Notes under the pieces: generated by a model
What the model was told of the DNA's origin: nothing
Databases searched by the model: none
What the model saw: only the letters and a program-made list of their open reading frames with translations
Shown: positions 1 to 45,393 of the stretch, piece by piece
Layout: every line of letters starts with the position of its first letter
Position numbering within the stretch: the first letter of the stretch is position 1
Source: Psychromarinibacter sediminicola
GTDB lineage: Bacteria; Pseudomonadota; Alphaproteobacteria; Rhodobacterales; Rhodobacteraceae
Reading direction: 5' to 3'
Assembly (NCBI RefSeq): GCF_029168335.1
Contig: NZ_JARGYC010000039.1
Coordinates: forward strand, 1 to 45,393
DNA: 45,393 nt
Program-made: the position numbers and the translations under genes

Positions 1-653
1 CGGTCGCGGCGATCGGCGCGACCGCGCTGGTCTTCGAGATGCTGACCGAGGAGCAGGCGCTGCGGGTGCGGCCGGGGCTGCTGGACGACGCGGAGGCGCT
101 GGAGCGGGCGCTGGGCTGGGAGGCGTCCGGCTGGCCGGATTTCGCGATGTATTATCCGATCTTCGCGGCGGCCGAGGGGGCCGCGATCTTCGGCGGGGCG
201 CTGCCGCGCGATGAGGTGCGGCGGGCGGTCTCCGAGGGGGCGGCGGCCGTGTTCGGCGGCGCGGCGGGGCTGTTCGGGCTGGACGGGGCGCTGACCGAGA
301 CCGAGCAGGCCGACCGCGAGGCCGGGCAGATGGTCGCCCATTGCGATGCGCTGCCCGAGGCGATGCTGGGCGGCATGGTCGAGGCGCAGCGGCTGCGCGA
401 TGCAGGCCTGGCCCGGGCCGTGGTGGCGGCGCTGGCCGAGACCGGCGGGCCGGTGGCGGTGATCACCGGCAACGGGCATGCGCGGCTGGACTGGGGCCTT
501 GCGCGGGCGCTGGCGCGGGCGGCGCCGGAGGTGTCGGTGATCTCGGTCGGGCAGTTCGAGGAGGCCGCGCCGGAGGCGCCGCCCTTCGACTACTGGCTGG
601 TGACCGAGGCGGCGGAGCGAGACGATCCCTGTGCCGGGTTCTCGGCGGAGTAG
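1..653 (+). CDS. ChaN family lipoprotein-like protein, 5' end outside window
   Basis: The reading frame is open from base 3, so the true start lies upstream; the ATG at base 39 falls inside the conserved ALVFEML stretch and is not the start. The visible 217 codons resemble the ChaN / Tiki-superfamily haem-binding family (DUF399): the ALVFEM strand, an acidic DxxLPEAMLGGMVEAQRLRD helix region, and the VITGNGHARLDWG segment that is a hallmark of the family. Known relatives are thought to take part in haem or iron uptake, usually as lipoproteins, but the lipobox would be in the missing part. The gene ends 74 bp before coaBC on the same strand. Family assignment is good; function is inferred from the family only. 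Confidence 0.75.
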   Translation, partial: VAAIGATALVFEMLTEEQALRVRPGLLDDAEALERALGWEASGWPDFAMYYPIFAAAEGAAIFGGALPRDEVRRAVSEGAAAVFGGAAGLFGLDGALTETEQADREAGQMVAHCDALPEAMLGGMVEAQRLRDAGLARAVVAALAETGGPVAVITGNGHARLDWGLARALARAAPEVSVISVGQFEEAAPEAPPFDYWLVTEAAERDDPCAGFSAE

Positions 654-727
654 GCCGGCGGCGCTGGCCGTTGCCCCCTGGGGCGTGGCAGCCTAGAACG
701 GGGGCGCGGCGGTTCAGAGGGCGGCAC

Positions 728-1921
728 ATGCTGGCGGGCAAGCGGATACTCCTGATCATCGGCGGCGGCATCGCGGCCTTCAAGGCGCTGGACCTGATCC
801 GACGGCTGCGCGAGCGCGGCGCGACGGTGACCCCGGTGCTGACGCGGGCGGGCGAGGAGTTCGTCACGCCGCTCTCGGCCTCGGCGCTGGCGGCGCGCAA
901 GGTCTATCGCGACCTGTTCGACCTGACCGACGAGGCGGAGATGGGCCATATCGAGCTGTCGCGCGACGCGGACCTCGTGGTCGTGGCGCCCTGTACCGCC
1001 GACCTGATGGCGAAGATGGCGGGCGGGCATGCGGACGACCTGGCCTCGACCCTGCTGATGGCGACCGACAAGCGGGTGCTGATCGCGCCGGCGATGAACG
1101 TGCGGATGTGGGAGCATCCGGCGACGCGGCGGAACCTTGCAACGCTGCGGGGCGACGGGATTCTCGTGGCCGGGCCGAACGACGGGAACATGGCCTGCGG
1201 CGAATACGGGCCGGGGCGGATGGCCGAGCCGATGGAGATCGTGGGGGCCGTGGAGGCGGCGCTGATGGACGGGCCGCTGAAGGGGCGGCACGTGCTGGTG
1301 ACCTCCGGTCCCACGCATGAGCCCATCGACCCGGTGCGCTATATCGCGAACCGCTCGTCGGGGGCGCAGGGCACCGCCATCGCGCGGGCGCTGGCGGCGC
1401 TGGGGGCGCGCGTGACCTTCGTGACCGGGCCGGCGGAGGTGGCGCCTCCGCAGGGTGTCGAGGTGGTGCGGGTCGAGACGGCGCGGGAGATGCTGGCGGC
1501 GGTCGAGGCCGCTCTTCCGGCCGATGCGGCCGTCTTCGCGGCGGCTGTGGCGGACTGGCGCATGGCCGAGGACGTGGCGCAAAAGATGAAGAAGGAGGCG
1601 GGCGGCGTGCCCACGCTGCGGTTTGCCGAGAACCCGGATATTCTGGCGACCGTGGCGGCGATGGGCGACGGGCGGCCGGGGCTGGTCGTGGGCTTTGCCG
1701 CGGAGACCGAGAGGGTGGTCGAGCATGCGACGGCGAAGCGGGCGCGGAAGGGCTGCGACTGGATCGTCGCCAACGACGTCTCGCCCGCGACGGGGATCAT
1801 GGGCGGGGCGGAGAACGCCGTGGTGCTGATCACCGGCGCGGGCGCCGAGGACTGGCCGCGGATGACCAAGGACCAGGTGGCCGGGCGGCTGGCGGCGCGC
1901 ATCGCGGCGGCGCTGGGCTGA
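728..1921 (+). CDS. coaBC: Bifunctional phosphopantothenoylcysteine decarboxylase / phosphopantothenate-cysteine ligase
   Basis: Coenzyme A biosynthesis: couples 4'-phosphopantothenate to cysteine (CoaB, CTP-dependent) and decarboxylates the product (CoaC, FMN-dependent). The protein is 397 residues, normal for the fused enzyme. The CoaC half (about 1-180) shows the active-site His74, the PAMN motif at 121-124 and the flap cysteine Cys157 in an ACGExGxGRM context. The CoaB half begins near 186 with VTSGPTHEPIDPVRYI and the NRSSG loop (208-212), and later has ENPDI and ANDVS. The frame is open far upstream, but the ATG at 728 gives the canonical N-terminus (MLAGKRILLIIGGGIAAFKA). A hairpin-plus-T repeat follows the stop codon, before dut. 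The reactions are well established for this family. Confidence 0.96.
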   Translation: MLAGKRILLIIGGGIAAFKALDLIRRLRERGATVTPVLTRAGEEFVTPLSASALAARKVYRDLFDLTDEAEMGHIELSRDADLVVVAPCTADLMAKMAGGHADDLASTLLMATDKRVLIAPAMNVRMWEHPATRRNLATLRGDGILVAGPNDGNMACGEYGPGRMAEPMEIVGAVEAALMDGPLKGRHVLVTSGPTHEPIDPVRYIANRSSGAQGTAIARALAALGARVTFVTGPAEVAPPQGVEVVRVETAREMLAAVEAALPADAAVFAAAVADWRMAEDVAQKMKKEAGGVPTLRFAENPDILATVAAMGDGRPGLVVGFAAETERVVEHATAKRARKGCDWIVANDVSPATGIMGGAENAVVLITGAGAEDWPRMTKDQVAGRLAARIAAALG

Positions 1922-1929
1922 GTCTTTCT

Positions 1930-2012
1930 GCCTCCGGCGGGAGTATTTTTTCCAAGATGAAGCTGCGGGGCGCGGGTGGCTTTGCGTATTTGGAACGAGA
2001 AGAAGCAGGGGG
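1930..2012 (+). repeat. Two tandem copies of a short GTATTT...GAAGAAGC repeat, first copy terminator-like
   Basis: Directly after coaBC, copy one (about 1931-1968) contains a small CTCC-GGCG-GGAG hairpin followed by TATTTTTT and then AAGATGAAGC. Copy two (about 1984-2012) has GCGTATTTGGAACGAGAAGAAGC and a G run. A third copy lies on the minus strand at 17603-17632, after the PHP gene. Copy one looks like a weak intrinsic terminator for coaBC. From memory, such motifs are frequent between genes in Rhodobacteraceae, but I cannot count them here. Confidence 0.55.
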
Positions 2013-2062
2013 CTGCGCGATGCGGGCCGGAGCCCCTGTCTGGCGGGTGAAGGAGCGGGCGC

Positions 2063-2530
2063 ATGGGCGAGCCGGTGCTGAAGGTGATGCGCGAGGACTG
2101 GGCGGACCCGGAGGTGCCGCTGCCGTCCTACGAGAGCGCGGGCGCGGCGGGGGCGGATCTGCGGGCGAACCTGCCCCTCGACGATCGCGCCGGGCTGGTG
2201 CTGGCGCCGGGGGCGCGGGCGCTGGTGCCGACGGGGCTGCGGCTGGAGATCCCCGACGGGTTCGAGGTGCAGATCCGGGCGCGGTCGGGGCTGGCCTTTC
2301 GGCACGGCGTCGGGTTGCCGAACGCGCCGGGGACGATCGATTCCGACTATCGCGGGCCGCTGGGGGTGCTGCTGGTGAACTGGGGCGCGGAGCCCTTCAC
2401 CGTGGTCCATGGCGAGCGTGTGGCGCAGATGGTGGTGGCGCCGGTGGTGCGGGCGCGGTTCGAGGCGGTCGCGGCGCTGGGCGACACGGTGCGCGGCGCG
2501 GGCGGCTTCGGCTCCACCGGGCGCGGGTGA
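2063..2530 (+). CDS. dut: Deoxyuridine 5'-triphosphate nucleotidohydrolase (dUTPase)
   Basis: Hydrolyses dUTP to dUMP and pyrophosphate, keeping uracil out of DNA and feeding dTMP synthesis. The 155-residue protein has all five motifs of the homotrimeric family: AGADLRA (motif 1, ending near 34), RSGL at 74-77, the [12 protein letters not shown] loop at 87-98 with the catalytic Asp93, GERVAQMVV at 117-125, and the P-loop-like GAGGFGSTG at 145-153. A GAAGGAG ribosome site precedes the ATG. It lies between coaBC and the E1-like gene on the same strand; coaBC and dut are neighbours in many proteobacteria. Confidence is very high. Confidence 0.97.
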
Positions 2531-2543
2531 GGGGGCGCGGCTG

Positions 2544-3575
2544 ATGGTCTGGTTTCTGGTCCTTGCCGCGGGACTGTGGTTTCTGGGCTGGTTCCTAGGG
2601 GCGCCCGCCAGCGCGCGCTGGATGATGATCGGGCTGTTATACGTCGCGGTGCTGGCGCTGCTGGTGATCTTTCCCGAAGGCTCGCCGCTGCAGCGGTCGC
2701 TGGGCGGATCGCTGGGCGAATGGCTGGTGCTGGGGGCGCTGGCGCTGGTCGTCTTCGGCTATGGCCGCATCGTGGGCCGGCTGAAGGCGAAGGCCGCCGG
2801 GCGCGCGCCCGCGGCGCCGGCCGGGGCCTATGCGCCGGGCGAGGTGGAGCGCTATGCCCGCCACATCATGCTGCGCGAGATCGGCGGGCCGGGGCAGAAG
2901 GCGCTGAAACAGGCGAAGGTTCTCGTGGTGGGCGCCGGCGGGCTGGGCTCGCCTGCGCTGATGTACCTGGCGGCGGCGGGTGTCGGGCGGATCGGGGTGA
3001 TCGACGCGGATGTCGTCGAGGCGACCAACCTGCAGCGCCAGATCGCCCATGCCGACGCGCGGATCGGGATGCCCAAGGTGTTTTCCGCCGAGGCGGCGAT
3101 GCGGGCGCTGAACCCCTATGTCGACGTCCGGCCCTATCACCGGCGGATGGAGGAGGGGATCGCGCGCGAGCTGGTGGCCGACTACGACCTGGTGCTGGAC
3201 GGGACGGACAATTTCGCCACGCGCTACCTGGTGAACCGGGCCTGCGTGGCCGCCGGCGTGCCGCTGATCTCGGGCGCGCTGACGCAGTGGGAGGGGCAGC
3301 TGAGCCTGTTCGACCCGGCACAGGGCACGCCCTGCTACGAATGCGTCTTCCCCGAGGCGCCGGCGCCGGAGCTGGTGCCGTCCTGCGCCGAGGCCGGCGT
3401 GCTGGGGCCGCTGCCCGGCGTGGTGGGGGCGATGATGGCGGCCGAGGCGGTGAAGGAGATCGCCGGCGCGGGGCAGGGGCTGGGCGGCCGGATGCTGATC
3501 TTCGACGCGCTCTGGGGCGAGAGCCGGGTGATCGGGCTGAAGCGGCGCGCGGGCTGCCCGGTCTGCGGCGGCTGA
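2544..3575 (+). CDS. HesA/MoeB/ThiF-family E1-like adenylyltransferase with N-terminal membrane domain
   Basis: The 343-residue protein has two parts. Residues 1-75 contain three hydrophobic segments (about 1-19, 24-43, 58-73) that look membrane-spanning, followed by an Ala/Pro-rich linker. Residues 97-343 are a complete E1-like domain: GAGGLGS nucleotide loop (130-136), DADVVEATNLQRQ, DGTDNFATRYLVN, two CxxC zinc pairs (264-267 and 338-341), and CAEAGVLGPLPG with Cys281. Such enzymes adenylate the C-terminal glycine of ubiquitin-like sulfur carriers (MoaD, ThiS) for molybdopterin or thiamine synthesis. There is no rhodanese domain, and the carrier partner is not in the window. The ATG at 2544 is 13 bases after the dut stop. 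Which pathway it serves is unresolved. Confidence 0.85.
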   Translation: MVWFLVLAAGLWFLGWFLGAPASARWMMIGLLYVAVLALLVIFPEGSPLQRSLGGSLGEWLVLGALALVVFGYGRIVGRLKAKAAGRAPAAPAGAYAPGEVERYARHIMLREIGGPGQKALKQAKVLVVGAGGLGSPALMYLAAAGVGRIGVIDADVVEATNLQRQIAHADARIGMPKVFSAEAAMRALNPYVDVRPYHRRMEEGIARELVADYDLVLDGTDNFATRYLVNRACVAAGVPLISGALTQWEGQLSLFDPAQGTPCYECVFPEAPAPELVPSCAEAGVLGPLPGVVGAMMAAEAVKEIAGAGQGLGGRMLIFDALWGESRVIGLKRRAGCPVCGG

Positions 3576-3654
3576 CGCGCGCGCGCGCCCCGTTTCCTTG
3601 GGGCCTCATGTGGGCTAGGTTGCGCCGCAGCCAACCTGACAGGAGCCCCGCGCG

Positions 3655-5679
3655 ATGACCAACCCGTTGCTGGAAAGCTGGGACACGGACTTCGAGATGC
3701 CGCCCTTCGACCGGATCGAGGACGGGCATTTCGAAGAGGCGTTCGAGACGACGATGGCCGAGGCGCGGGCCGAGATCGCGCGGATCGCGGAGAATGCGGA
3801 GGCGCCGACCTTCGCCAACACGATCGAGGCGCTGGAGCGGGCGGACGACCGGCTGGGCCGCGTGCTGGCGGTGTTCTTCGCGCTGGCGGGTGCGGACAGC
3901 AACGACGCGCGGCAGGCGCTGCAGCGGCAGTTCTCGCCGAAGCTGGCGCAGTACGGCTCCGAGATCATGATGAACCCCGAGCTCTTCGCGCGGATCGAGA
4001 CTCTGTGGGGGCAGCGCGACGATCTGGGGCTGAGCGACGAGCAGGCGCGGCTGCTGTTTCTGACGCGGCGGAGCTTCGTGCGGGCGGGCGCGCAGCTGGA
4101 AGGCGTGGCGCGCGACCGGCTGAAGCAGGTCAAGGAGCGGCTGGCGGTGCTGGGCACGCAGTTCACCCAGAACCTGCTGGCGGACGAGCGCGGCTGGTAC
4201 ATGGAGCTGGACGAGGCGGAGCTGGAGGGGCTGCCGGAGTTCGTCGTGGCCTCGGCCCGCGCGGCGGGGGCGGAGAAGGGCGGCGACAAGCCCGTCATCA
4301 CCCTGTCGCGGTCGCTGATCACGCCGTTCCTGCAATTCTCGCCGCGGCGCGATCTGCGCGAGCGGGCGTTCCGCGCCTGGACCGGCCGGGGCGCGAACGG
4401 GGGCGAGACGGACAACCGCGAGATCGCCGCCGAGATCCTCGATCTGCGCGAGGAGCGGGCGCAGCTTCTGGGCTATGACAGCTTTGCCGAGTACAAGCTG
4501 GAAACCGAGATGGCGAAGACGCCGGAGGCGGTGCGCGATCTGTTGATGAAGGTGTGGGAGCCGGCGCGGACGCGGGCCGAGGAGGACGCCGTGCGGCTGT
4601 CGGCGATGATGCATGCCGACGGGGTGAATGGCGAGCTGGAGCCGTGGGACTGGCGCTACTACTCCGAGAAGCGGCGCAAGGAAGAGCACGACCTCGACGA
4701 GACCGAGCTGAAGCCGTACCTGCAGCTGGAGCGGATGATCGAGGCGGCCTTTGCCTGCGCGAACCGGCTGTTCGGGCTGGAGTTCCGCGAGGCGGACCTG
4801 CCGAAGTACCATCCCGACGTGCGGACCTGGGAGGTGACGCGGGACGGGAAACACATGGGGGTCTTCGTCGCCGACTACTTCGCGCGCGGGTCCAAACGGT
4901 CGGGCGCGTGGTGCAGCGCGATGCGGGCGCAGCAGAAGCTGGCGGGCGACATCCGGCCCATCGTCGTCAACGTGTGCAACTTCGCCAAGCCGGAGGCCGG
5001 AAAGCCCGCGCTTTTGTCCTATGACGACGCGCGCACGCTGTTTCACGAGTTCGGCCACGCGCTGCACCAGATGCTGTCGGACGTGACCTATGAATCGATC
5101 TCCGGAACATCCGTGGCGCGCGATTTCGTGGAATTGCCCAGCCAGCTCTACGAGCACTGGCTGGAGGTGCCCGAGGTGCTGGGCGAATTCGCGACCCATG
5201 CCGAGACGGGCGAGCCGATGCCCAAGGAGATGCTCGACAAGGTGATCGCCGCGGCGACCTACGACATGGGGTTCCAGACGGTGGAATACGTCGCCTCGGC
5301 GCTGGTCGACCTGGAGTTCCACGACGGCGAGGCGCCGGAAGACCCGATGGCGCGGCAGGCCGAGATCCTCGACGGCATCGGCATGCCCCACGCCATCGCG
5401 ATGCGCCACGCCACGCCGCATTTCGCGCATGTCTTCTCGGGCGACGGCTATTCCAGCGGGTATTACAGCTACATGTGGTCCGAAGTGATGGATGCCGACG
5501 CCTTCGAGGCGTTCGAAGAGGCCGGCGCCTTCGACGCCGAGACCGCGAAGAAGCTGGAGGACTACATCCTCTCGGCCGGCGGGACCGAAGAGGCCGACGA
5601 GCTCTACAAGAAGTTCCGCGGCCGGCTGCCGGGGGTCGAGGCGCTCTTGAAGGGCCGGGGGCTGTCGGACGCGGCGTGA
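3655..5679 (+). CDS. M3 family zinc oligopeptidase (oligopeptidase A / Dcp type)
   Basis: A 674-residue thimet-type metallopeptidase that cuts short peptides in the cytoplasm; there is no signal peptide. The zinc site is visible: HEFGH at 464-468 supplies two histidines and the catalytic glutamate, and Glu493 in the FVELPSQ stretch is the expected third ligand. The C-terminal region carries the HVFSGDGYSSGYYSYMWS segment typical of the family's substrate-binding lid. Length fits OpdA/Dcp (about 680). Oligopeptidase A and dipeptidyl carboxypeptidase cannot be told apart with certainty by reading alone. It starts 79 bases after the E1-like gene with CAGGAG upstream, and probably has its own transcription unit. 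Confidence 0.93.
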   Translation: MTNPLLESWDTDFEMPPFDRIEDGHFEEAFETTMAEARAEIARIAENAEAPTFANTIEALERADDRLGRVLAVFFALAGADSNDARQALQRQFSPKLAQYGSEIMMNPELFARIETLWGQRDDLGLSDEQARLLFLTRRSFVRAGAQLEGVARDRLKQVKERLAVLGTQFTQNLLADERGWYMELDEAELEGLPEFVVASARAAGAEKGGDKPVITLSRSLITPFLQFSPRRDLRERAFRAWTGRGANGGETDNREIAAEILDLREERAQLLGYDSFAEYKLETEMAKTPEAVRDLLMKVWEPARTRAEEDAVRLSAMMHADGVNGELEPWDWRYYSEKRRKEEHDLDETELKPYLQLERMIEAAFACANRLFGLEFREADLPKYHPDVRTWEVTRDGKHMGVFVADYFARGSKRSGAWCSAMRAQQKLAGDIRPIVVNVCNFAKPEAGKPALLSYDDARTLFHEFGHALHQMLSDVTYESISGTSVARDFVELPSQLYEHWLEVPEVLGEFATHAETGEPMPKEMLDKVIAAATYDMGFQTVEYVASALVDLEFHDGEAPEDPMARQAEILDGIGMPHAIAMRHATPHFAHVFSGDGYSSGYYSYMWSEVMDADAFEAFEEAGAFDAETAKKLEDYILSAGGTEEADELYKKFRGRLPGVEALLKGRGLSDAA

Positions 5680-5778
5680 GCGCGACACGCAGACGTGAAG
5701 GGGGCCGGGGCCGACAGGGGCCGGCCCGGCGCTAACCTCCTAGATGTGGCGTTTCGCCGCAGAAAAGGGAGGATGGTC

Positions 5779-6342
5779 ATGTTTGCAAGAGTTTACGCCG
5801 CCGCCGCGCTGGTCGCGCTGGGCACGACGGCCGCCGCGCAGGACGCCCCGTTCGGGAGCGACACGGATCAGGATTATGCCGCGGACCTGTGGGCCGCGAT
5901 GGAGGAGGACGGGCTGATCGGGCCGGATGCGCCGGTGATCTTCCCCTATGCGGGGACCGAGCCGCACGGGTTCCAGCTCTCCACCCTCTACACCACCGCG
6001 ACGGTGGACGGGCACGAGGGCGTGCTGGTCATCAAGAACAACTACGGCCCCTCCGGCGTCTCCGCGGACGAGGTGGTGACCGACCCCCAGGGGCACCTCG
6101 CCGCCGTCACCGTGATGTTCAAGCGCGCCGAAGGCTATGACGACGAGACCGGCAACTGGTTCTACGCCAAGTATCTCAAGGACGGCGCGCTCGACCGGAA
6201 CCCCGCCGGGATGGCGCTGGCCGGGCTGGTGGGCAAGAACGCCGATGCCGGCTGTATCGCCTGCCACCAGAACGCGGGGGGCGGCGATTACCTGTTCACC
6301 ACCGATGCCGACCTGTCCGAGACGCTGACGATGGCCGACTGA
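5779..6342 (+). CDS. Cytochrome P460-like periplasmic c-type haem protein
   Basis: An exported 187-residue protein. The N-terminus MFARVYAAAALVALGTTAAAQ is a signal peptide with an AxA-type cleavage site. The body has a FPYAGTEPHGF / GYDDETGNWFYAKY / NPAGMALAGLVGKNADAGC pattern ending in one c-type haem motif, CIACH (Cys159-His163), near the C-terminus, which is the layout of the cytochrome P460 / c'-beta family. Family members bind NO or oxidise hydroxylamine in nitrifiers; many relatives have no known role. Two ATGs are possible (5773 and 5779); GGGAGG directly abuts the first, so the second, with 6-base spacing, is preferred. No partner redox gene is adjacent. Confidence 0.75.
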   Translation: MFARVYAAAALVALGTTAAAQDAPFGSDTDQDYAADLWAAMEEDGLIGPDAPVIFPYAGTEPHGFQLSTLYTTATVDGHEGVLVIKNNYGPSGVSADEVVTDPQGHLAAVTVMFKRAEGYDDETGNWFYAKYLKDGALDRNPAGMALAGLVGKNADAGCIACHQNAGGGDYLFTTDADLSETLTMAD

Positions 6343-6547
6343 TCCGCGCCGAGGCGCCGCCGCCGGGAACCGCCGGCCGCTCCCGTGGGTTCGGGGGGAG
6401 ACCCCGAGACACGGAGCGCGCCGACATGGCGGATCGAGACGACCTGTGGACCTTTGAGCGGCGGTTATCGCCGCGACGGTGGCAGCGGATGGCGCATGGC
6501 CGCGCACCGGCAGCGGCCGGTGGCGCCGTCCTGACCGGCCGGGCGCG

Positions 6548-7474
6548 TCATCGGGTCTGGGCGGGCCGGCGCCTGGGGTCTTCCGGGTGCGGCTTTACCC
6601 CTACCGGATCCTTGTGGATCATCACGTCGGCCTGCGGATAGGCGCTCAGGATCGCCCGGCGCAGCGCGGCGCCGATGGCGTGCGCCTCGTCCAGCGTCTG
6701 CGCCCCGTCCAGCTCGATATGCAGGTTCACGAAGACGACCGAGCCGGAAATCCGCGTCTTCAGGTCGTGGAAGCCCAGCACGCCGGGGAAATCGCGGGCG
6801 ATGGTCTCGATCCCCTCGATCATCTCGGGCGGGGCCGAGCGGTCCATCAGCGCGTCCCACGCGCCCTTGCCGATCCGCACCGCGCCGACGGCCAGCATCG
6901 CCGCCGCGCCCAGCGCGACGATGCTGTCGACCTGCCCCAGCCCCAGCGTCGCCGAGGCCCAGAGCGCCAGGATCGCGCCGATGCCGGGGATCAGGTCGCC
7001 CAGATAGTGCAGCTGATCGGCGGCCACCACCTTGTTGCCGGTGGCGCGGATCACCCGCCGCTGCCACAGCACCAGCCCGCTGGTCAGCGCGATCGACAGC
7101 ACCATCACGACGATGCCGCGCCCCTCGGCCGTGATCGGCGAGGGCGGGCCGGAGACCAGCCGGAACACCGCGCCGCCGGCGATGGCCGCGGCCGAGGCGA
7201 GGATGACGACCGACTGGCCCAGCGCGGCGAGATCCTCGGCCGAGGCATGGCCGAAGGCGTGGTCCTCGTCCGGCGGCCGTGCGGCATAGGCGATGGCGGC
7301 CAGCCCGCCGACCGAGACCATCAGGTCCAGCGCGCTGTCGGCGAGGCTGGCGGCGATGGACAGCGACTGCGTGGCCGACAGCGCCCAGAGCTTGGCCAGC
7401 ACCAGCACCAGCGCGACCGAGGCCGATAACAGCCCCGCCGACAGGTTCAGCCCGTGCTTGCGATTCCCGCTCAT
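6548..7474 (-). CDS. Cation diffusion facilitator (FieF/YiiP-type zinc/iron exporter)
   Basis: Inner-membrane proton-coupled exporter of divalent metal ions, 308 residues, with about six membrane helices and a C-terminal cytoplasmic ferredoxin-like domain (from about 215). The metal sites of YiiP are recognisable: transport site Asp46/Asp50 and His156/Asp160 (DSALD and HYLGD), and second-site residues Asp69, His72, His76 in PPDEDHAFGH. The DD-HD set in helices 2 and 5 is the pattern associated with zinc/iron and other divalent ions. The start is chosen at the ATG 7474 (MSGNRKHG); an in-frame TTG at 7510 is possible and neither has a clear ribosome site. It lies 15-50 bp downstream of the exported-protein gene and may belong to the plsY operon. 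Confidence 0.92.
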   Translation of the reverse strand: MSGNRKHGLNLSAGLLSASVALVLVLAKLWALSATQSLSIAASLADSALDLMVSVGGLAAIAYAARPPDEDHAFGHASAEDLAALGQSVVILASAAAIAGGAVFRLVSGPPSPITAEGRGIVVMVLSIALTSGLVLWQRRVIRATGNKVVAADQLHYLGDLIPGIGAILALWASATLGLGQVDSIVALGAAAMLAVGAVRIGKGAWDALMDRSAPPEMIEGIETIARDFPGVLGFHDLKTRISGSVVFVNLHIELDGAQTLDEAHAIGAALRRAILSAYPQADVMIHKDPVGVKPHPEDPRRRPAQTR

Positions 7475-7525
7475 GGGCAGGGAAATGGCAGAACCGCGGG
7501 GCAAGGCCAAGCCGGAGCTTCGGCC

Positions 7526-8050
7526 TCAGCCGCCCTCCTCCAGCGGCCGGGCGCCCGCGATCACCGTCGAGAACCCCGCGCCATCGGCGAGGATCGCCTG
7601 CACGCAGCCGCGCGCGCCGTAGCTGTCGCAATAGGTTCCGTGCCGGCCGATCAGGATCAGCGGCTGGCCGCCGTACTCGGTCACCCGCCAGGTGCCGCCG
7701 GTCCAGGTCCGCGCGATCTCGCCGTTCAGCACGAAGACCAGCCGGCTGCCGCCGGAGCCGTGCCAGAGCGAGTAGGTGGCCGAGCACATGATGCGGTTGA
7801 AGTCGATGACCAGGTCGTTCGGCGGGCCGTCGCCGTCCAGATCGGTCCAGGTCATCGCGCCCGTTTCCATCTCCAGCCGCGGCTTCGGCCCGCCCGCGGC
7901 GGCCTCGGCGGCGCATTCGGCGCGGGCCTCGTCCAGCACCGCGGCGATGGCGGGCGCGGTCTCGTCCACCTCCTGCGCGGCGAGCGGGGTGGCGAGAAGG
8001 GCGAGCGTCAGCGCGAGACCCAGGGCGAGACTTGGTGACAGGCGGATCAT
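7526..8050 (-). CDS. Small exported protein of unknown function, coupled to plsY
   Basis: I do not recognise a named family. The 174-residue protein starts with a strong signal peptide (MIRLSPSLALGLALTLALLA, then TPLAAQ cleavage region). The mature part has four cysteines (46, 89, 141, 149), suggesting periplasmic disulfides, and a DLDGDGPPND loop at 70-79 that resembles a calcium-binding DxDxDG motif. Its second half is beta-rich (SGGSRLVFVLNG, WRVTEYGGQPLILIG). The start ATG (8048-8050) overlaps the plsY stop in an ATGA junction, so it is translationally coupled to plsY. This is a real gene by signal peptide, codon use and coupling; function is unknown. Confidence 0.8.
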   Translation of the reverse strand: MIRLSPSLALGLALTLALLATPLAAQEVDETAPAIAAVLDEARAECAAEAAAGGPKPRLEMETGAMTWTDLDGDGPPNDLVIDFNRIMCSATYSLWHGSGGSRLVFVLNGEIARTWTGGTWRVTEYGGQPLILIGRHGTYCDSYGARGCVQAILADGAGFSTVIAGARPLEEGG

Positions 8051-8634
8051 TTCTTCGCTCCGATGCGCGGTTCGGTGCCGTCGAGGATGCGGCGGATGTT
8101 CTCGGCGTGCTTGATGAAGATCAGCACCGACATCACGGCGACCACGGCCGCCACGTGCCAGTGCTGGAAGACCAGCGCATAGATCGGCGCCGCCACCGCC
8201 GCCACAAGCGCCGAGAGCGACGACATCCGCAGCGCAAGCGCCACCGCGAGCCAGGTCGCGCAGGCCAGAAGCCCCATCGGCCAGTTGAGCGCGATCAGCG
8301 TGCCCAGGAAGGTCGCCACGCCCTTGCCGCCGCGAAACCCGCCGAAGCAGGACCACAGATGCCCCGCCATCGCGAAGAGCGCCGCAATGCCGGCCGCGTC
8401 CTCGCCCACCAGCCAGCGCGCCAGCAGCACCGCGGCGGCGCCCTTGCCGGCGTCGCCCAGCAGCGTCAGCAGGGCGGCCGGCTTGTGGCCGGTGCGCAGC
8501 ACGTTGGTCGCGCCGATATTGCCCGAACCGATGCTGCGCAGGTCGCCGAGCCGGAACAGCTTTGCCATCAGCAGGCCGAAGGACACCGAGCCCAGCAGGT
8601 AGGCAAGGCCGGCGGTCAGCAGCAGCAGGTACAT
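8047..8634 (-). CDS. plsY: Glycerol-3-phosphate acyltransferase PlsY
   Basis: Inner-membrane enzyme that transfers the acyl group of acyl-phosphate to glycerol-3-phosphate, the first step of phospholipid synthesis with PlsX. The protein is 195 residues with about five membrane helices. All signature motifs are present: SIGSGNIGATNVLRTG (the conserved motif at 36-47), DAGKG (61-65) and FRGGKGVAT (100-108), and the C-terminal HAENIRRILDGTE. The ATG at 8634 has an AAGGAGGAG ribosome site. The gene overlaps the downstream exported-protein gene by 4 bases (ATGA). Confidence is very high. Confidence 0.96.
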   Translation of the reverse strand: MYLLLLTAGLAYLLGSVSFGLLMAKLFRLGDLRSIGSGNIGATNVLRTGHKPAALLTLLGDAGKGAAAVLLARWLVGEDAAGIAALFAMAGHLWSCFGGFRGGKGVATFLGTLIALNWPMGLLACATWLAVALALRMSSLSALVAAVAAPIYALVFQHWHVAAVVAVMSVLIFIKHAENIRRILDGTEPRIGAKK

Positions 8635-8715
8635 GGGCGAGGCTCCTCCTTGGTCGCCGCGCATCCTGTCGGGAAACGCGGGCCGGGAAAAGGGGGGAAG
8701 GGGCGCGGCGCCGTC

Positions 8716-8796
8716 CGCCACGATCTTCCAGAAGATCGTGGCGGGCAAAATCTTCTAGAAGATTTTGACGCGGCAGGATTTTCTGGAAAATCCTGC
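8716..8796. repeat. Array of three perfect or near-perfect short palindromes (terminator-like)
   Basis: Three palindromes stand side by side. 8716-8743 has 13-bp arms (CGCCACGATCTTC and its complement) around CA. 8746-8767 is a perfect 22-bp palindrome with arm CAAAATCTTCT. 8773-8796 has 11-bp arms (GCAGGATTTTC) around TG and touches the stop codon of the esterase gene. Two of the three recur almost unchanged at 33702-33751. Since they follow a stop codon and precede the plsY operon on the same strand, they probably end the esterase transcript. Confidence 0.8.
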
Positions 8797-9476
8797 TACC
8801 TGCGCGCCCGCTTGGCCAATTCCAGCACCGAGGGCCCCAGCCCCTCGACGATGATCTCGACGCCCGCCGCGTTGGGGTGGATGCCGTCGGCCTGCATCAC
8901 ACTGGCCGGGTCGCCCTCGCCCACCGCGTCGCGCAGGGGCGCCAGGAAAGTCGGCCCCAGCAGCGCGTCGTAGTCCTCGGCCAGCTCGGGATAGATCGCG
9001 TCGAAGGCGCGCTGGTAGTCCGGCCCGTAATTCCCCGGCGCCGCGATCCCGAACAAGAGCGCCTCGACCCCGGCCTCGCCGGCCGCGTCCAGGATGCCCG
9101 CGAGGTTCTGCCGCGTCACCGCCGGGTCGATGCCGCGCAGCATGTCGTTGGCGCCCAGCGCCACGATCAGCCCGTCGACGTCGTCGGTCAGCGTCCAGTC
9201 CACGCGCGCCAGCCCGCCGGCCGTGGTGTCGCCCGACACGCCGGCATTGCGGAGCTCCACCTCTGCACCGCGGTCGTCCAGCCACGCCTGCATCGTGGGC
9301 ACGAAGCCCTCGCCCTCGGCCAGCCCGTAGCCGGCGGTCAGGCTGTCGCCCAGCGCGGCGATCACCACCGGCTGTGCCGCCGCAGCACCGGTTCCGATCA
9401 ACAGCCCGAGGGCAAGGTTGCGAAGCCCCCGAACCGCCCCATATCCGACGGAACGCAACCGCAGGAGCCCGCCCAT
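8796..9476 (-). CDS. TesA-like SGNH arylesterase / lysophospholipase, exported
   Basis: A 226-residue GDSL/SGNH hydrolase of the E. coli TesA type, acting on acyl esters and thioesters, probably in the periplasm. Blocks are visible: block I ALGDSLTAGYG with the nucleophile Ser, block II glycine in SGDTTAGG, block III GANDMLRG with Asn, and block V DGIHPNAAG with catalytic Asp and His. A hydrophobic N-terminus (RNLALGLLIGTGAAAAQ) serves as signal peptide. The ATG at 9476 overlaps the ATG of the divergent ABC gene by two bases; a TTG at 9458 would avoid this and cannot be excluded. Next to ybbA-ybbP-type genes, this repeats the tesA/ybbA/ybbP arrangement of E. coli. Confidence 0.88.
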   Translation of the reverse strand: MGGLLRLRSVGYGAVRGLRNLALGLLIGTGAAAAQPVVIAALGDSLTAGYGLAEGEGFVPTMQAWLDDRGAEVELRNAGVSGDTTAGGLARVDWTLTDDVDGLIVALGANDMLRGIDPAVTRQNLAGILDAAGEAGVEALLFGIAAPGNYGPDYQRAFDAIYPELAEDYDALLGPTFLAPLRDAVGEGDPASVMQADGIHPNAAGVEIIVEGLGPSVLELAKRARR

Positions 9477-10164
9477 GACCGCCCCCGTCGCCACGCTGTC
9501 CGACGCCCGCCTGTCGCTTGCGGGCAATGCGGGGCGGGTGGATATCCTGAAGGGCATCAGCCTGAAGATCGCGCGCGGGGAAACCCTGGGGCTGGTCGGT
9601 CCGTCCGGTAGCGGCAAGTCGTCTCTCCTCATGCTTCTGGGCGGGCTGGAGCGCGCCACCGGCGGCACCGTCGAGGTGCTGGGCCGGGACCTGACGGCGA
9701 TGGGCGAGGACGCGCTGGCCCGGTTCCGTCGCAATCATATGGGGGTGGTCTTCCAGTCCTTCCACCTGATTCCGACGATGACCGCGCTGGAAAACGTGGC
9801 CACGCCGCTGGAACTGGCCGGCGTGGCGGATGCCTTCGACCGGGCGGCGGCGGAGCTCGACGCGATGGGCCTCGGCCCCCGATCCGGGCACTATCCCTCG
9901 CAGCTGTCGGGCGGCGAGCAGCAGCGCGTGGCGCTGGCCCGCGCCGCCGCGCCGCGCCCCGACATCCTCTTGGCCGACGAGCCTACCGGCAACCTCGACG
10001 GCACCACCGGCGCCGCGATCATGGACCTGCTGTTCGGCCTGCGCGACCGCCACGGCGCGACGCTGGTGCTGGTGACGCACGCCCCCGACCTCGCGGCGCG
10101 CTGCGACCGGGTGATCGAGCTGGTCGACGGTACGCTCGCGCCGCGCGCCAAGGCCGCCGAATGA
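9475..10164 (+). CDS. ABC transporter ATP-binding protein, YbbA/LolD type
   Basis: ATPase subunit of a MacB/LolCDE-superfamily exporter, 229 residues. Walker [10 protein letters not shown] is at 42-50, the Q-loop is in [10 protein letters not shown] (92-100), the signature LSGGEQQ at 144-150, Walker [11 protein letters not shown] at 163-172 and the switch His in [13 protein letters not shown] lies 7 bases before the ATG at 9475. It overlaps the permease gene by 4 bases (ATGA), so the pair forms one transporter. Together with the divergent TesA-like esterase this matches the ybbA-ybbP locus; the substrate of that system is not firmly known. Confidence 0.94.
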
Positions 10165-12692
10165 GCGTCCGGAACGCCGCCCGCATCGCCCGGCGCGAGC
10201 TGCGCGGCGGCCTGTCTGGCTTTCGCGTCTTCCTCGCCTGCCTCGCCCTCGGCGTCGCCGCCATCGCCGCCGTCGGCAGCGTGCGCGAGTCGCTGGACCA
10301 GGGCCTGGCCCGCGACGCCGCCGTGATCCTCGGCGGCGACGCCGAGATCGAGCTGACCTACCGCTTCGCCTCCGACGCCGAGCGCGCGTGGATGGAGGAG
10401 ATCTCCGACGCCGTCTCCGAGACGGTGGATTTCCGATCCATGGCCGTCGTGCCGCGCGGCGACGGGGCCGAGCGCGGGCTGACCCAGCTGCGCGGCGTCG
10501 ACGGGGCCTATCCGCTCTACGGCGCGGTCGGGCTGGAGCCGGCGATACCGCTGGCGGAGGCGTTCGACGGGACGCCGGAGCACCCCGGCGCCGTGATGGA
10601 CCCGGTGCTGATCGCGCGGCTGGGGCTGGAGACCGGCGACACCTTCCGCCTCGGCGAGAAGACCTTCGTGCTGACGGCCGCCCTGACGCGCGAGCCCGAC
10701 ACTTCGGCGGGCGGCTTCACGCTGGGCCCGCGCACGCTGGTCCGGCTGGCCGACCTCGACGGCACCGGCCTGATCCAGCCCGGCACGCTCTACGAGAGCG
10801 AATACCGCCTCGCGCTGCCCCCCGGCGCCGACCTCGCCGCGCTGGAGCGGCAGGCGAACGCGGCGCTGGAGGGGGCCGGGCATCGCTGGTCCGACACCCG
10901 CAACGCCGCGCCGGGCACGTCGGAGTTCATCGACCGTCTGGCGAGCTTCCTGGTGCTGGTGGGCCTCGCCGGGCTGGCCGTGGGCGGCGTCGGCGTCTCG
11001 GCGGCGGTGCGCGCCTATCTGGAGCGCAAGACCGGCGTGATCGCCACGCTGAAGACGCTGGGGGCCGAAACCCGCACGATCTTCCTCGCCTACGCCTTTC
11101 AGATCGCCGCGCTGACGGCGGTGGGGATCGTGCTGGGCCTGGCGCTGGGCGCCGCGCTGCCGCTGGCCTTCCGCCCGCTGATCGAGGCGCAGTTGCCGAT
11201 CCCGGCGGTGTACGGTGTCCATCCCGGCCCGCTGCTGGAGGCGGCGCTCTACGGCCTGCTGGCGGCGGCGCTGTTCACCCTGTGGCCGCTGGCGCGGACC
11301 GAACAGGTGCGCGCCGCCACGCTCTACCGCGACGGGGCACAGGCCGGGGCGGGCTGGCCGCGTTGGCCGCATGTCGCCGCCACGCTGGCGATCCTCGTCG
11401 GACTCGTCGCTTCGGCGGCGGTGCTGTCGGGGCTGGCGCGGCTGACGCTCTGGTCCGCCGCCGGCATCCTCGCCGCCTTCCTGTCCTTGCTGGCCGTCGC
11501 CTGGGCCACCCGCCGCATCGCCCGCCGGCTGGCGCGGGCGCGCGTCGTGCGCGGCCGGTCGTCGCTGCGCATGGCGCTGGGCTCCGCCGGCGGGCCGGGG
11601 AGCGAGGCGGGATCGGTCGTGCTGTCGCTGGGCCTCGGGCTGACGGTGCTGGCGGCCGTCGGACAGATCGATTCCAACCTGCGCGGCGCGATCACCCGCG
11701 ACCTGCCCGAGGTGGCGCCGAGCTACTTCGTCGTCGACATCCAGACCGACCAGCTGCAGGGCTTCCGCGACACCGCCACCGGCGACCCCGGCGTGACCCG
11801 CGTCGAGACGGCGCCGATGCTGCGCGGCGTCATCACCCGGATCAACGGGCGGCCGGCCTCGGAGGTCTCGGACCACTGGACCCTGCGCGGCGACCGCGGC
11901 ATCACCTATTCCGCCGACCCGCCGACGGGCGCCGAGGTGACGGCGGGGGCGTGGTGGCCCGAGGGCTACACCGGCCCGCCGCAGATCAGCTTCGCCGCCG
12001 AGGAGGCCGCCGAGATCGGCCTGTCGCTGGGCGACGAACTGACCGTCAACGTGCTGGGCCGCGACATCACCGGCGAGATCACCAGCTTCCGCAACGTGGA
12101 TTTCTCCAATGCCGGTATGGGCTTCATCCTGTCGATGAACCCGGCCGCGCTGCGCGGCGCGCCGCACAGCCATATCGCGACGATCTACGCCGACCGCGCG
12201 GCCGAGGCGCGGCTGCTGCGCGAGATCGGCGGGGCCTGGCCCAACATCACGATGATCTCCGTGCGCAGCGCCATCGACCGGGTGTCCGAGATCCTCGCGG
12301 GCATCGCGGCGGCCACGACCTATGGCGCGCTGGCGACGCTGTTCACTGGCTTCATCGTGCTGATCGGTGCGGCGGCGGCGGGCGAGCGGGCGCGGACCTA
12401 CGAGGCGGCGATCCTGAAGACGCTGGGCGCGACGCGGGGCGCGGTGCTGGCCAACTTCGCGCTGCGCAGCGCGATCTTCGGGCTGGCGGCGGGGCTGGTG
12501 GCGATCGTCGCCGGCGGGCTCGCGGGCTGGGCCGTGACCACCTTCGTGATGGAGACCGAGTTCTACTTCGAGCCGGTCTCGGCCATCGCCATCGTCGCCG
12601 GCGGGGTGGGGGTCACGCTGCTGGCGGGGCTGGCCTTTGCCTGGCGCCCGCTGGCCACGCGACCCGCGAGGGTGCTGCGCGCGCGCGAATGA
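10161..12692 (+). CDS. FtsX-like ABC transporter permease, YbbP type
   Basis: An 843-residue inner-membrane permease, close in size to YbbP (about 804). One helix near residues 20-40 is followed by a large periplasmic domain. A helix bundle from about 255 to 470 includes the FtsX-type segment FLVLVGLAGLAVGGVGVSAA, then comes a second periplasmic domain (about 500-700) and a final FtsX domain with three helices (about 710-835). The duplicated FtsX arrangement in one chain is typical of YbbP rather than of LolC/E. It probably extrudes or extracts an envelope lipid or lipoprotein-like substrate with the YbbA-like ATPase; this is inference from the superfamily. Confidence 0.92.
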   Translation: MSVRNAARIARRELRGGLSGFRVFLACLALGVAAIAAVGSVRESLDQGLARDAAVILGGDAEIELTYRFASDAERAWMEEISDAVSETVDFRSMAVVPRGDGAERGLTQLRGVDGAYPLYGAVGLEPAIPLAEAFDGTPEHPGAVMDPVLIARLGLETGDTFRLGEKTFVLTAALTREPDTSAGGFTLGPRTLVRLADLDGTGLIQPGTLYESEYRLALPPGADLAALERQANAALEGAGHRWSDTRNAAPGTSEFIDRLASFLVLVGLAGLAVGGVGVSAAVRAYLERKTGVIATLKTLGAETRTIFLAYAFQIAALTAVGIVLGLALGAALPLAFRPLIEAQLPIPAVYGVHPGPLLEAALYGLLAAALFTLWPLARTEQVRAATLYRDGAQAGAGWPRWPHVAATLAILVGLVASAAVLSGLARLTLWSAAGILAAFLSLLAVAWATRRIARRLARARVVRGRSSLRMALGSAGGPGSEAGSVVLSLGLGLTVLAAVGQIDSNLRGAITRDLPEVAPSYFVVDIQTDQLQGFRDTATGDPGVTRVETAPMLRGVITRINGRPASEVSDHWTLRGDRGITYSADPPTGAEVTAGAWWPEGYTGPPQISFAAEEAAEIGLSLGDELTVNVLGRDITGEITSFRNVDFSNAGMGFILSMNPAALRGAPHSHIATIYADRAAEARLLREIGGAWPNITMISVRSAIDRVSEILAGIAAATTYGALATLFTGFIVLIGAAAAGERARTYEAAILKTLGATRGAVLANFALRSAIFGLAAGLVAIVAGGLAGWAVTTFVMETEFYFEPVSAIAIVAGGVGVTLLAGLAFAWRPLATRPARVLRARE

Positions 12693-12700
12693 CCGGGCGC

Positions 12701-12746
12701 CGGATCGTTGCAAACGATCCGCTCCGTTTTCTTTTCAAGAAAACGG
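12701..12746. terminator. Two palindromes between convergent ybbP-type and ROK genes
   Basis: 12701-12721 has 9-bp arms (CGGATCGTT / AACGATCCG) around GCA. 12724-12746 has 10-bp arms (CCGTTTTCTT / AAGAAAACGG) around TTC. They start 9 bp after the permease stop and end 11 bp from the ROK gene stop, so they can terminate both converging transcripts. The build resembles the palindrome arrays at 8716 and 33675. Confidence 0.75.
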
Positions 12747-12756
12747 CGACGGGCGG

Positions 12757-13977
12757 TCAGGACAGCGCGGGCAGGGCCGTGGTCTCGACCAGGAAGCGCT
12801 CGGACAAGGGCAGGCTCGCCGCGCCGATCGCCCGGGCCGCCGCGCCCATGGTGCCGGGGCGCACCTCCGGCCGCCTGAGGCCCGCCAGGTTCACCCGGTC
12901 CAGCCCCCGGTCGACCGCCGCCACCAGCCGGGCGCGCAGCTCTTCGGTGATCCACCCGTCGATCATCACCACCGGCAGGTCCAGCACCGCCACGGCCGAG
13001 GCGCAGGCATAGGCGATTCCCGGCGCCGCCGCGTCCAGCCAGTCCGCCAGCACCGCCTCGTCCGCCGTCAGCGCCTCGGGCCCGGCCCACAGCCCGTCCG
13101 CATCGTGCCCCGCCGCGACCAGCGCCGATTCCAGCCCCGACAGGCTCGCCACTTCGATCAGCTGCATCGGCCGTCCCGCCGGCCCCGGCACCGGGATCGA
13201 GCCCAGCGCGCCGGCATTGCCGCTGTGGCCGGAATAGAGCCGGTGGTTCAGCACCACGCCGCCGCCGATGAAATAGCCCAGGTAGAAATGCAGAAAGCTG
13301 CCCTGCTCGACCGCCGGGCCAAAGACCAGCTCCGCCCCGCAGGCCGCCGTGGCGTCGTTCTGCAGGAACACCGGCAGCCCGCAGCGCTCGGCGATGCCGG
13401 CGCGGATGTCCTCGCTGCGCCAGGCGTCCATGACCGCCTGCGGCGCCCCCAGCGCCTCGGCCCAGTCCCATAACAGGTAGGGCATCGCGATGCCCATGCC
13501 CGTGACCCGGCCGCGCCTGTCGCGGGGCAGCCCGTCGCGCAGGGCGGTCGCCGTCTCCTGCGCGAATCGCATCACCGCGTCGGGCGTGGGATAGTCATGC
13601 GTGCGCCGCCGCCGCTCCAGCACCGTGCCGGTGAAGTCGATCAGCACCATCTCCAGCGACCGGCGCCCGACGTTCAGCCCCAGGAAATACGCCCCGTCCG
13701 GCGCCAGCGCCATCGGCACCGAAGGCTGCCCCACGCGCCCGCGCACCGGCGTGCCGCGCAGCAACAGCCCGTCCGCCTCCAGCCCGCGCATGATCACCGA
13801 CACGGTCTGCGCCGACAGCCCCGTCGCCCGCGCGATGTCGGCCTTGGCCGTCGGGCCGCGCTGGCGGATCAGGGTCAGGACCAGCCGCTCGTTATGCGCG
13901 CGCATCCCCGCCTGGTTCGATCCGCGGATCGCCGGGTCGTCGACGCTTGCCGCCTGACTGCGATACCATTCCTGCAC
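12757..13977 (-). CDS. frcR: ROK-family transcriptional repressor, FrcR-like
   Basis: A 406-residue regulator: a MarR-like winged helix-turn-helix at about 43-65 (TAKADIARATGLSAQTVSVI), then a ROK sugar-kinase-like domain (GLNVG near 100, LQNDATAACGAE, and GGGVVLNHRLYSGHSGNAGALG). The CxCGxxGC zinc motif of many ROK proteins is not evident. The GTG start at 13977 has GGGAG upstream and gives the N-terminus MQEWYRSQAA; an in-frame ATG further upstream would read through the spacer. It is divergent from frcB-frcC-frcA, the arrangement known for FrcR and the Sinorhizobium fructose transporter. It likely represses those genes and itself through the palindrome at 14031-14063, released by a sugar or sugar phosphate. 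Confidence 0.85.
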   Translation of the reverse strand: MQEWYRSQAASVDDPAIRGSNQAGMRAHNERLVLTLIRQRGPTAKADIARATGLSAQTVSVIMRGLEADGLLLRGTPVRGRVGQPSVPMALAPDGAYFLGLNVGRRSLEMVLIDFTGTVLERRRRTHDYPTPDAVMRFAQETATALRDGLPRDRRGRVTGMGIAMPYLLWDWAEALGAPQAVMDAWRSEDIRAGIAERCGLPVFLQNDATAACGAELVFGPAVEQGSFLHFYLGYFIGGGVVLNHRLYSGHSGNAGALGSIPVPGPAGRPMQLIEVASLSGLESALVAAGHDADGLWAGPEALTADEAVLADWLDAAAPGIAYACASAVAVLDLPVVMIDGWITEELRARLVAAVDRGLDRVNLAGLRRPEVRPGTMGAAARAIGAASLPLSERFLVETTALPALS

Positions 13978-14030
13978 ACCGTGTCTCCCGCGTGTCCCCC
14001 GGGGAGTCTTTCCCCTGGGTCCGGTCGGAG

Positions 14031-14088
14031 TCAATAAATAAATCTACATGATTTATTTATTGACAGCCAAGCCCGGATTCGCTCTTAT
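14031..14088 (+). promoter_or_regulatory. frcB promoter with 33-bp perfect inverted-repeat operator
   Basis: 14031-14063 is a perfect inverted repeat: 14-bp arm TCAATAAATAAATC, spacer TACAT, and the complementary arm. It is very AT-rich in a GC-rich region. Its right end overlaps a consensus -35 box TTGACA (14060-14065), followed after 17 bp by TCTTAT (14083-14088) as -10. A repressor bound here would block RNA polymerase. ROK repressors are known to use AT-rich palindromes. It lies 54 bp from the frcR start and 88 bp before frcB, so it could serve both genes. Confidence 0.85.
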
Positions 14089-14150
14089 GTCGGTACGGCG
14101 CCGGGGTTCGGCACCGTTCAAGTTGCATCATGCACCTTAGGGAGGAACAA

Positions 14151-15164
14151 ATGAAGAAGCTTATCGCGGGCACCGCGCTCGGCCTCATGGCCACCGCCGG
14201 CACCGCCGCCGCGCAGGACGTCTCGGCCTGCCTGATCACCAAGACCGACACCAACCCGTTCTTCGTGAAGATGCGCGAGGGCGCGTCGGCCAAGGCCGAG
14301 GAGCTGGGCATCGAGCTGAACAGCTATGCCGGCAAGGTCGACGGCGACAACGAGACCCAGGTGGCGGCCATCGAGACCTGCATCGCCAACGGCGTCGACG
14401 GCATCCTGCTGACGCCGTCGGACACCTCGGCCATCGTGCCGGTGGTCGAGCAGGCGCGCGACGCCGGCATCCTGGTGATCGCGCTGGACACCCCGCTCGA
14501 CCCGATCGACGCCGCCGACATGACCTTCGCCACCGACAACTTCCGGGCGGGCGAGCTGATCGGCGAATGGGCCGCCGCCAAGCTGGGCGACGCCGCCGCC
14601 GACGCCAAGATCGCGATGCTGGATCTCGGCATCAGCCAGCCCACCGTCGGCGTGCTGCGCGACCAGGGCTTCCTGACCGGCTTCGGCATCGACCCGATGG
14701 ACACCTCGATGTGGGGCGACGAGGAGGATCCACGGATCATCTGCAACGAGGTCACCGCCGGCAACCAGGAAGGCGGCCGCACGGCGATGGAGAACTGCCT
14801 GGCGCAGGATCCGTTCATCAACCTCGTCTACACCATCAACGAGCCCGCCGCCGCCGGCGCCTACGAGGCGCTGAAGGCGCTGGGCCGCGAGGACGAGGTG
14901 ATGATCGTGTCCATCGACGGCGGCTGCCCGGGCGTGCAGAACGTGGCCGAGGGCGTGATCGGCGCCACCTCGCAGCAATACCCGCTGCGGATGGCCGCGC
15001 TGGGCATCGAGGCGATCGCCGAGTTCGCCGAGAGCGGCGCCACGCCCGAGGCGACCGAGGGCAAGGACTTCTACGACACCGGCGTCGCGCTGGTCACCGA
15101 CGATCCCGTCGAGGGCGTCGACTCGATCTCGGTCGAGAAAGGGCTGGAGCTCTGCTGGGGCTGA
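14151..15164 (+). CDS. frcB: Sugar ABC transporter substrate-binding protein, FrcB-like (fructose type)
   Basis: A 337-residue periplasmic binding protein of the ribose/galactose class (Peripla_BP_4 type). The signal peptide is [20 protein letters not shown] with cleavage before QD. It then shows the sugar-binding fold signatures [53 protein letters not shown] and IDGGCPGVQ. The two-cysteine pattern and overall sequence resemble FrcB, which in Sinorhizobium meliloti binds fructose and also mannose and ribose. GGGAGG at 14140-14145 precedes the ATG. It is the first gene of the operon, with a strong stem-loop after it, as expected for an abundant binding protein. Confidence 0.9.
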
Positions 15165-15180
15165 CCGCCCGCTGAGACCC

Positions 15181-15209
15181 GGAGGGCGCGCGCGCCCCGC
15201 GCGCCCTCC
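15181..15209 (+). promoter_or_regulatory. Strong intercistronic stem-loop between frcB and frcC
   Basis: A perfect 12-bp stem (arm GGAGGGCGCGCG) encloses a CGCCC loop. There is no T run after it, so it is unlikely to be a full terminator. Similar loops behind binding-protein genes protect the upstream mRNA from 3' decay and raise binding-protein output relative to the permease; that role is inferred here. Confidence 0.7.
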
Positions 15210-15299
15210 CCCCGCGAAGCGCGGCGACGAATCGCGCGCCGTCTGTCATCATCCGACACATCCACCGCGGCACGGACCCGATGGAAGGGAGGATCACGC

Positions 15300-16379
15300 A
15301 TGTCACCACAAGATAGCAGCAGCGACAGCTACGAATCGTCGCTGTCGGGCGCGTCCAGCGACGTCGCCTCGTTCGAGGACCATCACAAGGGGTTCGTCGG
15401 CCGGTTCCACGACCTGCTTCACGGCACCCCGGCGCTGGTGCCGCTGATCGTGCTGGTCGCCGCCGTCCTGATCTTCGGGCTGGTGCTGGGCAGCAACTTC
15501 TTCTCGCCCTTCGCGCTGACCCTGATCCTGCAGCAGGTGCAGATCGTCGGCGTGCTGGCCGCGGCGCAGAGCCTGATCATCCTGACCGCCGGCATCGACC
15601 TGTCGGTCGGCGCGCTGGCGGTGCTGACCTCGGTCGTCATGGGGCAGTTCACCTTCCGCTACGGCATTCCGCCGTTCCTCGCGGTGCTCTGCGGGCTGGC
15701 CATCGGCACCGGCGTGGGCGCCGCCAACGGCTGGCTCGTCAGCAAGGTCAAGCTGCCGCCCTTCATCGTGACGCTGGGGATGTGGCAGATCGTGCTGGCC
15801 GCCAACTATCTCTATTCCAAGAACGAGACGATCCGCGCCCAGGAGATCGAGCAGCAGGCGCCGTTCCTGCAGCTGATGGGCACGACGCTGAAGCTCGGCG
15901 GCGCGACCTTCACGCTCGGCGTGATCATGATGGTGGTCCTGGTCTTCGCGCTGGCCTACGCGCTGCGCTCCACCGCCTGGGGCCGGCACGTCTATGCCGT
16001 GGGCGACGATGCCGAGGCGGCGCAGCTCGCCGGCGTGAACCGGCACCGCACGCTGATGTCCGTCTACATGCTGGTGGGCTTCATCTGCGGCCTTGCCGGC
16101 TGGGTGATGATCGGCCGCTTCGGCTCGGTCTCGCCCTCGGCCACCACCGGGGTCATCGGCAACATCCAGTCGATCACCGCCGTGGTCATCGGGGGCATCT
16201 CGCTGTTCGGCGGGCGCGGCTCGATCCTCGGCGCCTTCTTCGGCGCGCTGATCGTCGGCGTGTTCGAGCTGGGGCTTCGCATGGCCGGGGCCAACCCGCA
16301 ATGGACCTACCTGCTGATCGGTGTGCTGATCATCGCCGCCGTGACCGTGGACCAGTGGATCCGGAAGGTGTCGGCATGA
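15300..16379 (+). CDS. frcC: Sugar ABC transporter permease, FrcC-like
   Basis: Inner-membrane permease of the RbsC/BPD_transp_2 class, 359 residues with roughly ten hydrophobic segments after a Ser-rich cytoplasmic N-terminus (about 1-40). It contains the family's ILTAGIDLSVGALAVL segment and the GGISLFGGRGSILGAFFGAL segment near the C-terminus. The N-terminal tail before the first helix is longer than in RbsC but common in FrcC-type proteins. The ATG at 15300 has GGGAGG upstream. It works with FrcB and FrcA for high-affinity monosaccharide import; fructose is the likely substrate by similarity. Confidence 0.9.
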   Translation: MSPQDSSSDSYESSLSGASSDVASFEDHHKGFVGRFHDLLHGTPALVPLIVLVAAVLIFGLVLGSNFFSPFALTLILQQVQIVGVLAAAQSLIILTAGIDLSVGALAVLTSVVMGQFTFRYGIPPFLAVLCGLAIGTGVGAANGWLVSKVKLPPFIVTLGMWQIVLAANYLYSKNETIRAQEIEQQAPFLQLMGTTLKLGGATFTLGVIMMVVLVFALAYALRSTAWGRHVYAVGDDAEAAQLAGVNRHRTLMSVYMLVGFICGLAGWVMIGRFGSVSPSATTGVIGNIQSITAVVIGGISLFGGRGSILGAFFGALIVGVFELGLRMAGANPQWTYLLIGVLIIAAVTVDQWIRKVSA

Positions 16380-16502
16380 CCCGGCGGACCCAACCCCTCC
16401 CGGCGGGCCGCGCGCCGGCCGGGCGGGCGCCCATCACAAAGGAACGGCAGGCTGCGGGGCTGCCCGCGGCCGGAACCCTGATCGGAAAGGTGTCGGCATG
16501 AC
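16362..16502 (+). repeat. 16-bp direct repeat duplicating the frcC stop / frcA start junction
   Basis: The same 16 bases, AAGGTGTCGGCATGAC, occur at 16365-16380 (end of frcC) and at 16487-16502 (start of frcA), 122 bp apart. Each copy contains an ATGA. The first looks like an original overlapping frcC/frcA junction; the second supplies the present ribosome site and ATG. The 106 bp between them are GC-rich with no recognisable gene. Either a short insertion with target duplication or a local duplication separated the two genes. Confidence 0.8.
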
Positions 16503-17274
16503 GACGGAACCCATTCTCAAGGGCCGCGGGCTGGTCAAGCGCTACGGCCGTGTCACCGCGCTCGACCGCTGCGACTTCGAGCTCTACCCGGGCGAGATCC
16601 TCGCGGTGATCGGCGATAACGGGGCGGGCAAGTCCACCCTGATCAAGGCGATCTCCGGCGCCGTGGTGCCGGAGGAGGGCGAGATCTACCTCGACGGCCA
16701 GCAGGTGCTTTTCCAGTCGCCGATCGAGGCGCGCGCGGCGGGGATCGAGACGGTCTACCAGACGCTCGCGATGTCGCCGGCGCTGTCCATCGCGGACAAC
16801 ATGTTCATGGGGCGCGAGCTGCGCAAGCCGGGCGTCATGGGCAAGGTGTTCAAGAAGCTCGACCGCCCGGCGATGGAGAAATTCGCGCGCCAGAAGCTGT
16901 CGGAGCTGGGCCTGATGACGATCCAGAACATCCGCCAGCCGGTCGAGACTTTGTCGGGCGGCCAGCGCCAGGGCGTGGCGGTGGCGCGCGCGGCGGCGTT
17001 CGGGTCGAAGGTGATCATCCTCGACGAGCCGACGGCGGCGCTGGGGGTGAAGGAATCGCGGCGTGTTCTGGAGCTGATCCAGGACGTCAAGGCGCGCGGC
17101 ATCCCGATCATCCTGATCAGCCACAACATGCCGCATGTCTTCGAGGTCGCCGACCGCATCCACATCCACCGCCTGGGCCGCCGCCTGACGGTCATCAAGC
17201 CGGGCGACTACGCGATGTCCGACGCCGTCGCCTTCATGACCGGCGCCAAGGAACCGGAGAAGGAAGCGGCCTGA
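16498..17274 (+). CDS. frcA: Sugar ABC transporter ATP-binding protein, FrcA-like
   Basis: A 258-residue ATPase with a single nucleotide-binding domain, as in FrcA and unlike the double-domain RbsA. Walker A GDNGAGKST is at 39-47, the Q-loop in VYQTL (87-91), the signature LSGGQRQG at 152-159, Walker B VIILDEPTAA at 172-181 and the switch histidine in LISHNMPHV. FrcA-type IHIHRLGRR and VAFMTGA sequences follow. GGAAAGG lies before the ATG at 16498. It ends the frc operon; the frcK kinase gene found after frcA in Sinorhizobium is not here. Confidence 0.92.
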   Translation: MTTEPILKGRGLVKRYGRVTALDRCDFELYPGEILAVIGDNGAGKSTLIKAISGAVVPEEGEIYLDGQQVLFQSPIEARAAGIETVYQTLAMSPALSIADNMFMGRELRKPGVMGKVFKKLDRPAMEKFARQKLSELGLMTIQNIRQPVETLSGGQRQGVAVARAAAFGSKVIILDEPTAALGVKESRRVLELIQDVKARGIPIILISHNMPHVFEVADRIHIHRLGRRLTVIKPGDYAMSDAVAFMTGAKEPEKEAA

Positions 17275-17697
17275 GTCCCGGCGAAGGCGGAGCGAGGAGC
17301 CGCGCGAGGGCCGACGCGCGCGGCGGCGCTCCGACCTCCGAACGGCGCACTTAATGGCTGCCAAGTCCGGGCGACCTCGGAACTCCGCGATAACGTCGAC
17401 CAAAGCGCCGCCGCTCTGGGGCGCGTCTCTCGGGCATTTCGCTGGCGAAATACCCTGCCGACAGGCGATTGCTGTGCAATCGCCGAGAGGCGGCGCTCGC
17501 GCGGCGGCCTTCGGCCTTGTTCCGCGCGGGGCACCGTTCGGACCGCCTGAGCGACGCCATCTAGACGGGGGTCGAGCACGCCCGCCGTCCCGTCGCTACC
17601 CCCCGCTGCTTCTTCTCGTTAAAAATACGCCGGGGGGTCCGGGGGGCTGGCCCCCCGGTTCCGCCCGCGGTCCAGGCGCACCGTCCGACAAGCGCTC
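17275..17697. other. 423-bp gene-free stretch between convergent frcA and PHP gene, with palindromes
   Basis: I find no credible gene. It holds two palindromes of the type seen elsewhere in the window: 17432-17455 (11-bp arms with one mismatch around TG, core ATTTCGC) and 17464-17484 (perfect 9-bp arms GGCGATTGC around TGT). It also holds a GC-rich hairpin and the GTATTTTT repeat at 17603-17658. The first 150 bases show nothing I can name. Weak open frames cross it on both strands but lack ribosome sites and family resemblance. Confidence 0.6.
17603..17658 (-). terminator. Hairpin plus T run: likely terminator of the PHP gene, containing a third GTATTTTT repeat
   Basis: Read on the minus strand, 17658-17639 gives CCGGGGGGC and its complement around two bases; the G run can also pair with the next C run (17637-17630), placing the stem right before TATTTTT (17627-17621). 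The T run is followed by AACGAGAAGAAGC, matching the repeat copies after coaBC. Confidence 0.6.
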
Positions 17698-18618
17698 TCA
17701 CCCCATCCAGATCGGGTTCGACCACGCCCGCCGTCCCGCCGCGTCGATCACCGTCACGCGGATCCACGGCGACGCCGCGAACGGGTGCAGCGGCATCCGC
17801 GCCCGGGTCATCGACAGGCCGTGCACCGCCTTCGCCGTATTCCCCGCCGCCTGCACGATCATCGACACGACCGCGGAGCTTTCCACCACGATCTCATCGT
17901 CCTCCAGCACGATGTTGTGCAATTCCGGCCCCTGGCTGGAATAGAACGTGCCCGCCTTCAGCGCCTCCATCAGCGCATCGGGGTCGTTCTCGGCCGCCTT
18001 CACCATGACCCAGCCGCCGAAATGGTCCGGCTCGGTGAAATGCGCGTCGTCGGTGGCGATCAGGTCCAGCCGCCGGCCCTCGGCCAGCAGCATCTCCAGC
18101 ACGTGGAACCCGTCGGGCCGGTCGGCGCCCATGGCGCAGCCGTGGTTATAGGCCTCGACCGAATGCGCCGCCGCCAGCGAGCGGGCGTCGTCCAGCGTCA
18201 GCCCCGACCATTGCGGATGCGCAATGGACACATAGGCCCCGGCCCCGGCCGCCCGCGCGGCCAGCTCGGGCCCCGTCTCCTGGTCGTCGGCGGCGGAGAA
18301 CTCCTGCGTCGCCGCGGGCGCGAAGTCCTCCGGCAGGCCGACCGCCAGGATATGCCACAGCTCGCCGTTGGCCTGCGCGCCGGAATGCAGCTCCGCCCCC
18401 GGGATCGTGGTGAAGCCGGGGGTCCGGTAGGCGCTGGTATCGGCGATGGGAAAGCCGAAGCGGCCCAGGAAATGCTCGGTCAGCGACAGAAAGTCATAGC
18501 CCTCGTCGCGATAGCGGCGGCAGACCTCGGCGGGCTCCAGCGCCCCGTCCGACAGGGTGGAATGGGTGTGCAGGTTGCCGCGGTAGAACCGCCCCGGCGT
18601 GCTGAAGAAATCGGTCAT
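17698..18618 (-). CDS. PHP-domain phosphoesterase-like metalloprotein
   Basis: A 306-residue protein with a polymerase-and-histidinol-phosphatase (PHP) fold. The metal ligands are visible in order: HTHS (His17, His19), Asp24, TEH (Glu48, His49), GAELH (Glu76, His78), AHPQW (His134) and DDAH (Asp191, His193). The catalytic domain spans about 1-225; the last 80 residues form a beta-rich tail ending in SNPIWMG. Such proteins hydrolyse small phosphate esters; the substrate is unknown. GGGAG precedes the ATG. It is convergent with frcA and upstream faces the AllA gene on the same strand across 163 bp with its own promoter-like region, so it may not belong to the purine operon. Confidence 0.85.
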   Translation of the reverse strand: MTDFFSTPGRFYRGNLHTHSTLSDGALEPAEVCRRYRDEGYDFLSLTEHFLGRFGFPIADTSAYRTPGFTTIPGAELHSGAQANGELWHILAVGLPEDFAPAATQEFSAADDQETGPELAARAAGAGAYVSIAHPQWSGLTLDDARSLAAAHSVEAYNHGCAMGADRPDGFHVLEMLLAEGRRLDLIATDDAHFTEPDHFGGWVMVKAAENDPDALMEALKAGTFYSSQGPELHNIVLEDDEIVVESSAVVSMIVQAAGNTAKAVHGLSMTRARMPLHPFAASPWIRVTVIDAAGRRAWSNPIWMG

Positions 18619-18722
18619 GTCGCTGTCTCCCGGCCTGTCCCGTGCCTGATACGCGCGCAGTCTGACAGCTTCGTGACGGGGCTGCCAGAGCCGGGCGCGC
18701 GGTGGATTAACGCTTTGTTATA

Positions 18723-18749
18723 AAACGCAAAACGTTTCGCGCGCGAAAC
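18723..18749. promoter_or_regulatory. Palindromes in a promoter-like region upstream of the PHP gene
   Basis: 18734-18749 is a perfect 16-bp palindrome (GTTTCGCGCGCGAAAC), overlapping an AAACGTTT palindrome at 18730-18737. On the minus strand an AT-rich TTTTATAAC follows, a plausible -10 region for the PHP gene. This may be an operator, or a hairpin ending the allA transcript, whose stop is 33 bp away; I cannot decide. Confidence 0.45.
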
Positions 18750-18781
18750 ATTCGCCGCCCCGCCGGCGACCTGGCCGGCGG

Positions 18782-19267
18782 CTAGCCGGCTTCCACCGAA
18801 TAGGGTGCCGCGAACCAGTATTCCTCCAGGTTCGGCGTCTCGCCGATCCGGTCGATCACCGCGAACAGCCCGTTTCCCGCCAGCGGCGTCAGCACCCCGT
18901 GCCAGGTGTTCCGAAGCAGATTTATCCCCTGTCCCGGCGCCGTCAGGAACGCCCGCGGCGCCCCCGGCACGCCGCCCGCATCCGGCGCCACGATCACCAG
19001 GAACGGCTCGGGGTCCATCGGCACGAAGGCCTGGCTGCCGTCCGGGTGCCGCTCCACCATCTCCAGCCGGTAGGGCAGGGCCCGAAGCTCGGCGCGAAAC
19101 ACCGAGAGGCCGGCCCGCCCGCCGGGTCCGAAATCCAGCCGCGCCAGGTCGTGGAACCGCCCGCAAAGCCCCTGGTTGATCACCTTGTCCGGGTCGCCCG
19201 CCGCCTCCAGCACGTCGCCGAACGACGCGAAGGCCGCCGCCGTCAGCGGCTCGGTCCGCAGGATCAC
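18782..19267 (-). CDS. allA: Ureidoglycolate lyase
   Basis: Splits ureidoglycolate into glyoxylate and urea, the last step of this purine pathway. The 161-residue protein matches the AllA family length and shows its conserved blocks: MVERHPDGSQAF, MDPEPFLVIVAP, LLRNTWHGVLTPL and VIDRIGETPNLEEYWF. The start is a GTG (19267) whose TG is shared with the TGA stop of allE (GTGA overlap), so translation is coupled. It is the last gene of a minus-strand operon puuE-uraD, allE, allA. Confidence is high. Confidence 0.93.
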   Translation of the reverse strand: MILRTEPLTAAAFASFGDVLEAAGDPDKVINQGLCGRFHDLARLDFGPGGRAGLSVFRAELRALPYRLEMVERHPDGSQAFVPMDPEPFLVIVAPDAGGVPGAPRAFLTAPGQGINLLRNTWHGVLTPLAGNGLFAVIDRIGETPNLEEYWFAAPYSVEAG

Positions 19268-20085
19268 GTCAGCGGCCCCAGCGACGGATGCCGGTTCACG
19301 TCCTTGTAGAGCAGGTAGCGGAACGGCGCGTCGCCGGTGGCGATGCAGGCCTGCGGGCAGAAGGCGCGCAGCCAGATGAAATCGCCCGGGCCGACCTCGA
19401 CCCAGTCCTGGTTCAAGAGATACCGCGCCGTGCCCTGCAGCACGTAAAGCCCGTGCTCCATCACATGCGTCTCGGCGAAGGGAATCCGCCCGCCGGGCCG
19501 GAAGGTCACGATGTTGACGTGGAAGTCGTAGGCCAGGTCCAGCGGGTCCAGGAACCGCTGCGTGCCCCAGGCCTCGCCGCAATCCGGCATCGGCGCGACG
19601 GGCACCTCCGCTTCGTGGGTGATCAGCGGCTCGGGGAGCGAGACGCCCTCGGCCGGGACGAAGCGCTTGCGGATCCAGTGAAAGCCGCAGGGCTCGTCAT
19701 GGGGGTTCCAGATCTGCCAGGGCGCCCCCGCCGGCAGGTAGACGAACGAGCCGGGCACCAGCTCGTGCCGCTCGGCTCCCAGCGACAGACGCGCGCGGCC
19801 TTTCGCGACGAACAGCACCGCCTGCGCCTCGCGGTCGGGCTCGGGCGCGGCGCTGCCGCCGCCGGGGAACAGCTCCACGGCGTATTGCGCGAATGTCTCG
19901 GCAAAGCCGGTCATGGGCCGCGCGAAGATCCAGGCGCGGTGCTTCTGCCAGGTCGGGAAATAGCTGGTGACGATGTCGCGATGGGTGATGGCGGGCATCA
20001 CCGCGTAGGCCGGGGTAAAGACCGCCGCGCCGTCGGCATCCATTGTCTGGTCCGGCAGGCCGCCGGACGGAAAGGCGTAGCTCAC
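19264..20085 (-). CDS. allE: (S)-ureidoglycine aminohydrolase, bicupin
   Basis: Releases ammonia from (S)-ureidoglycine to give (S)-ureidoglycolate. The 273-residue protein has two cupin domains (about 60-150 and 185-265). The manganese site of the plant enzyme is fully conserved in the second: Glu205, His207, His211 in ETHVMEH and Gln245 in FCPQA, with the same spacing as the Arabidopsis ligands. The motifs EHGLYVLQG and GDFIWLRAFCPQ are typical. The start is GTG 20085, overlapping the stop of puuE-uraD (GTGA). The reaction normally follows allantoate amidohydrolase (AllC), whose gene is absent from the window. Confidence 0.93.
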   Translation of the reverse strand: MSYAFPSGGLPDQTMDADGAAVFTPAYAVMPAITHRDIVTSYFPTWQKHRAWIFARPMTGFAETFAQYAVELFPGGGSAAPEPDREAQAVLFVAKGRARLSLGAERHELVPGSFVYLPAGAPWQIWNPHDEPCGFHWIRKRFVPAEGVSLPEPLITHEAEVPVAPMPDCGEAWGTQRFLDPLDLAYDFHVNIVTFRPGGRIPFAETHVMEHGLYVLQGTARYLLNQDWVEVGPGDFIWLRAFCPQACIATGDAPFRYLLYKDVNRHPSLGPLT

Positions 20086-21497
20086 GCCAGTAGCTCCTTC
20101 AGTCGCAGTTCCGCGATGCGCTCCACCTGCCGGCACGCCTCGGCGAACTCTGTCTCGCGGTCGTTCCCGACCCGGCGTTCGAAGGCGGCGAGGATCCCGG
20201 CCTTGTCGTGGTCGCGCACCGCGATGATGAACGGGAATCCGTGCTTGGAGGTATAGGCGTCGTTGAGCCGCGTAAAGGTCTCGCGCTCCGCGTCGGTCAG
20301 CGCGTCGAGCCCGGCGCTCGCCTGCTCGGCGGTGCTGTCCGCCGTCAGCCGTTTCGCGGCGGCCAGTTTGCCGGCGAGGTCTGGGTGGGCGTTCAGCACC
20401 TCCAGCCGCGCGTCGTCCGAGGCGCTGCGGAACGCGCGGCAGAGCGCGTTGTGCAGCCCCGCCGCGGTGTCGTGCGCCGGGCCGAGCTCCAGCTTGTAGG
20501 CGCGTTCCGCGATCCAGGGCGAATGCTCGAAGATGCCGCCGTAGAGCTCCACGAAGCGGTCCTGCGACATCCGCGAGGGCCGTTCGAAGCGCTGCGGCGG
20601 GTGGGTCTCGGCCCAGTGCCGGGCGATGTCGATGCGGCGCGGGGTCCAGACGCCCTCGAACCCGGCGATATAGTCGAGGAACCGTCTCAGCCCGGCGATC
20701 TTGCCGGGGCGGCCGATCAGCCGGCAATGCAGGCCGACGGACATCATCTTGGGGCTTTCGGCCCCCTCGGCATAGAGCGTGTCGAAGGCGTCCTTCAGGT
20801 ACTGGTAGAAATCCTCGCCCGTCACCCAGCCGGGCGAGACGGCGAAGCGCATGTCGTTGGCCTCCAGCGTGTAGGGGATGATCAGCTGGTCGTGCTCGCC
20901 GATCTCCAGCCAGTAGGGCAGGTCGTCGTCATAGGTGTCGGAGACATAGGCGAACCCGCCCTCCTCGGCCACGAGCCGCACCGTGTTCTCGGAGCACCGC
21001 CCGGTGTACCAGCCGAGCGGGCGCTCGCCCACGACCTCGGTATGCAGCCGCACGGCCTCGGCGATGGCGTCGCGCTCCTCGCGCTCGCCCATGTCCTTGT
21101 GCTCGACCCATTTCAGCCCGTGGCTGGCGATCTCCCAGCCCGCGTCCTTCATGGCCTTCACTTGCTCGGGCGAGCGCGCTAGCGCCGTGGCGACGCCGTA
21201 GATCGTCAGCGGCACGCCCATCCCGGTGAACAGCCGATGCAGCCGCCAGAACCCGGCCCGCGCGCCGTATTCGTAGATCGACTCCATGTTCCAGTGCCGC
21301 TGCCCCGGCCATTGCGCCGCGCCCGCAATATCCGACAGGAACGCCTCGGAGGCGGCATCGCCGTGCAGGATGTTGTTCTCGCCGCCCTCCTCGTAGTTCA
21401 GCACGAACTGCACGGCGATCCGCGCGCCGCCGGGCCAGTCCGCCTGCGGCGGGGCGGCGCCGTAGCCGATCATGTTCCTGGGGTAGCGCGGGGCCAT
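20082..21497 (-). CDS. Fused allantoinase (PuuE) and OHCU decarboxylase (UraD)
   Basis: A 471-residue bifunctional enzyme. Residues 1 to about 305 are PuuE, a metal-independent allantoinase of the polysaccharide-deacetylase fold ([12 protein letters not shown] at 31-42, [25 protein letters not shown] at 122-133, [11 protein letters not shown]). Residues 310-471 are UraD, which decarboxylates OHCU to (S)-allantoin: [11 protein letters not shown] at 323-333 with the catalytic His325, HPDLAGKLA at 371-379, and [10 protein letters not shown] at 419-428. The two activities are consecutive (OHCU to allantoin to allantoate). Such fusions are known in Alphaproteobacteria. The ATG at 21497 has GGAG upstream; it is first in a minus-strand operon and divergent from uraH. 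Confidence 0.94.
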
Positions 21498-21556
21498 GGG
21501 CGATCTCCTGTCCGGGTTCGCCCAAGTCATAGGCGTTCGCCGCGCCGCATGGAAAT

Positions 21557-21569
21557 GGAAAGCGTTTTC
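21557..21569. promoter_or_regulatory. Possible LacI-type half-symmetric site between puuE-uraD and uraH
   Basis: GGAAAGCGTTTTC resembles LacI-family operators built around a central CG (5 of 6 arm positions symmetric). It lies in the 165-bp divergent promoter region of the purine cluster. No LacI-type gene is in the window, so this is only a weak suggestion. Confidence 0.25.
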
Positions 21570-21662
21570 GGCGTCTTGCACCTGTTCATCTGCTCGCGGA
21601 TTGGGCAGGCTGGCGGCAAGAGAACCCGGGATCTGGCCCCGGGAGAGGCGACGGAGGCGAAG

Positions 21663-22013
21663 ATGGGCTTTCTGACCACGCATGTTCTGGACACCGCCCG
21701 GGGGCAGCCGGCGGCGGGGCTGAAGATCCTGCTCTACCGGCTGGAGGGCGAAAGCCGCGCGCTGCTGGCCGAGACGGTCACCAATGCCGACGGCCGCACC
21801 GACAGCCCGATCCTGCCCGAGGACGGGTTCGAGACGGGCACCTACGAGCTTGTCTTCCACGCCGGCGACTACCTGCGAAACGCCGGGCGGGCGGGGGCGG
21901 AGCCCTTGTTCCTCGACCAGGTGCCGATCCGCTTCGGCATGGCGGAGGACGCGCATTACCACGTGCCGCTGCTGCTGTCGCCCTATGGCTATTCGACCTA
22001 TCGGGGCAGCTGA
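21663..22013 (+). CDS. uraH: 5-hydroxyisourate hydrolase
   Basis: Converts 5-hydroxyisourate from urate oxidase to OHCU, the substrate of UraD. The 116-residue transthyretin-like protein starts with [15 protein letters not shown] (His7 of the active site), has the [11 protein letters not shown] segment with a second active-site histidine, and ends in the diagnostic C-terminal tetrapeptide YRGS. GGAGG lies 5 bases before the ATG at 21663; the frame is open further upstream but overlaps the divergent promoter. It is 42 bp before puuD in the same orientation, forming the first two steps of urate breakdown. Confidence 0.96.
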
Positions 22014-22055
22014 CAGGCGCGCGCGCGACGGCGCCACGGCAGAGGGGAGCGACGG

Positions 22056-23279
22056 ATGTACGACTACGCGGTGATCTGGGAATGGGTCGAGTTCCTCGTC
22101 CGCTGGACCCATGTGATCACGGCCATCGCCTGGATCGGCTCGTCCTTCTACTTCATCGCGCTGGACCTCGGCCTGCACCGCGACCGCGACCTCGGCCTTG
22201 CCGACGGCGAGGAATGGCAGGTGCATGGCGGCGGCTTCTACCACATCCAGAAATACCTGGTGGCGCCCGAGGCGATGCCCGAGCACCTGACCTGGTTCAA
22301 GTGGGAGAGCTATTCGACCTGGCTGTCCGGCGCGGCGATGCTGATCCTGGTCTACTGGATGGGGGCGGAGCTGTACCTGGTGGACCCGGAAAAGACCGAC
22401 ATGGCGCTGTGGCTGGGCGTGCTGATCTCGGCCGTGTCGCTGACCATCGGCTGGCTGGTCTATGATTACCTCTGCAAGTCGCCGCTGGGCGAGCGGCCGA
22501 CGGTGCTGATGCTGCTGCTGTTCGTGCTGCTGGTGGCGATGGGCTGGGGCTATACCCAGATCTTCACCGGCCGGGCGATGATGCTGCATCTCGGCGCCTT
22601 CACGGCGACGATCATGACGGCGAACGTGTTCTTCATCATCATCCCGAACCAGAAGGTGGTGGTCGCCGACCTGAAGGCCGGCCGCAAGCCCGACCCGAAA
22701 TACGGCAAGATCGCCAAGCTGCGCTCGACCCACAACAATTACCTGACGCTGCCGGTCGTCTTCCTGATGCTGGCGCCGCATTACCCGCTGGCCTTCGCGA
22801 CGCCCTATAACTGGGTGATCGCCGCGCTGGTGTTCCTGTCGGGCGTCACCATCCGGCACTACTTCAACACCCGCCACGCGCGGAAGGGCAACCCGCACTG
22901 GACCTGGGCGCTCACCGCGCTGATCTTCATCGTGATCGCCTGGCTGTCCTCGGTGCCGATGTATCCCGGGGAGGCGCGCGAGGAGGTGGAGCTGGACGGC
23001 GCCGCGCTACGCTTCGCCGAGGCCCCCGGTTTCGCGGATGTCCACGACATCGTCATGGGCCGCTGTTCCATGTGCCACGCGGCCGAGCCGTTCTATGACG
23101 GCATCCTCTGGCCGCCCAAGGGCCTGCGGCTGGAGACCGAGGCGCAGATCGCCCGCGCCGCGCGGCAGATCTATATCCAGTCGGGCCGCACCCACGCGAT
23201 GCCGCCCGCCAACGTCTCCTGGATGGAGCCCGAGGAGCGCGCCGCCATCGTGGCCTGGTACGAAGGCGCCACGCGGTAG
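22056..23279 (+). CDS. puuD: Membrane-bound urate oxidase with C-terminal cytochrome c domain
   Basis: PuuD-type urate hydroxylase of 407 residues. It oxidises urate to 5-hydroxyisourate and passes electrons through its own cytochrome c to the respiratory chain, so it makes no hydrogen peroxide, unlike uricase. The N-terminal part (about 1-305) has eight or so membrane helices and conserved histidines (RWTHVITAIAWIGSSFYF, HGGGFYH). The C-terminal domain faces the periplasm and holds the haem motif CSMCH (Cys337, Cys340, His341) with a likely methionine ligand in the AMPP stretch near 393. GGGGAG precedes the ATG. The gene ends 6 bp from the convergent plug-barrel gene. Confidence 0.94.
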   Translation: MYDYAVIWEWVEFLVRWTHVITAIAWIGSSFYFIALDLGLHRDRDLGLADGEEWQVHGGGFYHIQKYLVAPEAMPEHLTWFKWESYSTWLSGAAMLILVYWMGAELYLVDPEKTDMALWLGVLISAVSLTIGWLVYDYLCKSPLGERPTVLMLLLFVLLVAMGWGYTQIFTGRAMMLHLGAFTATIMTANVFFIIIPNQKVVVADLKAGRKPDPKYGKIAKLRSTHNNYLTLPVVFLMLAPHYPLAFATPYNWVIAALVFLSGVTIRHYFNTRHARKGNPHWTWALTALIFIVIAWLSSVPMYPGEAREEVELDGAALRFAEAPGFADVHDIVMGRCSMCHAAEPFYDGILWPPKGLRLETEAQIARAARQIYIQSGRTHAMPPANVSWMEPEERAAIVAWYEGATR

Positions 23280-23285
23280 CGGCCG

Positions 23286-24665
23286 TCAGAACCGGTAGGT
23301 GGCCTTCAGGCTCAGCTCATAGCTGAGCCCGCCGTCCAGGGAATACACCGGGTCCAGCGCGCCCACGGCATCGGAATCGGGCAGGAAGCGGTCGATCCGG
23401 GGATACTTGCCCCAGTCCACGCTCAGCCCGGCGCCGATGTTCAGGTTGCGGTACTGCCAGTCCAGCCCGGTGCGCAGGCCAAGCCGGAATTGGGTGTCGT
23501 CGAATTCGTGGTCTTCCGTGTTGGCGTAGTTCAGCGCGCCGCCGAGACCGGTCGCGAGGATCTGCTCCCGGACGTTGAAACAGTAGTAATCCAGCCCGGC
23601 GATGCCGGACAGGCTGAACGTGGTGATCGAATCGTTCACGCCCTCGAAGGCCCGGCGGTGTTCGAAGCCGCCATAGATGCCGCCGAAGGTTCCGTCGAAG
23701 TCGGTGTCGTACCGCGTCTGCCAGTCGCTGTTGACGCCGAAGGCGGGCGTGTCCGCGAAGTAGTTGGTCGTTTCGTTCTGGTCCAGAATGCCGAACCGGA
23801 CGCCGCCGACGAAGCCGGTCACGCCGATCGTCGGCCGCGGTGCCGTGGTGCCGAACGAGCCCAGCCCGCCGCCGCCATAGACCCCGAAGGTCAGCGGCGC
23901 GTCCAGGCGGATGTCGAACTCGATGCCCGACCGCTCGACGTCGATCTCGCCCAGCACCAGGTCGGTCGGCGAATTGATGTAGAACCCGGGGATGCCGCCG
24001 ATTCCGGTGGCGCCCAGGCCCTCCAGATAGGTTTCGTTGCGGATCGTGTCGGTGCCGTCCAGCTCGTAGGTCAGCAGGCCGAAAGTCAGCTTGTAGGGCA
24101 GGACGCGGTCCTGTCCGAAGCAGAGCGAATACTCCGCGCCGATGCCGAAGCCGTTGAGGCTGACATCGAAGCCGGTGGCCGGATTCACCAGAAAACCGCC
24201 GTTCTCCGTGGCGAGGCCGGTGCGCTCGTAGGATCCGGTCGTGATGATGTTGACTACGCCGGCCACGGCATCCGAGCCGTAGATCGCGGCCGCGCCGTCG
24301 CTCAGAACCTCGATACGTTCGATCGCGGATTGGGGGATCGGCGCGTTTTCGAAGGAATAGCCCGTCCCGACCCGTCTTCCGTTGAGCAGGACGAGCGTGT
24401 TGTTCTGGCCGAGGCCGCGCAGGTTGATCTGGCCGCTTCCGTCCTGCGTGGTCGTGGCCAAGCCGGGGACGTTCAGGCCGGGCAGGCGGTCCAGCGCCGG
24501 CGCCGCGGCAATCTGTTCGGAGGTGACCACCGAGACCGGGCTGGCGCCGTCCAGCTGCAGGCTGCGCTTGCAATGGGTGAAGTCGCGGCCCTGCGCCTCC
24601 GACCCGATCAGGGCCGCGCCGGCCAGCGTGGCCGTCAGTGTCAGAGATAAAACCGGATTGCGCAT
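23286..24665 (-). CDS. Short TonB-plug outer-membrane protein with reduced barrel
   Basis: The 459-residue protein has a signal peptide (1 to about 26). Residues 42-142 are an unmistakable plug domain: SPVSVVTSEQIAAAP, INLRGLGQNNTLVLLNGRR, and IERIEVLSDGAAAIYGSDA followed by GVVNII. The remaining 300 or so residues are amphipathic beta-strands with aromatic girdles and a terminal ATYRF, as in outer-membrane barrels. Usual TonB receptors have barrels of 500-700 residues with 22 strands, so this one is about half size, and no TonB box precedes the plug. Three cysteines (32, 182, 362) are present. GGGGAGGGG precedes the ATG. Substrate is unknown. Read as intact: the frame is continuous with a proper C-terminal Phe. 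Confidence 0.75.
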   Translation of the reverse strand: MRNPVLSLTLTATLAGAALIGSEAQGRDFTHCKRSLQLDGASPVSVVTSEQIAAAPALDRLPGLNVPGLATTTQDGSGQINLRGLGQNNTLVLLNGRRVGTGYSFENAPIPQSAIERIEVLSDGAAAIYGSDAVAGVVNIITTGSYERTGLATENGGFLVNPATGFDVSLNGFGIGAEYSLCFGQDRVLPYKLTFGLLTYELDGTDTIRNETYLEGLGATGIGGIPGFYINSPTDLVLGEIDVERSGIEFDIRLDAPLTFGVYGGGGLGSFGTTAPRPTIGVTGFVGGVRFGILDQNETTNYFADTPAFGVNSDWQTRYDTDFDGTFGGIYGGFEHRRAFEGVNDSITTFSLSGIAGLDYYCFNVREQILATGLGGALNYANTEDHEFDDTQFRLGLRTGLDWQYRNLNIGAGLSVDWGKYPRIDRFLPDSDAVGALDPVYSLDGGLSYELSLKATYRF

Positions 24666-24829
24666 GCTGTCCCCCTCCCCGTTGGTGCCGGGCCGCCCCG
24701 ACGCCCGCCGGCGATGCACGGGACGGCCCCCGAAGCCTGTTGCCGATTATCCCCGCCCCGGCGAGAGGGCCAAGCGGGGAGAGGCGGGGGCAGCATTTAC
24801 GCAGGGTAAGTTGCCGAAGCGCAACGGTG

Positions 24830-25897
24830 TCAGTCGAGCTTGAACAGCCGCCGCGCGTTGTCCTCGAAGAACGCCTTCTTGGCGTCGTCGGTGATCGCCA
24901 TCGCGTCCAGCGCGCCGACCTCGCCGGGGACGAACTGCCACGGGTAGTCCATGGCGTACATCATCCGGTCGGTGCCCACGACGTCCATCACGTAGCGGAT
25001 CGGCGGCTCCCAGCCCACGCCGGAGGAGGTGTAGTGGAAGTTGTCGACCAGGTAGTCCCAGGCCTGCCGCTTCAGCGGCTTCACGTTGGGGTGCCGGCCG
25101 GTCGAGGCGATGCGGGTGTGCATGAAGTCGATGCGATAGAGCCAGTAGGGCAGCGCCTCGCCGCAATGGCCGAGGATGATCTGCAGCTTGGGGAAGCGGT
25201 CGAACAGCCCGGCGATCATCAGGCGCAGCGCGTGCAGCCCGGTGTCGCAGGCGAAGCCGTAGATCGCCGCGTCCAGCGCGCGGGTCAGGAACGGCTCGAT
25301 CATCTGCGGGCTGGGCATGTTGGGGTGCAGGTAGATCGGCACGTCCAGCGCCTCGGCCGCCTCGAACACGGCCCAGTATTTCTCGTCGTCCAGGTAGGTG
25401 CCCAGCACGTGGCCGTTCAGGATGCCGCCCTTCAGGCCCAGCTTGGTCACGCCGCGCTCCAGCTCCTTCGCCGCCGCGTCCGGGTCGAGCGGCGAGAAGG
25501 CGGCGAGGCCGGCGTAGCGGTCGGGGTGGCGGGCGATGCCCTCTGCCAGCTGGTCGTTGGCCGAGGCGGCGAGGGAGGAGCCGGTGGCGGGGTCGAAGAT
25601 CTGCACCCCGGGCGAGCAGAGCGACAGGATCGAGATGTCGATGCCGCTGTCGTCCATGTCCTTCAGCCGTTCCGCGTCGAGGTCGACCATCCGGCGCCGC
25701 TGGGTCTTGGCCAGGTCGCTGTCGCCGGCGAAGAAGCCCCAGAGCTGGTTGAAGCCCGGGTCGTCGATGGTCTTCTCGGCGATCTCGCGCACGTAGAGGT
25801 CCATGATGTCCGGCGGCAGCCACGCCTCCTCGGTCGCGATCCGCTTGTAGGGCGGGTTCGGGTTGCGCGGCGGGAAGGGCGGGTATCTTTCGGCCAT
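24830..25897 (-). CDS. Amidohydrolase-2 family enzyme, decarboxylase-like (LigW/ACMSD group)
   Basis: A 355-residue metal-dependent TIM-barrel protein of PF04909. Likely ligands are Glu23 in ATEEAW, His191 in YLHPN, His244 in LGHCGE and Asp317 in MDYPW, the layout of gamma-resorcylate and 5-carboxyvanillate decarboxylases. The histidine two residues after the first glutamate in gamma-resorcylate decarboxylase is Ala25 here, which, as I recall, is also so in the LigW type. Non-oxidative decarboxylation of an aromatic or cyclic acid is the best guess; hydrolysis is possible. The ATG has AAGGAG upstream and shares one base with the TRAP permease stop (TGATG). It is last in a TAXI receptor / TRAP permease operon, so it probably acts on the imported substrate. 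Confidence 0.82.
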   Translation of the reverse strand: MAERYPPFPPRNPNPPYKRIATEEAWLPPDIMDLYVREIAEKTIDDPGFNQLWGFFAGDSDLAKTQRRRMVDLDAERLKDMDDSGIDISILSLCSPGVQIFDPATGSSLAASANDQLAEGIARHPDRYAGLAAFSPLDPDAAAKELERGVTKLGLKGGILNGHVLGTYLDDEKYWAVFEAAEALDVPIYLHPNMPSPQMIEPFLTRALDAAIYGFACDTGLHALRLMIAGLFDRFPKLQIILGHCGEALPYWLYRIDFMHTRIASTGRHPNVKPLKRQAWDYLVDNFHYTSSGVGWEPPIRYVMDVVGTDRMMYAMDYPWQFVPGEVGALDAMAITDDAKKAFFEDNARRLFKLD

Positions 25898-27774
25898 CAG
25901 GTGGTCTCCTTGGGTGCGAGGGCGGGCGCGCCGAGGCGCGACAGAAGCAGGGCGGCGGGAATCGCGGCGAGCGCCAGCGCGATGACGGGCAGCGAGGCCG
26001 GCGGCAGGACGGCGGTGCTGCCGCCGACGACCAGCGCCACGGCCAGCCCCAGCCAGCGCATCGCCCCGCCGCCGAAGGCGCGGCGGGTGGCGAGGAACTC
26101 GGCGAGCAGATAGCCCGACACCAGGATGGTCAGGCAGGACACGCTGATCTCCAGCCAGGTGCCGTTCATCAGAAGCGCCGGGTTCAGCGCGAAGACGAAG
26201 GGCAGGAGGTAGGCGACGATGGCGAGCTTCACGCCGGTCACGCCGGTTTTCCACATGTCCGATTCCGCGATCGAGGCGGCGGAGTAGCTGGCGACCGCCA
26301 CGGGCGGGGTCAGCATCGACAGGAGCCCGAAGTAGAAGATGAACAGATGCGCCGACATCTGGTCGATGCCCTGCCGCACCAGCGCCGGGGCCAGCAGGAC
26401 CGAGACGATCACGTAGACCCCGGTGGTGGGCATGCCGACGCCGAGGATGATGGCGATGATGGCCGTTGCGGCCAGAAGAGCCACGATGCCGCCCAGCTCG
26501 GCGATCTTGCCGAGGGCGAGGGTCAGCGCAAAGCCGAGGCCGGTGGTGTTGATCGTGCCGATCACGATCCCGGCGATGGCGCAGACCAGCAGGATCGGGA
26601 TCAGCGTGGCGCCCGACGCCTTCAGCAGCCGCGGGATGGCCCGCAGCGCGTCGCCGGGCTCGCGCACCACGTGCAGCGCATAGGCGGCGCCGGCGGAATA
26701 GAGCGCCGCCTTGCCGGGGGAATAGCCCAGGTAGAACAGAAACCAGATCAGCACCCCCAGCGGCGCCAGGAGCGGCCAGCTTTGCAGGAGGCTCAGGCGC
26801 AGCGAGGGCAGATCCTCGCGGGCGACGCCCTCGATGCCCTGGGCCGCTGCGAAACGGTCGACCTGGCGGTAGAGCAGGTAATAGTAGAACACGGCCGGCA
26901 GCAGCGCGGCGGCGACGACATCCGTATAGGCGACCTGCAGGAACTCGGCGATGACGAAGGCGGTGGCGCCCATCACCGGCGGCGCGATCTGGCCGCCGTT
27001 GGAGGCGACGGCCTCGATGGCGCCGGCATAGCGCGGCGGGAAGCCGGTCTTCTTCATCATCGGGATGGTGACGACGCCGGTGGACATCACGTTCGCCACG
27101 GTCGAGCCCGACAGCGTGCCGAACAGCGACGAGGCGATGATCGCGACCTTCGCCGGCCCGCCGCGGCGGTGGCCCATGGTGGCCATGGCGAGGTTGGTCA
27201 GGATCGCGCTGCCGCCCACGGCGTTCAGCGTGGCGCCAAAGACGATGAAGCCCAGGATCTGCGTGGCGCCGACCTTCAGCACCAGCCCCGGGATGCCGTT
27301 GGTGTCGGTGTAGATGTAGAGCAGGAAGCGGTTCGGCGCCATGTAGGCGCCTTCGAAGATGCCGGGGCCCAGCCAGCCGAAGAAGCCGTAGGCCAGGAAG
27401 ACCGCGCCGAGCATCGCCAGCACCTTGCCGCAGTGGCGGCGCGTCGCCTCCAGCGACACGGCGATGGCGATGACGGCGGGAACCCATTTCTCGGGTCCGC
27501 GGCCCAGCGGGTCCAGAAGCCACGCCTCGTAGTTCCAGGCCATCCAGAGCCAGGCGGCGAGCGCGGCCAGGCCGAGCGCCCAGTCGATGACGACCAGGCG
27601 CCCGGGCAGGGGTTCGGTGACCAGCCCCGCGAGCAGCGCGAGCCCGAGGATCACCACCAGGTACTGTTCGGTGATGACGACCCAGTCGATCCATTGCGGC
27701 GCGTCGAGCATCCAGAGGATGCCCAGCGCCGGAAGGATCCCGTAAAGGACCGCGCGGATCATCGGGCTGGTCAC
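25897..27774 (-). CDS. TRAP transporter fused 4TM/12TM permease (DctQM fusion, TAXI type)
   Basis: A 625-residue secondary transporter subunit in the inner membrane. The first 130 or so residues correspond to the small DctQ-like part, the rest to the large DctM-like part, with many hydrophobic segments and the family's GGQIAPPVMGATAFVIAEFL, GVGMPTTGVYVIV and SMLTPPVAVASYSAASIA sequences. Fusion of the two parts together with a TAXI receptor is normal for this TRAP class. It uses an ion gradient, not ATP. The start is a GTG at 27774 with no strong ribosome site; an in-frame ATG at 27762 is an alternative. It follows the receptor gene by 13 bp. Confidence 0.93.
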   Translation of the reverse strand: MTSPMIRAVLYGILPALGILWMLDAPQWIDWVVITEQYLVVILGLALLAGLVTEPLPGRLVVIDWALGLAALAAWLWMAWNYEAWLLDPLGRGPEKWVPAVIAIAVSLEATRRHCGKVLAMLGAVFLAYGFFGWLGPGIFEGAYMAPNRFLLYIYTDTNGIPGLVLKVGATQILGFIVFGATLNAVGGSAILTNLAMATMGHRRGGPAKVAIIASSLFGTLSGSTVANVMSTGVVTIPMMKKTGFPPRYAGAIEAVASNGGQIAPPVMGATAFVIAEFLQVAYTDVVAAALLPAVFYYYLLYRQVDRFAAAQGIEGVAREDLPSLRLSLLQSWPLLAPLGVLIWFLFYLGYSPGKAALYSAGAAYALHVVREPGDALRAIPRLLKASGATLIPILLVCAIAGIVIGTINTTGLGFALTLALGKIAELGGIVALLAATAIIAIILGVGMPTTGVYVIVSVLLAPALVRQGIDQMSAHLFIFYFGLLSMLTPPVAVASYSAASIAESDMWKTGVTGVKLAIVAYLLPFVFALNPALLMNGTWLEISVSCLTILVSGYLLAEFLATRRAFGGGAMRWLGLAVALVVGGSTAVLPPASLPVIALALAAIPAALLLSRLGAPALAPKETT

Positions 27775-27787
27775 GGGCGGCTGCGCC

Positions 27788-28786
27788 TTACTCGGCCACC
27801 GCCATGTCGCGCTCCTCGTTCGCCTCGGTCCACATGCCCTTCTCCTCGAAGAACGCCTTGGCGGCCGGGTGGAACGGGACCGTGTTGGTCGGCTTGGCGA
27901 AGTCGTCGCGGCTGCCGCCCCGGATCGGCGGATAGTCCTCGCGCAGCTGCGGGAAGGCCTCGTAGAGCGCCGTCAGGATCTCGGTCACCTGCTCGTCCGG
28001 CAGGTCGGCCGAGACGGTCATGAACACGTCGTAGCCGATGGTGGTGAAGGGTTCCGTCACCTCGGGCATCCGTTCGGTCGGCTGGATCTCCAGCATGTAG
28101 GTGCCGGGATAGATCGAGTTGACGTATTCCGTCGTCGCGTTCTCGCCGGTGATGTCGAGATAGCGGATGCCGCCGGGGATCGAGGCATGCGCCTGCGCGG
28201 TCAGCGGGATGCCCACGGCGATGCCGGTGGCGTCGAGGTTGCCCTCGGTCAGCGCGTCCATGCCGGGGGCGAGGCTGGAGACGGTGACGCCCTCGACGTC
28301 GTCGACCTCCAGGCCGCCGGCGCGCAGGATCGTCTGGTTCACGATGCTGACCGATTTCAGCGCCGCGAACTCGGTGACGACGCGCTTGCCTTCGAGGTCG
28401 GCGACCTCGGTCATGCCGTCATTGGCCCGGGTCACCAGCGCCACGCGCAGCGGCCAGAGCCGGGCGAGCATGCGCAGGTCGGGCTGCGGTTCCGTCCCCT
28501 CGTAGTCGCCGCGAGAGACGGCGCCGGTGTCGAGGCTGGAATTGATGCCGACGGTGACCTCGCCCGCCGCGACCAGCGGCAGGTAGACGGTGGAGCCGGC
28601 ATAGGGCTGGACCGTGACCTGGCGCTGCAGCGCCTCTTGCAGCGCGGCCGCGATGCCGCCGCCGACGGTGTAGTAGAGCGACCCCTGCGGGTTGGTGCCG
28701 ATGGTGACGCGGCCCTGTGCCTGCGCACCGGTGGCCGTGAGAAAAGCCGCCGCGGCGAGCGCGGCGTACCGGACTGTCTTGAACAT
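27788..28786 (-). CDS. TAXI-family TRAP transporter solute receptor
   Basis: A 332-residue periplasmic receptor. The signal peptide is MFKTVRYAALAAAAFLTATG, then AQAQ. The mature start VTIGTNPQGSLYYTVGGGIA is the hallmark of the TAXI (NMT1-like) receptors, followed by VGINSSLDTG and a hinge region LEGKRVVTEF. It delivers its ligand to the fused permease encoded next. Two adjacent ATGs (28789, 28786) are possible; the second has the better spacing from GGGAGG. Ligand is unknown; TAXI receptors are less well characterised than DctP ones, with glutamate-type and other carboxylate ligands reported. It is first in the operon and divergent from a LysR gene. Confidence 0.92.
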   Translation of the reverse strand: MFKTVRYAALAAAAFLTATGAQAQGRVTIGTNPQGSLYYTVGGGIAAALQEALQRQVTVQPYAGSTVYLPLVAAGEVTVGINSSLDTGAVSRGDYEGTEPQPDLRMLARLWPLRVALVTRANDGMTEVADLEGKRVVTEFAALKSVSIVNQTILRAGGLEVDDVEGVTVSSLAPGMDALTEGNLDATGIAVGIPLTAQAHASIPGGIRYLDITGENATTEYVNSIYPGTYMLEIQPTERMPEVTEPFTTIGYDVFMTVSADLPDEQVTEILTALYEAFPQLREDYPPIRGGSRDDFAKPTNTVPFHPAAKAFFEEKGMWTEANEERDMAVAE

Positions 28787-28878
28787 CATGTCCTCCCTTT
28801 CGGCGGCGCGTTGGAATGGCCGCCCATTGGGAAAGTATGAATTCCGGATGCACATAAAGGAAACGAAAACTTTTGAGA

Positions 28879-28903
28879 CATTCATGAAATGACTTTATGA
28901 ATG
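28879..28903. promoter_or_regulatory. Inverted repeat in the LysR / TAXI divergent promoter
   Basis: Arms CATTCAT (28879-28885) and ATGAATG (28897-28903) flank 11 bp in the AT-rich gap between the TAXI operon and the LysR gene; TTCATGAA (28881-28888) is itself palindromic. LysR proteins often bind such interrupted dyads between divergent genes. The right arm overlaps the first possible LysR start codon, which would favour autoregulation or the later ATG at 28909. Confidence 0.45.
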
Positions 28904-29811
28904 GCGCCATGCAGCTGTCGCGCCTGACCCTGAAACAGCTTTACGCCATCGCCGCCGTCTACCGGACGGGGAAGGTCTCGGCCGCGGCCGAGCAGCTGTT
29001 CATCACCCAGTCGGCGGTCAGCGTGCTGATTCGGCAGGCGGAAGGGGCGCTGGGCCTCGCGCTGTTCGACCGGACCACGCGGTCCTTGGTGCCTACGGCG
29101 GCGACGGAAGAGGCGATCGGGGTGATCGAGCGCATCCTGGGCGACCTGGACGCGCTGTCGCTGACGATGGGCGAGCTGCGCGAGTTGCGGCGCGGGCAGG
29201 TGCGGCTGACGGCGACGCCGGCGACGGCGCAGGCCTTCCTGCCGCGCACGGTCGAGCGGTTCCGGGCGGCGTATCCGGCCATCGGGCTGGTGCTGGACGA
29301 TTGCGCGCCGAACCAGTTCTTGCCGAACATAAGGCAGGAGCGGGCGGAGTTCGGCGTGGGGATGCCGCCGCCGGACCGGGGCGAGTTCGACTGGTCGCTG
29401 CTGCACGACGACCCGCTGTGCCTGATCTGCCCGGCGGATCATGCGTTCGGCGGCCGCACGGCGGTGGCCTGGGCGGAGCTGCGCGACGTGCCGCTGTTGC
29501 TGTCGCGGCGCGATTACGGGGTGCGGACGATCGTGGAGGAGACGCTGCTGCAACAGGGGATCCGACCGACGCTGGGCGCCGAGATCGGGTTTCTGGGGAG
29601 CGCGTTCTGGATGGCCTCGGCGGGGATCGGGCTGTCGATCCTGCCGCAGCGGCTGACGCGGGCGTTCATCGGCGGCGATCTGGTGTCGGTGCCGCTGACC
29701 GGGCCGGTCCGGACGCGGCCGATCGGGATCGTCACCCGGCGCGGACGCTCGCTGTCGCCGTCGAGCCGGAGCTTCGTCGACATGCTGATGGAGGAGCAGG
29801 GGCAGCCGTGA
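28897..29811 (+). CDS. LysR-family regulator of the TAXI/amidohydrolase operon
   Basis: A 304-residue LysR-type protein: winged helix-turn-helix at about 20-65 (TGKVSAAAEQLFITQSAVSVLIRQAEGALG), then the effector-binding domain from about 95 (RGQVRLTATPATAQAFLP, LLHDDPLCLICPADH, SAGIGLSILPQ). It is divergent from the TAXI receptor / TRAP / amidohydrolase operon, the classic arrangement for control of the neighbouring operon in response to its substrate. Starts at 28897 and 28909 are both possible; neither has a clear ribosome site. The effector is probably the transported acid or a product; this is inference. Confidence 0.9.
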   Translation: MNGAMQLSRLTLKQLYAIAAVYRTGKVSAAAEQLFITQSAVSVLIRQAEGALGLALFDRTTRSLVPTAATEEAIGVIERILGDLDALSLTMGELRELRRGQVRLTATPATAQAFLPRTVERFRAAYPAIGLVLDDCAPNQFLPNIRQERAEFGVGMPPPDRGEFDWSLLHDDPLCLICPADHAFGGRTAVAWAELRDVPLLLSRRDYGVRTIVEETLLQQGIRPTLGAEIGFLGSAFWMASAGIGLSILPQRLTRAFIGGDLVSVPLTGPVRTRPIGIVTRRGRSLSPSSRSFVDMLMEEQGQP

Positions 29812-29886
29812 CGGCGGGCGGCGGCGCGTTCGGTTGCAGTCGCGCGAGGCGCGTGACGACCGGACCCCGCCTGCGTGCGGCCGGCC

Positions 29887-30477
29887 TTAGTCGAGGACCA
29901 TGTCGATCACCGTGTCGAGCGCGTCCTCGACCCGCGCCCACCGGTTCTCCTCGGGGCCGGGGAACTGGCGGTCGAGCGCCATCATGATCGCGCCGTGGAC
30001 CGCGCACCAGATCGCCTGGGCGACGGTCTCGGTCGGCTTGCCGGCGGCGGCGCCCTTGTCCTGCGCGGCGCGGACGCCGTGGGCCAGGGGCTGCACGGCG
30101 GCGGCGTCGATCTGCACCTGCGAGCCGTTCACCGCGTGCTGTGGCGCGAAGACCAGGCGATAGAGCGCCGGGTTCTCGCGCGCGAAGGCGACGAATTCGC
30201 GCCCGTCGCTGCGCAGCGTGTCGGCGGGCGAGCCGACCCGTGCGCCGGGGGTCCGCATCCGGTCGGACACGAGGTCTTCGAACACCTGTTCGCGCACCTT
30301 TTCGAGCAGGTCGTCCTTGTTGGCGAAATGCGCGTAGAGCGCCGGCGCGCTGCATCCGATACGCTTGGCGAGGACCGACAACGAAAGAGAGTCGTCGCCT
30401 TCCTGCATCAGCGCGATGGCCTCGCTCACCGCCCGCCCGCGAATGTCTATGGCGTCTTCTTTCCTCGGCCTCGCCAT
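29887..30477 (-). CDS. TetR-family repressor with WHG-type C-terminal domain (copy 1)
   Basis: A 196-residue regulator. The helix-turn-helix is at about 25-60 (LSLSVLAKRIGCSAPALYAHFANKDDLLEKV). The C-terminal ligand domain contains FARENPALYRLVFAPQHA and WCAVHGAIMMALDRQFPG, the Trp/His-Gly motif of the WHG (TetR_C_33) group. AGGAGG precedes the ATG. It is closely related to the next upstream TetR gene: both share the FAR-NPALYR-VFAP block, a similar HTH and the VHGAIM/LHGAIM block. A promoter with an inverted repeat in its spacer lies at 30604-30632, suggesting self-repression. Target genes and ligand are unknown. Confidence 0.9.
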   Translation of the reverse strand: MARPRKEDAIDIRGRAVSEAIALMQEGDDSLSLSVLAKRIGCSAPALYAHFANKDDLLEKVREQVFEDLVSDRMRTPGARVGSPADTLRSDGREFVAFARENPALYRLVFAPQHAVNGSQVQIDAAAVQPLAHGVRAAQDKGAAAGKPTETVAQAIWCAVHGAIMMALDRQFPGPEENRWARVEDALDTVIDMVLD

Positions 30478-30866
30478 GTCAGCCTCCTGTTCGCATCAGG
30501 CTGCAAATACTGCGACCGCCAGATTTCCCGTATCTGCGTCCTTCGGTTTCACTTCGATGCGCTCCACTTTAGGCAATAGCACACCTTTCCGATACCCTTT
30601 AAGGTAAAGTTGCATTCAGGCTGCAAAGTCAACGAATTAAGCGAAGAAAGACGTTGGCCGTGCGGCCCGGATTCTGGCGTTTCGCCGCTGTTCGGACGGC
30701 GCGTGCCGCCCGTTGCGTCAATCGGGGGACCTAGCCTCGGACCGGCGGAAGTAAATGGCGTTGGCGGAAAAGCTGAAAACGATGTGCAGGTTTTTGCCGA
30801 TGCCACGGCCGCCGGGGCCGGGGCGGGGCCGGTGCGGGGCCGGTGCGGGGCGCTTCAGGTCGCGTT
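30478..30866. other. 389-bp gap between the two TetR genes, mostly leader and promoter DNA
   Basis: No credible gene. The part nearest the first TetR gene is AT-rich and holds a direct repeat, GCATCAGGCTGCAAA at 30493-30507 and GCATTCAGGCTGCAAA at 30612-30627. The rest (30640-30866) is GC-rich and contains GGGGCCGGTGCGGGG-type tandem G-rich repeats at about 30810-30850, just after the second TetR stop on the minus strand. I see nothing else. Confidence 0.5.
30604..30632 (-). promoter_or_regulatory. Promoter of the first TetR gene with a dyad in the spacer
   Basis: On the minus strand TTGACT (30632-30627) is followed by exactly 17 bases, TTGCAGCCTGAATGCAA, and then CTTTAC (30609-30604), a weak -10. 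The spacer itself is an inverted repeat, TTGCA-N7-TGCAA. The same half (CAGGCTGCAAA) recurs at 30497-30507 just upstream of the ribosome site. This fits autorepression by the TetR protein; binding is inferred. Confidence 0.5.
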
Positions 30867-31574
30867 TCAGGTTGCGGCGGGCGTTTCGAGCCGGGACAGC
30901 AGGAGCGACAGCGACCGCTCCGCCATGTCCCAGCGCGCGTCCTCGGCCCCGGGCAGCGTGCCGTCGAGCGCCAGCATGATGGCGCCGTGCAGCGTCACCC
31001 AGATCAGCGCCGCGACGGCCTCGGCGTCCTGGCCCGGGGCGAAGCCGGCCGCCTGGGCGCGGTCGACCGCCTGCGTCAGCGGGGTCAGCGCGCCGTCGCG
31101 CAGGCAGGCGCCGTTATCCGCCGTCGGGTGGGACGGGGCGAAGACGATGCGGTAGAGCGCCGGGTTCTGGCGGGCGAACGCGATGAAGCTGTGCGCCTCG
31201 TCGTGGAGGGCCTCGGCGGGGCAGACCGCGGCGTCCGGCGGCTGTCGTTCGGTCTGCATCCGGTCGAGGGCGGTCTGCCGCACCTCTTCCAGCAGCGCGT
31301 CGCGGTTGACGAAATGCGTGTAGAGCGCCGGCGTGCTGAGGCCGATGCCGCGGGCGACGGCCGAGAGCGTGAGCGCCTGCGGGCCCTCATCGAGCAGGGC
31401 CATCGCCTCGGCGAGCGCCCGCTCGCGCACCATCCGCGACCGGAGGCGTCGGCGTCCGGCGGGTCTATCCTGCGGCATGGCCCCCCGCGCGCCGCCCGGA
31501 TCGAGGGGGCGTGCCACGGCTCGGGTCGCACGATCACCGCGTGCCCGAAAGAGGGACAGGTTGCGATCGGACAT
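30867..31574 (-). CDS. TetR-family repressor with WHG-type C-terminal domain (copy 2)
   Basis: A regulator related to copy 1, of 235 residues if started at 31574. That ATG has a good TAAGGAG site 6 bases upstream, but gives an unusual, Arg-rich N-terminal extension of about 45 residues; the ATG at 31478 (MPQDRPAGRRRL) would give 203 residues, matching copy 1, but lacks a good site. The helix-turn-helix is in LTLSAVARGIGLSTPALYTHFVNRDALLEEV style sequence, and the ligand domain has FARQNPALYRIVFAPSH and TLHGAIMLALDGTLPG. It is divergent from the DUF2218 gene, which it may control. Confidence 0.85.
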   Translation of the reverse strand: MSDRNLSLFRARGDRATRAVARPLDPGGARGAMPQDRPAGRRRLRSRMVRERALAEAMALLDEGPQALTLSAVARGIGLSTPALYTHFVNRDALLEEVRQTALDRMQTERQPPDAAVCPAEALHDEAHSFIAFARQNPALYRIVFAPSHPTADNGACLRDGALTPLTQAVDRAQAAGFAPGQDAEAVAALIWVTLHGAIMLALDGTLPGAEDARWDMAERSLSLLLSRLETPAAT

Positions 31575-31758
31575 CAGCGCTCCTTACCGGCGTTAGGATA
31601 GGGCGGTGGGGGTCGAATTCAATGATTGCCATGTCTACAGGACGGTCTCCGGGCGCGGCCCACCGGGCGCCGGATCCGCGGGGTCTCGAAAACCGGATGG
31701 ACATAACCGATAGAATTTGTCAGGCTTTCGCGACTCAGAAACCGCAGGACAGGCCGAG

Positions 31759-32064
31759 ATGAACGAGACATTGATGGATCGGGGCGTGTTCCCCACCGCG
31801 AAGGCGAGCCGCTATCTGCAGCAGCTGTGCAAGCATTTCGCGCATAAGCGCGACGTCACCTATGACGCGCAGTCGGGCGAGGTGGCGTTGCCGGTCGGGC
31901 CGGCGCGGATGCAGGCCACCGAGTCGGAACTGGTGGTGGAGGTGCAGGCCGACGACGACGAGAGCCTGGCGCGGGCGCGCACCATCATCGACAGCCATTT
32001 GGAACGTTTCGCTTTCCGCGAGGAATTCAAGCAGATGGACTGGTCTGGACCGGTTTCCTTATAA
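31759..32064 (+). CDS. DUF2218 family protein
   Basis: A 101-residue cytoplasmic protein of the DUF2218 family: KASRYLQQLCKHFAHK near the N-terminus with a Cys-x2-His pair, a beta strand pair in the middle (GEVALPVGPARMQ, ELVVEVQADDDE), and the C-terminal helix HLERFAFREEF, all characteristic. No biochemical function is established to my knowledge. The ATG at 31759 was chosen since the upstream in-frame ATG would add residues unlike the family. It is divergent from the second TetR gene (gap 184 bp), and followed after 167 bp by a LysR gene. Confidence 0.85.
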   Translation: MNETLMDRGVFPTAKASRYLQQLCKHFAHKRDVTYDAQSGEVALPVGPARMQATESELVVEVQADDDESLARARTIIDSHLERFAFREEFKQMDWSGPVSL

Positions 32065-32231
32065 AGATCAGAGGGTTGCAGGAAAGACTTGCGGCTGGTC
32101 GCAGGGCGCGCCTAATGTGACGCCAGTTGCGCACCGGGGCGCGCCGGGTGGCGGGTTGGACCGTTCCAGACGATCGGTCCGCACCGTCGGCCCGGCCCCG
32201 GTTCGCCCGATGTCACAGGCGGACCCAGCCC

Positions 32232-33134
32232 ATGCCGAACCCGATTCTCATCGACATCAACGCCTTTCTGATCAGCGCCCGGACCGGGGGCTTCTCGGCC
32301 GCCGCGCGCGAGATCGGAACGACGCCGTCGGTCGTGTCGAAGCGTGTCGGGCGGCTGGAGGCCGAGATCGGCGAGCGGCTGTTCAAGCGCTCCACCCGGG
32401 CGCTGGTTCTGACGCCCGAGGGCGAGCGGCTGCAGCCCGAATTGCAGCGCATCGTGGCCGAGCTGGAGGACACGCTGACGAACCGCGCCCTGAGCGGCAC
32501 CGAGCTGCGCGGGTCGCTGCGAATCCGCACGCCGACCACCGTGGGCGCGCAGTTCGTGGGGCCCGCGGTGCATCGATTCCAGCACCGCAACCCGGCGATG
32601 ACGGTCGAGCTGCACCTGCTGGACCGGCCGGTGAACCCGCTGGAGGACGGCTTCGACATCTCGATGGGCGCGCTGCCGCAAAGCTTCGGCGGGGTGAAGG
32701 AGACGGCGTTCTGCCCCTATCCGCGGGTACTGGTGGCCGCGCCCTCCTATCTGGAGCGGCACCCGGCGCCGCAGGTGCCCGGCGAGATCTCGCGGCACGA
32801 CTGCCTGGCCTTCGTGCTGGTCGGGCACACCTGGACCTTCGAGGGGCCGTCGGGGCCGGTCGCGGTGGATATCCGGGCGCGGTATTCGGTGAACGACAGC
32901 CGCGTGCTGCTGGACGCGGCGGTGGACGGGCTGGGCCTGGCGATGGTGCCGCTGTTCCTGGCGCGGGCGGCGCTGGCCGAGGGGCGGCTGGTGGAGCTGA
33001 TGCCCGACTACCCGGTGTCGGAGCTGTGGTTCAAGGCGCTGGTCCCCAGCCACAAGACGCACCGGCCGGAGGTGATCGCCTTTGTCGAGCATATGCGGCG
33101 CGAGCTGGACCCGGCACCGTGGCTGGAGGCGTGA
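32232..33134 (+). CDS. LysR-family transcriptional regulator
   Basis: A 300-residue LysR protein. Its DNA-binding domain reads AFLISARTGGFSAAAREIGTTPSVVSKRVGRLEAEIG in pieces over about 10-47, followed by RSTRALVLTPEGE; the effector domain (about 88-295) contains RGSLRIRTP, DISMG and AVDGLGLAMVPLFLA. The AxxxGxxPSVVSKRV recognition helix is of the type common in aromatic-degradation LysR proteins (a loose resemblance only). It points the same way as the VOC gene and the amidohydrolase operon downstream, and could activate one of them; there is no divergent partner except the DUF2218 gene behind it. Confidence 0.9.
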   Translation: MPNPILIDINAFLISARTGGFSAAAREIGTTPSVVSKRVGRLEAEIGERLFKRSTRALVLTPEGERLQPELQRIVAELEDTLTNRALSGTELRGSLRIRTPTTVGAQFVGPAVHRFQHRNPAMTVELHLLDRPVNPLEDGFDISMGALPQSFGGVKETAFCPYPRVLVAAPSYLERHPAPQVPGEISRHDCLAFVLVGHTWTFEGPSGPVAVDIRARYSVNDSRVLLDAAVDGLGLAMVPLFLARAALAEGRLVELMPDYPVSELWFKALVPSHKTHRPEVIAFVEHMRRELDPAPWLEA

Positions 33135-33286
33135 CGGGGCGCGGCGGGCTTCTCGATCGCGGTTGCACCGACGGATCGTTGGTGTAGGGTCCCACTCAGG
33201 CACCGCCCTGTCCCGCGACATTGCAACCGACCGCCCGGCACCGACCGGCCCGGTTCAAGTCGTCCCCTGCCACACGAGGACACGCC

Positions 33287-33670
33287 GTGACCTGTGAAAA
33301 ATCCGCATTCCTTCGCCTGGGCCGTTTCGCCCCGACCCTCGGGGTCCGGGACATCGAGGCGTCCTGTCTAATGTACAGCGCCCTGTTCGGGTTGGAGAAG
33401 GTCTTCACCAACGGGGATCCTGTCGGTTTCATGATCCTGAAGAAGGACGCCGCCGAGCTCCACCTGACCTTGCAGAAGGACCACAAGCCTGAGCGGTTCA
33501 ACGTGGCACATCTGCTCGTGTCCGACGTCGACGACGTCCACCGGCGCTGTGTCGAACGCAACCTCCGGATCATCAAGCGCCTGCAGGACAAGGGCTATGG
33601 CCTTCGGGCCTTCGTCTTTGCCGACCTGGACGGCAACCGGATCGACATCGGCCAGGCGCTGGAAGGCTAG
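33287..33670 (+). CDS. VOC-fold (glyoxalase/bleomycin-resistance-like) protein
   Basis: A 127-residue single-domain VOC protein with the family's babab layout: PTLGVRDIEASCLMYSALFG at the start, GFMILKKDAAELHLTL in the middle (likely metal ligands His and Glu), VSDVDDVHRRC, and the closing FVFADLDGNRIDIGQ. Such proteins include antibiotic-binding resistance proteins, glyoxalases and ring-cleavage dioxygenases; the size and missing motifs argue against extradiol dioxygenase. The start is a GTG at 33287 with GAGG upstream. It is followed immediately by a palindrome array that probably ends its transcript, so it is likely separate from the amidohydrolase operon. Confidence 0.82.
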   Translation: MTCEKSAFLRLGRFAPTLGVRDIEASCLMYSALFGLEKVFTNGDPVGFMILKKDAAELHLTLQKDHKPERFNVAHLLVSDVDDVHRRCVERNLRIIKRLQDKGYGLRAFVFADLDGNRIDIGQALEG

Positions 33671-33674
33671 GCGG

Positions 33675-33751
33675 CAGATTTTTCTAGAAAAATCTGGAGG
33701 GCACGATCTTCTGGAAGATCGTGTTGGGCAGGATTTTCTGGAAAATCCTGT
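33675..33751. repeat. Array of three perfect short palindromes after the VOC gene
   Basis: 33675-33696 is a perfect palindrome with arm CAGATTTTTCT. 33702-33723 has 10-bp arms (CACGATCTTC) around TG. 33729-33750 has 10-bp arms (CAGGATTTTC) around TG, and its bases are identical to 8774-8795. The array begins 4 bp after the VOC stop codon. The second and third elements recur in the array at 8716-8796. Likely terminators; the remaining 130 bp to the amidohydrolase gene show nothing else I can name. Confidence 0.8.
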
Positions 33752-33879
33752 TGCGTCGCGGCGGCCGTCCGCGCGGGTTTCCGGCAAGTTCCGGCGCAGG
33801 ACCTTTCGCGGTTTGCGATGTTCTCGGGGCGATTCCGGCTTGTTACGTTTCCAAACGCGAACAATGACGGACCCTTCCC

Positions 33880-34953
33880 ATGACGGACGCCCCGTTCCGG
33901 ATCGACTGTGACTTTCACCTGCCGCAGGCGGCGGTGACCGAGCTGTTGCCCTATCTGGACGAGTACTGGACCCGGCAGATCACCGACCGGGCGATGCACA
34001 GGATGCCGTTCCGCCTGTCCTCCTACCCGCCGAACGCGCCGCTGACGCGGAACCCGGCCTATGACGATCTGACCGTGTCCGGCGCGCTGGACCGGTTCGA
34101 CCTGTCGCTGGCCGTCGCGTCGATGCTGCACGGGGTCGTGGCGCTGCACAATCCCGACATGCGCGCGGCGCTGCTGCGGGCGGTCAACGACCACCTGGCG
34201 GCGGTCTGGCTTGAGGCCGAGCCGCGGCTCAGGGGCGCGATCCTGGTCTCGGGCGAGGACCCGGCGGCGGCGGTCGAAGAGATCGAGCGGCTGGCCGGCG
34301 ACCGGCGGTTCGTGCAGGTGACGCTGCTGGCGATGCAGGAGGTTCCGCACGGCGCGCGCTTTCACTGGCCGGTCTACGAGGCGGCGGCGCGGCACGGGCT
34401 GGCGGTGGCCTTCCACGCCGGCAGCCTGTATCGCCTGCCGCCCGCCGTCTCGGGCTGGCCGTCCTATCAGTTCGAGGATTACGTGCTGCAGTCGAGCGGG
34501 TTCGAGAACATCCTGGTGGGCCTGCTGGGCGAGGGCGTGTTCCACAAGTTCCCGTCGCTGCGCGTGGTGTTCCAGGAAAGCGGGTTCTCCTGGCTGCCGA
34601 CGACGCTGTGGCGAATCGACAAGACCTGGCGCGGGGTGCGGCAGGAGGTGCCGTGGCTGGACCGGCCGCCGTCGCAGATCATGGACGGGCGGGTGTTCTT
34701 CGGGCTGCAGCCGGTGGATGCGCCGGGGCCGGCCGCGCTGGAGCAGGTGCTGCGCCATATCGGGGGGACGGGTATGCTGCTGTTCTCCACCGATTTTCCG
34801 CACCGGCAGTTCGACGGCGACCCGGTGCCCGAGGGCTTTCCCGACGACGCGCGGCCGGGCCTGTTCGCCGGCAACGCGCTGCGCGCGTATCCGCGGCTCG
34901 CGACCGACCCGGCCGTGCCGGAGCGGCTACGGACAGAGGAGGAACCGGCATGA
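33880..34953 (+). CDS. Amidohydrolase-2 family protein, first of a related pair
   Basis: A 357-residue TIM-barrel metalloprotein of PF04909, cytoplasmic. Likely site residues: Asp11 and His13 (DCDFH), His179 (AFHAG), Glu233 (FQESGFSW) where decarboxylase relatives have a GHxG histidine, and Asp305 (STDFPH). The Asp-x-His plus Glu pattern defines a subgroup distinct from ACMSD. Substrate unknown: hydrolysis or decarboxylation of a cyclic acid are both possible. It overlaps the next gene by 4 bases (ATGA), so it is the first of a coupled operon amidohydrolase-amidohydrolase-Rieske-MFS. The start at 33880 gives the family N-terminus; the ribosome site is weak. Confidence 0.85.
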   Translation: MTDAPFRIDCDFHLPQAAVTELLPYLDEYWTRQITDRAMHRMPFRLSSYPPNAPLTRNPAYDDLTVSGALDRFDLSLAVASMLHGVVALHNPDMRAALLRAVNDHLAAVWLEAEPRLRGAILVSGEDPAAAVEEIERLAGDRRFVQVTLLAMQEVPHGARFHWPVYEAAARHGLAVAFHAGSLYRLPPAVSGWPSYQFEDYVLQSSGFENILVGLLGEGVFHKFPSLRVVFQESGFSWLPTTLWRIDKTWRGVRQEVPWLDRPPSQIMDGRVFFGLQPVDAPGPAALEQVLRHIGGTGMLLFSTDFPHRQFDGDPVPEGFPDDARPGLFAGNALRAYPRLATDPAVPERLRTEEEPA

Positions 34954-36050
34954 ACACGCAACTGCGCCCCGAGAGCGGCGAAAACACGCGGCTGCGGCTG
35001 GTCGACTGCGACATCCACCCGGCGCAGCGGACGGCCGGGGCGCTGTATCCCTATCTGGAACGGCGTTGGGTCGACCATCTGGAGAGCTTCGGCACCCATA
35101 TCCGCCAGGCGCTGGTGGGGCAGCTGGCCTATCCGCGGATGAGCGACGGCGGCATGCGGGTGGATGCCAAGCCCGAGGACGGGCCGGCGGGGTCGAGCCT
35201 GGAGTTGATGCGCGAACAGCACCTCGACCCGCTGGGGATCGAGATCGGCCACCTGATCGCGCTGGGCCGCGGCGGCATGGAAGAGCGCAACCCCGAGCTG
35301 TCGGCGGCAATGGCGCGGGCGGTGAACGACTGGCAGCTGGCGGAGTGGCTGGAGCCGGAGCCGCGGCTGCGCGGCGGCATCGTCGTGCCGCAGGACGTGC
35401 CCGAAAAGGCGGTCGCGGAGATCGAGCGGCACGCGGACGATCCGCGCTTCGTGCAGGTCATCATGTCGACCCGGCCGAACGAGACCATCGGGGCGCGCAA
35501 GTACTGGCCGATCTACCGCGCGGCCGAGGCGGCGGGCCTGCCGGTGGGGCTGCACCCGGCGGGGTATTCCAGCGGCAAGCCGTCGACCGGTGGCGGCTGG
35601 CCCAGCTTCTATTTCCAGGAGCATTACACCTTCGTGCCCGGCTCGCAGGCGCTGGTGACCTCGCTGGTGATCGAGGGCGTGCTGGAGGCGTTCCCGAGGC
35701 TGAAGGTGGCGATCATCGAGGGCGGCTTTTCCTGGGCGCCGGCGCTGGGCTGGCGCATGGACCGGCATTTCGACACGTTCCGTAAGGAAGTGCCGCATCT
35801 GAAGATGAAGCCGTCGGAGTACATGAAACGCCATTTCTGGTGGGCGACGCAGCCGATGGAGGAGCCGAAGAACGGCCGCCATGTCGAGGAGGTGATCGAC
35901 TGGATCGGCTGGGACCGGATCCTGTATTCCAGCGACTATCCGCACTGGGACTACGACAACCCGAATTTCATCTTCAAGTTCCCGCTCGACCCCGAGCGGC
36001 GGGCGGCGGTGTTCGGCGGCAACGCCCGGGCGCTCTACGGTCACGCATGA
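34950..36050 (+). CDS. Amidohydrolase-2 family protein, second of the pair
   Basis: A 366-residue paralogue of the preceding protein, with the same ordered motifs: DCDIH (Asp21, His23), LHPAG (His202), IIEGGFSWAP (Glu257) and SSDYPHWD (Asp329). It differs by an insertion near 60-85 (SDGGMRVDAKPEDG) and the C-terminal DYDNPNFIFKFPLD. Gene order and sequence similarity suggest a heteromeric enzyme or two successive reactions; which one is not visible. GAGGAGG precedes the ATG, and both ends overlap neighbours (ATGA upstream, ATGA with the Rieske gene). The longer open frame upstream is out of use because it lies in the preceding gene. Confidence 0.87.
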   Translation: MNTQLRPESGENTRLRLVDCDIHPAQRTAGALYPYLERRWVDHLESFGTHIRQALVGQLAYPRMSDGGMRVDAKPEDGPAGSSLELMREQHLDPLGIEIGHLIALGRGGMEERNPELSAAMARAVNDWQLAEWLEPEPRLRGGIVVPQDVPEKAVAEIERHADDPRFVQVIMSTRPNETIGARKYWPIYRAAEAAGLPVGLHPAGYSSGKPSTGGGWPSFYFQEHYTFVPGSQALVTSLVIEGVLEAFPRLKVAIIEGGFSWAPALGWRMDRHFDTFRKEVPHLKMKPSEYMKRHFWWATQPMEEPKNGRHVEEVIDWIGWDRILYSSDYPHWDYDNPNFIFKFPLDPERRAAVFGGNARALYGHA

Positions 36051-36463
36051 CCAGGCATGTGGTGGCAGAGGCGTCGGATTTCGCGGATCGCGAGATCCGG
36101 CGGGTGGAGGCCGGCGGCAAGGCCATTGCCCTGGTGCGGGTGGACGGCGCGTTCTTCGCCCTGCTCGACCGCTGCCCGCATGGCGGCGCGGCACTGTCGG
36201 GCGGGCGACTGGCGCATCAGGTCGAGAGCAGCGGGCCGGGGGACTACCGGATCTGCCGGCGCGACGAGATGCTGCGCTGTCCGTGGCACGGCTGGGAATA
36301 CGACCTGAAGACCGGGCAGAGCTGGTCGGACCCGAAATCGACCCGGACGCGCGCTTTCGCGGCCGAGAACGTGGCGGGCGACGAGCTGGTGAAGGGCCCC
36401 TATGTGGCCGAGACGATCCCGGTGACGGTGGAGGGCGACTACGTGGTGGTGGAGCTGCCGTGA
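36047..36463 (+). CDS. Rieske [2Fe-2S] ferredoxin-like protein
   Basis: A 138-residue single-domain Rieske protein. The cluster ligands are Cys43 and His45 (CPHGG) and Cys78 and His81 (CPWHGWEYD). The loop between them is long (32 residues, including SSGPGDYRICRRDEMLR) compared with classical Rieske ferredoxins. No oxygenase alpha subunit or reductase gene is in the operon. It is coupled by 4-base overlaps to the amidohydrolase before it and the MFS gene after it. It may pass electrons to a partner encoded elsewhere, or have a non-redox or regulatory role; that is inference. Confidence 0.9.
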   Translation: MTRHVVAEASDFADREIRRVEAGGKAIALVRVDGAFFALLDRCPHGGAALSGGRLAHQVESSGPGDYRICRRDEMLRCPWHGWEYDLKTGQSWSDPKSTRTRAFAAENVAGDELVKGPYVAETIPVTVEGDYVVVELP

Positions 36464-37689
36464 GCCGGGTCGCCGGGCCGGCATTCCTGGACCGGGCGAC
36501 GCCGCCGACGACCTTCTCGCTGATCGTGCTGACCGGCATCGCGGCGATGGCGATGAACATCTTCCTGCCGTCGCTGGCGCGGATGGCCGAGGATCTGGGC
36601 ACGCGCTATGGCGTGATCCAGCTGTCGGTGGGGCTGTATCTGGGATTCTCGGCGCTGAGCCAGATCGTGCTGGGCCCGCTGGCGGACCGGTTCGGGCGGC
36701 GGCGGGTGATGCTGGCCGCCTACGGCATCTATGCGCTGGCCAGCGTGGCCTGTGCGCTGGCGCCGAGCATCGCGGTGTTCCTGGTCTGCCGCATGTGCCA
36801 GGCGACGGTGCATTCGGGCATCGTGCTGGCCCGCGCCATGGTGCGCGACAGCCATGGCGAGGAGGAGGCCGCGGCGCGGATCGGCTATGTCACCATGGGC
36901 ATGGCGGTGGTGCCGATGCTCAGCCCGATGCTGGGCGGCTGGATCGACCACGCGGTCGGCTGGCGCGGCTGTTTCTGGCTGATGGCGGCGCTGGGCGCGG
37001 GCGGCGTGGCGCTGATCCTCGCCGATGTGGGCGAGTCGCGGCCGTGCGGCTTCGCGCGGTTCGGCGCGCAGTTGCGGCAGTATCCGGCGTTGCTGACGTC
37101 GGGGCGGTACTGGGGCTTCGTGATCGCGACCGTGGCGGCGGCGGGGACGTTCTTTGCCTATCTCGGCGCGGCGCCGTTCATCGGGGCCGAGATCTTCCGC
37201 CTGTCGCCGGAGGCGCTGGGGATGCTGTTCGGCGCGACCTCGGTGGGGTATTTCACCGGCAGTTTCCTGTCGGGCCGGCTGTCGCGCGCGCGGGGCGTGC
37301 GGGCGATGGTGCTTCTGGGAACGGCGACGACCACCGGGGCGGTGGCCCTGTCGCTGGGGCTGTTTATGGCCGGGCTGGGAAGCGCGGCGAGCTTCTTCGG
37401 GCTGACGGTGGTGATGGGCGTCGGCTATGGCATGACCATGCCCAACGCGACGGCGGGGTCGCTGTCGGTCAGGCCGGACCTCGCCGGCACGGCCAGCGGG
37501 CTGGGCGGGGCGATCACGATTGGGGCCGGCGCGGGGCTGTCGGCGCTGGCCGGGGCGTCGGTGGGGCCGGTCCGCGGGGTGGAGACGCTGCTGACGATCC
37601 AGCTGGGCTGTGCCCTTGTCGGGCTGGCTGTGGCGCTGTGGCTCCGGCGGCTGCCGGCCCTGCCACCTTACGCGAATCGCGAAAGTTAA
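36460..37689 (+). CDS. MFS transporter, Bcr/CflA-type
   Basis: A 409-residue 12-helix major facilitator. Motif A between helices 2 and 3 is GPLADRFGRRRV at 72-83; the antiporter-like region (AMVRDSHGEEEAAARIGYVTMGMAVVPMLSP in pieces) and GGWIDHAVGWRGCF place it with the Bcr/CflA drug-proton antiporters. In this operon it more likely exports a product or takes up a related acid than acts as a drug pump. The start is a GTG (36460) overlapping the Rieske stop (GTGA). The TRAP genes start 152 bp downstream on the same strand. Confidence 0.9.
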   Translation: MSRVAGPAFLDRATPPTTFSLIVLTGIAAMAMNIFLPSLARMAEDLGTRYGVIQLSVGLYLGFSALSQIVLGPLADRFGRRRVMLAAYGIYALASVACALAPSIAVFLVCRMCQATVHSGIVLARAMVRDSHGEEEAAARIGYVTMGMAVVPMLSPMLGGWIDHAVGWRGCFWLMAALGAGGVALILADVGESRPCGFARFGAQLRQYPALLTSGRYWGFVIATVAAAGTFFAYLGAAPFIGAEIFRLSPEALGMLFGATSVGYFTGSFLSGRLSRARGVRAMVLLGTATTTGAVALSLGLFMAGLGSAASFFGLTVVMGVGYGMTMPNATAGSLSVRPDLAGTASGLGGAITIGAGAGLSALAGASVGPVRGVETLLTIQLGCALVGLAVALWLRRLPALPPYANRES

Positions 37690-37841
37690 AGACGCGCTTT
37701 GTGCCGTTCCCGGCATAGGCCGGCCCCGTCTACATTTGATTCACGCAAGATGCCCGATTTGGCGACCGGCCCGGGCACCCGCGACAAGCAAGGAGCCCCG
37801 GCGGCGATCCGGGGCCACGCCAACAGGGAGGAGACAGTCCG

Positions 37842-38960
37842 ATGAGCGTTCGGCTGACCGCAGCAACACTCGCCGCCACGACGGCGCTGGCCGGGGCGCA
37901 GACCGCCGCGGCCGAGGAATACATCTACAGTTCCTGGTTCGGCACCAATCACACCGCCAACGTGATGGCGCTGGGCCCGTTCTTCGAGAAGCTGGCCGAG
38001 GCCACCGACGGCGAAGCCGAGTGGAAGCTGGTGCCCGGCGCGCAGCTCGCCTCCGGCCCCGGCACGCCCGAGGCGGTGGGCAACGGGCTGGTCGACGGCG
38101 GGATCGCCATCGCGCCCTACCAGCCGCGGCTGATGGCGGCGACGAACACGATCTTTTCCAACTCGCTTCTGGGCAAGGACACGCTGGCCGCGGCGGCGGC
38201 GATGAACGAGGCGGTGCTGTTCGGCTGTCCCGAATGCCGCGAGGAATACCGCGACCTGAACGCGGTGGGCTTCGCGGGCTACGCGACCACGCCCTACGTC
38301 TTCATGTGCGCGACGGATGTGCAGAGCGTGGACGACCTGAAGGGGCTAAAGGTCCGCTCCTCCGGCGGCGGCGTGTCGATTTCCGAGATCGCGGGCGCGA
38401 CGCCGGTGTCGATGTCGCCGGGCGAGGCGACCACGGCGCTGGAGCGCGGCACGCTGGATTGCGTGCTGGGCGCGGTGTCCTGGCTGAAGAGCTACGGCTA
38501 TCAGGACGTGGTCGAGACCGTGGTCGACAGCCCGATGGGCACCGGCGGTCCGCCGCTTCTGATGTTTCTCAACCGCGACATCTGGAACGGCATGAGCCCG
38601 GAGGTCCGCGCCGCGCATATCGAGCTTGCGCCGGAGCTGGTCGCCTCGGCCTCCTACGACGCGCAGCTGGCCAACGATGCCAGGATCGTCGAGGCGGCCG
38701 TCGCCGACGGGCTGAAGATCACCCCGGACAGCGCCGAGTTCCAGGCGATCATGGAAGAGCACGACCGCCGCCAGCGCGACCGGGTCATCGAGGAGGCGAA
38801 AGCCGCCGGCGTCGAGAACCCCGAGGAGATCCTCGACTTCTACCTTGCCTCCTACGACCGCTGGAAGACCCTGCTGGACGAGGAAGGCCGCGACCGCGAG
38901 ACCTTCGTGCGGCTATTGTGGGACGAGATCTACAGCAAGGTCGATCCCGAGGCGCTCTGA
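37842..38960 (+). CDS. TRAP transporter DctP-type solute receptor
   Basis: A 372-residue periplasmic receptor with signal peptide (MSVRLTAATLAATTALAGAQ then TAAA). The mature protein has YIYSSWFGTNHTAN and the conserved LKGLKVRSSGG segment; Arg172 is the residue that salt-bridges the ligand carboxylate in DctP/SiaP receptors. A CPEC pair (Cys129, Cys132) plus further cysteines near 156 and 206 suggest disulfides, unusual in this family. GGGAGGAG precedes the ATG. It opens a DctP-DctQ-DctM operon and by position should import the substrate of the upstream amidohydrolases; the ligand is a carboxylate by family rule. Confidence 0.92.
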   Translation: MSVRLTAATLAATTALAGAQTAAAEEYIYSSWFGTNHTANVMALGPFFEKLAEATDGEAEWKLVPGAQLASGPGTPEAVGNGLVDGGIAIAPYQPRLMAATNTIFSNSLLGKDTLAAAAAMNEAVLFGCPECREEYRDLNAVGFAGYATTPYVFMCATDVQSVDDLKGLKVRSSGGGVSISEIAGATPVSMSPGEATTALERGTLDCVLGAVSWLKSYGYQDVVETVVDSPMGTGGPPLLMFLNRDIWNGMSPEVRAAHIELAPELVASASYDAQLANDARIVEAAVADGLKITPDSAEFQAIMEEHDRRQRDRVIEEAKAAGVENPEEILDFYLASYDRWKTLLDEEGRDRETFVRLLWDEIYSKVDPEAL

Positions 38961-39035
38961 CACACGGATCGGACAACGGCAGGCGGCGGCGCCCGGGGCC
39001 GGGAACCGCCCGGCCTGCCTGCGGATGAGGGACGG

Positions 39036-39560
39036 ATGAAGCGACTACTGGACCTGACGGTGAACGCGGCGGCCTGGGTGGCGGCGGCGGCGGCGATCCT
39101 GATGATGCTGCACGTCACCGTGGACGTCGCCGGGCGGACGCTGTTCCACGCGCCGCTGACCGGCACGCTGGAGATCGTGGCGAACTATCACATGGCGGCG
39201 CTGGCCTTTCTGCCGCTGGCGCTGATCGCGCGCGAGAAGGGGCATATCATCGTCGAGCTGTTCACCGGCTGGATGCGACCCGGCCCGCGCCGGATCCTCG
39301 ACGGGCTGGTGGGGATCATCACCGTCGCCTATGTCGGCGTCTTCACCTGGAAGGCGGTGGACGTGGCCATCGACAAGACCCGCATCCGGGACGCCAAGGA
39401 GGCGGGGTTCGGCTTTGTCGAGGTCTGGCCGGCGCGCTGGTTCGTCGTCGCGGGCTTCGGGCTGATGGCGCTGTATGTGGCGATCCACGTGGTGCGCGAC
39501 CTGCGGGCCGGGCTGTCCGGCGGCGACGGTGACGACACGGATAACGGGGCCGGCCGGTGA
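39036..39560 (+). CDS. TRAP transporter small permease (DctQ)
   Basis: A 174-residue inner-membrane protein with four hydrophobic segments (about 8-32, 47-66, 87-107, 132-152) and the family's DVAGRTLFHAPLTGTLEI and AREKGHIIVEL motifs. It forms the membrane part together with DctM. The ATG has GAGGGACGG upstream; the gene starts 75 bp after the receptor and overlaps the DctM gene by 4 bases (GTGA). The C-terminal tail is acidic (GDGDDTDNG). Assignment is firm; the ligand is set by the receptor. Confidence 0.93.
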   Translation: MKRLLDLTVNAAAWVAAAAAILMMLHVTVDVAGRTLFHAPLTGTLEIVANYHMAALAFLPLALIAREKGHIIVELFTGWMRPGPRRILDGLVGIITVAYVGVFTWKAVDVAIDKTRIRDAKEAGFGFVEVWPARWFVVAGFGLMALYVAIHVVRDLRAGLSGGDGDDTDNGAGR

Positions 39561-40903
39561 GCGCCGAGCTGTTCGGCCTGGTTCTGAGCCCGGAGCTTCT
39601 GGGCTTCGGCAGCCTCGCGCTGGTGCTGCTGCTGATCGCGGTGCGGATGCCGATCGGCGTGGCGCTGGGCGTGGTGTCGTTTTTGGGCTTCACGCTGGTC
39701 CGCAACGAGCAGGTGGCGCTCGCCATGATGGCGCAGACGCCCTATGAGCTGGCCGCGAACTGGGGGCTGTCGGCGATCCCGATGTTCATCCTGATGGGTG
39801 CGATCGCCCACAATACCGGCATATCGGAGTCGCTGTTCCGGGCGGCGCGGCTCTGGCTCTCCTCCCTCCCCGGAGGGCTGGCGGTGGCCACGAACTTCGC
39901 CTCGGCGGGGTTCGCGGCCGCCTCCGGCTCGTCGGTGGCCACGGCGGCGACGATGGGGCGGCTGGCGATCCCGACGATGCTGAAGGCGGGCTACGCGCCG
40001 ACGCTGGCCACCGGCGTGGTCGCCTCGTCGGGGACGCTGGGCGCGCTGATCCCGCCGTCGATCATGTTCGTGGTCTACGGGGTCTTCGCCGAGGTCTCGA
40101 TCACCAAGCTGCTGATCGCCGGCGTGGTCCCCGGCATCCTGACCGCCTTCGTCTACGCGGCGATGATCATGGGCCGCTGCTGGCTGAACCCGGCCATCGC
40201 GCCGCCGTCGCAGAGCCATCGGCCGCGCGCCGAGGTCTGGCGCGAACGGTGGCAGTCGCTGCTGCCGGTCTGGCCGCTCCTGCTGCTGATCTTCGGGATC
40301 ATCGGCGGGCTCTATGGCGGCATCTTCACGCCGACCGAGGCCGGGGCGGCGGGGGCGTTTTTGTCCTTCTGCGTGGCCGCGCTGCAGGGGCGGCTGACGC
40401 GGCGCGTGGTGTCGACGAGCGTGATGGAGGCGATCCGCACCACGGCGCAGCTGTTCTTCGTGGCCTACGGCGCGGTGATGTACACCCGGTTCCTGGCGCT
40501 CGTGGGCCTGCCGGGCATCATGGCGGAGATGATGGGCAGCTGGGCGGTGGACCCGGTGCTGATGCTGGTGGCGGTATCGATCATCTATCTGATCCTGGGG
40601 ATGTTCCTGGACCCGCTGGGGGTGCTCTTGCTGACCCTGCCGGTGGTGCAGCCGATGTTCGAGGCGCTGGGGCTGGATCCGATCTGGCTGGGCGTGATCG
40701 TGGTGAAATACATCGAGATCGGCCTGCTGACGCCGCCTGTGGGGTTCAACGCCTATGTGGTGAAGAACGTGGTGGGGGATTCGATCCCGCTGGAGACGAT
40801 CTTCAAGGGCATCGCGTGGTTTCTGCTGTGCGAGCTGGTGATCATGGTGCTGATCCTGAGCTTCCCGCAGCTGTCGCTGTGGCTGCCGGCCACGATGCGC
40901 TGA
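39557..40903 (+). CDS. TRAP transporter large permease (DctM)
   Basis: A 448-residue transport subunit with about 12 membrane segments. Family motifs are visible: VALAMMAQTPYELAANWGLSAIPMFILMG, the GFAAASGSSVATAATMGRLAIPTM loop, TLGALIPPSIMFVVYG, GIFTPTEAGAAGAF and GLLTPPVGFNAYVVKNV. It couples solute uptake to a sodium or proton gradient with DctQ. The start is a GTG (39557) inside the DctQ stop. It converges on the RND pump gene, with only 15 bp between stop codons and no clear terminator. Confidence 0.95.
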   Translation: MSAELFGLVLSPELLGFGSLALVLLLIAVRMPIGVALGVVSFLGFTLVRNEQVALAMMAQTPYELAANWGLSAIPMFILMGAIAHNTGISESLFRAARLWLSSLPGGLAVATNFASAGFAAASGSSVATAATMGRLAIPTMLKAGYAPTLATGVVASSGTLGALIPPSIMFVVYGVFAEVSITKLLIAGVVPGILTAFVYAAMIMGRCWLNPAIAPPSQSHRPRAEVWRERWQSLLPVWPLLLLIFGIIGGLYGGIFTPTEAGAAGAFLSFCVAALQGRLTRRVVSTSVMEAIRTTAQLFFVAYGAVMYTRFLALVGLPGIMAEMMGSWAVDPVLMLVAVSIIYLILGMFLDPLGVLLLTLPVVQPMFEALGLDPIWLGVIVVKYIEIGLLTPPVGFNAYVVKNVVGDSIPLETIFKGIAWFLLCELVIMVLILSFPQLSLWLPATMR

Positions 40904-40918
40904 GCCCGCAGGCGGGGG

Positions 40919-43900
40919 TCAGACGGCTGCGGCCGGCGCCACGGCATCGGGTTCCGTCCGCGGCTTTCGCTGGCCGAGCATGAGCATGGCCGGCGTGACC
41001 ACGAGGGTCAGCAGCGTCGCGATCACCAGACCGCCGACGATCGCCGCCGAGAGCTCGGTCCAGTATTGCGTGGACGGCGCGCCGAAGACGATCTCTCTGC
41101 CGAAGAGGTCGATATTCATGCCGAGCACCATCGGCATGAGGCCGAGAGCCGTGGTGATGGAGGTCAGCAGCACGGGCCGGAGGCGTTGCGCGCCGGTTCT
41201 CAGAGCGGCTTCCTGCGGCGAGGCGCCGGCGCGGCGCAATTCGTTGAAGGAATCGATCAGCACGATGTTGTTGTTCACGACGATCCCGGCGAGCGCGATG
41301 ACGCCGACGCCCCCCATCACGACGCCGAAGGGGCGGCCGGTGATGATCAGGCCGAGCAGCACGCCGGCGATCGAGAAGACGATCGCGCTCATGACCACGA
41401 AGGCCTGGTAGAAGGTGTTGAACTGCAGGATCAGGATCGTGAACATCAGCACGATGGCGGCGACGAAGGCGCTGCCGAGGAACGCCATCGATTCCTGCTG
41501 GTCCTGCGTCTCGCCCGCGAAGTCGACGGCCGCGTCCTCCGGCAGCGCGTTTCCGTCGAGCGCCGACCGGAGCGCGGCGATCTGGTCGCTGACCAGCAGG
41601 CCGGGCGCGACGTTGGCCTCGATCGTCGTGATCCTCGTCTGGTCGATTCGCCGCAGCACGCCGACCCGCTCGGACGGTTCGAAGGAGACGAAGTTCGAGA
41701 TCGGCACCAGGCCGGCGGAGGTCGGCACCCGGAGGTCGCCCAGCTCGCCCAGCGACCGGTCGTCGTCGGGGAAACGCACCCGCACGTCCAGTTCGCCGTC
41801 GACATCGCCGGGGCGGTAGTTCGTCACCGTGATCCCCTGGGTGAGAAGCTGGATGGCCTGGCCCAGCACGCTGACGTCGGCGCCGTAGCGGGCGGCCTGC
41901 GTCCGGTCGACATTGATCGCGACCTCGACGCCGGGAAGCGGGCGCGTGTCGGTGACGTCGACGAAGCCGCCGATGGAGTCCATCGCGGCCAGAACGGCCT
42001 CCACGGCCTGCTGCTGGCCGGCGGGCGTGGCGGCCGAGACCTGCAGGTTCACGGGCTTGCCGCCGCCGGGCCCGCCGCTTTCGGATTCCACCTGCACGTC
42101 GATGCCGGCGATATCCGTCAGCATGGCGCGCACGTCTTCGGCGATCTCGGCGGCCGGGCGTCTTTGGTCCCACGCGACCAGGTCCATCTGGATCGTGCCG
42201 ATGATGTCCTCGTCGCCCTGTCCGGTGTTGATGACCGAGCGCGCGTAGAGGCTCTCGACCCCTTCGGTGCCGGCAAGCCTGGTTTCGACCTGCCGCACGA
42301 GGTCGTCGCGCTCGTAGATCGACAGGTTGTCCCGGGCGCGGATTTGCACCTGCAGCGCTTCCGGCTCGATCGAGGGGAAGAAGCTGACGCCGCTCCCCAG
42401 CTCGCCGTAGAGGGCGAAGGATCCCAGGAGCATGGACAGGGCGAGGACCACGGTCGTCCAGGGGCGCAGGATGGCCCATTGCAGCAGGCGCAGGTAGGCC
42501 CCGGTCAGTCCCGGGATCGTCCGCGGGTCGCCGTGCTCGGCGGCGTGGAGCGCCGCCTTTGCCTTGGCCGTCCGCGGCTGGCCCCGGCCGATGACGCCGC
42601 CCATCACCGGAATGAAGATCAGCGCCATGACGAGCGACGCGGAGAGGGTCAGGATGACGGTGATCGGCAGATACTTCATGAACTGCCCGATCAGGCCGGT
42701 CCAGAACAGAAGCGGGAAGAACACGCTCAGCGTGGTCGCCGTCGAGGCGATGATGGGCCAGGCCATGCGCTTGGCGGCATGGGCATAGGCTTGGGCCGGG
42801 GTGTCGCCCGCGTGCAGCCGCCGGTCTGCGAGCTCGACGGTCACGATGGCCCCGTCCACCAGCATCCCGACGACGAGGATCAGCGCGAAGAGCACCACGA
42901 TGTTCATCGTCAGCCCCATCACCCAGATCGCCGCGACCCCGGCGAGGAACGCGCCCGGGATGGCCAGCCCCACGAGGACCGCCGACCGGAACCCCAGCGC
43001 GAACACGATGACCACCATGACCAGCAGGACGGCGGCCAGGACGTTCGATTCGAGATCCGACAGAAGGGTCTTCACCTCCTCGGACTGGTCCTGAAGATAG
43101 GTGACGCGCACGCTGTCCGGCCACGCGCCGCTCATCCGCTCGATCGTGGCCCGCACGGCGGCCACCGTGTCGATGACGTTCGCGCCCGACCGCTTGGTCA
43201 CCTCCAGCGACAGGGCCGGCTGGCCGTCGATTCGGGCGAAGCCGGTGGGCGCCTCGAAGGTCCGGCGGACCGTGGCGACCTCGGCGAAGGTGACCACCGT
43301 GTCGCCGTCCACCTTGACCGGCATCGTCAGGATATCGTCGATATCCTGCACCAGCCCCGGCACCTTCAGCACGATGCGTCCGCCGCCGGTGTCGATGGCG
43401 CCGGCCGCGATCAGCTGGTTGTTGCGCTGAAGCTGGTTCGCCAGGTTATCGAGGTTGAGGTTGTAGGTCTGGAAGACCGTGGGGTCGATCAGGACCTCGA
43501 CGAACTCCTCGCGGGCGCCGCCGATCTCGACTTCGAGGACGCCGGGCAGCGACTCCACCTGAAGCTGCACGTCCTTGGCCAGGTCGTTGAGGGTCCGCTC
43601 GGGCACCGGCCCCGAAAGGGTCGCCGTGATGATCGGAAAGAGGGCGGTGTTGACCTCGGTGACGTTCAGGTCGCGGGCATCCTCGGGCAGGTCGCCCTGG
43701 ACCGTGTCGGCCGCTTCCCTGACCTTTCGCAGCGCTTCCTCGATGTCGCCGCCGGCCTGGAATTCGAGCTGCACGCTCGCGAAGCCCTCGGCCGCCTCGC
43801 TCGACATCGTCTGCAGCCCCTCGATCGCGCTGAACTTGGCTTCCATCGGCTCCAGCAGCAGACGCTCCGCGTCCGAGGGGCTGATCCCGTCGATCCCGGT

Positions 43901-44047
43901 CGAGACGTAGACGAGCGGAAGAGGCACCTCGGGGTTCGCTTCTTTCGGGATGGAAATGTAGGCGAACGCGCCGAACGCGAGCACCATCGCGAGCGCGAGG
44001 ATGACCGCGCGGGTGCGGGAAAAGGCCGCGTCGATGATCGGGTTCAT
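40919..44047 (-). CDS. RND-family efflux transporter, inner-membrane subunit
   Basis: A 1042-residue pump with the AcrB-type duplicated architecture: helix 1 at about 12-32, large periplasmic loop (33-335), helices 2-6, then the second loop and helices. In helix 4 the proton-relay pair of AcrB (Asp407-Asp408) appears as LVDGAIVTVELAD, Asp398 followed by Gly399, so only one aspartate is kept. It lacks the E. coli AcrB lining aromatic pattern that I could check, so drug range is unknown; it fits the broad alphaproteobacterial HAE1-like group. The start overlaps the adaptor stop (ATGA). An outer-membrane TolC-type gene is not in the window. Confidence 0.93.
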   Translation of the reverse strand: MNPIIDAAFSRTRAVILALAMVLAFGAFAYISIPKEANPEVPLPLVYVSTGIDGISPSDAERLLLEPMEAKFSAIEGLQTMSSEAAEGFASVQLEFQAGGDIEEALRKVREAADTVQGDLPEDARDLNVTEVNTALFPIITATLSGPVPERTLNDLAKDVQLQVESLPGVLEVEIGGAREEFVEVLIDPTVFQTYNLNLDNLANQLQRNNQLIAAGAIDTGGGRIVLKVPGLVQDIDDILTMPVKVDGDTVVTFAEVATVRRTFEAPTGFARIDGQPALSLEVTKRSGANVIDTVAAVRATIERMSGAWPDSVRVTYLQDQSEEVKTLLSDLESNVLAAVLLVMVVIVFALGFRSAVLVGLAIPGAFLAGVAAIWVMGLTMNIVVLFALILVVGMLVDGAIVTVELADRRLHAGDTPAQAYAHAAKRMAWPIIASTATTLSVFFPLLFWTGLIGQFMKYLPITVILTLSASLVMALIFIPVMGGVIGRGQPRTAKAKAALHAAEHGDPRTIPGLTGAYLRLLQWAILRPWTTVVLALSMLLGSFALYGELGSGVSFFPSIEPEALQVQIRARDNLSIYERDDLVRQVETRLAGTEGVESLYARSVINTGQGDEDIIGTIQMDLVAWDQRRPAAEIAEDVRAMLTDIAGIDVQVESESGGPGGGKPVNLQVSAATPAGQQQAVEAVLAAMDSIGGFVDVTDTRPLPGVEVAINVDRTQAARYGADVSVLGQAIQLLTQGITVTNYRPGDVDGELDVRVRFPDDDRSLGELGDLRVPTSAGLVPISNFVSFEPSERVGVLRRIDQTRITTIEANVAPGLLVSDQIAALRSALDGNALPEDAAVDFAGETQDQQESMAFLGSAFVAAIVLMFTILILQFNTFYQAFVVMSAIVFSIAGVLLGLIITGRPFGVVMGGVGVIALAGIVVNNNIVLIDSFNELRRAGASPQEAALRTGAQRLRPVLLTSITTALGLMPMVLGMNIDLFGREIVFGAPSTQYWTELSAAIVGGLVIATLLTLVVTPAMLMLGQRKPRTEPDAVAPAAAV

Positions 44048-45219
44048 TGGTCCGCCTCGCCTTGCTCTTCGAGGCCCGCGTGTTCGGAGCGCCCCGGGGC
44101 ATCGTCCCTCTGGACGCGGACCGCTTCGCCTTCGCGGACGAAGCCCTGGCCGACGACGATGATCTGCGCCGTCTCGGGCAGCCCCGTGGCCCAGAGGCCG
44201 CCGATCTCGGCGTTGATCAGGTCGACCTCGTGGAACTGCACCACGCCGTCGACCACCGTCTTGATGCCGGTCCGGCCTTCGGGATTGAGCGACACGACCG
44301 AGGCATCGACGAAATGCGCGGTCTCCTCGCCGGTGCGGATCGTGACCTCGGCCGAGACCCCGGCCAGAATGGCGCCGTCCTCGTTCGGCACCTGGACCTC
44401 GGCGAGGAAGGTGCGCGTCTCCGGCGAGGCCGCGGTGCCGACGAAGGTGACTTCCCCCTCGCGGGTCTGGCCGGTGACGAACCGGACTTCGGCCGGGCTG
44501 CCCGTCTCGATGCCCGCGCGGTTCTGCTGCGGAATCTCGAAGGCGACGGTGATCGGATGGTTGTCCACGAGCCGGGCCACCGGGTCACCGGCCGCCGCGT
44601 ATTCCCCGTCGTTGATCATCAGGTCCTCGATGCGTCCGGCGAACGGCGCGGTGACGGTGAGGGTGTCGAGCGTGTCGCGGGCCGCCGAGACCTGGGACTC
44701 CGCCGCCGCCAGCGTGGCGCGGGCCTCCGCGACGCGGTCGACCGTGCCCACGCCGCGATCGCGGAGCGTCGTGGCGTTGTCCAGCTCGCGTTGTGCCCGG
44801 TCCCGTTCCTCCTCTGCCTGGGCCAGCGCGGCCTCGGCGCTGTCCGCGTTGAGCTGGGCGATGACGGCGCCGCGTGCCACGACCTGCCCCTTGCTGACCG
44901 GCACGGATGCGACGGTGCCCGAGGCTTCCGTGACGATCTCGGTGTCGCGTTCGGGCAATGCCTGTCCCTGCGCGCTGAAGCTCATGGGAACTGGCTCGGC
45001 AACCGACTCCCGGACGACCACGGAGGACGGCGGCGGCGCCGCGGCCTCTGCCGGCTCGCTGGCCGGCGGATCGGTCCGCACGAACCCGCTCCCCATCCAG
45101 AGCAGGATCGCCAGAAGGATCGCGCAGGCCGTCCACAGGGACCGGGCGGCGCCAGGGTCGGTCTCGAAGGTCAGGTCGGCGCGCGCCGTCGCGCGCTCGG
45201 CATCGGGTTTTTCGGACAT
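44044..45219 (-). CDS. RND efflux periplasmic adaptor (membrane fusion protein)
   Basis: A 391-residue adaptor linking the RND pump to an outer-membrane channel. A membrane anchor lies at about 28-47 (SLWTACAILLAILLWMGSG). It is followed by a lipoyl half-motif (GTVASVPVSKGQVVARGAVIAQL), a coiled-coil hairpin (about 125-180, rich in Ala/Glu: AEEERDRAQRELDNATTLRD), the second lipoyl half (VTAPFAGRIEDLMINDGEYA) and beta-barrel domain. The ATG at 45219 starts the anchor-containing protein; an earlier ATG at 45270 sits in the operator region and is less likely. It is divergent from a TetR gene. Confidence 0.92.
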   Translation of the reverse strand: MSEKPDAERATARADLTFETDPGAARSLWTACAILLAILLWMGSGFVRTDPPASEPAEAAAPPPSSVVVRESVAEPVPMSFSAQGQALPERDTEIVTEASGTVASVPVSKGQVVARGAVIAQLNADSAEAALAQAEEERDRAQRELDNATTLRDRGVGTVDRVAEARATLAAAESQVSAARDTLDTLTVTAPFAGRIEDLMINDGEYAAAGDPVARLVDNHPITVAFEIPQQNRAGIETGSPAEVRFVTGQTREGEVTFVGTAASPETRTFLAEVQVPNEDGAILAGVSAEVTIRTGEETAHFVDASVVSLNPEGRTGIKTVVDGVVQFHEVDLINAEIGGLWATGLPETAQIIVVGQGFVREGEAVRVQRDDAPGRSEHAGLEEQGEADQ

Positions 45220-45273
45220 GGAGAACGGTTCCGGTAGAAAACGGTTGATGTGTCTGCGGCCGGAGGGCAATTA

Positions 45274-45292
45274 TACCGACGGTTGGTCGGTA
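45274..45292. promoter_or_regulatory. Palindromic TetR-type operator between RND adaptor and TetR gene
   Basis: TACCGAC (45274-45280) and its complement GTCGGTA (45286-45292) flank GGTTG, a 19-bp dyad 55 bp before the adaptor and 45 bp before the TetR start. TACCGAC/GTCGGTA dyads are typical of TetR repressors of efflux pumps. An adjoining TTATAC (45271-45276) may be a -10 element. It should let the TetR protein control the pump and itself. Confidence 0.75.
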
Positions 45293-45336
45293 ACTAGGGG
45301 ACGGATCGACATGTTGCAATACCCGGAGGACGTCAC

Positions 45337-45393
45337 ATGCCCGCTCGCCTTCGCCTGTCCGCGGAAGAGCGCCGATCCGCCATCCTCGATGCC
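45337..45393 (+). CDS. TetR-family regulator, 3' end outside window
   Basis: Only the first 19 codons are present: MPARLRLSAEERRSAILDA, the typical N-terminus of a TetR-family protein, where R-x-x-I-L-D-A precedes the first helix of the DNA-binding domain. CCGGAGGA lies 7 bases before the ATG at 45337. It is divergent from the RND adaptor-pump operon and likely represses it through the dyad at 45274-45292. The ligand-binding domain is not visible. Confidence 0.75.
   Translation, partial: MPARLRLSAEERRSAILDA

Follow-up and report, generated by a model that had tools for sequence, protein, structure and literature searches.

We found that the window (the whole stretch of DNA analyzed, 45,393 nucleotides from Psychromarinibacter sediminicola) contains a unit that joins a pair of amidohydrolase-family (PF04909) proteins, AH-A and AH-B, to a Rieske ferredoxin, an MFS transporter and a TRAP transporter. 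We have good confidence that the unit imports a small carboxylate via the TRAP transporter and hydroxylates an aliphatic C-H bond of the imported compound with a Rieske-fed, heteromeric, dinuclear-metal monooxygenase. Within it, catalysis would fall to AH-B, the alpha subunit (Mn/Fe or Fe/Fe site), and AH-A would be the structural alpha' subunit. The operon's Rieske ferredoxin would supply the electrons and would probably receive them from a reductase whose gene lies elsewhere in the genome. The Bcr/CflA transporter may export the product or a by-product. The genes of the region are:

32229-33134, + strand: LysR-family regulator (Pfam LysR_substrate and HTH_1)
33221-33670, + strand: VOC/glyoxalase-family protein (Pfam Glyoxalase, E 9.5e-10)
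33880-34953, + strand: AH-A, putative AibH1-like alpha' subunit (Pfam Amidohydro_2, PF04909, E 1.9e-30)
34950-36050, + strand: AH-B, putative AibH2-like alpha subunit, 366 aa from the ATG at 34950 (Amidohydro_2, E 2.8e-47)
36047-36463, + strand: Rieske [2Fe-2S] ferredoxin (Pfam Rieske, E 2.9e-17)
36460-37689, + strand: MFS transporter, Bcr/CflA efflux family (MFS_1; TIGR00710, 210.5 bits against a cut-off of 200.9)
37842-38960, + strand: TRAP solute receptor DctP (Pfam DctP, E 3.7e-22)
39036-39560, + strand: TRAP small permease DctQ (Pfam DctQ, E 4.3e-22)
39557-40903, + strand: TRAP large permease DctM (Pfam DctM, E 1.6e-89; TIGR00786, above cut-off)

The seven ORFs from AH-A to DctM are all on the + strand in the ORF list and may be co-transcribed. 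Their Pfam matches (Amidohydro_2 twice, Rieske, MFS_1, DctP, DctQ and DctM) were all above cut-off. As a sequence-only reading had proposed, genes of the AH-A/AH-B/Rieske/MFS block overlap by 4 bases at each junction (ATGA at 34950, ATGA at 36047 and GTGA at 36460), and a complete TRAP system (DctP, DctQ and DctM together by Pfam) lies 3' of the MFS gene, after a gap of 152 bases (37690-37841). DctP and DctQ are separated by 75 bases; DctQ and DctM share an additional 4-base overlap (GTGA at 39557). Because of the two gaps, the 4-base overlaps are confined to the AH-A-to-MFS block and DctQ/DctM. A scan for promoters and terminators gave no more signals than were found in shuffled sequences.

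The LysR and VOC-family genes sit upstream of AH-A on the same strand. LysR homologues (52-65% identity) were found near the operons of relatives (L009/CIT, L011, L013, L016 and L136), and the LysR protein is a probable regulator of the unit. The VOC-family gene had no match in the best 80 of 461 AH-B loci (E 1e-10) and probably does not belong to the unit. The other strand carries, downstream, two genes that we read, without a family search, as an RND pump pair; the one next to the unit encodes a 1042-aa protein read as RND.

We found that the gene arrangement is conserved. Relatives were collected with AH-B alone as the query, and the best 80 of 461 loci, many of them from Bradyrhizobium, were compared. 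Co-occurrence in other genomes had been set as the check on the arrangement, and both AH-A and the Rieske gene adjoined AH-B in 66 of these 80 loci (the Rieske gene in 67/80). The arrangement is not due to chance, since loci fetched with AH-B alone have both flanking genes at this frequency. The earlier claim of one conserved unit with two paired enzymes is thus borne out. The 4-base overlap was present at 43/70 AH-A/AH-B junctions and 28/67 AH-B/Rieske junctions, and among the ten closest relatives at 9/10 of each. AH-A or the Rieske gene did not adjoin AH-B in 14 of the best 80 of 461 loci. Ten of these exceptions form one mostly Acetobacteraceae group. In two others (L053 and L063) the contig ends on the side of the missing gene; L034 is without AH-A (contig end) and without the Rieske gene, and L081 is without the Rieske gene. 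Distances for AH-A and AH-B were correlated across 70 pairs, window included (r = 0.944; 0/999 permutations as high), which points to co-inheritance of the two subunits, although shared host ancestry would also raise this correlation.

The closest solved relatives of the pair are oxygenase subunits. AH-B is most similar to AibH2 (E about 1.3e-82, 40.9% identity over 347 aligned residues), followed by 8sm7 (5.9e-65) and SfbO (8sm6; 5.1e-64). AH-A is most similar to AibH1 (E 1.1e-60, 35.6% identity over 309 aligned residues). In contrast, matches to 5-carboxyvanillate decarboxylase and ACMSD were far weaker, both for AH-B (2e-21 and 3.4e-11) and for AH-A (1.7e-10 and 6.9e-6).

All six AibH2 metal ligands are kept in AH-B (D21, H23, H202, E257, D329 and H332, counted from the ATG at 34950), and the AibH2 second-sphere residue D342 corresponds to an identical residue, D334. 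The AH-B ligands were conserved wherever sequence was present (89/89 or 88/88 rows; two of the 89 rows are second copies from L011 and L017). The available text of PMC10401708 gives the six AibH2 ligands as the mark of an ARO (amidohydrolase-related dinuclear oxygenase) catalytic subunit, and AH-B has them all. By these residues, AH-B would be the catalytic alpha subunit, and its metal site is predicted to be dinuclear (Mn/Fe or Fe/Fe); shared ligands do not prove such a site, because the features that separate mononuclear from dinuclear PF04909 sites are not known, according to the available part of PMC10811679. AH-A keeps the five AibH1 single-metal ligands: in 82 rows, D11 and H13 were found in 80 (two rows are cut short), H179 and E233 in 81, and D305 in 82. 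Where AibH2 has D342, AH-A has Q; at this position (310), Q or H was found in 80/82 rows and D in none. One alpha' copy (L137) is without three conserved residues. Judging from these residues, AH-A is probably a non-catalytic alpha' subunit with a predicted single-metal site.

The pair had been read earlier as enzymes that hydrolyze or decarboxylate cyclic acids. Hydrolases and decarboxylases do occur in PF04909, and AH-A as well as AH-B shows low-level matches to ACMSD and 5-carboxyvanillate decarboxylase; the Rieske protein would then serve another enzyme. However, the ARO matches exceed the best decarboxylase match by about 61 (AH-B) and 50 (AH-A) orders of magnitude, AH-B keeps 7/7 AibH2 residues, and the Rieske gene is beside the pair in the 66 loci noted above. 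Given the match strength and the residues, we rejected a hydrolase or decarboxylase acting on cyclic or aromatic acids, a reading that we consider highly improbable.

The Rieske protein is likely the electron donor to AH-A/AH-B, by analogy with characterized relatives. Its ligands (C43, H45, C78 and H81) are present in 76/76 rows, and the loop between CxH and CxxH is 32 residues long here and in 74/76 rows. No NCBIfam model was over cut-off for this protein. The Rieske gene is most likely part of the same enzyme system, since the nearest characterized relatives, AibH1H2, receive electrons from a small Rieske protein. The accessible portions of two papers report that a small Rieske gene co-occurs with AibH2-like genes at 90% (PMC10401708) and that AROs were found via Rieske adjacency (PMC10811679). 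As a control, eight of the PF04909 loci in the host genome (11 PF04909 matches in all) were scanned for a CxH...CxxH motif, about 1.5 kb to each side; only one had it, and that one is the AH-A/AH-B unit.

No reductase gene was found in the operon (nine proteins of 32229-40903). Elsewhere in the genome, PF00970 occurs in only two places, which their translations and neighbors led us to read as PaaE and NqrF. PF14759 occurs in one place, a 409-aa reductase-like gene amid genes read as housekeeping. The product of this gene is a candidate electron donor for the Rieske protein.

We found that the TRAP genes accompany the enzyme in close relatives. They were present in 9/10 (L010 shows DctP only, as its stretch ends there). 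The carboxylate importer proposed earlier is a plausible partner of the enzyme pair. The closest solved DctP receptor by sequence is 4pe3 (9.5e-18), so no ligand can be transferred to the window's DctP, and inference of the substrate from this distant receptor was rejected.

It is also conceivable, but rather unlikely, that the pair and Rieske protein form an oxygenase while the TRAP and MFS genes are unrelated neighbors and the oxygenase acts on something other than the TRAP ligand. The 152-base gap before DctP would fit this. So would the two kinds of TRAP receptor among relatives: homologues with 51-67% identity to the window's DctP in 5/10 (the L010 match covers 204 residues only), others with 38-41%, and in one relative only a distant DctM match (25%). 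In the Bradyrhizobium sister group, moreover, the place of TRAP is taken by a gene that narrowly misses the cut-off of the aromatic-acid/H+ symporter model (399.2 vs 418.55 bits). Against this, besides the TRAP genes in 9/10 close relatives, the eight rows labeled TRAP form one clade (support 100/99) vs nine symporter rows, and the available text of PMC10401708 reports a permease near AibH2-like genes at 40%. The window lies within one clade (support 100/99).

The MFS transporter had been thought to export or co-import a product. Export is favored by its passing the Bcr/CflA cut-off (TIGR00710); co-import is not. An MFS homologue (51-61% identity) is present in 4/10 closest relatives. A pump of this family might indicate a detoxification module, in which the oxygenase modifies a toxic acid that the pump expels. 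This would agree with the putative RND pair downstream and with the host genome, which holds only distant relatives of the neighbors' catabolic enzymes. However, a detoxifying enzyme would have little use for an importer next to it, and relatives have catabolic-type enzymes beside the unit. We regard detoxification as quite improbable.

In several of the window's ten relatives, flavin oxidoreductases and dehydratases of the IlvD or aconitase-X type are present. In Citreimonas and Roseivivax, a dehydratase cassette separates the counterparts of the window's MFS and DctP genes, and a GFA-family gene is near the unit in 8/10 relatives. We found no downstream enzyme for the window's host, only distant matches in its genome to the neighbors' enzymes. 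We rejected these matches as a guide to the substrate: IlvD stood at 33-36% over most of the length (40% over 168 residues), GMC at no more than 47%, GFA at no more than 36%, and PF12831 at 22-32% with 37% over one short stretch (identities from the 8 of 32 matches with a locus, the four long ones included). No AcnX was found in the host genome. A Pfam tally of neighbors (51 proteins; the 13 loci chosen were L016 and 12 more distant ones, of which L041 gave none) was mixed, with no common substrate among the 25 of 75 families listed. We know of no function for bacterial aconitase X subclasses IIc to IIf.

We tentatively propose, as a possibility of limited probability, that the TRAP-linked clade represents an aerobic route not yet described. 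The Mn/Fe oxygenase would hydroxylate an unactivated C-H bond of a hydroxy-carboxylate taken up by the importer, and the product would pass to flavin oxidoreductases and iron-sulfur dehydratases (IlvD-type and two-subunit aconitase X). The window's lineage would have kept the importer, oxygenase and pump and lost the dehydratase cassette. Given the GFA gene in relatives, the first step might also be a demethylation freeing formaldehyde.

AROs activate strong C-H bonds using manganese and iron. The TRAP-linked clade couples such an oxygenase to an importer with a measurable ligand, and relatives add downstream-type enzymes of partly known chemistry. A second native ARO substrate should therefore be findable, and the downstream-type enzymes provide a lead to the function of bacterial two-subunit aconitase X. 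The annotation "amidohydrolase" in Rieske-linked pairs can also be corrected, as these are most likely oxygenases. In the available portions of PMC7782822, PMC10401708 and PMC10811679, 2-aminoisobutyrate is the one native catabolic ARO substrate given with a worked-out pathway.

Judging from relatives and residues, the pair and Rieske protein very probably belong to the AROs. The sequence-only reading knew of no described pathway with these genes. The enzyme class itself is described in the accessible parts of these three papers; our literature searches found no description of this gene set as a pathway or operon context. In what is available of PMC7782822 and PMC10401708, AibH1H2-AibG-AibF is the 2-aminoisobutyrate monooxygenase of Rhodococcus wratislaviensis, and AibH1H2 is an alpha2-alpha'2 hydroxylase that obtains its electrons from a small Rieske protein. 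As far as that text describes the aib system, the window resembles it in gene order (alpha'-alpha-Rieske, as in aibH1-aibH2-aibG), in all metal-ligand residues, in the pairing of a single-metal with a two-metal subunit, and in having a LysR regulator (AibR is also LysR type) and a transporter in the cluster. It differs in having no AibF gene and no aibD1/E/C/A beside the unit (nine proteins, 32229-40903), and in having TRAP and Bcr/CflA transporters where the aib cluster has an amino acid permease. SfbO and other Rieske-linked AROs share with the window a strong catalytic-subunit match and a nearby Rieske gene; in the window the gene for the catalytic subunit follows an AibH1-like gene, and the available part of PMC10811679 does not state whether SfbO has a partner of this kind. 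Like DctPQM TRAP transporters, that of the window has all three subunits.

The sequence-only reading had described two amidohydrolase genes, a Rieske gene and an MFS gene joined by 4-base overlaps and followed by a TRAP importer. This gene set and its junctions were borne out by the ORF coordinates, with overlaps at 34950, 36047 and 36460; a fourth overlap lies at 39557. The ORFs of the unit are:

33880-34953, +, AH-A, amidohydrolase (PF04909), AibH1-like (alpha')
34950-36050, +, AH-B, amidohydrolase (PF04909), 366 aa, AibH2-like (predicted catalytic alpha)
36047-36463, +, Rieske protein
36460-37689, +, MFS transporter
37842-38960, +, DctP
39036-39560, +, DctQ
39557-40903, +, DctM

Upstream of AH-A are a LysR gene and a VOC gene (Pfam). 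The MFS protein scored above the Bcr/CflA cut-off in the family model search.

Comparison with solved structures indicates that the enzyme of the unit is very probably an oxygenase, of the known amidohydrolase-related dinuclear oxygenase (ARO) kind. AH-B matched 6m1w_B (AibH2) at 1.3e-82, 8sm7 at 5.9e-65 and 8sm6 (SfbO) at 5.1e-64; its top decarboxylase match was at 2e-21. AH-A matched 6m2i_A (AibH1) at 1.1e-60 and its top decarboxylase at 1.7e-10. Chains were assigned to AibH1 or AibH2 by chain lengths and ligand positions. The AH-B query was 365 aa (from the second codon) in the Pfam, structure, relatives and genome-distribution searches, and the full 366 aa in the neighbourhood, conservation and tree analyses. 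According to excerpts of PMC7782822, PMC10401708, PMC10811679 and PMC12141560, AibH1H2 is a heterotetramer whose electrons are supplied by a reductase, AibF, by way of a Rieske protein, AibG. We found no description of this operon context in the open-access literature. For TRAP, Rieske and amidohydrolase together a single review, on contaminants, was listed, and none of the papers listed for ARO, AibH1H2, PtmU3 and SfbO was, by title, on the gene set of the unit.

We found that the three-gene core is conserved. Among the best 80 of 461 AH-B relatives, AH-B was adjoined by AH-A in 70 loci and by a Rieske gene in 67. Both adjoined it in 66/80, which answers the proposal that the two amidohydrolases and the Rieske gene be checked for co-occurrence. 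Distances among AH-A and AH-B proteins were correlated (0.944; 70 pairs including the window), and 0/999 permutations were as high. As a control, a Rieske motif was near one of eight scanned PF04909 loci of the host genome, namely this unit (control loci L004 and L006 both derive from the window).

Fourteen of the 80 loci did not have both neighbours. Ten of these (L042, L052, L069, L073-L076, L079, L083 and L084) form one mostly Acetobacteraceae tree group, with no adjacent Rieske gene in 10/10 and no adjacent AH-A in 8/10. These ten AH-B relatives keep all metal ligands, and the 600 bases downstream of them contain no Rieske gene; it is possible from their sequences that they are AROs using another electron donor. 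At L053 and L063 the contig ends on the side of the missing neighbour. L034 has no AH-A, at a contig end, and no Rieske gene; L081 has no Rieske gene.

The Rieske ligands C43, H45, C78 and H81 were present in 76/76 rows. The loop from CxH to CxxH was 32 residues in 74/76 rows; the other two rows had 31 and 16. In the carbazole ferredoxin 1vck it is ~16 residues (two matched stretches with one chain residue between them). A long loop may mark ARO-linked Rieske proteins. The one Reductase_C protein of the host genome (409 aa, contig C275) could be the reductant of the Rieske protein.

A tree of 88 rows placed the window and ten close relatives (L009-L017 and L039) in one clade (support 100/99). 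Its sister, weakly supported (88/68), was an eight-member Bradyrhizobium group with a transporter gene upstream in 8/8; the example from L018 fell just below the aromatic-acid/H+ symporter cut-off (399.2 vs 418.55 bits). The tree program flagged long branches in other parts of the tree. For gene content, L009 was extended with L133/L134 and L017 with L136. TRAP genes were present in 9/10 close relatives, L010 having DctP only, at the end of its stretch; the sole TRAP trace in L016 was a DctM match of 25%. Receptors were of two types, 51-67% (L009, L010, L011, L017, L039; 71% for L009 over its cut stretch) and 38-41% (L011-L015) identical to the DctP of the window. The ten also held a GFA-family gene (8), a PF12831 oxidoreductase (7), an IlvD-type dehydratase (6), a GMC dehydrogenase (5, one of them at a locus end, with 39% over 240 residues), an MFS homologue (4) and an AcnX (aconitase X) large subunit (4). 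Their IlvD-type and AcnX proteins scored below NCBIfam cut-offs.

Citreimonas and Roseivivax carry the dehydratase cassette precisely at the MFS-DctP junction, which in the window is a gap of 152 bases. Because L017 and L039, the first branches of the clade, also hold parts of the cassette, its loss in the lineage of the window is the simpler reading.

Two-subunit aconitase X genes adjoin the ARO unit in L009, L010, L136 and L039, a lead on bacterial AcnX of unassigned function. An IlvD-type neighbour was closest to dihydroxy-acid dehydratases (6nte, 8.8e-98). AcnX subclasses IIc to IIf are described as without the landmark residues of either known activity (excerpts of PMC8184944; see also excerpts of PMC5144071).

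The unit is accessory. AH-B matched at E <= 0.001 in 16/61 genomes of the relatives set, better than 1e-30 in only four (the host, G024, G003 and G047), and at E <= 1e-100 in 6/394 genomes of the family, the host included. The host genome contained no AcnX. Its matches to the relatives' other proteins were mostly 33-36% (IlvD-type), at most 47% (GMC), at most 36% (GFA) and 22-32% with one short stretch of 37% (PF12831, 8/32 matches compared).

The window also contains:

33705-33747 (intergenic) and 8722-8792, short perfect palindromes occurring in pairs: GATCTTCTGGAAGATC and GATTTTCTGGAAAATC
24836-28885 (-) and 28897-29811 (+), second importer-amidohydrolase set: NMT1_3 receptor (presumably TAXI type), DctM-type permease, PF04909 match, divergent LysR gene
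40919-45270 (-), convergent pair, from translations a putative RND pump and membrane-fusion partner
29887-30477 and 30867-31574 (-), neighbouring TetR regulators, both TetR_C_33
22056-23279 (+), protein with a full Urate_ox_N match

The palindrome pairs are a dispersed repeat family, with 26 exact matches in the host genome, several paired 27 or 55 bases apart, and 0 for the reversed pattern.

A same-genus genome (L137 from 8593 onward, L138) contains two ARO pairs (AH-B 47%); one of its alpha' proteins is without three conserved residues (H179, E233 and H308 equivalents).

The metal ligands of both subunits are retained. Excerpts of PMC7782822, PMC10401708, PMC10811679 and PMC12141560 give D25, H27, H211, E265, D337 and H340, with D342 nearby, for the Mn/Fe site (earlier diiron) of AibH2, and D24, H26, H201, E255 and D328 for the single metal of AibH1. 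By alignment, AH-B keeps 7/7 AibH2 residues (D21, H23, H202, E257, D329, H332, D334; 366-aa numbering) and AH-A 5/5 AibH1 residues (D11, H13, H179, E233, D305). The first four of AH-B were present in 89/89 rows and the last three in 88/88, one row ending early. For AH-A, D11 and H13 were in 80/80 rows (two of 82 end early), H179 and E233 in 81/82 (the exception at both being one alpha' copy in L137) and D305 in 82/82. One short AH-A row was left out, and the L135 and L136 rows duplicate L011 and L017. This match is strong but indirect evidence, because what determines a mono- or dinuclear site is not known, according to an excerpt of PMC10811679. At position 310, the 82 AH-A rows had Q (64), H (16), Y (1) or R (1) and never D; where AibH2 has D342, AH-A of the window has Q310.
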